The notes below the pieces were generated by a model. That model searched no databases. It was not told where the DNA came from and saw only the letters and a list, made by a program, of their open reading frames with translations. DNA of 39,852 bases from a virus, in IMG/VR virus record IMGVR_UViG_3300030061_001375, positions 6,661 to 46,512 of that record. One strand, 5' to 3'. Positions within the stretch are counted from its first letter, which is position 1. Each line of letters begins with the position of its first letter. Positions 1 to 39,852 of this stretch are shown piece by piece. The position numbers were made by a program, and so were the translations under genes.

Positions 1-9
1 ATGAAGTAA
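1..9 (+). CDS. Possible 3' end of an upstream gene (Met-Lys-stop only)
   Basis: The window opens with an in-frame ATG AAG TAA followed within about ten bases by a strong terminator, so these bases probably are the last codons of a gene lying mostly outside the window. In tailed phages a terminator often follows the major capsid gene just upstream of the neck genes, which would fit here, but the protein itself cannot be seen. Another reading frame is also possible. Confidence 0.35.
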   Translation: MK

Positions 10-19
10 ACTATTTTAA

Positions 20-55
20 GGATCGAGGCTTCGGCCTCGACCCTTTCTTTTTATT
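20..55 (+). terminator. Rho-independent terminator with UUCG loop
   Basis: A ten-pair stem with one A/C mismatch (arms 20-29 and 34-43) closes on a TTCG tetraloop at 30-33 and is followed by a T-rich run (44-53). This is a textbook intrinsic terminator. It lies between the upstream gene and the gene at 77 and likely lowers expression downstream of a highly expressed gene such as the capsid gene (inference). Confidence 0.9.
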
Positions 56-76
56 AATTTTATTATATATTATATT

Positions 77-910
77 ATGGCAAAAAAACAAAAAACACAA
101 GAGGCAGAGGTGCCTGTTGTTGAAACACCAGTTGTTGAAACACAAAAACCAAAAAGAACTGGACCAACATACAAAAAATCAGATGATGGTTGGGAAATAA
201 AAGACAGAATATACAAACTAGTTGGTGATAAAAAACCTATATCAAGATCTATTAGATCTGCAAATATATATTGGTTTGATGAAACTGCAGGGTATGAAAG
301 AGAATTAAAATACTGTGTAAATCAAAAAACTTGTTTTGTTGATGAAATGAAAGGTGATCAAAGATTAGATCATATTATTTTTAGAAATGGTATGCTAATA
401 ATTGAAAAAGAAAAAGTTGTTTTACAAAAACTTCTTTCGTTATATCACCCAGATAGAGATCTTTTATTTTATGAAGAAAAACCAGTTGCAGTTGCAACAA
501 ACGAAATAGCTTGGTTAGAAATGGAAATAGAAGCTTTAAATGCTGCTAGAGATATTGACATTGATATGGCAGAAGCTATCATGAGAGTTGAAGTTGGTTC
601 TAAAGTATCAGAGATGAGTTCTAAGGAGCTTAAGCGTGATTTATTGTTATATGCTAAGAGAAACCCTGGTTTGTTCTTAGAGTTAGTAAATGATGAAAAT
701 GTTCAACTTAGAAACTTTGGTATTAAAGCAACAGAGCTTGGTATTATTAAATTAAGCTCAGATCAAAGAACCTTTACTTGGGCTTCTAATGATAGAAAAC
801 TATTAAACGTTCCTTTTGATGAACACCCATATTCTGCTTTAGCTGCTTGGTTTAAAACAGATGAAGGTATGGAGATATACTCCAATATAGAAAAACGATT
901 AAATTCGTAA
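77..910 (+). CDS. Conserved-type phage protein of unknown function (277 aa)
   Basis: I do not recognise a functional family. The N-terminus (residues 1-30) is low-complexity and charged, with two tandem PVVET units followed by a basic stretch; the rest looks soluble and alpha/beta, with no signal peptide or membrane segment. The middle (about 140-220) is rich in Glu, Ala and Leu and probably helical. It sits alone between two UUCG terminators, just before the neck and tail genes, so a virion-assembly or minor head role is plausible by position only. The start at 77 has an A/T-only leader and no Shine-Dalgarno. A scaffold or a regulator would be equally possible. Confidence 0.75.
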   Translation: MAKKQKTQEAEVPVVETPVVETQKPKRTGPTYKKSDDGWEIKDRIYKLVGDKKPISRSIRSANIYWFDETAGYERELKYCVNQKTCFVDEMKGDQRLDHIIFRNGMLIIEKEKVVLQKLLSLYHPDRDLLFYEEKPVAVATNEIAWLEMEIEALNAARDIDIDMAEAIMRVEVGSKVSEMSSKELKRDLLLYAKRNPGLFLELVNDENVQLRNFGIKATELGIIKLSSDQRTFTWASNDRKLLNVPFDEHPYSALAAWFKTDEGMEIYSNIEKRLNS

Positions 911-923
911 TCAACCTTAGTAG

Positions 924-955
924 AGTAACCACTCTTCGGGGTGGTTACTTTATTA
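924..955 (+). terminator. Rho-independent terminator with UUCG loop
   Basis: An eleven-pair stem (924-934 with 939-949, one G-T wobble) closes on TTCG at 935-938 and runs into TTATT-type sequence. It ends the single-gene unit at 77-910, about 20 bases before the start of the long late operon at 972. With the hairpin at 20-43 it isolates that gene between two hairpins with the same tetraloop. Confidence 0.9.
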
Positions 956-971
956 TAAATTAAAAAAAATT

Positions 972-1724
972 ATGGCAGTAAGCGTAAACACAGTATATCA
1001 AAAAGTATTAGCACTCGCTAACAAAGAGCAAAGAGGATATATTACTCCTCAAGAATTTAACTTATTTGCTGACCATGCTCAAAAAGAAATCTTCGAACAA
1101 TATTTTTATGATGTTAACCAGTTTAAAAGAATACCTGGTAACAACACTGATTACTCTGATATGATAAATAATTTAGAAGAGAAAATAAGTTTATTTGAAG
1201 TATATAATAAACAAGTGGATGTTAACAATACTTTTGGTGGTGTTGATTTAGGAACTGAAATACCTGATTTGTATAGATTAGGAATGGTTAGAGTTAGATA
1301 TAACATGCAAGACTCTAGAATTGCTGAAGAAATACAACTAAAAGATTTACCCTTATACGGTGATTCTGCTTTGACAAGGTGGTCTAAAAAACGTCCTGTA
1401 TATACTAGGTATAATACTGACGTTGATAGAATAGATAGATTAAGATTATATCCTGCACCATCTAACGATAACACTGTAGATAGAGTGCTTGTTAGTTATG
1501 TAAGAAAACCTTTGCCACCAAAATGGGGGTATGTAGTGGTAAATAACAAAGCACTTTATAATGGTAGCGCTGCTGATTTACAGGACTTTGAGCTCCACGC
1601 TTCAGAAGAATCTGAATTAGTTTATAGAATATTATTTATGGCTGGCGTTGCTATAGAAAAACCTCAAATATCACAGTTTGCTGCGCAATCGCAAAGCGCT
1701 GCTGTACAACAAGAAAAACAATAA
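972..1724 (+). CDS. Probable head-tail adaptor/connector protein (250 aa)
   Basis: The protein is soluble and mostly helical at the N-terminus, with the segment YITPQEFNLFADHAQKEIFE (about residues 24-43) typical of small neck proteins in marine phages, followed by a beta-rich part with several Arg-Tyr/Arg-Val strands. It ends in a Gln/Ala-rich tail. It is the first gene of the long late operon, four bases ahead of a second adaptor-like gene and upstream of a tail nozzle-like gene, the place where connector or tail-tubular-A proteins are encoded in T7-like phages. The role is inferred from position and general similarity to uncultured marine phage proteins; no catalytic motif is seen. Confidence 0.65.
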   Translation: MAVSVNTVYQKVLALANKEQRGYITPQEFNLFADHAQKEIFEQYFYDVNQFKRIPGNNTDYSDMINNLEEKISLFEVYNKQVDVNNTFGGVDLGTEIPDLYRLGMVRVRYNMQDSRIAEEIQLKDLPLYGDSALTRWSKKRPVYTRYNTDVDRIDRLRLYPAPSNDNTVDRVLVSYVRKPLPPKWGYVVVNNKALYNGSAADLQDFELHASEESELVYRILFMAGVAIEKPQISQFAAQSQSAAVQQEKQ

Positions 1725-1728
1725 ATAA

Positions 1729-3447
1729 ATGGGATTATTAGACAATACAACAAATCAAGCTTATTATGAAGGTAATAATTATGGTAATTATCAGTTTGTA
1801 TCTTTAGACGATATAATAAATCAGTTTCAAGTATCTTATGTTGGACAAGACAAAATAATACCTAGAATTAGAAGAGCTGACATTGCTTTTCACGCAATGA
1901 GAGCTTTACAAGAATTATCTTTTGATACTTTTAAATCTGTAAAATCTCAAGAAATAACTTTACCACCTAGTTTAAAAATGATACTGCCACAAGATTATGT
2001 TAATTACACGGGTGTATATTTCACTGATGAGTCTGGTATTAAACATCCGTTGTACGAAACAAAGCACACGTCAAATCCATTTACAATATTGCAAGAAGAA
2101 GACGGTAAATATTCTTTTGCAGATGATGCAGAGCTAATAGCAGATCCTAGTTTTGAAGATCCTTCTGGAGCATTACATCCTAATTGGTCTAGAACTCCTA
2201 TATCTGTTGCTTTAGGAGCTGATCCAACAGACACTGCTACTGGTGCTAATGGTTTTTCTTCTTTAGCCCGTATGTTTGGTGGTGGTTTTAAAATAAACCA
2301 AGATAGTGCTCAAAACCCTTCAGGTACAGCTACTAATTCTAACTCTTTACAATTTAGACATGCTGCAAATCCTGTAAATGGTGGTGGTGGTACTACAATT
2401 ATAGACGGTAGAGTTTTAGCTTGCTGGCAAGAAATAGACGTAAGAGGTATAAACTTTTTAGATTTAGGCGCAAATGTAAGCGTGTTTTTAAATGATGGTA
2501 CTGGCGCTACTTATAGTACTAATGTGCCTAATGGTAAAATAATTATAGGTTTACAAACAGTAGATAGATCTACACCACAGGCTTACGCTGATCAATTAAC
2601 AGGTATGGCAAATTCAAGAACAGTTGGCCCTAGTTTTGTTTCACAACCACAACATCCATTATATAATCCAAACTTTTTTAGTAGAAATATTAATAATCCT
2701 GATGTTGGTTTTATAGAGTTTGACGGTACAGCTGCTAGTACAGAAAAAGAAGCTACTATAGATGTTAGCGCTTATGAATATCTTTATTTTATGATTATAA
2801 GTAAAGTTCCTGTTACTACTGTAGAAAGAGATGCTACTAGTCAAGTTCTAGGTGTGCAACCACCAAGTACTGGAACAACACCTGTTTTTCCTATACAATT
2901 TACTTTTCAAAATCAAGTTAATTCTGTAACTCTTAAAAACATAGTACCACCAAGCACTTTATCTCACGCAAATCCTTTAACTAATGATTCTAACACTTGG
3001 TCTAATTACAAATCTCATACTCCTAACGAAAACGTTGTAATAGATTATGACTATGATGATCCAAGGTTTCACAACTTAAACAAGGGTCAAAGATATGGTT
3101 TAGAGCCTTCGCACGCCCAAGTAAATGGATCTTTTTATATAGACAATTTACAAGGTTATATAAACTTTAGCTCTAATATTAGTGGTAAAAATATTATATT
3201 AGACTATGTTAGTGATGGTTTAGGTACAGATGAAGAAATGCAAGTTCATAAATTTGCAGAAGAAGCAATGTATAAACACATGCTATGCGATATTATGTCT
3301 GGCAGGACTGGTGTTCCTGAATATGCTATAAGAAGATATAAACAAGAAAAAAGAGCCACAAGAAGAAATGCAAAATTAAGATTATCTAATATTAAATTAG
3401 AACAAATAATACAAACATTTAGAAATAAATCTAAGATAATAAAATAA
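1729..3447 (+). CDS. Probable neck/tail adaptor protein with an inserted beta-sandwich domain (572 aa)
   Basis: Residues about 25-130 (IIPRIRRADIAFHAMRALQE, then a strand-rich part with QDYVNYTGVYF) and residues about 420-572 (MQVHKFAEEAMYKHMLCDIM near 505, then a Lys/Arg-rich helix) look like the two halves of one adaptor fold common in marine phages. Between them, about residues 134-403, sits a Gly/Ser/Thr/Asn-rich segment starting DPSFEDPSG that reads as a carbohydrate-binding-type beta-sandwich. Start at 1729 follows the previous stop by four bases and the stop is one base before the next gene. Function as a neck ring or adaptor is inferred from order; the insertion may decorate the tail collar. 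Confidence 0.6.
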   Translation: MGLLDNTTNQAYYEGNNYGNYQFVSLDDIINQFQVSYVGQDKIIPRIRRADIAFHAMRALQELSFDTFKSVKSQEITLPPSLKMILPQDYVNYTGVYFTDESGIKHPLYETKHTSNPFTILQEEDGKYSFADDAELIADPSFEDPSGALHPNWSRTPISVALGADPTDTATGANGFSSLARMFGGGFKINQDSAQNPSGTATNSNSLQFRHAANPVNGGGGTTIIDGRVLACWQEIDVRGINFLDLGANVSVFLNDGTGATYSTNVPNGKIIIGLQTVDRSTPQAYADQLTGMANSRTVGPSFVSQPQHPLYNPNFFSRNINNPDVGFIEFDGTAASTEKEATIDVSAYEYLYFMIISKVPVTTVERDATSQVLGVQPPSTGTTPVFPIQFTFQNQVNSVTLKNIVPPSTLSHANPLTNDSNTWSNYKSHTPNENVVIDYDYDDPRFHNLNKGQRYGLEPSHAQVNGSFYIDNLQGYINFSSNISGKNIILDYVSDGLGTDEEMQVHKFAEEAMYKHMLCDIMSGRTGVPEYAIRRYKQEKRATRRNAKLRLSNIKLEQIIQTFRNKSKIIK

Positions 3448-3448
3448 T

Positions 3449-6400
3449 ATGCCGGAGATTAAACATAATTTTACCACCGGTAAAATGAACAAAGATCTTG
3501 ATGAAAGACTTGTTCAAAACGGTGAGTATAGACATGCTGTAAATATTCAAGTTTCTACTTCAGACGAGTCTAATGTTGGCTCTGTACAGAATATACTTGG
3601 TAATAAAAGAGTTGAATATTTAGAATATTTACCGGCTAATAATCAGTGTGTAGGTAGTATTACAGATGAAAAAAACGACAAAATATATTGGTTTGTAACT
3701 GGTAGCGCTGTTAGATTTATTGACGCAGAGTTGGTTAACGGTGATTATGAAGATACAACAACAACTACTTATACTCAGCCTGACTGGGATAACAACGGTG
3801 AAACAAATACTGTATTACAAGACGAGTGGACTCTTGTAGCTGATTTAGCAGGTGATCAATTAGGTCATGGTATGAGTATAGTTGGTGGTGTATTAAAAAG
3901 AGATAATACTAATAACGGTAGTAACTCTTCTGCTAGACAAAAAGTTAATGTTGTTAGCGGTGTTGAATATCGTGTTTCTTATAAAAGAAAGTGGTTAGCT
4001 GGTGGTGGTAGAACTAATATATTTATAGACACTGGTAATGGTAACATAACTCTAGCCGCTTCTAATGAAACTAGTGGACAAGTTGTTACTGTAACAGATA
4101 CTTTTACTGCTCTTTTTACAGGTGAAATGTTTTTTAGAATATTCTTTATAGGAGATATGGAAGGTGAAATTGATGATGTTGTTATATCAAGTTCACAACA
4201 AGCAAGTAGAATACTAGAGTATGATAAAGTCAATAATATAATAACCCCTGTCTTTATAGATATGGACAATAGTATTTTAAAGTTTAGTAATAATAAAATA
4301 ACAGGTATAAATATAGTAAATGATTTATTATTTTTTACAGACGGTACTAACGAACCAAAAAAAATAAATATACAAAGATCAATAGAAAATACTGTTGATG
4401 GTAATACTACAACCACAATAATAGATGATGCTGGCAATGCTGTAGCTGCTTTAGAAGAAAATATAACTGTTATTAGAAAATCACCTATTAACGCACCAAC
4501 AATACAATATAATTATTTTAGAGATCCTACAAAAGCAAATATAGGTTTTATAAATATAGCTAATATAGCTACTAATCCACATACTTTTATAAACTCTTCT
4601 AGAGGTAGAATACATGACTTTTCAACAATAAAAGTAGGTGACACTTTTGATACAATAATAGAAACTGATGAAAACTTTAGTAATGATTTTAATTTAAGTT
4701 GGCAAGCAGGTACTAATGTTATATTAAAAGCTTTTAATTTAGACAACTCTCCTCCTGCTCTTCCATTACAAAATTATGATTTAAAAGGTTATATAGTTGA
4801 TTGGCCAAATAACGAGTTTACAAACACTATAACACCATACTCTATAGAGCATACTAATGATCAAGGAAACTGGACCTCTACAGGTAACGCTAACGAATAT
4901 TATTATGACGGTGGTCTTGCTAATTATAAACTAGTGCATTATTTTTATTATAGTAGTGTTGGTAATCAAGTATTAGATTCTCATAAGTTTAAATTAAAAT
5001 TTGAATTAGATGCATACGATGATGGTTCTACTCAAGATTTAGAAGGTAGACTTAAAGTTAGGCTTTTTGATTCTACTGGTGACGATGGCTCTAGCCCAAA
5101 TTATTACGAAGTATTAGAATTAGATGAGATGACTACATCGGATGCGGGCGTTTATGAGTTTGAGATAACAGAACAGTCTTTTAACAACTATATTGGCCAA
5201 GACTATCCTAACGCTGTTTATTTTGAAGCAAAAGATTCTACTATTAATAGCACACCGTTTACTGGTGTTGTAAAAAATGTAGAGTTAACTAGAATAGATG
5301 TGCAAGTTGCTAAAACACGTATTAAAGTAACTTCCATAGCAGGAACACCACCTGCTGTACCAGCTGGAGAAATTACATTAGGTTATGCTATAGATTTATA
5401 CGAAGACGCTGAAAGTTTATTTGATTTAAAATTTGCTAGATTTGCTTATAGATATAGATATGATGATAATGAATATTCTTGCTTTTCTCCTTTTAGCCAT
5501 GCGGTATTTTCTCCTGGTAACTTTGTTTATCATCCAGTAGAAGGTTATAATATTGGTATGGAAAATACAGTTAAAGATGTAACATTAAAAAATCTTAACG
5601 ATGAAATGCCAGATGATGTTGTTGCTATAGATATTTTATATAAAGAAGATGATTCTACAGCAGTATATTTAGTTGATACAATAAAAACTTCAGATCAAGT
5701 TTTTGATTATAATATTATAAACGATACTGTAAAAGGTGTATTGCCTGAAAATCAATTATTAAGAGTTTATGACAACGTTCCAATTACAGCTAAAGCTCAA
5801 GAAGTTTTAGGAAATAGAATTGTTTATGGTAACTACCAGCAAAACTATGACTTAGAATATTATAATTCTCTTTCACAACAAAACCAAGATTTTAATATAT
5901 CTTTAAAAACTAAAATAAACAACGAAGAAAACAATAGTAATTCAGGTATACCATCAATAAAGTCTTCTAGAAAATATCAAGTAGGTGTAGTTTATAGCGA
6001 TGAATACGGTAGACAAACACCTGTATTAACAAATTCAGACGCTACAAACGAAGTGCAATTATTATCTGCTCCTGAAATAAACACTTTGCAAGTACAAATA
6101 AATTCAGATGGTCACCCTGTAAACGCTGATTATTTTAAATTTTACGTTAAAGACATTGGGGGTGAATATTTTAACTTAGCAATGGATCGTTGGTATGATG
6201 CTGAAGACGGAAACGTTTGGTTGTCGTTTGCTTCTAGTGACAGAAATAAAGTTGAAATAGATGATTATTTAGTGTTAAAAAAAGGTGTTGATAATAATAT
6301 TGTTGATTTAGCTACTAAAAACAAATATAAAATAATAGATATAAAAAATGAAGCTCCTGATTTTATAAAAGCAAATAAAATGCTTATAAGTCAAAAGTTT

Positions 6401-8818
6401 CATAATAACTCTGGCGCTAAATTATTTGATGCAGCAGAAGGTTGTGAAATACCAGCTTTAAATGGTAGTAGTTTTAGCGTTTTATTTTCTAGATATAATA
6501 GCAGCGGTTTATCTGAGCTAGAAACTTTATTTAATAATAGACCTGTAGGTGACGAATACTTTATACAGCTTTCTGATGCGCCATTATCTTCTAATAGATA
6601 TAAAGTTTTTAATATTGAAAAAACAACTGGTGGTACTGCTAAATTTATATTTACAGTAGAAGGTGTTTTTGGCGCTGATATGGCTCAATTTAATGACGAT
6701 CCATCAAACTCTGGTACACCTACTCAGGTTAATGACGGTGTTACTTTTAAAATATTTAAAGAAAGAATAGAAAATTCACCTAAATTTGAAGGTAGATTTT
6801 TTGTAAAAATATTTAGAGATGCGCATTACAATCAATTTATTTCTTCTAGTATAGATAACGAAGAAGTAGAATATACAACATCTTCTGCGACAGATAAAAC
6901 TTTATATTATTTTGAGTCTAAAAGTAATAATAATTTTAACGTGCCAGATCACCATGGCACTGGATCAATTGGTGAATTTTGGGGTTTAAACTCTAGTGAA
7001 GATTCTTGGAAAACTGGAGGTGTAGGCGGTACTTACGATACTGTAGGTGTTTTCCCGTTAGGCGAAAGTGCAACTAACCCACCTAATTATGCAAACGCAA
7101 CTTTATATAAATATTTACAATCATCTAAATCTATTGTCGAAAGTTTAGCTGACTTTGATTACGATCCAGCTGAAGTAGGAAGCACTGATCCTAATTATAG
7201 TAGAAAAAAATGGCAAACTACTTTAGGTTTAAGAGCTTGGTACAGAGGTATAAACACAGAGTTAGATCCAGACAAAGCTGCTAGTGATAGAGTGTTAAAA
7301 TTAGATTTAGAAAATGATAGAGATAACACAAAGTTTGAAGACGTGTGGTATTTTAATAGTATGAAAAACTCTATTAATTATCCTTATGGTACAGTACAAA
7401 GTTTTGGACTTATAGTTAGCCCTGCTTATCCTATAGCAAATTCTTCAGTCGCACATGCTAATTGGAAAGAAAGAGATGCTTATACTGGTTATAGCAGCAA
7501 CGATACTTCTACAATAAACATTGGTTTTGGAGGTATAGAGCCTGAAGAAGATACTGGTTGGGCTAGTTCAGGTTATTTCTATAGTGACTCTAGCTTTTTT
7601 GATTTAATAAACCACTCTACGTTTGCGCCAACTCAAGGTGCTTTTATAAAAAAGTTAGCAGCTGGTAGTCAGTTTAAATTTAAAGAAGATCCAACATCTA
7701 CTATATATACAATAACTGATGTTGTAATAAGTTATTTAATAAACTATGATAATTTATGTGAAAGCGCTAATTATAACGATAGCACAAGTTCTTATGACGC
7801 TCCTTTAGTTCAAAACGTGAATCAATTTTTAGGAAATAAAAATATTGTAAACAGCGTTAATAACGGTAACACGTTTTATGATAATGAATATGATAGCTCT
7901 GGAAATTTAAGTACAAGCGCAGGTAATACTGAAGTTCATTATAGAGCACCCTCTTTTTTAAATGCTTATAATTTTTCTGTAAATTATAAATTGTCTCTTA
8001 ACAAAGATATAGTTTGGAATCCTATTGGCACGCCAGGAAGTCCAATAGCAGGTGGTATAACTTTAACAGTGCCAGCATCTACAAACCCTGCTGGTACAAA
8101 AGATGCTACTAGTGGTTTAGCAAAAATAGTGCTTGATAGCATAAGCGGTACTACAGATACTGGAGATACAATGAGTGTGCAAGAAGGTATGGTGTTACAC
8201 GCTTATGAAGATGGTGGTAGTACTACTCGTACAATAACTACAAAAGCAATAGTTAGTGATATTACTTTTGACGACACTACAAATAAGTTTACTATTAAGT
8301 TTAGAGCTTATGACGGTGCTGAAGAAGATTTAGAATCAGGAACTGGTAACGGTAAAATTGGGGATATAACTACTTCAGATAATTTAGTTTTTAAACAATA
8401 TTATATGAACGGTATGTGTCCTAACTCTGCTAAAAATTTAAATTATTTTAGAAAAGGTGGTGAAGCATTACTTAAAACAGGTGTTGCGCCGCTTGGTTAT
8501 ACAATGCAGTTTGTTACTGTTGTTGATGAAGAGCAAAGTGAATTATCACAAAATCCAGCTGTTTGGGAAACAGAGTCTAAAAAAGACAAAAATTTAGATA
8601 TTTATTACGAAGCTAGTAATTATTACAAAATATCAGAAAATAAACTAAGCGATATAATACCAGTAGGATCTGTAATAGAACACGTAGAAAGTGATGGTAT
8701 ACCCGCTGGTGTTACTATTACAAGTATAACAGACGCAGGCGATATAACTTTATCAGAACTAGTTACAGTAGAACCTACTATTGCTCAACCAATTCATATA
8801 CAAAATAGATTTATTTAA
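3449..8818 (+). CDS. Very large tail nozzle/stabilisation-like virion protein (1789 aa)
   Basis: The N-terminus (HNFTTGKMNKDLDERLVQNG, then NIQVSTSDESNVGSVQNILG) has the layout seen at the start of tail-tubular-B/nozzle and tail-stabilisation proteins: a short glycine turn, an 'ER..xNG.Y..A.N' segment and a statement of a reference value. The remainder is almost entirely beta, rich in Asn, Asp, Ser and Thr. Two segments, about residues 91-252 and 447-620, look like jelly-roll/carbohydrate-binding-type insertions with alternating strands. At 1789 residues it is more than twice T7 gp12 (about 794). It is followed immediately by a second nozzle-like protein. No enzyme motif was found. Virion tail protein is well supported by context; the exact homology is not. 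Confidence 0.6.
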   Translation: MPEIKHNFTTGKMNKDLDERLVQNGEYRHAVNIQVSTSDESNVGSVQNILGNKRVEYLEYLPANNQCVGSITDEKNDKIYWFVTGSAVRFIDAELVNGDYEDTTTTTYTQPDWDNNGETNTVLQDEWTLVADLAGDQLGHGMSIVGGVLKRDNTNNGSNSSARQKVNVVSGVEYRVSYKRKWLAGGGRTNIFIDTGNGNITLAASNETSGQVVTVTDTFTALFTGEMFFRIFFIGDMEGEIDDVVISSSQQASRILEYDKVNNIITPVFIDMDNSILKFSNNKITGINIVNDLLFFTDGTNEPKKINIQRSIENTVDGNTTTTIIDDAGNAVAALEENITVIRKSPINAPTIQYNYFRDPTKANIGFINIANIATNPHTFINSSRGRIHDFSTIKVGDTFDTIIETDENFSNDFNLSWQAGTNVILKAFNLDNSPPALPLQNYDLKGYIVDWPNNEFTNTITPYSIEHTNDQGNWTSTGNANEYYYDGGLANYKLVHYFYYSSVGNQVLDSHKFKLKFELDAYDDGSTQDLEGRLKVRLFDSTGDDGSSPNYYEVLELDEMTTSDAGVYEFEITEQSFNNYIGQDYPNAVYFEAKDSTINSTPFTGVVKNVELTRIDVQVAKTRIKVTSIAGTPPAVPAGEITLGYAIDLYEDAESLFDLKFARFAYRYRYDDNEYSCFSPFSHAVFSPGNFVYHPVEGYNIGMENTVKDVTLKNLNDEMPDDVVAIDILYKEDDSTAVYLVDTIKTSDQVFDYNIINDTVKGVLPENQLLRVYDNVPITAKAQEVLGNRIVYGNYQQNYDLEYYNSLSQQNQDFNISLKTKINNEENNSNSGIPSIKSSRKYQVGVVYSDEYGRQTPVLTNSDATNEVQLLSAPEINTLQVQINSDGHPVNADYFKFYVKDIGGEYFNLAMDRWYDAEDGNVWLSFASSDRNKVEIDDYLVLKKGVDNNIVDLATKNKYKIIDIKNEAPDFIKANKMLISQKFHNNSGAKLFDAAEGCEIPALNGSSFSVLFSRYNSSGLSELETLFNNRPVGDEYFIQLSDAPLSSNRYKVFNIEKTTGGTAKFIFTVEGVFGADMAQFNDDPSNSGTPTQVNDGVTFKIFKERIENSPKFEGRFFVKIFRDAHYNQFISSSIDNEEVEYTTSSATDKTLYYFESKSNNNFNVPDHHGTGSIGEFWGLNSSEDSWKTGGVGGTYDTVGVFPLGESATNPPNYANATLYKYLQSSKSIVESLADFDYDPAEVGSTDPNYSRKKWQTTLGLRAWYRGINTELDPDKAASDRVLKLDLENDRDNTKFEDVWYFNSMKNSINYPYGTVQSFGLIVSPAYPIANSSVAHANWKERDAYTGYSSNDTSTINIGFGGIEPEEDTGWASSGYFYSDSSFFDLINHSTFAPTQGAFIKKLAAGSQFKFKEDPTSTIYTITDVVISYLINYDNLCESANYNDSTSSYDAPLVQNVNQFLGNKNIVNSVNNGNTFYDNEYDSSGNLSTSAGNTEVHYRAPSFLNAYNFSVNYKLSLNKDIVWNPIGTPGSPIAGGITLTVPASTNPAGTKDATSGLAKIVLDSISGTTDTGDTMSVQEGMVLHAYEDGGSTTRTITTKAIVSDITFDDTTNKFTIKFRAYDGAEEDLESGTGNGKIGDITTSDNLVFKQYYMNGMCPNSAKNLNYFRKGGEALLKTGVAPLGYTMQFVTVVDEEQSELSQNPAVWETESKKDKNLDIYYEASNYYKISENKLSDIIPVGSVIEHVESDGIPAGVTITSITDAGDITLSELVTVEPTIAQPIHIQNRFI

Positions 8819-8819
8819 T

Positions 8820-10526
8820 ATGTCATACTCAATAAACAGAATAATAAACACAGGTGATCTATTTAAAATAACAAAACCAAATGGTGATGTTATATATATA
8901 GAAATAGATACAATTGGTGCATTAGATGGTAACGGTCAAACAGATGTGTTTACATTAAAAACAAAAACTCATAATTTTGCTTATGATTTAAACTGGCATA
9001 ATTGTTATAGTTTTGGTAATGGTGTAGAGTCTACAAGGGTTAGAGATGATTTTAACAAAATGCTTTTAGCGCCTGGCGTTAGAGTTTCTGCAGAGTTTGA
9101 TGATTATAAAAAAGAAGAAAGAAAAAATAGCTTAATATACTCCGGTATATATAACAAGTCTAGTAGTTTTAACGAAACAAATCAATTTAATTTAGCAGAA
9201 AAAATAACAAAAGATTTAAATCCTACATACGGTAGTATACAAAAACTTCACACTAGAGATTCTGATTTAACAGTTCTTTGTGAAGATAAAGTTTTAAAAG
9301 TATTGGCTAATAAAGACGCTTTATTTAACGCTGATGGTAATATACAATTATTATCTAACGAAAGAGTTTTAGGCCAAGCAATACCTTATGTAGGTGATTA
9401 TGGTATATCACAAAACCCAGAGTCTTTTGTTTCAGAGGCGTACAGATCTTATTTTACCGACAAACAACGAGGCGCTGTTTTAAGACTATCAAGAGATGGT
9501 TTAAGCCCAATATCTCTACATGGTATGAAAGATTACTTTAAAGATAATTTAAAAACATCTGATTTATTAATTGGTGGTTACGATAAAAAGAAAGATCAAT
9601 ATAATTTAACTTTAAATAATACAACTGTTAGTTTTCAAGAAAACGTTAGAGGTTGGACAAGTTTTAAAAGCTACGTGCCAGAAAGTAGCGTGAGTTGTTC
9701 AAGCGATTATTATACTTTTGACAAAGGCCAAATATATTTACACCATGATGAAACCGTAAATAGAAATAGATTTTACAATATAGACAACGAATCAGAAATA
9801 ACTTTGTTATTTAACGATGCGCCTAGCTCTATTAAAAACTTTGAAACTATGAGTTATGAAGGAACTCAAGCTAAGATAGCAGCAACAGAAGAATCTATTA
9901 TAAGAGACAAAGATGATAGCTATTATAATTTAGAAGACAAACCTGGTTGGTATTTAAGTAGTTTATCTACAGATAAAAATAATGGCGTTATAAACGAGTT
10001 TATAGAAAAAGAAGGTAAGTGGTTTAATTATATAAAAGGCGATGATACTGAAATAGATTATAGTTCAAATCAAATACAAGGTATAGGTATTATATCGCAA
10101 GATACTGTTTTAACAGAAGATACTACAGATCCAGCTACGGGAATTACAACTACAACGGTTTTAGATGAAGTTGTTATAACGTTTGACGAAGATATTAACA
10201 CTTCTTTATCTTTAAAAGATACTATTCATTATGTTGTAGAAGCTAATATTGGCAATGGTGATGTTATCGATAACACAAACTTAATTCAATATAGCAAGCC
10301 AATAAAATCAATTGGTAAAAATACAATTACAGTAGAACATGATGATACCGTAAATCCACCCGCGACAATATTTGAACAAGGTGATTTTGTATTATTTACA
10401 AAAGACTCTTTAATAAACAAGTCAGGTGTTGTAGGTTATTATGCAGAAGCAACATTTAAAAATAGTGCAAAAAATAAAGCAGAGTTATTTTCTGCTAGTT
10501 CAGAAATAAACGAAAGTAGCAAGTAA
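8820..10526 (+). CDS. Tail structural protein, partner or C-terminal half of the nozzle-like protein (568 aa)
   Basis: I chose ATG 8820, one base after the upstream stop, giving an N-terminus MSYSINRIINTGDLF; an in-frame ATG at 8781 would add 13 residues inside the preceding gene and is less likely given the stop-to-start spacing used throughout the operon. Residues about 150-270 contain RDSDLTVLCEDKVLKVLANK and YFTDKQRGAVLRLSRDGLSP, strand patterns like propeller blades ('..DK.RG.VLRLS.DGL..IS') seen in phage tail stabilisation and muzzle proteins. It probably assembles with the 1789-residue protein; the two may correspond to one protein in related phages (inference). No signal peptide or membrane segment. 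Confidence 0.6.
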   Translation: MSYSINRIINTGDLFKITKPNGDVIYIEIDTIGALDGNGQTDVFTLKTKTHNFAYDLNWHNCYSFGNGVESTRVRDDFNKMLLAPGVRVSAEFDDYKKEERKNSLIYSGIYNKSSSFNETNQFNLAEKITKDLNPTYGSIQKLHTRDSDLTVLCEDKVLKVLANKDALFNADGNIQLLSNERVLGQAIPYVGDYGISQNPESFVSEAYRSYFTDKQRGAVLRLSRDGLSPISLHGMKDYFKDNLKTSDLLIGGYDKKKDQYNLTLNNTTVSFQENVRGWTSFKSYVPESSVSCSSDYYTFDKGQIYLHHDETVNRNRFYNIDNESEITLLFNDAPSSIKNFETMSYEGTQAKIAATEESIIRDKDDSYYNLEDKPGWYLSSLSTDKNNGVINEFIEKEGKWFNYIKGDDTEIDYSSNQIQGIGIISQDTVLTEDTTDPATGITTTTVLDEVVITFDEDINTSLSLKDTIHYVVEANIGNGDVIDNTNLIQYSKPIKSIGKNTITVEHDDTVNPPATIFEQGDFVLFTKDSLINKSGVVGYYAEATFKNSAKNKAELFSASSEINESSK

Positions 10527-10527
10527 T

Positions 10528-12198
10528 ATGGAAATAAAAAATTTTAATTACGGTTCTAATTATTTAAGTAACGATGGTGAGTCTAGAAGTGTTCAAGTAC
10601 TAGGCGATAACGGCGCTATATTTAGTTTAGAAATACAAAGAACTGTAGGTTCTACTATTACATTTTATGATTTTGATACACAAACTTTTGGCTCTGCAAG
10701 AAAAAGATTAAAAAATAGAAAATGTGTTAATGGTGAGGCTAGCGTTATAGTACAGTTTCCTACTGGTGGATTGTCAGCTGGTAATAATCCTAATAAATAT
10801 GACTTGTATTTATACGCTCACAACGAGCTAGACACTTTTCATTTACCTTATACAGATGCTAGATTTGCAGATGGTAGTATTGACATAAACAATACAATAG
10901 GTTCTAGCTCTTCTGTATTACAAAGAGTTTTATATCAATACCCAAACTCTGTTTTACAAATAAGCGCGTTAACACCTTCTGCAGCTTCTGGTTTTAGTGG
11001 AGCAACTATTACTACTGCTGATTTTGATTTACAGTCAGGTAGCAATACTGGTTTAATACCATTTTCTTTTAGTGTTACTTTAGGTTCTACAAAAAAAGGT
11101 ATTATATTAAAACAACCTGGCTTAGGTGATCTAACTACTTTTACTACTTTAGGAATAACAGAACCTTATTTTAGAAATTATCCTTCTTCTATAGATCCGC
11201 CAGCAGAAAGCACTACTGAAGGCAATATAACAAATTTACCTTTAAGTGGTAGTACTACTTTTACTATGAGTGAAGAGGAAATAACTAGCACTGGTGTAAG
11301 TACTGAAAGCACGGTAACAGGTGTAGGTATTGATGGTATAAACGATTTAGATGGACCTGTTGTTGTAACTGGAGTTTCTGGTACAACAGTTACTGTTAAC
11401 AAGGCATTAACAATACCTGCTGCTGGCACAAACGCTGTGGTTAAATTTCAAGCTCTTAAATATCGTAGATGGCAAATAAACACTTCAAATACAAGCTTAC
11501 ACGCTTTAGTACCTGGTTTAAATATGCTTGGAGCTACTGCAGATTTTACTGCTAACGCAACAATTCAAGGTATTTTAGATGAAACAGAATTAACAAGAGA
11601 AATTGTACAACAAGATGGTAGCATTGAAGAAGAAATTTACACTATTACTAATGCAAATGTACCTGCTCTTGAAACACTTGGTAAAAAACCTACAATTGAA
11701 TATGGTTTAATATCTAATCAAGATGGTGTTGTTACTTTTAGCGCTGGCCAACAATTAACAAATGTTAGAAATACTAACAACAAATGTTACGCTTACGGTA
11801 AAACAAATATTAAAAGTTTAACAGGTATAGATATAACCATGACTGGTTTAAAAATAGAACTAGCAGATGTAATAACCACGGTAAATGACTCAGATGCTAA
11901 CGGTACAGATGCTTTAACTAGTTTTGATATAACAAGTACTAGCGGTATACTAGATGATGTTAGTACTGTTCATGGCGTTAATTTAAACTCTGGTGTAGCT
12001 ACACCTGTAGTTACAAATATATCTAGTAGTACTATTACTTTAACACCAGGTGGTCATGTGTTGCAAAATGGTCAAGGTTTAACATTTAAAGGCGCTGGTA
12101 GAGTATTTACAATAAGTGGTAATGTGCAAATAACAAATAACGCTGTAAGAAGTACAGTTCTTTATTTTGATTTAGACCGTCTCATAACAGCATCTTAG
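10528..12198 (+). CDS. Beta-rich virion structural protein, unknown role (556 aa)
   Basis: It starts one base after the previous stop and ends before the only sizeable spacer in this part of the operon (49 bases, A/T-rich, nothing recognisable). The protein is rich in Thr, Ser, Gly and Asn with repeating short strands and no catalytic motif, signal or membrane segment. Residues 1-130 are a compact alpha/beta part with a basic patch (ARKRLKNRK near 53), residues 200-300 resemble Ig-like or fibre strands. Placed between nozzle-like and internal virion genes, it is most likely a tail or fibre-adaptor protein. I do not recognise a named family. Confidence 0.6.
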   Translation: MEIKNFNYGSNYLSNDGESRSVQVLGDNGAIFSLEIQRTVGSTITFYDFDTQTFGSARKRLKNRKCVNGEASVIVQFPTGGLSAGNNPNKYDLYLYAHNELDTFHLPYTDARFADGSIDINNTIGSSSSVLQRVLYQYPNSVLQISALTPSAASGFSGATITTADFDLQSGSNTGLIPFSFSVTLGSTKKGIILKQPGLGDLTTFTTLGITEPYFRNYPSSIDPPAESTTEGNITNLPLSGSTTFTMSEEEITSTGVSTESTVTGVGIDGINDLDGPVVVTGVSGTTVTVNKALTIPAAGTNAVVKFQALKYRRWQINTSNTSLHALVPGLNMLGATADFTANATIQGILDETELTREIVQQDGSIEEEIYTITNANVPALETLGKKPTIEYGLISNQDGVVTFSAGQQLTNVRNTNNKCYAYGKTNIKSLTGIDITMTGLKIELADVITTVNDSDANGTDALTSFDITSTSGILDDVSTVHGVNLNSGVATPVVTNISSSTITLTPGGHVLQNGQGLTFKGAGRVFTISGNVQITNNAVRSTVLYFDLDRLITAS

Positions 12199-12247
12199 TG
12201 TAAAATAACGCTAAAAAGTGTAACTATTATTTTATAAATTAAATTAA

Positions 12248-12667
12248 ATGAACAACGAAATAATATTCCGTAGTTTTAACAACACGGATTACAATTTAGT
12301 TTCACAATGGTGGGACTGGTGGTGGGGTGATAAAGGTGCTATAGAAAGAGAATACTTACCGCATGATAATTATTGCTATATAATTGGCAAAGAAAAAGAA
12401 ATGGTAGCTGCTGGTTTTTTGTTTGTTGACAAACATGCGCCAGTTGGTTATTTGACTTATGTAGTTTCAAATCCTAACTACAGACAAAAAGATAGGAGAA
12501 GTATTATAGAACAATTAATACTTAATATAGAAAGACAAGCAAAACAAGAAGGTATAAAGTTTATATTTACTGTTTGCGGAAATGTACACATGGAAAATAT
12601 TCACAATAAATTAAGTTGGACAATAGATAAAACAGCGCCAGCTTACGAAACTTTTAAATATATATAA
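12248..12667 (+). CDS. GNAT-like fold protein at the T7 gp13 position (139 aa)
   Basis: The order of strands and helices (YCYIIGKEKEMVAAGFLFVD about residues 45-64, GYLTYVVSNPNYRQKDRRS about 70-88, then a helix and IKFIFTVCGN) follows an N-acetyltransferase fold. The usual acetyl-CoA-binding loop (Arg/Gln-x-x-Gly-x-Gly/Ala) is not intact: the corresponding stretch reads YRQKDRRS. A tryptophan cluster WWDWWW lies at residues 21-26. Length (139) is close to T7 gp13 (138) and the gene directly precedes a gp14-, gp15- and gp16-sized series. It may be a non-catalytic virion or assembly factor; an active acetyltransferase is possible but not supported by the motif. Confidence 0.55.
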   Translation: MNNEIIFRSFNNTDYNLVSQWWDWWWGDKGAIEREYLPHDNYCYIIGKEKEMVAAGFLFVDKHAPVGYLTYVVSNPNYRQKDRRSIIEQLILNIERQAKQEGIKFIFTVCGNVHMENIHNKLSWTIDKTAPAYETFKYI

Positions 12668-12669
12668 AT

Positions 12670-13590
12670 ATGGGAGGAAGAGCAAGAAGACGTATTGCTA
12701 GAGAATCACAAGAGTTTGCAAGAGAACAAGTGGCTGCTTATAGAGCAGAGCAGGCTATACAAAGAGATATTTTAGAAAAACAAAAAGAAGAGTATAGACA
12801 ATTTGAGTTTGTTAACCCTTATAGAGACTTACAAAATTACTATGAAGACATGGAAAATGTCTTTGAAGATTTAACTGTAGATACACAAGCTGCAGACTTT
12901 CAAATGGAAAGAGGCGAGCAGCAAAGAGCTAATATATTACAAGCCCTTAGAGGAGCTGCTGGTGGTAGTGGTATAGCTAATTTAGCACAATCGTTAGCTA
13001 ATCAAGGTATATTACAAGCCGCACAAGTGTCAGCTAATATAGCTCAACAAGAAAGACAAAATCAAATGTTAGCAGCAAGAGCTGCTAATCAAATACAAAC
13101 AGCTGAAAGGCGTGGTATGGCCGCTGCTGACATGGCTCAAAGAGGTGGTGAAGCAATGGTTCAACAAGCAGAAATGTCAAGAATAAATACTTTGCTTGGT
13201 ATAGAGTTTGGTGGTATGGCAGGTGCTAACGCTGGATTACAAGCTGCTTATGCTAATCAAATGGGTGCATTTGGTTTAGAAGCGCAAATGTTAGGTGCTC
13301 AAATGGGTATGTATGGTAATATAATAGGAGGTATTGCTCAAGGAGCTGGAACAGCAGGATCTGCAGCTATTCTTGCTGGTTCAGATAGAAGATTAAAGAA
13401 AAATATAAACTTAATAGGCAAGTCACCAAGCGGTATTAATATATATTCTTTTGAATATAAAAACAGTATGTTTGGGACTGGTACATACCAAGGGGTTATG
13501 GCTGATGAAGTTCCACATGCTGTTGTTAGCAACAATGGTTATGATATGGTTGATTATAGCTTAGTAGATGTAGATTTTAAACAAATTTAA
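12670..13590 (+). CDS. Internal virion (gp14-like) protein with C-terminal S74 chaperone (306 aa)
   Basis: Residues 1-230 are Gln/Ala/Gly-rich and helical, with a basic N-terminus (GGRARRRIAR) and a glycine-rich, weakly hydrophobic segment about 205-235, as expected of an ejected internal virion protein. From residue 238 the sequence SDRRLKKNI, then IYSFEYK and GVMADEVP, is a Peptidase_S74 intramolecular chaperone. In that family the Ser of the SD..K element makes the autocleavage, so a cut before Ser238 (after LAG) is predicted. S74 is normally found at the end of tail spikes and fibres. Two bases separate it from the gene before and after. The fold call for S74 is strong, gp14 equivalence is inferred from order. 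Confidence 0.7.
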   Translation: MGGRARRRIARESQEFAREQVAAYRAEQAIQRDILEKQKEEYRQFEFVNPYRDLQNYYEDMENVFEDLTVDTQAADFQMERGEQQRANILQALRGAAGGSGIANLAQSLANQGILQAAQVSANIAQQERQNQMLAARAANQIQTAERRGMAAADMAQRGGEAMVQQAEMSRINTLLGIEFGGMAGANAGLQAAYANQMGAFGLEAQMLGAQMGMYGNIIGGIAQGAGTAGSAAILAGSDRRLKKNINLIGKSPSGINIYSFEYKNSMFGTGTYQGVMADEVPHAVVSNNGYDMVDYSLVDVDFKQI

Positions 13591-13592
13591 AT

Positions 13593-15452
13593 ATGGCAAA
13601 AAAACAAGGATTACCATCTATATTAGGAGGAACAGATGCTACGTTAGTAAATGCTGCTTATAAAGCTGCTATGGCTAATGTGCCTAGAAGTTTACAACCT
13701 GTTTACGAACAAATAGGTAACTCTTTTGAAAGAGGTATGAGCGCTTTAGGTAAAGGGCTAGGAGATTTAGCAAAAGCAGCTGGTGATGTAGGCGCGGCTT
13801 TAATAGAAAAACAAAAAGAAGAAGACGAAAATACAGGAGCAACTAGAAGTTACAAAAACAATACAGACTTTACTACTGATAGTACTGTAGATCCAACTGT
13901 TTCTAGTCAAGAAACACCTGAATTTAATGCTAATCAAAAACATATAGACAGCTCTGGAAACGCAGTCGACTTTACTGTAGGTGATTTAGAAGATGAGCTA
14001 GAAAAAATAAATAAAGAACTTAGAACTTTAATGCCTGTTATTGGTGGTAGTGAGTTAAAAGGCTCGGACAGAAAAAAAAGAAGATCAGAGCTAAAAGATA
14101 GAAGAGATAATATATTTGAGTCAGCAAAAGAATATGAAGTTTCTTCTAAATTAATAGGTGAGTATTTAAAACCAGAAAATTTTGTTGTAAATCCTGAAAG
14201 AATTGATGAAGCTAATTTTTTAAGAGCTTTGAAAAATAATGGCAAACCTTTAGGTGATGGGTCTAGAGCTTTAAAAGGTTATGACAAGCAAGGAAATATT
14301 ATATTTTCTTACGTAGATAGAAATGGTAAGCCTATAACAGATGCTTTTGAAAATCCTCTTACTGTTGATCAAAACAGTGTTAAACGTTTAATAGTACCTG
14401 CTAATGGTAAAGTTAGTGTTAGTTTTGCTAATAACGAAAAATCTGCTTTTGACAATGGCGTGCAGGGTATAACGCTAAGTGATTATGATAAAAATCAAAT
14501 AGCTTTGTCAACTACAGAGCAAATACATACTACTGCTGATTTTGAGTGGGCTGCTAGTAGAAAGTTTGGTGGAAAATCTTTATTTGAAGATTTAAACTCT
14601 ACTGATTTAAGCAAAACTTCTTTTAGATTATTTAGCTCATTAAACATAGCTGCTTTTGATAGCGATAAATCTGGTAAAGTAGATATAAATGATTTTGCTA
14701 ATGATTCGGATAATTATAAAAAATTAAAATCTGCTTTGTTAAACCCAAGAGATCCTAATTTTAATTTAGGAGTTTCAAAAGCTTTTTTAGGTGATTTTGC
14801 AAAAGATCAAGCTGCTATTATAAACAATCAAGGTTTACAAAAGTATGTGCCATCAGCAGATGGTGGCGATGGTACCGCAACAGAAAGAGAAAACGCTCGT
14901 AAAGTACAATCTTTCGTTGCAACTGCTAATGATGTACAAGCTGGAGAAGAAGCACCTCCTATAAACTTAGGTGGTGGTAATTTCTTAAGTATTAAAAAAG
15001 ATCCTAATGTAGATCAAAACGATCCAAAAGGTGGTTTAATACTTGAACTAACTAGCACAGATGAAGATACAGACGAAAGAACAGTTCGACAAGTTAATTA
15101 CCAAAGCGCTATAGACATGTTAACAGAGAATAGTGGCTTTAGAGCTAAAGATGTATTTAAAGATCAAACTTGGTATGTTGCTGGAGCAACTGGTTTTAAC
15201 TCTGCAAACGTGTTAGGCGCTTTAAGTGAATCAGAAAGAAAAGATGATGATGCTGTTATTCCTGTACTAAGAGATAAACTTAGAAGAAATTATCCAGATA
15301 AGTTTAAAGTAAGTGAGCCTAGAGCTTTATTTGCACAAGAAATAAAAATAGAAGTCAGAGACACAGAACCGCCTAAGTCAATTACTTTAAATGTTAACGA
15401 CGCTGACTTTAATGAAAACTTAGATAAATTTATCAACGAAAACGCTGAATAA
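13593..15452 (+). CDS. Internal virion (gp15-like) protein with an EF-hand-like loop (619 aa)
   Basis: The N-terminus (residues 1-90) is helical with a small Ala/Gly-rich amphipathic part (MSALGKGLGDLAKAAGDVGA about 49-68), then a charged low-complexity linker rich in Asp, Thr and Ser. Residues 356-367 read DSDKSGKVDIND, matching an EF-hand calcium loop with acidic or oxygen ligands at positions 1, 3, 5, 9 and 12; only one such loop is evident. The gene abuts the giant protein gene (stop and start adjacent at 15452/15453). By order and size it stands where T7 gp15 (about 747 aa) stands. No enzyme motif, no signal peptide. Role in genome ejection is inferred. Confidence 0.55.
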   Translation: MAKKQGLPSILGGTDATLVNAAYKAAMANVPRSLQPVYEQIGNSFERGMSALGKGLGDLAKAAGDVGAALIEKQKEEDENTGATRSYKNNTDFTTDSTVDPTVSSQETPEFNANQKHIDSSGNAVDFTVGDLEDELEKINKELRTLMPVIGGSELKGSDRKKRRSELKDRRDNIFESAKEYEVSSKLIGEYLKPENFVVNPERIDEANFLRALKNNGKPLGDGSRALKGYDKQGNIIFSYVDRNGKPITDAFENPLTVDQNSVKRLIVPANGKVSVSFANNEKSAFDNGVQGITLSDYDKNQIALSTTEQIHTTADFEWAASRKFGGKSLFEDLNSTDLSKTSFRLFSSLNIAAFDSDKSGKVDINDFANDSDNYKKLKSALLNPRDPNFNLGVSKAFLGDFAKDQAAIINNQGLQKYVPSADGGDGTATERENARKVQSFVATANDVQAGEEAPPINLGGGNFLSIKKDPNVDQNDPKGGLILELTSTDEDTDERTVRQVNYQSAIDMLTENSGFRAKDVFKDQTWYVAGATGFNSANVLGALSESERKDDDAVIPVLRDKLRRNYPDKFKVSEPRALFAQEIKIEVRDTEPPKSITLNVNDADFNENLDKFINENAE

Positions 15453-18400
15453 ATGTTTACATTAGGAGATAATCAATATACTTTAGAACAGCTTAAAGGT
15501 TTTGCTTCTAAAAGAGGCGAAGACTTTGACTCGTACTTTACGTCATTGCAACAAATAGGCTTGCAAGGTGAAGGTTATACTCCTAAAATAGAAGGTAGTA
15601 AAACAGCTGAGTTACCTCAAATATCACCTGATGACGTTAATTTGACTGAAGAGCAGTTTATGACAAGATATAAAGATGTTTTAGGCATGATGGGCTTTAA
15701 AGTTGAACAAGCAAATCGTGGTTTACCTGTAGGAAGAGGTTTGAAAGTTGGCGTTCCATTTACAGATGCTATAACTATAACTTCACCACCTGATGAAAAT
15801 AAAAACACTGTTTCAGAAACTTTTGGTGTAGATGTGCTTAATCTTTTTATGGGCATACAGCATAGAAATAAAGCTAGTAAAATTAATGATTTTATTAAGC
15901 AACATGCTGATAAAAGCGGCATTGATTTAAACTTTTTTTCAGCTGGTTATCAGACTGCAAGAGAAAAATATGACTCTGTAGATTTTGAAAATTTAAGTGC
16001 AAAAGAAATTTTTGAAATACAAAACGATATATCTAATGATATTTTTAATAGCGGTGATGCTGTTACTAAAGTTGTTGCTGATATAGCAGTTGGTATGCAA
16101 GATTTGCAAAAAAATACTATTAACAGCTTAAGCAAAAAATACAATGTAGCAGATATAAGTCAAAACTCTGAAGCTATGGAAGAGTATACTTTTATAATGG
16201 GTAAAGAATTTGACAAAAGGCTTGATGAAAGTGAAAATTTAAAAAGATTAGAAAAACTTACTGGAGAAATAGCTCAAAATGTTTTTAAACCTGCTTTAAA
16301 ACCGCAATTAGCAAAAGAAGAAGAAGATGAGGTTCTTAGTGAAACAGCGCTTGGTAGAGCAATAATTAAAGGTTTTAGAAGAAATCCAAAACTAGATAAA
16401 TTATTTAGAGCTATTTACGGAACTGCAGGTGTTAAATTTCCAAAAGCAGCTGCTGATTTCACTAAATTAAATATTGACGAAAGAATAGGAAATATAAGTG
16501 CTGAGCTAGAAGAATTAAAACAAAAAGATCCTAACGAAAAAATTAACGTTATAGGTGTTTTCAACTCCAAAATGCCTGAGTTAAATGTAAAAGGTGGTAT
16601 GTATACTGTTGCTGAAAGAATAGAGCAAATAAACAATATTATGCCTAAGTTAGAAGAACAAGCTAGTCAACAGTTTGCTAAAGGAAAAGAATATCAAGAA
16701 AAACTTCAAAAGCTTAATGTAGTAGAACTTTATGATGAAGATTTAAGTATTGATATAGACGGTGAAAAGCTATATAGTATGATAGGTGATCAAGGTGTTC
16801 AAATGCTTAGCGTTATGCTTAGTGGTGGTGGTTCTACTATGGTGCAAGAAGCTGGTAATGCTTATGCAGAAATAACATCGCAAAAAGCAGCTATGAAAAT
16901 GTTTCCAGATTTAGAGTTAAAAGAAGCTTTAAAAGCTTTTTATAAAGAAGATATTAAAACTCAAGCCGATGCTATATTAGAGTTAGTTAAAAATGGTGAG
17001 TCTGACACAGACATAGCTTTTAGCATTGGTGGTGTTAATGCTAGTTTAGATATGGCTGGTGCGTATATAGGATTTAGTAGAGCGGTAAAGTTTTTACCAA
17101 AAAAATTAACAAGACAGTTTATAGACGGAGAGTATATAAAGTTTTTACAAGGTGGTTATAAATCTTTTGGTAAAGATGTAGCTATTTCTATGTTTGCAGA
17201 AACTTTAACAGAAACTTTACAAGAAGGTGTTAATTTGTTCGGTGTGTCAAGAGCTACTGGCGTTAATCCTAAAGTAAAAGAAATTAAAAAAAGAGTATTA
17301 GAGGCTGGTACTCAAGCTATGCTTGCTACAGGCCCGCTGGTTGGTGGCGGTAAAATTGTAACTACAGGTTCAAAAGAGCTTTTAACACAATTTGTAGCGC
17401 ATACAAATCCTGATCATAAAAGAAATTTTATAAACCAAGCAAGAAAAAAAGTAGATTTAGAATACAAAAACGGCAAGAGATCAAAAGAAGATAGAGACGC
17501 AATACACGATCAGCTTGATATGATGGACGAGTATACTAACTTAGATCTTCTTGGTGATAATAAAAAATCAAAAGAAAACTATATTAACGCTGCAACAGAA
17601 GATGTTGTTTTAAGAAGACAACAAGAAAAATTAGAGTCTGAAAAAAAGACTCTTGAAAAGTTTGGCGGTGTTGATCCTATGGGTGGAAGAGGTAGTGTTG
17701 CTATTGATTTAGAGTTAAATAAAATTAAGAAAAAAAGAGAAGCTCTTAGTAAGAAAAAAATGAAAGCCGTACGAACGGGTAATTATTTGCAAAGTCTTAA
17801 AAGTATAAGCTATGCAATAAACAATACACAAGACGGTATATTAGGTGATAAAACAATAACTAGTTTTGAATTTGTTGAAGGGGCTCTAAAATATATTGAT
17901 GGTAAAAAATATAATATTACTAAAGGTCAAAGAGATAGACTTCAAAATGGAGAAAGCACTGCTATTACTTTTGGAAATGAAACTATAGCTGTAAAAGAAA
18001 ATGCTATTAACTTGATTAATAAAAATGATCCATATTCTACTAATTCAATACACCACGACGGTTTACATTTAATATTAAATGCATTTAATGATAAACAACT
18101 AAAAGAAGCAAGAAATTTATTAACTAAAGAGCTTGGTAAATCTACTGATCCGTTACAAATAAAAATGAACGAAGATATAGCTGGTAGATTTTTACAATAT
18201 GTAGCTGATCCAGATTATAAAGGTCGTGCTTTAGACGAAGAGTTTTTTACAGCAGTATCTGATGTTTACAAAGCTTATACCTTGGCAAATCTTAACACAG
18301 AAAGCGCCGGTGTGTTTGATCTTTTGGCAGAAGGATTTAGAAATATTTTTAGAAAAAATACTGGCATGAACTTAGATTTAGAAAAGCTAGATCCTGGTAC

Positions 18401-21400
18401 TATGTTAGAGTTCATAAAACAGTATAATGCTTTTAACGGTAAAACTGGTGTTGCTGCTCCTTCAAGAACAGCGTTAGTAGCTTCGGAAGTTGATGATAAA
18501 AACGCTAAAGAGTCTAAAGAAGCTTCAGATCAAGTACAACAAATATTTGAACAAAGAGGTGTGGCTGGTGCTATGGATATTATAGATTTATTTAAACCTA
18601 TAACAGCTAGAATAGCAGAAGAACGTAGAAACGCACCAAACTACGACAAAGAGCTTTTAATGAGTGAAATAGAAATAGGTAAGCGTGGAATATTTGATTT
18701 AATTAGAGATTACAAAGTTGAGTCTGGCGTGCCATTAGCCGCTTATATTAACACTAATTTAAGAAGAAGAGCTATAGAAGCTTCTAGAAGAGTTTTAGGT
18801 GAAGAGTTTACAGAAGACGTTTCAACAAGAGTTGATATAGCCGAAAGAGAAGTAGATGTAGAAATATCAAGACCACAAAGAAAAAAAATTAGATTAGCTG
18901 AAAGATTAGGTGTTAAAAATAAAGTTGATAAAATTATATCTAAAAAAATATCAGACTTAGATATAAACAATTTAAACTTTAAAAACTTAAAAAACTTAGT
19001 ACCTGAAATAGTTGGTGAGCTTTATGGCATATCGCCTAAAAAAATAGAAAACTTAGCTAATATAACTAAAAAAGAGTTACAGTCAGCTCAAATGTTTATT
19101 AATAAAAATGCTGATTTATTAATAGCTATGTTACCAGAAGGTGCTACATCAGGTGGTACAGCAACTGGCGTGCCTAAAACTTTATTAAACGAATTTTATA
19201 CTAAAACTAGTAGAGCTAAAATGGCTGAAACTGGCACTAAAGCTGGTTTAGCAATACAGGTTAAAAATAAAAATATAGATAAAACTAAGTTTTTAGAAGT
19301 TTTTGGCATTGTTGACGGTAAACCCGTACGTACAGACAGAAATACGTCAGCTCGGGTTTTAGCAATAGCTAATCAAACAGGCAAAATGCTTACTAATCAG
19401 GCTGTAAGACAACAGCTTTTAGACGATGGCCAAGTAGCTAGTGCTTTGTTTAAAATAGAAGACGGTAAATCTCCGGCTATGGAGGCAAAGGCTGCCGCTA
19501 ATTTAACGCCTGAAAAACTCATGGAGTTTATGTCTAGAGTGCCTAGTGTTGGTAATATAATATCACCATTAATGCCATTATATAGAAAAAAATATTTGAC
19601 TGAAGCTATGGATATTGTATATAGCGGTGTTTTAAGTGCTAACGAAATAGTTGACTTAACAAATGATATAGACAAAATAATAAAGCAATATGTAAAAGAG
19701 CCGGTTGATAATGTTAGAATAACTAAAAAACCTGAAGATTTTAATAAGTATTTAATTGACGAGTTATTAAATTTTGACTTAAGCATATTAGAAATAACAG
19801 GTGTTAAAGAAACTAAAAACGAGCTTTTTTTAGATTTAGATTTAATTAAAGAACAAAGAGCCGGTGCTGTAATTGCTGTTAAAAAATTAATTGATAAACA
19901 TGGTATCGAGCAAGCTCTTAGATATGCTTTAGCTTTTATGAAACCTATGTACGCTGGCGCTTCTAAAATAGCTGACGGTAGATATGACGTAAACAGTGAA
20001 GGTGATGTGTTTTACATAGGCGACGAAGCTTTTGAGCAATTAGAAATATATAAAAGACAAGAAAAAGCAAAGCCAGAAGGAGCGTTGTCACAAGTTTTAA
20101 TGAACAGAGCTCAAGTATTTAAAAATGTACCTGACTTTGTAAATGTTTTAAATAAAGGTGTACCTGGTTTAAATATAGTTTATACAGGCGCAAACTTAAG
20201 CACGGCAATTTTTAATTATAATGGTAAACCTATAAGCGTAAACACTAGCATTATAGATCAAACTAGTCAAAACTTTATAAATAAAATAAAAAACGAAGGA
20301 GAAGCTGCTGTTAAAAAACAAAGTTTAAAAGAAGCTAAAGAAGCTAGAGAGTTAATTAATGATCTTATAACTATATTTAATGAAGAAAATAGCTTGTCTA
20401 ATAAAAATTTAGCTATGATGCTTTTTAGCTTAAACTCTAACATGCAAACTCCTATGCGTAGAGCGGCTAACTTATTTTATGTTTCAGAAAACTATAACAC
20501 ATTTAAAAATCCAGGCAGCCAATTAGAGTATGAACACATGATACCTGCTAACTGGATGATGATTAAAACATTGCAAGCTAATTTAGCAGAAGGCGGTATA
20601 AAAAACTTAGATAATTTTTATAAAAACTATAACGTAGCTATTATACCTAAAGAAATGAATACTATTATCAACTCTAAAGAAGTTGGTTATAAATCTACTA
20701 TGCCTAGCGATTATAAGTTAACAGATCCTGCTTGGAAAAGATATTATAACAATAGAACTTTAGGTAAAAAAGATATGGTAGCTATTAGAGAGTTAGGTAC
20801 TAGTAAGCTTGTAGGTTCAAATCATATAAAAGTTAAATTTATAAAAGATTCTAAAAACGCTCAAACGTTTGAAAAAGCAATACAAAAAAGTAGAGAAGTA
20901 GGTGTTGAAAGCAAAGGTATAAGTATTTTAGATTTTGATGACACTCTAGCGGTTAGTCAATCATTAGTTAAGTTTACTAGACCAGACGGTACAACAGGGA
21001 CTTTAACTCCTGCGCAATATGCTAGTACTTATGAAAGTTTATTAGGACAAGGTTATGTATTTGATTTTTCTGAGTTTAACAAAGTTATAAAAGGTAGAAC
21101 AGCGCCATTGTTTCAAAAAGCTTTAAAACTTGCTAATAAATTTGGCACAAAAGACATGTTTGTTTTAACAGCTAGACCGCCTGAGTCTGCTGTTGCTATA
21201 TTTGAATTTTTAAAAGCAAATGGTTTAAATATACCTTTAAAAAATATAACTGGTCTTGCAAACTCTACGGCTGAAGCAAAAGCGTTATGGGTTGCTGAGA
21301 AAGTCGCTGATGGTTACAATGACTTTTATTTTGCTGACGATGCGTTGCAGAATGTGCAGGCAGTTAAAAATATATTAGATCAATTTGATGTTAAATCAAA

Positions 21401-23465
21401 AGTTAGACAAGCAAAAGGAACTGAGAGTAAAGCTGCTATGAACAAAGCGTTTAATGAAATACTTGAAAACGTTACTGGCATTGGCGCTGATAAAAGATTT
21501 GGCGCTGCTAAAGCTAGAAAACGTGGTGCTAGCAAAGGTAAATTTAGATTTTTTATACCACCATCACATGAAGATTTTGTAGGTTTATTATATAACTTTA
21601 TGGGTAAAGGTAGAATAGGTGATAGTCATAGAGACTTTTTTGAAAAAACTTTAATAAAACCTTTAAACAGAGCTTTTAGAGAGCTTGATACTGCTAGACA
21701 GTCTATAGCAAACGATTACAAAGCTTTAAATAAACAAATGCCTGAAGTTAAAAGTTTGTTTAAAAAAGAAGTGCCAACAGGTGATTTTACTTATGAAGAC
21801 GCTATAAGAGTTTATTTGTTTGATAAGCACGGGCATACTGTACCTGGTTTAAGTAAAAAAGATCAAGCAGATCTTGTTAGCTTAGTTCGTAATGATGAAA
21901 AGTTATTAGCTTATGCTGAGGCTTTAAACATAATATCAAAGCAAGAAGATTATGTTGCTCCTACAGAGACTTGGGACACAGGTGATATTAGAGTTGATTT
22001 AGATGATGCTACTGGTAGAGTTGGTAGAGCTCAGTTTTTTAAAGAGTTTAGTGATAATGTTGATATTATATTTTCTACAGAAAATTTAAATAAAATTGAA
22101 GCTGCTTACGGTAAAGAGATGAGGGACTCTATATTAGATATGCTTTATAGAATACAAACAGGTAGAAACAGGCCACAAGGTCAAGACGGTTATGTAAATG
22201 TATTTGTAGATTATTTAAATGGATCTGTTAGTACTGTAATGTTTTTTAATGTTAGATCAGCTATATTACAGCAATTATCTTTTGTAAACTTTATAAACTT
22301 TGCTGATAATAATTTATTTGCCGCTGCTAAAGCTTTTGCTAATCAAAAACAATACTGGGCTGATTGGGCTATGTTGTTTAACTCTGACTTTATGAAACAA
22401 AGACGTGGTGGTATTAGAACAGATGTTAACGGCGCTGAATTAGCTCAAGCTGTAGCAAAGTCAGATAGTCCAACTCGTACTGTTATACAGAAGTTGTTAC
22501 AAATAGGTTTTTTACCTACACAAATTGGTGATAATATTGCGATTGCTTCTGGTGGTGCTACAATGTATAGAAATAGACTTAACACTTATTTAAAACAAGG
22601 TTTAAGTAAAAAAGAAGCTCAAGAAAAAGCTTTTGCTGATTTTCAAGAAATAGCAGAAGCTACACAGCAGTCTGCAAGACCTGATATGGTTTCAAAACAA
22701 CAGTCTTCTGTTGCTGGTAAAATAATATTAAATTTTCAAAACGTTACTTCGCAGTATAACAGATTAATGAAAAAATCTTTTTCAGATTTAATTAATAGAA
22801 GAATATCTAAAGGTTATACTACTCAAGCTCAAAGTGATTTAGCTAATGTAAATAAAATATTATATTATGGCGCTGTACAAAATATAATATTCTATAGTTT
22901 ACAGTCTGCTTTATTTATGATGTTGTTTGATGATGACGATGAAGAGTTTTTTGACAAGAAAAAAGAAAGAGTTTTAAACGGTAGCTTAGACAGTATATTA
23001 AGAGGTGCTGGTATATATGGTGCTATTGCTTCTACGCTAAAAAATGTTGTTAAAAAATTTAGAGAACAACGTGAGGCTAAAAGACCAGACATGACTGCTG
23101 TTGCTATAGAAGCTTTAAACTTATCACCTGTTATAGGTATTAAAGCTAGCAGAATAGTAGGCGCGGAAAAAACTTTAGTGTATGACAAAAGAGCTATAGA
23201 AAAAATGGGTGATTTTGATATTGATAATCCACATTTTGATGCATATACAGCTTATGTTGAAGCGATACTTAATCTACCATTAAATAGAATTTATAGAAAA
23301 ACTATAAACACTAGAAACTCTTTTGACTCACAATACAAAGCATATCAAAGAGTATTATTCTTTAGTGGTTATACCACATATAATTTAGGTATAAAAAACA
23401 AAGAAGTTGAAAAATACAAAAAAAGAAGAAAAAAGAAACAAGGTAAAAAAATACATATTTATTAA
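15453..23465 (+). CDS. Giant multidomain virion protein (gp16-like position) with HAD-phosphatase-like domain (2670 aa)
   Basis: Several modules can be read. Residues 867-872 are HHDGLH, a zincin-like helix in which the usual Glu of HExxH is Asp, followed downstream by an acidic DEEFFTAVSD helix. Residues about 1080-1125 (VPLAAYINTNLRRRAIEASR) resemble the sigma-like segment found in large phage polyvalent proteins. Around 1692-1740, EYEHMIPANW and NYNVAIIPKEMN hint at an HNH-like element. Residues 1827-1965 form a HAD domain with DFDDTLA (motif I), LTAR (motif II, Thr1906), a Lys-containing helix and ADDALQN (motif IV). The last 500 residues contain the conserved-looking QQSARPDMVSKQQSSVAGK segment, a hydrophobic stretch near 2470-2490 and a very basic tail. 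It probably is ejected with DNA; which domains are active is unknown. Confidence 0.7.
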   Translation: MFTLGDNQYTLEQLKGFASKRGEDFDSYFTSLQQIGLQGEGYTPKIEGSKTAELPQISPDDVNLTEEQFMTRYKDVLGMMGFKVEQANRGLPVGRGLKVGVPFTDAITITSPPDENKNTVSETFGVDVLNLFMGIQHRNKASKINDFIKQHADKSGIDLNFFSAGYQTAREKYDSVDFENLSAKEIFEIQNDISNDIFNSGDAVTKVVADIAVGMQDLQKNTINSLSKKYNVADISQNSEAMEEYTFIMGKEFDKRLDESENLKRLEKLTGEIAQNVFKPALKPQLAKEEEDEVLSETALGRAIIKGFRRNPKLDKLFRAIYGTAGVKFPKAAADFTKLNIDERIGNISAELEELKQKDPNEKINVIGVFNSKMPELNVKGGMYTVAERIEQINNIMPKLEEQASQQFAKGKEYQEKLQKLNVVELYDEDLSIDIDGEKLYSMIGDQGVQMLSVMLSGGGSTMVQEAGNAYAEITSQKAAMKMFPDLELKEALKAFYKEDIKTQADAILELVKNGESDTDIAFSIGGVNASLDMAGAYIGFSRAVKFLPKKLTRQFIDGEYIKFLQGGYKSFGKDVAISMFAETLTETLQEGVNLFGVSRATGVNPKVKEIKKRVLEAGTQAMLATGPLVGGGKIVTTGSKELLTQFVAHTNPDHKRNFINQARKKVDLEYKNGKRSKEDRDAIHDQLDMMDEYTNLDLLGDNKKSKENYINAATEDVVLRRQQEKLESEKKTLEKFGGVDPMGGRGSVAIDLELNKIKKKREALSKKKMKAVRTGNYLQSLKSISYAINNTQDGILGDKTITSFEFVEGALKYIDGKKYNITKGQRDRLQNGESTAITFGNETIAVKENAINLINKNDPYSTNSIHHDGLHLILNAFNDKQLKEARNLLTKELGKSTDPLQIKMNEDIAGRFLQYVADPDYKGRALDEEFFTAVSDVYKAYTLANLNTESAGVFDLLAEGFRNIFRKNTGMNLDLEKLDPGTMLEFIKQYNAFNGKTGVAAPSRTALVASEVDDKNAKESKEASDQVQQIFEQRGVAGAMDIIDLFKPITARIAEERRNAPNYDKELLMSEIEIGKRGIFDLIRDYKVESGVPLAAYINTNLRRRAIEASRRVLGEEFTEDVSTRVDIAEREVDVEISRPQRKKIRLAERLGVKNKVDKIISKKISDLDINNLNFKNLKNLVPEIVGELYGISPKKIENLANITKKELQSAQMFINKNADLLIAMLPEGATSGGTATGVPKTLLNEFYTKTSRAKMAETGTKAGLAIQVKNKNIDKTKFLEVFGIVDGKPVRTDRNTSARVLAIANQTGKMLTNQAVRQQLLDDGQVASALFKIEDGKSPAMEAKAAANLTPEKLMEFMSRVPSVGNIISPLMPLYRKKYLTEAMDIVYSGVLSANEIVDLTNDIDKIIKQYVKEPVDNVRITKKPEDFNKYLIDELLNFDLSILEITGVKETKNELFLDLDLIKEQRAGAVIAVKKLIDKHGIEQALRYALAFMKPMYAGASKIADGRYDVNSEGDVFYIGDEAFEQLEIYKRQEKAKPEGALSQVLMNRAQVFKNVPDFVNVLNKGVPGLNIVYTGANLSTAIFNYNGKPISVNTSIIDQTSQNFINKIKNEGEAAVKKQSLKEAKEARELINDLITIFNEENSLSNKNLAMMLFSLNSNMQTPMRRAANLFYVSENYNTFKNPGSQLEYEHMIPANWMMIKTLQANLAEGGIKNLDNFYKNYNVAIIPKEMNTIINSKEVGYKSTMPSDYKLTDPAWKRYYNNRTLGKKDMVAIRELGTSKLVGSNHIKVKFIKDSKNAQTFEKAIQKSREVGVESKGISILDFDDTLAVSQSLVKFTRPDGTTGTLTPAQYASTYESLLGQGYVFDFSEFNKVIKGRTAPLFQKALKLANKFGTKDMFVLTARPPESAVAIFEFLKANGLNIPLKNITGLANSTAEAKALWVAEKVADGYNDFYFADDALQNVQAVKNILDQFDVKSKVRQAKGTESKAAMNKAFNEILENVTGIGADKRFGAAKARKRGASKGKFRFFIPPSHEDFVGLLYNFMGKGRIGDSHRDFFEKTLIKPLNRAFRELDTARQSIANDYKALNKQMPEVKSLFKKEVPTGDFTYEDAIRVYLFDKHGHTVPGLSKKDQADLVSLVRNDEKLLAYAEALNIISKQEDYVAPTETWDTGDIRVDLDDATGRVGRAQFFKEFSDNVDIIFSTENLNKIEAAYGKEMRDSILDMLYRIQTGRNRPQGQDGYVNVFVDYLNGSVSTVMFFNVRSAILQQLSFVNFINFADNNLFAAAKAFANQKQYWADWAMLFNSDFMKQRRGGIRTDVNGAELAQAVAKSDSPTRTVIQKLLQIGFLPTQIGDNIAIASGGATMYRNRLNTYLKQGLSKKEAQEKAFADFQEIAEATQQSARPDMVSKQQSSVAGKIILNFQNVTSQYNRLMKKSFSDLINRRISKGYTTQAQSDLANVNKILYYGAVQNIIFYSLQSALFMMLFDDDDEEFFDKKKERVLNGSLDSILRGAGIYGAIASTLKNVVKKFREQREAKRPDMTAVAIEALNLSPVIGIKASRIVGAEKTLVYDKRAIEKMGDFDIDNPHFDAYTAYVEAILNLPLNRIYRKTINTRNSFDSQYKAYQRVLFFSGYTTYNLGIKNKEVEKYKKRRKKKQGKKIHIY

Positions 23466-24514
23466 TGAAAAAACTATTTATACTATTATTAGTTATTTTA
23501 ACAGCTTGCGCAGCGCCTAAAAAATGTTGCGGTCAAGATATAAAAAAGATATTTAAATTCTCTACTTTTTATGCGGCTGCAAATGGTGGTACATCAATAT
23601 CAGATGTTGACGTATTTTCTGTTACAAATGGACTTGAAACTACTACAATAAAAACGCCTTATGATTATAATTTAGTCTTAGGCATACGTAAAATAGCTAG
23701 GTTTGGTTATGAAAATAGAGCACAAACATTTTACGATGGTACTGAAAACTCGTGGTCTGACGGCGCTAACATAGGTAAAGTATCTGGTTTAGAGTTTTTA
23801 TTTGAAGTTGATTATAGTAGACAGCAAGGTAATGAGTATATTGATCAACATCATTTTGTTAGATTTGTAGATAATAAATATATATTAAAAGGTGAATATT
23901 TAGAAGATGGTTTTGCAGACGTTAAATATGTTGAAACATCAGAAAGATATAGGTATAAAATAAGTAATAAGTTTTCGCTTAACATAGGCGCTGCACAAAG
24001 ATTATCTGAGCCATACGGTTATGATCCGCTAGAAGAGTGGAAGTTAGATAATGGCGGTATACATTATACGTATTTAGCTTTACAAGAAGGTTACAATGTA
24101 GATGTATTTAACTCTGAATACATAGATCCAAGTGGTAATGTAGTAGCAACATCAGCTGACGTTTGGGAACAAGTTGTAATACCTACAGTGTTAGCAGATT
24201 ATACTGAAAGAAAACGTAATGAGTTAGATCAAATAATACAGCATTCGTTAGTATTAGGTTTTGATTATTATCATTATACTAAAATGTTTTGGACACATGC
24301 TTGGGCTAACGTTATGCCTTGGCATTATGACGATGATGGCGAGTTTTCATATCACAAATATAACAATGGCCAGTGGCTAGATTATAGCGGTGGCTTAATA
24401 TTTGGTTATAAGCTAAATAAGTCATTAGGTTTGTTTGCAGAAGGCAAGTATAATAAATATTGGAATAGAGAGTGGTACGACTTTAAATTTGGAGTAAATT
24501 ACGTAATCTTTTAA
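23465..24514 (+). CDS. Exported outer-membrane/lipoprotein beta-barrel-like protein (349 aa)
   Basis: The gene overlaps the giant gene by one base (TAATG). The N-terminus is a clear export signal: two Lys, a Leu/Ile core and LTAC at residues 12-15, which fits a lipobox; cleavage after CCG before Gln23 by signal peptidase I is an alternative usual in Bacteroidetes. The mature part is rich in Tyr, Trp and Phe with alternating strands (GLEFLFEVDYSRQQ, HSLVLGFDYYHYTKMFWTHA) and ends in Phe, as outer-membrane barrels do. It sits with two other envelope proteins downstream of the virion genes. Possible jobs are outer-membrane disruption at lysis, superinfection exclusion or a virion component; none is shown by the sequence. 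Confidence 0.65.
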   Translation: MKKLFILLLVILTACAAPKKCCGQDIKKIFKFSTFYAAANGGTSISDVDVFSVTNGLETTTIKTPYDYNLVLGIRKIARFGYENRAQTFYDGTENSWSDGANIGKVSGLEFLFEVDYSRQQGNEYIDQHHFVRFVDNKYILKGEYLEDGFADVKYVETSERYRYKISNKFSLNIGAAQRLSEPYGYDPLEEWKLDNGGIHYTYLALQEGYNVDVFNSEYIDPSGNVVATSADVWEQVVIPTVLADYTERKRNELDQIIQHSLVLGFDYYHYTKMFWTHAWANVMPWHYDDDGEFSYHKYNNGQWLDYSGGLIFGYKLNKSLGLFAEGKYNKYWNREWYDFKFGVNYVIF

Positions 24515-24533
24515 ACTATAACTATACACTAAA

Positions 24534-24812
24534 ATGTCAAAAGAATTAAACGAAGATACTAGTTTTAAAGTAAGCGTAAAAACGCTAATAGCTATAGGCT
24601 TAGGTTTGTCAACACTAATAGGCATGTGGTTTACACTACAAGCTGACATTGCAGAGGCGAAAGAGTTGCCAGTTTCTACACCGGAAGTTACGCGTATGGA
24701 ATTTGATATGAAAGATCAAATGATTCGCAACACTATTATGGAAACAAAAAAAGATGTTGAAGAGATTAAAGAGTCTTTAGAAAAAATAGAAGATAAACTA
24801 TATAACAGATGA
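24534..24812 (+). CDS. Single-membrane-span coiled-coil protein, holin or spanin candidate (92 aa)
   Basis: After about 15 charged residues comes one membrane helix (about 17-36, LIAIGLGLSTLIGMWFTL), then a Pro/Thr linker and a heptad-patterned helix rich in Glu and Lys (about 55-90). The layout, N-in with a periplasmic coiled coil, is that of class III holins, inner-membrane spanins or small tail-associated membrane proteins. It starts 19 bases after the barrel-like gene and overlaps the next gene by four bases (ATGA), so it is translationally coupled to the exported thioredoxin-like protein. A role in lysis is likely but not proven; the peptidase gene is 12.5 kb downstream. Confidence 0.6.
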   Translation: MSKELNEDTSFKVSVKTLIAIGLGLSTLIGMWFTLQADIAEAKELPVSTPEVTRMEFDMKDQMIRNTIMETKKDVEEIKESLEKIEDKLYNR

Positions 24813-25159
24813 AAAAATTAGACATGTCAAAGGTCGTTTATGCTTTGATGATGATAATAGTATTTACTATATCACAAGCTTTTGGCCAAATAACAGTAAC
24901 ACACTTTAATGCTGAGTGGAACTCTGCTAATAAAGTTGAGTGGTTTGGCAAACTAGACGACTGTGACCTTGCAGATGTTGATATTATTAAAGAACCAAAG
25001 TTACAAGATAAACACAAAATAGTTATTGTACCTACTATAATTATATTTAAAGACGGAGAAGAGATAAAGAGGTACCAGGCAGATCTTAGTTTTAAACTGC
25101 TTGCTACAAGAAAAGAGATACAAGGATTTATTAACGAACAAATAATGAGCGACTTTTAA
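24809..25159 (+). CDS. Exported thioredoxin-fold protein lacking the CXXC active site (116 aa)
   Basis: Residues 1-26 are a signal peptide (basic start, hydrophobic core, cleavage before Gln27). The mature part follows thioredoxin: strand VTHFNAEW, then residues 37-42 WNSANK aligned exactly with WCGPCK so that both cysteines are Asn, and later VPTIIIFKDGEEIKRYQ with the cis-Pro (Pro75) that marks the fold. Only one Cys (52) remains in the mature chain, so it cannot be a dithiol oxidoreductase. It overlaps the coiled-coil membrane protein by four bases. It may bind a periplasmic partner, as thioredoxin does for T7 polymerase in the cytoplasm, or form a tail or lysis accessory; these roles are speculation. 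Confidence 0.75.
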   Translation: MKKLDMSKVVYALMMIIVFTISQAFGQITVTHFNAEWNSANKVEWFGKLDDCDLADVDIIKEPKLQDKHKIVIVPTIIIFKDGEEIKRYQADLSFKLLATRKEIQGFINEQIMSDF

Positions 25160-25161
25160 TT

Positions 25162-25545
25162 ATGCCAGGATCAGAAAAACAAAACGATATGTTTGACGCT
25201 TCGCCTTTAGATTTTAAACAAAAAGGTAATCCGTTTCCTGTAACTAGTTGTGGTAGACGTAGAAACCCAGGTGGTCCTTTGTTTAGAAAAAAAAGTAACG
25301 AGCCTAGAAAAACTACAAAAGGTAAAGGTCGTAATTTTAGAACTGTGGAAGAAGGAGCAGGTATGACTGCAAAAGGTGTTAAAGAATATAGGCGTAAAAA
25401 TCCTGGTAGTAAATTAAAAACAGCTGTAACGGGTAAAGTAAAACCTGGTAGTAAAGCTGCTAAACGTAGAAAATCATTTTGCGCTAGATCAAAAAGTTGG
25501 ACTGGTGAAAGAGGTAAAGCCGCTAGACGTAGATGGAAATGTTAA
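25162..25545 (+). CDS. Small very basic protein with Arg/Lys-rich C-terminal motif (127 aa)
   Basis: The first 35 residues are mixed, then the chain becomes strongly basic. Residues about 63-127 (EGAGMTAKGVKEYRRKNPGS, then GSKAAKRRKSFCARSKSW and a C-terminal RRRWKC) match a segment I recall as recurrent in small proteins of marine phages; I cannot name the family with certainty. Two Cys are near the end, one of them the last residue. No membrane or signal segment. It opens a run of eight tiny basic genes up to 27710. Nucleic-acid binding, virion DNA condensation or host-factor binding are all possible. Confidence 0.7.
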   Translation: MPGSEKQNDMFDASPLDFKQKGNPFPVTSCGRRRNPGGPLFRKKSNEPRKTTKGKGRNFRTVEEGAGMTAKGVKEYRRKNPGSKLKTAVTGKVKPGSKAAKRRKSFCARSKSWTGERGKAARRRWKC

Positions 25546-25555
25546 AATAAAAATT

Positions 25556-25723
25556 ATGAAATTACAACAAAGTTCAGCATTAAAAAAAATATCTGCAGCT
25601 TGTAAGTCTGCGGCTAAACGTAAGTTTAAAGTATGGCCTAGCGCTTATGCTTCTGGTTGGGGTGTAAGATGTACTAGGGCTGGTGGGCCAAGTAAATTTG
25701 GCGGTGGTAAAAAGAAAAAATAA
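25556..25723 (+). CDS. Small basic protein of the KFKVWPSAYASG type (55 aa)
   Basis: I chose ATG 25556 because it lies in an A-rich leader after the previous stop; an in-frame ATG at 25505 would overlap the upstream gene by 41 bases. The core ACKSAAKRKFKVWPSAYASG with a following WGVRC and a glycine/lysine tail resembles a short domain found in many phages and some large viruses (I believe DUF5872, from memory). Two Cys could coordinate metal or pair. The stop overlaps the next start by one base (TAATG). Function unknown. Confidence 0.75.
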   Translation: MKLQQSSALKKISAACKSAAKRKFKVWPSAYASGWGVRCTRAGGPSKFGGGKKKK

Positions 25724-25992
25724 TGTACACGCAAGGTAACAACCCGTTTAAAAAACGTATGGGTGATTTTAAACACTCTGACGCGCCAGACGCTAAAGGT
25801 AAATTTAAAAGTTTATCACCTTCTGCGTTGGCAAGCTGGATGATTAAGTCTCGTAAAGGTAATTTAAGTAGAATTATTAGTAGTTTAAATCAACAAGTTG
25901 TTTTTAATAGAGGCAAAAATCCTAGTTATGCTCGTAAAATGAAAACAACTATGAATATAGTTAGAAAAAGATTAGGTAAAGATAAAAAATAA
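25723..25992 (+). CDS. Small basic protein, unknown function (89 aa)
   Basis: The start shares its A with the preceding stop, and its own stop shares a base with the next start, so three genes are chained by TAATG junctions. The chain is basic with a helical middle part (LSPSALASWMIKSRKGNLSR about 31-50) and a Lys/Arg-rich end; no Cys, no signal, no membrane segment. The N-terminal YTQGNNPFKKR is like the start of the gene at 27323 (YVQKNNPIKKK), so the two proteins share an N-terminal tag-like motif, a detail suggesting a common partner or targeting role. Function unknown. Confidence 0.7.
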   Translation: MYTQGNNPFKKRMGDFKHSDAPDAKGKFKSLSPSALASWMIKSRKGNLSRIISSLNQQVVFNRGKNPSYARKMKTTMNIVRKRLGKDKK

Positions 25993-26444
25993 TGGCGTAT
26001 AGAGGTGTTTTAAAAGCTAGAATAAATAAAATTTATGGTGGAGATGTAACTATAAGTAAGTGTAAAAAGCTTAAAGCAAGACCTAATGCTACACCAAGAG
26101 ACAAACAATTATGTAATTGGTTTATAAATATGCAAACAAACAGACCTTCTCCAATATCAAAACGTAAAGATCCGGTTGTAGGTACTGGCAAAAAACCAAA
26201 AGGTAGTGGTAGACGTTTGTATACAGACGAAAACCCTAAAGACACTGTAAGTATAAAGTTTGCAACACCGGCAAATGCTAGAGCAACAGTTGCAAAGGTA
26301 AAAAAAATAAGTAAACCTTACGCGCGTAAAATACAAATATTAACAGTAGGTGAGCAACGAGCAAAAGTAATGGGTAAATCACAAGTTGCTAGTATTTTTA
26401 AACGTGGTAAAGAAGCAATAAGAAAAGCAAGAAAAAATGTTTAA
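25992..26444 (+). CDS. Basic protein of unknown function (150 aa)
   Basis: The chain is Lys/Arg-rich throughout with two Cys in the N-terminal third (near residues 24 and 41) separated by KKLKARPNATPRDKQL. The second half has an alpha/beta look: DTVSIKFATPANARATVAKV, then KIQILTVGEQRAKVMGKS and a basic C-terminal helix. That pattern (strand-helix-strand with Ala/Arg) could be a small RNA- or DNA-binding fold, but I recognise no family. It overlaps the PAP2-type gene by eight bases, implying coupled translation. Confidence 0.65.
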   Translation: MAYRGVLKARINKIYGGDVTISKCKKLKARPNATPRDKQLCNWFINMQTNRPSPISKRKDPVVGTGKKPKGSGRRLYTDENPKDTVSIKFATPANARATVAKVKKISKPYARKIQILTVGEQRAKVMGKSQVASIFKRGKEAIRKARKNV

Positions 26445-26979
26445 AGACTTTGATATAAGTAGTTTAAAAAAAATGAAGCCGCCAGGTGATAGTACTTTTG
26501 ATACTATGCAAGAGATCAAAGCACTTGCTAAAATAAAAATGAATAAATCTTTTGTAAAGAAGTTTGACGATCAAGAAAAAGCTTTTAAACAAACAGCTGA
26601 AAGAGAAGGTATAAAAGATTATGATAGTAGCATAGCAGGTAAACTAATAGAAAAATCTGCTCCTGTTATTATGAAATTAAAAAAACATTTTAATAGACCA
26701 AGACCAAAAGTGTTGGCTAAAAAAATGAATATAAAAATGAAAGATATTGAAATGTCTTCAATGAAGACGCCATCATATCCTTCAGGACACTCTGCTCAAG
26801 GTATGTTAATAGGAAAAGTGTTAGGCGATAAATATCCTAAATCAAGGAAAGCGTTTTATGCAACGGCTAATAATATATCTGATAGCAGAAATATTGCGCA
26901 TGCTCATTATAAAAGTGATAGTGAGTTTGGCAAAAAACTAGGAATAAAAATGTACAACCATATAAAAAACAAAATTTAA
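26437..26979 (+). CDS. PAP2-family phosphatase, soluble, all three signature motifs (180 aa)
   Basis: The three PAP2/haloperoxidase signatures are present in order: K82-x6-R89-P90, P115-S116-G117-H118, and S150-R151-x5-H157-x3-D161. In the family His157 attacks the phosphate and His118 with Lys82, Arg89 and Arg151 complete the site, so the enzyme should be active. Unusually there is no signal peptide and no membrane helix, unlike bacterial lipid-phosphate phosphatases; it resembles a minimal soluble class A-type core. The first 60 residues are basic. It starts inside the end of the previous gene (8-base overlap) in the middle of a run of small basic genes. Substrate is unknown: a nucleotide, lipid phosphate or phosphorylated signal are candidates. 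Confidence 0.85.
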   Translation: MFKDFDISSLKKMKPPGDSTFDTMQEIKALAKIKMNKSFVKKFDDQEKAFKQTAEREGIKDYDSSIAGKLIEKSAPVIMKLKKHFNRPRPKVLAKKMNIKMKDIEMSSMKTPSYPSGHSAQGMLIGKVLGDKYPKSRKAFYATANNISDSRNIAHAHYKSDSEFGKKLGIKMYNHIKNKI

Positions 26980-26980
26980 A

Positions 26981-27322
26981 ATGAAAAAAGACCCTGCAAT
27001 GAAAATGAAAAAAGCTCCTGCAAAAAAAATGATAGATACTGATAAATTATCTGGCGGTAAAAAAAGATTAGTAGAGGGAGTAGCTGCTAAAGCTGGCATG
27101 CCTATGAAAAAAGAAGCTATGGCTAAAATGAAAAAATCAATGGCTACGCTTAAAAAATCAATGGCTCAACTTAAAAAAGACGAAAAGTCTGCTATGATGA
27201 TGAAAAAGAAAGGTTCAGCTATGATGATGAAAACTAAAAAGTCTATGGCTATGATGAAGAAAAAATCAGCTATGATGATGAAGAAAATGGCTACTGCAAC
27301 TAAAATGATGAAGAAAAAGTAG
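26981..27322 (+). CDS. Extremely Met/Lys-rich low-complexity protein (113 aa)
   Basis: By count about 36 Lys and 25 Met make up 61 of 113 residues. Residues 1-45 include a less repetitive piece (KLSGGKKRLVEGVAAKAGM), then degenerate units of the kind KKSMATLKK and SAMMMKKK run to the end. No Cys, Trp, Tyr, Phe or His. The start is one base after the PAP2 stop and the stop is directly followed by the next ATG. ATG/AAA-rich DNA on one strand raises the idea of non-coding repeat, but the clean frame and tight gene junctions support a real gene. It could bind DNA or membranes; no family is recognised. Confidence 0.7.
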   Translation: MKKDPAMKMKKAPAKKMIDTDKLSGGKKRLVEGVAAKAGMPMKKEAMAKMKKSMATLKKSMAQLKKDEKSAMMMKKKGSAMMMKTKKSMAMMKKKSAMMMKKMATATKMMKKK

Positions 27323-27601
27323 ATGTACGTTCAGAAGAACAATCCTATAAAGAAAAAGCAAAAAGGCGGTGGTACGCGTAAAACGTGTTTGCCTGCCGCT
27401 AAAATTGCTAGTATGAGCAAGTCTGAAAGACAGCGTTTAGTTTCTGCTAAACAAAAGTCTGGTAAGGCCGGAAAGTATAGACGTTCTTCAAAAACAAATG
27501 TAAAAGGCGCTCGTAAAAAAGGCGCTACATTACGTGATTGGTTTCAAAAAGAAGACTGGAGACAAGTTAACAACCCTAAAAAGAAATGTGGTGAAAAATA
27601 A
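27323..27601 (+). CDS. Small basic protein with a conserved-looking C-terminal half (92 aa)
   Basis: The N-terminus YVQKNNPIKKKQKGGG is followed by TRKTCLPAAKIASMSKSERQ, a basic middle and a C-terminal GATLRDWFQKEDWRQVNNP ending in a Cys near the tail. I recall such a Cys-Leu-Pro-Ala-Ala-Lys opening in small proteins of marine phages, without assigned function. Two Cys (21 and 89) may pair or hold a metal. It begins right after the Met/Lys-rich gene and is followed by a 30-residue gene. Soluble; no signal peptide. Nucleic-acid contact is likely given the charge, but this is inference. Confidence 0.7.
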   Translation: MYVQKNNPIKKKQKGGGTRKTCLPAAKIASMSKSERQRLVSAKQKSGKAGKYRRSSKTNVKGARKKGATLRDWFQKEDWRQVNNPKKKCGEK

Positions 27602-27617
27602 AAAGTCAAGTTTTAAA

Positions 27618-27710
27618 ATGAAGTCACCAATGAAATGTTGGAAAACATATAAGCAAGTAGGTTATAAAAAGAAAGGAGGCAGAAGAGTGCCTAACTGTGT
27701 TAAAAAATAA
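27618..27710 (+). CDS. Micro-gene, basic Cys-containing peptide (30 aa)
   Basis: ATG 27618 to TAA 27708-27710 encodes 30 residues: MKSPMKCWKTYKQVGYKKK, then GGRRVPNCVKK. The CW..Y..VG..KKGGRRVPNCV pattern looks like a short motif I have seen at the ends of other marine-phage proteins, so conservation rather than chance is likely. The gene fills the 111-base gap between its neighbours exactly, with a leader of 16 bases before it and two bases after it. Two Cys flank the basic core. Function unknown; it belongs to the basic gene cluster. Confidence 0.65.
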   Translation: MKSPMKCWKTYKQVGYKKKGGRRVPNCVKK

Positions 27711-27712
27711 AT

Positions 27713-30106
27713 ATGAAAAATTTACTATTAATTTTATTATTACCGTTTACGCTGCTAGCACAAAAACAAGCTGTTATACATGTAACAACAGATAATTATC
27801 CAAGCGAAACGTATTGGACTTTATTTGCTGATAGTTTATATGGTGATACTATTTGTAATGTATTAGCTGGTTATTATACACTGCCAAACACAACATATAC
27901 AGACACTTGTTATATAAACGATAGTGTTACTGATATAACATTTTTAATGCGAGACACTTATGGTGACGGTATGAATGGTAGTTATTACGTATCAATATGT
28001 GGTGATACTGTAGTTAATTATCCAAACCCAAACTTTCAGTCAGGTATATATTCTAATAGACAAGTACCGACTTGTCTACCAAACCCACCACCACCACCGC
28101 TAGGACCGTGTGTACCAACGCTTGTTAATATTAACTTAGATCAATATCCTGAAGAAACGTCTTGGGATATAAAAGATAGTTTAGGTAACGTATTATTTTC
28201 AGGTGGACCTTATAACAATGTGCCAGACTATGAACCACAATTTAAGTTTGCATGCTTACCACCAGGTGAATTAACTTTTACTATATATGATTTATACGGT
28301 GATGGTTTAGAAGGTAGCTTGTGGGGTGGACAAAACGGTTCATATTATGTAATGCAATGTGGTGATACAGTTGTTTACGGTAACGACCCTGCTTTTGGTT
28401 ACGATTCAAGTCATGTTTGGCAAGCAGACACGTGTATACCGCCACCGCCTGTTTATGGTTGCATGGATGATGACTACGTAGAATATAACGAGCTAGCAAC
28501 AATAGATGATAGTAGCTGTACAATTTTAAAAATATATGGTTGTATTGATAGTACAATGTACAATTACGATCCGCTAGCAAATACAATGGAAGATATTGAT
28601 TCGTGTGGTTATACTTTAATACTACATGATCTTGTTGGTAATGGTTGGGTAGGTACAAGGTTAGAAATATGGCAAGACGCAGATACATCTGTATTTTACA
28701 TGAACCAACCTGCTTTTAATCAAGTGTTTAATTTAGGTTTATACGCGCCAGACGAAGTATACGCTAAACTTTTTGTTAGTCAACAAACGCAACATACAGC
28801 GTTAGAGTGTGGATTTACTTTATTAAATCCATTTGGCGATACTACTATAAGTGTACAACCGCCTTTTATAATACCATTTTTTAAATACGAAGCGCAAACG
28901 TATTGTGGTAATATATGTGAAGAAAAAGTTTATGGTTGTTTAGACAGTTTAGCTTTTAATTATATTGACACTGCTAATACAGCTGATGATTGTTATTATT
29001 ATCCTGGTTGTATATCTGCAGCATACTTACAATATCACGTTGATACAGCAAACGGATATTATACAGATATAAATGTACAAGACAGTTGTGGTGTATACGC
29101 TACATTTGGTTGTACTGACAGCACGGCATTTAATTATGATAGTTTAGCTAATGTAGATAACGGTGGTTGTTTACCTGTAGTTGTAGGTTGTATGCAGCCA
29201 GTAGCATTTAATTATAATCCGCTTGCTAATACACCTGACACTTGTATACCAGTTATATTTGGTTGTACCAATGTGACAGCGCTTAACTACGATAGTTTAG
29301 CTAATACAGATGATGGTAGTTGTATTGCAATAGTGTTTGGTTGTACTAATCCGCAAGCTTTTAATTATGATCCACAAGCAAACGTAGATGACGGTAGCTG
29401 TATAGCTATAGTATATGGATGTACTGATCCTACTATGTTTAATTATAATCCTAACGCAAACGTAGACAACGGATCGTGTATAGCATTTATTTACGGTTGT
29501 ATGGATAGCACAATGTTTAATTATAATCCTTTAGCAAATGCAACTAATAATAGCATCCCTTGCGTCCCTTTTATTTATGGCTGTACTGATCCTAGTATGC
29601 TTAACTATAATCCTCAAGCCAATACAGAGGATTTCAGCTGCATTGCTTATGTTTATGGTTGTACTGATAGTACTGCTTTTAACTATAATCCGGAGGCTAA
29701 TACTGACAATGGTTCGTGTTTGGCTGTGGTTGAAGGATGTATGGATGTTAATGCGTATAACTATAATATCGATGCAAACGTTAGTGATTCCTTGGCATGC
29801 TTGTATGCGGCAAATTGTATAACTGGCCCTGGTAATCCTTATTGGTTAAACGACCCTTGTTATGCTTGGGTATTAGAAGTTGATGAATATTGCTGTCAAA
29901 ACGAGTGGGACACTATATGTCAAGCAACATACGATTATTGTGACGGTACTTGGTCTGGTCCGTTATTAACAAGAACACAAGCTGAGAAGAAGCTAGTAGC
30001 TGTTACTGATATTCTTGGTAGACCAACAAAAATAATTAAAAACAAGCTTTTGTTCTTTATATATAATGACGGAAGCGTAGAACAAAAATTAATAAAAAAC
30101 AAATAA
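27713..30106 (+). CDS. Secreted flavobacterial-type repeat protein with T9SS-like C-terminal tail (797 aa)
   Basis: Residues 1-16 are a signal peptide (cleavage before Gln17). Two copies of a beta-sandwich unit follow (about 20-122 and 138-243), each with 'YPxETxW', 'YGDG..GSYYV..CGDT' and a closing Cys, separated by a proline-rich linker PNPPPPPLGP. Next come twelve Cys-flanked units of the type GCTDPTMFNYNPNANVDNGS, interrupted by another sandwich-like segment (about 302-400). A Cys-rich CYAWVLEVDEYCCQNEWD module precedes the tail LVAVTDILGRPTKIIKNKLL then FFIYNDGSVEQK, which matches the ending of many flavobacterial type IX secretion cargo proteins. Presence in a phage operon is odd: it may be a fibre, or a host-surface protein made during infection. 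Confidence 0.8.
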   Translation: MKNLLLILLLPFTLLAQKQAVIHVTTDNYPSETYWTLFADSLYGDTICNVLAGYYTLPNTTYTDTCYINDSVTDITFLMRDTYGDGMNGSYYVSICGDTVVNYPNPNFQSGIYSNRQVPTCLPNPPPPPLGPCVPTLVNINLDQYPEETSWDIKDSLGNVLFSGGPYNNVPDYEPQFKFACLPPGELTFTIYDLYGDGLEGSLWGGQNGSYYVMQCGDTVVYGNDPAFGYDSSHVWQADTCIPPPPVYGCMDDDYVEYNELATIDDSSCTILKIYGCIDSTMYNYDPLANTMEDIDSCGYTLILHDLVGNGWVGTRLEIWQDADTSVFYMNQPAFNQVFNLGLYAPDEVYAKLFVSQQTQHTALECGFTLLNPFGDTTISVQPPFIIPFFKYEAQTYCGNICEEKVYGCLDSLAFNYIDTANTADDCYYYPGCISAAYLQYHVDTANGYYTDINVQDSCGVYATFGCTDSTAFNYDSLANVDNGGCLPVVVGCMQPVAFNYNPLANTPDTCIPVIFGCTNVTALNYDSLANTDDGSCIAIVFGCTNPQAFNYDPQANVDDGSCIAIVYGCTDPTMFNYNPNANVDNGSCIAFIYGCMDSTMFNYNPLANATNNSIPCVPFIYGCTDPSMLNYNPQANTEDFSCIAYVYGCTDSTAFNYNPEANTDNGSCLAVVEGCMDVNAYNYNIDANVSDSLACLYAANCITGPGNPYWLNDPCYAWVLEVDEYCCQNEWDTICQATYDYCDGTWSGPLLTRTQAEKKLVAVTDILGRPTKIIKNKLLFFIYNDGSVEQKLIKNK
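29108..29800 (+). repeat. Nine contiguous Cys-flanked 'GC(T/M)..xFNYNP.AN..D.SC' units
   Basis: The coding sequence carries nine back-to-back units of about 24-28 codons, each starting Gly-Cys and ending Cys, with a conserved Asn-Tyr-Asn/Asp core; three more diverged units lie upstream at about 28456, 28535 and 28930. The DNA copies differ at many synonymous sites, so the array is maintained as protein, not as recent DNA duplication. Such units are common in secreted proteins of marine Bacteroidetes and probably bind calcium or each other through the Asp/Asn residues (inference). Confidence 0.85.
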
Positions 30107-30112
30107 TAAATT

Positions 30113-30553
30113 ATGGCAACAACAACGGCAACAATAACACTTTCTAGTTCAGATTTGCTCACTGACAACTTATCGTTGTCGGCTACGACTACTTTGTACA
30201 AAGGAGGTACTACAGCTACTGGTTTAGAGCAATTAAATTATCATAGAGCTAAAATAGCTACAGGTACTAATTTTGACCTTATACCAGAAAGCGATGCATT
30301 AAAAGATAATTCTAACTATGTTTATATTATAAACAAAAATACAGATGTTACTAACTATGTAATAATTTCTATTAACAGCGAAGTTGTTGGTAGATTATAC
30401 GCTGGTGACTGGGCTTTTTTCCCTTGGTCTTGCGATTTATCTGCCGCAGCAAATGATTCAACTGTAGAATTACAAGCTTATGTAGCTGAAGCTACTGTAG
30501 AATATGCTTTATTTCACGTTGGAGAAACTTTAGCAACAGCATCTGATTCATAA
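30113..30553 (+). CDS. Small beta-rich virion-type protein, copy 1 of a tandem pair (146 aa)
   Basis: The protein starts MATTTATITLSSSDL, the same opening as the next gene, and shares the later elements YVxIxIxxxxxGRLYxGDWxFxP and E.ALFxxx. It is rich in Thr, Ser and Ala with short strands, no signal or membrane segment. An immunoglobulin- or jelly-roll-like decoration or fibre-base protein is likely. It opens the fibre-type block after the secreted repeat protein; a 25-base A-rich spacer separates the two paralogues. Function is inferred only from neighbours and composition. Confidence 0.7.
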   Translation: MATTTATITLSSSDLLTDNLSLSATTTLYKGGTTATGLEQLNYHRAKIATGTNFDLIPESDALKDNSNYVYIINKNTDVTNYVIISINSEVVGRLYAGDWAFFPWSCDLSAAANDSTVELQAYVAEATVEYALFHVGETLATASDS

Positions 30554-30578
30554 TATTAACAAATAAAAATAAATAAAA

Positions 30579-31004
30579 ATGGCAACAACAACTGCAACAA
30601 TTACATTATCTAGTCTTGATATAGCTGACAATCCAGTTAACATATCAAACACTGCTACTTTGTATACTGCTGGTACAGATACTGGTCTTACAGAAACTAC
30701 AGGTTTAGCTAGAAAGAAAACAAGTTCTGGTAGCAATACTATATTGTTAGATCATGGTTTAACTTCTGGTGTAGCGGCTGATATGACTGCTGATAAGTCT
30801 GCTAAGGTATATATTAAAAACTGTAACGACAGAGGTGATGGTACTAAATATGTTACAATTTTAATTGTAGACAAAGAAATAGGTAGATTATATGGTGGTG
30901 ATTGGATGTTTATACCTTATTCTGGAGGATCAGGTAAAGACATAGAATTTACTGCATCTGACACTACTGAAACTATATTAGAATACGCACTATTTTATCA
31001 ATAA
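30579..31004 (+). CDS. Small beta-rich virion-type protein, copy 2 of a tandem pair (141 aa)
   Basis: This is the paralogue of the preceding gene: same first 12 residues, same GRLYGGDWMFIPYS core (about 105-118) and same closing EYALFYQ. The middle parts have diverged (here TGLARKKTSSGSNTILLDHG), so the duplication is old. The leader contains only A and T (ATAAAAATAAATAAAA-type), a good example of a start without Shine-Dalgarno. Probably both copies form hetero- or homo-oligomers on the virion; receptor-related variation between copies is possible. Confidence 0.7.
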   Translation: MATTTATITLSSLDIADNPVNISNTATLYTAGTDTGLTETTGLARKKTSSGSNTILLDHGLTSGVAADMTADKSAKVYIKNCNDRGDGTKYVTILIVDKEIGRLYGGDWMFIPYSGGSGKDIEFTASDTTETILEYALFYQ

Positions 31005-31007
31005 AAT

Positions 31008-31316
31008 ATGGCGGTTTACAATATATCCGGTGAAATTACAAGAGAATTATTGACGGCTGGCGACAATGTCGACCTGTCGTCAATATCTTTATGTAATACT
31101 AATGCTACATTGCCGTGTACTGTAAACTTATTCATAGAACAAAAAACAACAGCTTCTGTTACTGGCGGAACTTTTCATATATTTAAAAATACATTGCTTC
31201 CGGCAGGAGCTACGTTAGTTCATGATTTTAAATTTGATAATTCAATATTTGGATTATTTGTAAAACTAACTAAATCTGCCTCTGAAACACCCACGGCAGA
31301 TATAATAATATCTTAA
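31008..31316 (+). CDS. Small beta-sandwich structural protein (102 aa)
   Basis: The short chain has strands with regular hydrophobic alternation (TVNLFIEQKTTASVTGGTFH about 38-57, IFGLFVKLTKSA near the end) and two Cys in the first half. It contains no catalytic motif and no signal or membrane segment. It begins three bases after the tandem paralogues and its stop is directly followed by the next start, so it belongs to the same fibre/decoration set. Similar short proteins occur next to fibre genes in marine phages; I cannot give a family name. Confidence 0.65.
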   Translation: MAVYNISGEITRELLTAGDNVDLSSISLCNTNATLPCTVNLFIEQKTTASVTGGTFHIFKNTLLPAGATLVHDFKFDNSIFGLFVKLTKSASETPTADIIIS

Positions 31317-31571
31317 ATGAAATATATCGGAAGAACAGTAATGACTTCACCTATTATTGGTGATATTACGTATACTCATAATCAGAGTAGCACTTCTGAT
31401 ACTTGGTCTATAACTCACAATTTAAATAGATTTCCATCTGTAACAGTTGTAGACTCTGCTGAAACTGTAGTACATGGCACTGTAGTTTATAATTCAGCAA
31501 ACCAATTAACAATAACTTTCTTTTCTGGTGGCAGCGCTTTAGCGTTTCAAGGAAAAGCATATCTTAATTAA
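31317..31571 (+). CDS. Small fibre-tip-like protein (84 aa)
   Basis: From residue about 32 the sequence [20 protein letters not shown], then [16 protein letters not shown] and a closing GKAYLN, follows a domain I know as the C-terminal tip of many phage tail-fibre proteins. Here the tip stands alone as its own gene, with a 30-residue lead-in. An in-frame ATG nine codons in (31341) is an alternative start. The same 'THNLG' idea appears at the end of the 944-residue fibre gene that follows. It may be a separate tip subunit or a receptor-binding adaptor; this is inference. Confidence 0.7.
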
Positions 31572-31582
31572 AAAAGAAAACA

Positions 31583-34417
31583 ATGGCAATAGAATATTAT
31601 AGTAGTATTGACTTAAATAAAAACGAATTACAAAATGCTGTAATACAAAATTTAAGTTCTGAACCTGGTAGTCCGACTGAAGGTCAAATATATTACGACA
31701 GTAGTTCTGGTAAAAAATCTTTATATGTTTACGACGGATCTAACTTTTTACCTGTAGGACAAAACACAATACAAAGCCATGCTGTTGAAACTTCAATAGC
31801 ATCTGGTGATAAACTAGCTTTTTCTGACGAAAGTCAAACTGGTGACGTTAACAATGCAATAACTATAGACAATTTAATCGGCACTGGTTTACAACATGTA
31901 ACAGAAGCTGCTATAGCAAATGGTGATTATATAATGTTCTTAGACGGTGGTGCTTCAGGTACTGCTAAAAAAGAAGCGTTAGCTGATTTAGCAACTTTAT
32001 TTGCTGGCGCAGGTATGACAGCTACAAACTCTGTTTTAAATGTTATTGGTGGTGATGGTATAACGGCTAACGCAAATGACGTAGCAATTACAGCTGCACA
32101 AACAACTATAACATCAGTATTAAATGCTAGTTTAGTTATAGGTAGAGATGCTGATAATGATATTGACTTTGCAACTGACAACAACATGATATTTAGAGTT
32201 GCTGCTGCAGATCAAATAGTTTTAAAAGATGGTGTGTTAGAGCCTGTAACTGACGATGATGTTGATTTAGGCTCAAGCTCAAAACAATTTAAAGATGGTT
32301 ATTTTGATGGCACGTTAGAAGCTGATGCTATAACTATTGGTGGTACTAATATACTTACTGGTGGTATTATAACTACGCTAGGTTCTATTGCTCAAGATAC
32401 AATTAATTTTACTTCTAGCGCTGCTGACGATCCTATGATTGTTTTAGAAAACAACGCTAACGATGCTACTGGTGCCCGTATATTACTTTTAAAAGATAAA
32501 GGTGCTGCCGGTGCTGATAATGATGAGGTTGGTGAAATTATATTTGCTGGTGATAATGATGCGCAACAACAAACAAACTTTGCTAAAATTAGAGGTTTAA
32601 TCTCTGATGCTAGCGATGGTTCTGAAGGTGGTAAATTTGAAGTTAGAGTAGCAACTCATGATGGTGAAATGCAGCCTGGTTTAATAATACAAGACGGTGA
32701 TGCTGAAGATGAAATTGATGTTACAATTGGTAACGGTGCTAACTCGGTTGTAACAATACCTGGTAACTTAGTTGTAACAGGAGACACTACTACAAACAAT
32801 GTTACTACAGTAACAACTTCTAACGGTGTAATATTTGAAGGTACTTCTGCTGATGGTAACGACGCAACACTTAAGTCTGTTGTAGCTGGTGCTGATGTAA
32901 CGTATACTTTACCAAACGTTACTGGTCACGTAGCTTTGTTTGCTGCAGATCCAAGCACTACAACAATATCTTCTACTCCTGCAGAGTTAAATAAATTAGA
33001 CGGTGCTACAGTTACTACTGCTGAAATTAATATTTTAGATGGTAACACGTCTGCTACAAGCACAACTGTAGCTAGTGCTGATAGAGTTGTTCTTAATGAT
33101 AATGGAACAATGGTTCAAGTTGCAATGTCTGATATTGCTACATTTACTAATAGTAGTATTGAAGGTACAGGCGCGCTTAACTCTGGTAGTATAACATCTG
33201 GTTTTGGTGCTATTGATAATGGTACTTCTGGTATTAGAACTGCTACGTTTACAGCTGAAACAGCTTTTGTACCAGACGCTTCTGACGGGGCTACGCTTGG
33301 TACTTCTTCTTTAGAGTTTTCAGATTTATATTTAGCCGATGGTGCTCAAATATTATTTGGTGACGATCAAGAAGTTAGAATAACTCACAACGCTGATTCT
33401 GGTTTAACTTTATCTCATGAAGCTACTGGATCAGCTACACCTTTTGTATTAACAATAGAATCTGAAGAAGATGCTATCACTGCTAACGATGTACTTGGTG
33501 GTATTCAATTTAAAGCTGGTGATTCAGACGGAAGTGACGCTATACTTCCTGCAGCTGGTATATTTGCTATTGCAGCAGACACTTTTGGAGCTACTAGTAA
33601 TAGATCTAAATTAGTATTTGCTGTAGCTGCCACTGAAACAGCTGGTCTAGCTTCAGGTGCTTTTGATGGTACGGCTGATATGACTTTAAGCCACGCTGGT
33701 TTACTTACAATTGGAGATGATCTTGTTATAAAAGCTAGTGGTACAATTGGTGGTGCTGATGACACAGATTTATTAACACTTGGCGATGGTATACTAACTG
33801 TTGCTGGCGAAGTATCTATGACAACGCTAGATATTGGTGGTACTAACGTAACGGCAACAGCCGCTGAAATCAACTTAATCGACGGTGGTACTTCAAGAGG
33901 TACTACTGCTGTAGCAAACGGCGATGGTTTCTTACATAACGACGGTGGTACAATGCGTATGACTAATGTTAGTAAGTTAGCTGATTTATTTGCTGGTACT
34001 AACATAACAGCTTCAAGCTCTGTATTATCTGTAGCTGATGCTGCTGATGATACTAAAGGTGTTGTTGAGCTTGCTACGGCCGCTGAAGTTATAACAGGTA
34101 CAGATGCTGCTAGAGTTGTTACAGCTGATACACTTTCTGCTAAATCTGTAGTTTGCGACATTGATGTTTCAAGTTTAACAGATCAAAATATAGTAACAAT
34201 AACACATAACTTAGGTACGGCTGATATAATAGTACAGGTATATGACAAAACAACAGAGGCTAATATCATGTGTGATATAGCTAGAACAACAGATGACTTC
34301 AGTACTGCTAGTACTTCTGTAGTATCAATTGACTTTGGTACTGCACCTCCAAATGATTGCAGAGCTTTAATTACAAGTTTAGCAGGTGCAACAGCTGGAT
34401 CTATAGCATATACATAG
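31583..34417 (+). CDS. Tail-fibre-type protein with degenerate internal repeats (944 aa)
   Basis: The N-terminus ([20 protein letters not shown] about 9-28, then [20 protein letters not shown]) is a common base of marine-phage fibres. The body repeats the 'AEINxLDG..T...VAxxDxxxxNDxGTMxxVxMSxxAxF' unit twice at least (around 475-530 and 750-810) with a related pair near 65-150, plus fibre blocks such as [20 protein letters not shown]. The end (about 865-944) is a tip-like domain with [16 protein letters not shown]. Thr, Ala, Asp and Gly dominate; no enzyme motif. It likely is a trimeric fibre contacting the host surface, in line with the second fibre gene downstream. Confidence 0.75.
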
Positions 34418-34442
34418 AATATAATTAATTAAATAAAATAAT

Positions 34443-36692
34443 ATGGCGCAACAGTTTCATAGTGACATAGCGATTAACGGTCAAATGGACTTTGGCTCAA
34501 AACAAGCTTATACCTTGCCAGCTCAAGGCACTAGGATGCGTTTATTGCAAATAGCAGATCACACTTTATGTAGAGTATACCTTGAAACTAGTGAAAACTC
34601 TTATCATCAACCTATAGTTTTAGATATATTTTACAGGGCTCAATATACTACAAGCAAACCACAAATAGTTAGATCTGAAAGTTATGAATTTCATACACAT
34701 AGTAATGATGTTATATTTACTTCTGACCAAGCTGGTACCGCTGGCGCTGATAGTTATATATACGCTGAAAAAGTAGCATATTCTACAGGTAGACCTCTTA
34801 ATATAAGAAAAATAGAAGTATTTGATGGGACTCTTACGGTTTTAGACGGTTCAACAACTGATACTAACGGTGGTACTGACGAAACTATTGTGAGCACTTT
34901 TGCAGAAGTAAACTTAGGTGATAACGATTATTTAAGAATAGGTGATGGTAACGATTTACAATTAGTACATGATGCCAGTAATTCACATATAATAAATTAT
35001 GTTGGTGATTTAAAAATTACTAATAACGCTAATGATAAAGATATAATATTTAACTGTGATGACGGATCAGGTGGTAACACAGCGTATATTACTTTAGATG
35101 GTAGCGCTGTAAAAACTTTTGTTAGTACTCAGTTTGGTGTTGGAGGTAGTCCAGGCGCTCAACTTGATGTAAACTCAGGTGGCACAAACACGGTTGCAAT
35201 ATTTGAAAGCACAGACGATAAAGCTTTTATAAAAATTAAAGATAATGATACAGATGTTCATTTAATAGCTAAAGACAATAAATTTTCTATAGGTGAATCT
35301 TCCAGTGATTACGATAATTTTAAAGTTGACATTACAAGTGGTAACACAGATATTGCAGGTACTTTACAATTAAATAACACTTTAACTGTCGGCGTAGACG
35401 ATACTGGGCATGATGTTAAGTTTTTTGGAGCTACGTCTGGTAGGTATATGATGTGGGACGAAAGTGTAGATAGTTTAGAATTTACTGATAATGTAAAAGT
35501 TGTTTTAGGTACTGGAAATGATTTTGTATTTTTTCATGATGGCAGCAATAGTAATATTACAAATGCTACTGGAAATATTACAATAACTAACAACGCTGAT
35601 GATGGCGATATAATATTTTCTACTGATGATGGCTCTGGAAACACAGCTACTTATTTAACTTTAGATGGTGGCTCAACACAAGTTAAAATAGATAAAGAAA
35701 CTATTTTTGCAGACAGTGTTAAAGGTATGTTTGGAGCTGGTGGTGATTTACAAATATATCACGATGGCAGTAATAGTTATTTAGATAATATTACTGGTGA
35801 TCTTAAAATTAGAAATTTCGCTGATGATGAAATGATAATATTTGAGTGTGATGATGGTTCTGGTGGCGTAGAGACGTATTTTCAATTAGAAGGCGCATCA
35901 GGTGGTGCAGCTCCGTTTACAGTGTTTCCTGACCAATCTGTTGCAGCTTTTGGTAGCGGTCACGACTTAAGAGTATACCATAGTGGTAGTCATAGTTATA
36001 TAGATCATACTGGTACTGGAGGTTTTTATATAAGAACAAAAAACAGTGGTAGTATATATCTACAAGATACTAATGGCCAAGGACTAGCACAGTTTACTGA
36101 CGGTGGTGGTAGTTTTTTATATCACAATGCTTCATTAAGACTATCAACAACAAGTGCAGGTATTACTGTTGGTGGCGGTTTAATAGTAGACGACGATGGA
36201 ACTATAGGTTCTGCTTCTGATACAGATGCTATAAGTATTGATGATAGTGGTGTTGTAACTTTTTCAAGTAGAATAAAAGCAAATGTAAGAGAATTTGAAG
36301 TAGCAAGTGGTACAGATGGCGATGCTAAAGGTGATGTAGTTTATTTTGGTAGTACAACATCTATGACTGCAGGTGCTATATATCATTATAAATCAAATGG
36401 CACTTGGGAATTAGTAGACGCTGATAGTGCTTCTACTTGTGATGGTTTATTAGCAGTTGCGTTAGGAGCAGCTTCAAATACTAATGGAATGTTGCTTAGA
36501 GGTATGGTTACAATAGCAAATGATCCAGGCGCGGTTGGCGATGTGTTATATGCTTCAACTACAGCTGGTCAAGCTACAGCGACTGCACCATCTGGTAGTG
36601 GTGATATAGTTAGAGTTATAGGTTATTGTGTACATGCTACTAACGGTAATATATGGTTTAATCCAGACGGCACGTTTGTTGAAGTTGCGTAA
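34443..36692 (+). CDS. Tail-fibre-type protein with four 'DLQxxHDxSNSxI' repeats (749 aa)
   Basis: Residues 1-140 are a globular base (QTYTLP-like strands, YHQPIVLDIFYRAQY). From about residue 160 to 540 there are four units of about 45 residues opening Gly-x-Gly-x-Asp-Leu, containing HDGSNSYLDNITGDLKIRN and closing CDDGSGG. The C-terminal part (about 620-749) has REFEVASGTDGDAKGDVVYF and ends NIWFNPDGTFVEVA, a fibre tail shared by many marine phages. The stop overlaps the next start (TAATG). A receptor-binding or side-fibre role is likely; no lyase or glycosidase motif was found. Confidence 0.75.
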   Translation: MAQQFHSDIAINGQMDFGSKQAYTLPAQGTRMRLLQIADHTLCRVYLETSENSYHQPIVLDIFYRAQYTTSKPQIVRSESYEFHTHSNDVIFTSDQAGTAGADSYIYAEKVAYSTGRPLNIRKIEVFDGTLTVLDGSTTDTNGGTDETIVSTFAEVNLGDNDYLRIGDGNDLQLVHDASNSHIINYVGDLKITNNANDKDIIFNCDDGSGGNTAYITLDGSAVKTFVSTQFGVGGSPGAQLDVNSGGTNTVAIFESTDDKAFIKIKDNDTDVHLIAKDNKFSIGESSSDYDNFKVDITSGNTDIAGTLQLNNTLTVGVDDTGHDVKFFGATSGRYMMWDESVDSLEFTDNVKVVLGTGNDFVFFHDGSNSNITNATGNITITNNADDGDIIFSTDDGSGNTATYLTLDGGSTQVKIDKETIFADSVKGMFGAGGDLQIYHDGSNSYLDNITGDLKIRNFADDEMIIFECDDGSGGVETYFQLEGASGGAAPFTVFPDQSVAAFGSGHDLRVYHSGSHSYIDHTGTGGFYIRTKNSGSIYLQDTNGQGLAQFTDGGGSFLYHNASLRLSTTSAGITVGGGLIVDDDGTIGSASDTDAISIDDSGVVTFSSRIKANVREFEVASGTDGDAKGDVVYFGSTTSMTAGAIYHYKSNGTWELVDADSASTCDGLLAVALGAASNTNGMLLRGMVTIANDPGAVGDVLYASTTAGQATATAPSGSGDIVRVIGYCVHATNGNIWFNPDGTFVEVA
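34941..36055 (+). repeat. Four fibre repeat units inside the 749-aa protein
   Basis: Units open at about 34941, 35508, 35733 and 35952, the last one diverged. Each has G.G.DL...HD.SNS.I....G...I.N....D.IIF..DDGSG. The second and third are adjacent, while the first is separated by a longer linker that contains DVHLIAKDNKFSIGES. The arrangement suggests a beta-helical or triple-stranded shaft built by copying one unit. Confidence 0.75.
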
Positions 36693-37363
36693 TGGGTACT
36701 ATATCATTAAACAGAGGTGGTTTTCTTAAAGGTGCTACTCAGGGAGGTTTTTCAGACGCTGGTAATGCAACTAGTAGTAGTGAAGTAAATGACAATCATA
36801 GCTCTGCTGAAATAGCTGCAATACAATATTTTAAATCATCTGGTAGAGGTAATACTTTTAGATTTACAAGAACTTTTTTACACTTTGATACGTCAGGTGT
36901 TTCAGGTGGTTCTAATTTTGTTTTAAATATACCAGGCACTACAAATGCAGACGCTAATGTATTAGGTATTAAACACACTGCTGGTAGTAGTAATGGTAGC
37001 GCTATAGTTAGTGCAGATTTTGACAATTTAGCTCGTGGTACTGTTTATTTTTCTAGCACAGCTTGGTCAACTGGTAATAATGCTATAAGTTTAGGTGCTA
37101 CAGCCGCTACTGATATTATAAACAATAGTAATTTTAATATTTGTTTAATAGGTGTTGAAGACGATGGTGATTTTGAAGAAGATCCATTAGAAGAAGATGG
37201 TGATATAAGTAGAGGTATAAACTTTGCTGGAACTATAAATATAACTTTTACAGATCCTGTTAGTGGGTATGGACATAAAGTTTTAGCCGTAGCATCTGCT
37301 AATATAGGCAAAGTAAATACAGTTGCAACAGCAAATATAGGTAAAATAAACACAGTAGATTAA
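36692..37363 (+). CDS. Beta-rich virion-type protein with C-terminal ANIGK repeats (223 aa)
   Basis: The chain has a jelly-roll-like core with FRFTRTFLHFDTSGVSG (about 56-72), which resembles the start of DNRLRE-type or lectin-like sandwich domains, then an acidic loop EDDGDFEEDPLEEDGD (about 155-170). The last 25 residues are a tandem of VASANIGKVNT and VATANIGKINT. It overlaps the fibre gene by one base and precedes the peptidase gene by one base. Probably a fibre-tip or receptor-contact protein; the short terminal repeat could be an oligomerisation tail. Confidence 0.65.
   Translation: MGTISLNRGGFLKGATQGGFSDAGNATSSSEVNDNHSSAEIAAIQYFKSSGRGNTFRFTRTFLHFDTSGVSGGSNFVLNIPGTTNADANVLGIKHTAGSSNGSAIVSADFDNLARGTVYFSSTAWSTGNNAISLGATAATDIINNSNFNICLIGVEDDGDFEEDPLEEDGDISRGINFAGTINITFTDPVSGYGHKVLAVASANIGKVNTVATANIGKINTVD
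37290..37360 (+). repeat. Two-copy tandem of an 11-codon unit (ANIGK(V/I)NTVA)
   Basis: The DNA encodes VASANIGKVNT followed at once by VATANIGKINT at the end of the 223-residue protein. The copies differ at several bases. Such 'A.IGK.N.V' tails occur at the ends of other bacterial and phage surface proteins (from memory) and are probably a structural tail. Confidence 0.7.
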
Positions 37364-37364
37364 T

Positions 37365-37820
37365 ATGATTAGCGAACATATAAGCGATAAAGAAGGTGTG
37401 TATAGCAGAACTGCATTACGCCTTGGAATAAATAATAAACCAAATAGAAAACAGTTAAATAATATGATATTATTAGCTGACGAAATATTTGAACCACTCC
37501 GCACATATACAAATGGTCCTATAAAAATAAATAGTTTTTTTAGATCACCAGAATTAAATAAAGCTATAGGTGGTAGTGAAAAGTCACAACACTGTCATGG
37601 GCAAGCTATAGATATTGATGACACATACGGCCATTTAACTAACGCTGAGATGTTTAGTTTTATTAGAGAACACTTAGACTTTGATCAAATGATATGGGAG
37701 TTTGGTGACGATGAAAACCCAGACTGGGTACACGTTAGCTACGTGTCACCTCAAGAAAATAGAAATAGATGTTTAAAAGCTTACAAACATCAAGGTAAAA
37801 CTAAATATAAAATTATATAA
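37365..37820 (+). CDS. M15-family peptidase, probable endolysin (151 aa)
   Basis: The zinc site of D-Ala-D-Ala carboxypeptidase-type (M15) enzymes is complete: S74-x-H76-x-x-G79-x-A81-x-D83 and a second ligand in W121-V-H123, with Asp120 in the place of the catalytic acid/base. Upstream FFRSPELNKAIGG is also typical. Length fits a single-domain phage peptidoglycan peptidase; there is no signal peptide and no binding domain, so release through a holin is expected. It sits near the end of the late operon, after the fibres. The two candidate holin genes are at 24534 and, on the other strand, 38394. Confidence 0.85.
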   Translation: MISEHISDKEGVYSRTALRLGINNKPNRKQLNNMILLADEIFEPLRTYTNGPIKINSFFRSPELNKAIGGSEKSQHCHGQAIDIDDTYGHLTNAEMFSFIREHLDFDQMIWEFGDDENPDWVHVSYVSPQENRNRCLKAYKHQGKTKYKII

Positions 37821-37821
37821 C

Positions 37822-38136
37822 ATGGCATTAACAGGAAAATTAACATACAAAGGATTAGATATAGATAACGCTCATTTAAAAGTTATGACGTGTTATCATA
37901 GAGCTGTAGATACTCAAGCTGAAGATGGCAGTTGGAGTAAAGCAAACCATGCTGATTACTCAGCTAGAGTTTATAAAGACGCAAGTTCTTACGCTTCAAA
38001 CCCAGATGAAGCAGTATATACTATATCTGGCACGTTTACACCATCAGTAGCAAATACTGCAAACTTAAATATTGTAAAACAAACTTACGAGCATTTAAAA
38101 ACTTTAGCAGATTACGACGAACTAACTGATTGTTAA
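37822..38136 (+). CDS. Small conserved-type phage protein, unknown function (104 aa)
   Basis: The protein opens MALTGKLTYKGLDIDNAHLK and continues with a strand-rich core (AVYTISGTFTPSVANTANLN about 73-92), then a C-terminal helix. I recall similar proteins in the fibre/lysis region of marine phages, function unassigned. There is no signal or membrane segment; two Cys are present, one at the very end. It is the last gene of the + strand operon, one base after the peptidase stop, and its stop runs into the bidirectional terminator. Confidence 0.65.
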   Translation: MALTGKLTYKGLDIDNAHLKVMTCYHRAVDTQAEDGSWSKANHADYSARVYKDASSYASNPDEAVYTISGTFTPSVANTANLNIVKQTYEHLKTLADYDELTDC

Positions 38137-38140
38137 AAAA

Positions 38141-38172
38141 AAAGGGAGCTAAAAAGCTCCCTTTATTATTTT
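38141..38172. terminator. Bidirectional rho-independent terminator
   Basis: Arms AAAGGGAGCT (38141-38150) and AGCTCCCTTT (38155-38164) pair perfectly over ten bases around an AAAA loop. On the + strand it is followed by TTATTATTTT-type sequence; on the minus strand by nine T. It ends both convergent operons: the late genes on the left and the short minus-strand group on the right. Confidence 0.95.
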
Positions 38173-38365
38173 AGAACTGCGAGTTCTTTTGATGCTGAAC
38201 TTCCAGTCTAACCTCTTGGGCTAGAGCTTTTACAGCTTGCATCGCCTTTCTGACTCTCGTTCCTGCAGAGTTATTTCCCTCTACAAATTTTGTTACATCT
38301 GTTTGACAGTCGTTTATTGTATCTTGCAACTCATCAAACATTGTGTTAAGTTTATTAAAAGACAT
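38171..38365 (-). CDS. Histone H1-like (Hc1-type) small protein (64 aa)
   Basis: The segment SAGTRVRKAMQAVKALAQEV (about residues 33-52), preceded by VTKFVEGNN, closely follows the short histone-H1-like proteins of Bacteroidetes, which are about 58-60 residues and carry 'K.AGTR.RK...ELK.LAQEIR'. This copy is less basic at its ends. It is the last gene of the minus-strand group, next to the terminator. It may help compact phage DNA, or compete with the host homologue on the host chromosome. Start ATG is at 38363-38365, in an A/T-only leader. Confidence 0.75.
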   Translation of the reverse strand: MSFNKLNTMFDELQDTINDCQTDVTKFVEGNNSAGTRVRKAMQAVKALAQEVRLEVQHQKNSQF

Positions 38366-38393
38366 AATTTAATTTAATTTTAGTTATTATATT

Positions 38394-38618
38394 TTATTTC
38401 TTAACAAAAAACGAAGCTACTATAACTAGTACAACTAGCCCAGCAAATCCGCCTGTTCCGAACTCATTAACTAAAGCAGTTAAGTTAGAGATTACATCCA
38501 TATTAAATAGTAATCCACCAGTTAACACTTCCCATAAAATAGTTAGTGGTAAAACTGTCATTAACACTCCAGCAAGTCCGCTAAAGAATCCATTTAAATA
38601 ATTAAATACTGTTTCCAT
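38394..38618 (-). CDS. Small two-span membrane protein, holin candidate (74 aa)
   Basis: Two hydrophobic stretches can be seen, about residues 10-38 (FFSGLAGVLMTVLPLTILWE) and 55-72 (GGFAGLVVLVIVASFFV), joined by a polar turn with Asn and Asp, and the chain ends KK. The size and topology fit a class II holin. It lies between the outer-membrane-type gene and the histone-like gene, away from the peptidase on the other strand, so a holin role is tentative. Other small membrane roles, such as exclusion of a second phage, are possible. Confidence 0.6.
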   Translation of the reverse strand: METVFNYLNGFFSGLAGVLMTVLPLTILWEVLTGGLLFNMDVISNLTALVNEFGTGGFAGLVVLVIVASFFVKK

Positions 38619-38641
38619 AATTGTTTTGTTTTAAGTTAATA

Positions 38642-39052
38642 CTAAAATTTAAGACCAACACCTAACATCAAGTTTGTAGTCTTCATGTTTGTGTCGTAAA
38701 CTAGTTTTGGATCTACGTATACTCCTTTGTGAAAAGTAAACATTTTACCAATACCAATTTTTAATAGGTCTGTATCTAAGTTAGGAGCAGATACATAGCC
38801 AAATAATCCATTGTAGAAATATCTAACATGTGCATCTAGTACCATTTCTGCAGACGAGTCTGCTTGAGATACATTACATCCCACCATAAAGTTATCAGCA
38901 ATGCCATAACCTAATGTTGGAGCTATTGACCACTCTGTCCAAGCAGTATTAGCTATGTCACCAGTACCAACGTACCAGTCACCTTTTTGTTGAGCGTTAA
39001 CACTTAGTACACACAGTATACTTAAAGCAAAACTCATTAAAACATTTTTCAT
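38642..39052 (-). CDS. Small exported outer-membrane barrel-like protein (136 aa)
   Basis: I start at ATG 39052, where a signal peptide begins at once (MKNVLMSFALSILCVLSVNA, cleavage before Gln21); an in-frame ATG at 39088 would add 12 non-signal residues and overlap the upstream reductase gene. The mature part has alternating strands with aromatic ends (WTEWSIAPTLGYGIADNFMV, DAHVRYFYNGLFGYVSA) and ends LMLGVGLKF, the final Phe being typical of outer-membrane barrels. The leader has no Shine-Dalgarno. It may change the host surface during infection, for example receptor masking; the sequence does not show which. Confidence 0.75.
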   Translation of the reverse strand: MKNVLMSFALSILCVLSVNAQQKGDWYVGTGDIANTAWTEWSIAPTLGYGIADNFMVGCNVSQADSSAEMVLDAHVRYFYNGLFGYVSAPNLDTDLLKIGIGKMFTFHKGVYVDPKLVYDTNMKTTNLMLGVGLKF

Positions 39053-39066
39053 ATTATTTGTTTTAG

Positions 39067-39852
39067 TTATAAGCCTGTAATTTCGCATGATCCACCGGCA
39101 CAGGCTAATTCGCCAGATAGATCTGTTTCGTCAGTTAACTCCATTACGTTTTCAAGATTTACATCTTGTAATGATTTAACTAACTTGTTAAACTCCGACT
39201 TCTTTATATCTTCAAACGGAGCTTGTGTGTATGTACCACCATCATAAGGTAGTACAGATAGACCATTGTAACAGTCTCTGTTTTCCCACATCCATTTACC
39301 TGCTTTGTCCCAGTCTTCTTGCTTTAAACTTATAGTTGCAGATACATTATGAGTATTACTACCTGATCTATGACCAGGCGCAACCCACTCAGTAGCTACT
39401 TTTTTTACACGTTCAAGTAAGTCAAACGCAGACTCAGTTCTTAATATAGAACCTTCAGGTGCTGATTGTGGTATTTCAATAACAGCAGTGTCGTGTGGTC
39501 TAAAATATTCATCTTCAATTAACTCAGGGTGGTTATTAGATAAGTAATTATATATGGCTTCGTTTTTACCTACACGTAATCTACGTATATAATAATCGTT
39601 GTGCCAAGCATGTATACCTGATGATGTGCCTAACACTAGGCTAGTAGTACCTGCAGGTTTAACACACGTTGTACGTGCCGCTTGATTTATACCTATTAAT
39701 TTTGAAACCCTCGTGTTCTCGCGTTTTACGATACTTGCAGCGGCCTTCATATCCATTTGGAGTACAGCGGCACTCCCGATTCCTGTCATGGACACACCGA
39801 TAAGTGCGTCGCGTTCTGTTGTCTCTTGCCATATTTCTCTTAAATAATGAAA
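39067..39852 (-). CDS. nrdJ: Class II (B12-dependent) ribonucleotide reductase, C-terminal part, truncated by window edge
   Basis: The reading frame is open to the right edge, adding FHYLREIWQETTERDALIG ahead of the segment VSMTGIGSAAV, so only the last 261 residues are here. Motifs are VKPAGTTSLVLGTSSGIHAW, then YYIRRLRVGKNE, NTHNVSATISLK and LPYDGGTYTQAPFED, and the end ELACAGGSCEITGL with the CxxxxC pair that re-reduces the active site in monomeric class II enzymes. It would make dNTPs from ribonucleotides using adenosylcobalamin, independent of oxygen. It leads the minus-strand group and reads toward the terminator at 38141. Class II versus class I is judged from these C-terminal motifs only; the catalytic cysteines are outside the window. 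Confidence 0.82.
   Translation of the reverse strand, partial: FHYLREIWQETTERDALIGVSMTGIGSAAVLQMDMKAAASIVKRENTRVSKLIGINQAARTTCVKPAGTTSLVLGTSSGIHAWHNDYYIRRLRVGKNEAIYNYLSNNHPELIEDEYFRPHDTAVIEIPQSAPEGSILRTESAFDLLERVKKVATEWVAPGHRSGSNTHNVSATISLKQEDWDKAGKWMWENRDCYNGLSVLPYDGGTYTQAPFEDIKKSEFNKLVKSLQDVNLENVMELTDETDLSGELACAGGSCEITGL

Follow-up and report, generated by a model that had tools for sequence, protein, structure and literature searches.

A predicted, non-exported PAP2-superfamily phosphatase in a late cassette of small basic phage proteins

The DNA analysed here, referred to as the window, is a stretch of 39,852 nucleotides covering positions 6661–46512 of a 46.5-kb virus record. The part of the record upstream of the window contains portal-, scaffold- and capsid-like ORFs. 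The portal matches those of Maribacter phage Panino (46%), Flavobacterium elemo phages (43%) and Cellulophaga phages, and the window phage belongs with podovirus-like phages whose relatives infect Cellulophaga and Flavobacterium. Structural genes occupy 1–15 kb and a peptidase M15 endolysin gene lies at 37.4 kb, which places the gene studied here, encoding a PAP2 acid-phosphatase-like enzyme, in the late region. The genes of this region that concern us are:

15453..23465, + strand: giant late protein, 2670 aa, with a HAD (DFDDT) domain near 20700–21500
25162..25545, + strand: module A (DUF6321), basic, 127 aa (Pfam PF19846, E 3.5e-11; homologues in pelagiphages and cyanophages)
25505..25723, + strand: module B ('KFKVWPSAYASGWGVRCT'), basic, 72 aa (PHROG 727, E 2.5e-6; module profile)
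25723..25992, + strand: module C ('HSDAPDAKGKF..RKRLGKDKK'), basic, 89 aa (module profile; fusion sequences)
25992..26444, + strand: module D1–D2, basic, 150 aa (ORF coordinates, module profile); its end overlaps the PAP2 start
26437..26979, + strand: PAP2 acid-phosphatase-like enzyme, 180 aa (Pfam PF01569, PDB sequence matches, AlphaFold model)
26981..27322, + strand: Lys/Met-rich low-complexity basic protein, 113 aa (sequence)
27323..27601, + strand: module E ('CLPAAKIASMSK..ATLRDWFQKEDW'), basic, 92 aa (module profile; fusion sequences)
27534..27710, + strand: small basic ORF with 'CWKTYKQVGYKKKGGRRVPNC' (module F-like), 58 aa (PHROG 9737, 4359, 727)
37365..37820, + strand: peptidase M15 endolysin (Pfam PF08291, E 2e-13; PHROG 894, E 2e-28), in the same late region

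The ORF at 26437–26979 is a genuine PAP2 enzyme. Its score against Pfam PF01569 (32.8 bits, E 6.4e-8) exceeds the curated cut-off of 27.2, so the assignment is not a chance one. All of its motifs are intact (K82-x6-R89-P90, P115-S-G-H118 and S150-R151-x5-H157-x3-D161), the catalytic residues being K82, R89, S116, G117, H118, R151, H157 and D161. The 5' end of the gene shares 8 nt with the upstream basic ORF (25992–26444), and the downstream basic ORF begins at 26981, one base past the PAP2 stop. The initial annotation, made from the sequence alone, had described a soluble PAP2 phosphatase with a complete catalytic site in a late operon, flanked by tiny basic proteins of which one overlaps it. 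The Pfam match, the motifs and the gene context bear out this part of it, whereas its contrast with lipid phosphatases did not hold and its suggestion of a lipid substrate is disfavoured, as described below. A scan for promoters and terminators gave counts no higher than those in shuffled sequences.

PAP2 relatives are encoded by at least 595 IMG/VR stretches, overwhelmingly from environmental viromes; the carriers are uncultured and mostly marine. The phage-isolate collection contained no full-length relative, and three cultured-phage records gave weak matches (49–54% coverage, 32–35% identity). BFVD contains a nameless viral protein that is 64% identical to PAP2, so sequences of this family are on record already, though unexplained. 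We retrieved 22 relatives from IMG/VR with patterns lying outside the active-site motifs, so that they were not preselected for catalytic residues, and found all eight of these residues to be invariant in 18 aligned members. Loss of active-site residues from homologues, which the initial annotation had named as an observation that would speak against it, was looked for directly: 85 of 87 relatives retain the whole signature (the remaining two differ by SR→AR only), and so do 37 of 37 further members reached through neighbouring modules. These 22-, 18-, 87- and 37-member sets provide the unbiased measure of conservation, as the tree described below and some of the residue counts used sequences chosen to contain the motif. 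The dN/dS of the PAP2 gene was 0.13–0.25 against close relatives and 0.05–0.15 among another set, and the gene is under purifying selection. One phage contig (L067) carries two PAP2 copies, at 6034–6564 and 11237–11767.

Among proteins of solved structure, the nearest sequences are class A nonspecific acid phosphatases. Single-sequence searches matched 7f18/7f17 (E 5e-9 and 7e-9) and PhoN (E 6.5e-7), the PhoN match reaching 3e-12 with a family profile. Class A acid phosphatases carry the signature KX6RP-X12-54-PSGH-X31-54-SRX5HX3D, which the window protein matches with gaps of 24 and 31 residues; against the PhoC equivalog model NCBIfam NF045654 it scored 23.3 bits, below the cut-off of 430. 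In an AlphaFold model built from 18 relatives (pLDDT 94), the window protein has the helical bundle typical of PAP2, with K, R, SGH, R and H in place as catalytic residues. Structural alignment to PAP2 enzymes, one of the checks proposed at the outset, gave PhoN (2akc) as the best match, over the whole length (Z 19.0, 2.5 Å, 174 residues, 21% identity). By family, Z was 16.5–19 for class A phosphatases, up to 14.6 for haloperoxidases, 14.3 for LpxE and 6.8–9.7 for PgpB. We consider it very unlikely that the protein is a vanadium-dependent haloperoxidase-like enzyme: haloperoxidases have the fold and the vanadate/phosphate site in common with it (Z 12–15), but class A phosphatases match clearly better (Z 16.5–19 versus up to 14.6), and PAP2 has no N-terminal part of haloperoxidase size. 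A purely structural use of the fold, which we regard as no more probable, is argued against by an active site that is both intact and conserved.

Class A acid phosphatases are soluble and are exported by means of a cleavable signal peptide. Across the 87 PAP2 relatives, we found neither the hydrophobic N-terminus of these secreted enzymes nor a membrane helix of the kind present in PgpB/LpxE-type lipid phosphatases (maximum KD over 19 residues, 1.38; median, 0.44), so that the lack of both, first remarked on in the window protein, extends to these relatives. Being soluble is ordinary, because the closest relatives are soluble too; what is unusual is the absence of an export signal, since those relatives are exported, together with the phage context. 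The missing signal is more striking because three late genes of the same window (at 23465, 24809 and 27713) carry clear signal peptides. The phage protein shares its full-length fold and signature with PhoN of Salmonella, PhoC and acid phosphatase 7f17 and, besides lacking a signal peptide, differs from them in being shorter (180 aa) and phage-encoded inside a basic-protein cassette. The initial comparison with usual lipid phosphatases was misleading, as the nearest relatives in both sequence and structure are these soluble enzymes. PgpB and LpxE do belong to the PAP2 superfamily and have the catalytic residues in common with the phage protein, and the gene lies in a late region shared with an endolysin, as might that of an enzyme dephosphorylating lipids or undecaprenyl-pyrophosphate at the envelope or in the course of lysis. 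However, no relative has a membrane helix or signal peptide, and PAP2 is clearly farther from these membrane enzymes than from class A phosphatases (PhoN Z 19; PgpB Z 6.8–9.7). Topology, together with the distance in both sequence and structure, therefore leads us to reject a membrane lipid phosphatase; we consider a lipid-directed role very unlikely and disfavour the lipid intermediate (for example, undecaprenyl-pyrophosphate) named initially as a substrate. The gene encodes a soluble, non-exported PAP2-superfamily protein with a class A acid phosphatase fold and a complete site, for which phosphatase activity is predicted.

A survey of the neighbours in homologous loci, also proposed initially, showed that the basic context is conserved: in 84 loci, the gene directly 5' of PAP2 is strongly basic in 89%, compared with 6.6% of genes more than 7 places away. 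Profiles resolved the basic proteins into combinations of modules A (DUF6321), B, C, D1, D2, E and F, which recombine freely and are found alone or in varied fusions. PAP2 itself is fused to module C (L071, L092 and L094), and to modules F and E (PAP2–F–E; L051, L078 and L093), while in L063 its partner is a HExxH peptidase-like domain; the fused members are scattered on the tree rather than forming single clades. PAP2 is optional in the cassettes: of 79 loci retrieved through module E it is present in 34, and of 78 retrieved through module D in 4. These observations show that PAP2 is an exchangeable, sometimes fused module of a late cassette of small, very basic, DNA-binding-like proteins. 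Modules A and D2 are shared with the marine-phage basic cassette proteins of the DUF6321 and PHROG 727/3477 types. They stand in late clusters or in multidomain proteins: in cultured pelagiphages they lie near lysis genes (a D2 homologue in Pelagibacter phage HTVC033P is 75% identical), and in T4-like cyanophages they form part of multidomain proteins whose genes are placed between the pair of terminase genes or downstream of that for the major capsid protein. Unlike in the window phage, we found no PAP2 in these cultured phages.

Several further features of the basic proteins were seen. In Synechococcus phage Bellamy, gp123 (L116, 3938–5794) consists of basic modules strung around a DUF192 domain and is encoded between terminase genes. 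The motif [NS]P[FLMI]KK occurs 83 times in basic cassette proteins of podovirus-like loci, against 4.9 expected, with 48 of the 83 within the first 15 residues; the window proteins at 25723–25992 and 27323–27601 are examples. An analogue of this motif in the PAP2 N-terminus is weak, and we made no use of it. The model of module D is of moderate confidence (pLDDT 74). Many DNA viruses have kept a small protein, DUF5754/Tlr6F (PMC4642659); membership of module B in this family was confirmed neither by Pfam nor by a direct family search, and we do not claim it.

Two genome-collection matches with 37–38% identity (L104 and L105) led to 23 more viral loci. In the tree, the T4-like loci formed one clade of 24, sister to 87 podovirus-like sequences (support for the pair, 0.95); the label T4-like rests on a prohead protease and an N-terminal tag. 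The catalytic residues are invariant across both clades. PAP2 proteins of the sister clade start with MIKLKELL (the first 12 residues of one are MIKLKELLELRN), and unrelated neighbouring proteins start alike: in the sister-clade loci (L280–L302), the tag was present on 18 of 323 unique non-PAP2 ORFs, compared with 1.0 in shuffles. The motif [LI]xE, a site of the prohead-protease type, was found with its last residue at position 10 or 12 in 9 of 10 unrelated tagged families versus 2.2% of 404 other ORFs; among the tagged PAP2 proteins, only 13 of 20 have it ending at residues 9–12. In phage T4, the internal head proteins IPI, IPII, IPIII and Alt, which are basic proteins and an enzyme, are packaged by means of an N-terminal capsid-targeting sequence, of which residues 4 and 7 serve targeting and residues 8 and 10 cleavage; the first ten residues of an internal protein suffice for packaging (PMC9026906). 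The sister-clade tag has the register of these T4 sequences, and we take it as a putative capsid-targeting sequence.

A gp21-type prohead protease was found on 1 of 12 T4-like PAP2 contigs (E 1e-26), which are possibly fragments. Among the tagged neighbours of the T4-like PAP2 are one metallopeptidase-like and one HAD protein, and both kinds recur elsewhere, as the peptidase-like domain fused to PAP2 in L063 and as the HAD domain of the 2670-aa window protein, which matches the tagged HAD protein adjoining PAP2 in the T4-like locus L300 (BLASTP 33%, E 2e-21). Replication genes, for example those for primase and SbcD, come after PAP2 on the T4-like contigs. The putative tag, MIKLKxLLxE or MITLKExYxLxE, occurs in ten otherwise unrelated families (L280–L302, L104, L105 and L304 (16700–17470)), among them HAD, metallopeptidase-like and P-loop proteins. 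Locus L298 encodes a 539-aa PAP2–cytidylyltransferase-like fusion (3111–4730) adjoining a 1060-aa protein that starts with MKTLSEDLIKRFLKE. Counts of [LI]xE in cyanophage multidomain basic proteins (8, 5, 0, 12 and 9 versus 4.1, 4.2, 2.1, 7.1 and 4.7 expected) gave no convincing enrichment.

Our favoured reading, which we hold at about even confidence, is that PAP2 is a late, virion-associated, injected cytoplasmic phosphomonoesterase rather than a lipid phosphatase, packaging being the inferred part. As in its family, the enzyme would hydrolyse small phosphomonoesters through a phospho-histidine intermediate, with H157 as the nucleophile and H118 as the acid. It would be produced late in infection, packed into the head together with DNA and the basic proteins, and delivered into the cytoplasm of the next host, where it may dephosphorylate a soluble nucleotide-like substrate. 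Head packaging and injection are best supported for the T4-like clade, and we extend them to the window phage through the shared family and the logic of the cassette. In favour of this reading, we counted the identity of the enzyme and its conserved active site, purifying selection, the absence of export, the basic cassette, the fusions, the joining of the two phage clades, the tag with its [LI]xE motif, the prohead protease, the recurring peptidase-like and HAD partners and T4 biology. Against it, we counted the window PAP2 itself, whose N-terminus (MFKDFDISSLKKMKPP) has no capsid-targeting tag of the T4 internal head protein type, the incomplete occurrence of [LI]xE in tagged PAP2 proteins and of the protease on T4-like contigs, the replication genes after PAP2 in T4-like phages, and the basic cassettes that often occur without PAP2; in the window phage, where no profile search was made for it, a prohead protease was not noticed. 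The phage PAP2 has no sequence relation to IPI, IPII, IPIII or Alt; only its T4-like clade has the tag in register, whereas the PAP2 of the podovirus-like window phage is untagged. Crassviruses, which are phages of Bacteroidota, store cargo proteins that are ejected with the genome (PMC10172136), and the likeness of PAP2 to these is by analogy only.

PAP2 might instead act late in the cytoplasm without being packaged. Its gene would then be an auxiliary metabolic one that serves to recycle phosphorus or nucleotides, the enzyme freeing phosphate or nucleosides from nucleotides of the host as infection draws to a close. The complete active site, the lack of export and the nonspecific family fit this, as does the origin of nearly all relatives in environmental viromes; phosphorus can be limiting in such environments. 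However, this explanation does not account for the fusions to basic modules and peptidase or for the shared N-terminal tag of the T4-like clade, and a phosphorus-salvage enzyme would be expected to be early or exported, so we regard it as rather unlikely. By either delivery route, the enzyme could serve as a counter-defence or anti-alarmone factor that removes phosphate from a host nucleotide signal. T4 internal proteins, which are basic and are ejected into the host, can be anti-restriction (PMC9026906), and the non-exported PAP2 is accompanied by peptidase-like and HAD proteins. By contrast, a search of a defence-system library gave no match to defence-system families, and neither sequence nor structure points to a particular nucleotide; we consider this role improbable, although the results speak neither for nor against the alarmone and defence-signal substrates named initially. 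Our reading of PAP2 as an injected phosphomonoesterase has a more specific form: in two or more unrelated types of phage, the acid-phosphatase-like enzyme would be packaged alongside basic proteins that condense DNA, and would remove phosphate from a signalling or defence nucleotide of the host as infection begins. To this form we likewise assign a low probability.

Neither the PAP2 superfamily nor the notion that head proteins can be injected is new. A literature search found no phage PAP2 study of this kind, and the use of a non-exported acid-phosphatase-type PAP2 as a module of cassettes or head cargo by two types of phage appears to be undescribed in the literature searched. The modular cassette and the capsid-targeting-like tag are the stronger point, and were absent from the initial annotation. 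If our proposal is correct, a phosphatase enters the cell along with the genome of common uncultured marine phages, as Alt and the internal proteins do with that of T4; this would add an enzyme class to known virion cargo. It would also give a first functional handle on the very widespread, unexplained small basic proteins of marine phages. The MIKLKELL tag would then mark head cargo in T4-like marine phages, and searches with it would list injected proteins of uncultured phages.

Other genes of the late region also drew attention. Upstream of the cassette, the window encodes a thioredoxin-fold protein with a signal peptide (24809–25159) that is kept in 44 of the compared loci. Directly after the cassette lies the gene for a secreted 797-aa protein (27713–30106) with many 'YGCTDPxAxNYNPxANxDDGSC' repeats. 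In about 20 loci (L040–L049, L056 and L083–L088), GroEL- and GroES-like genes are found a few places downstream of PAP2.
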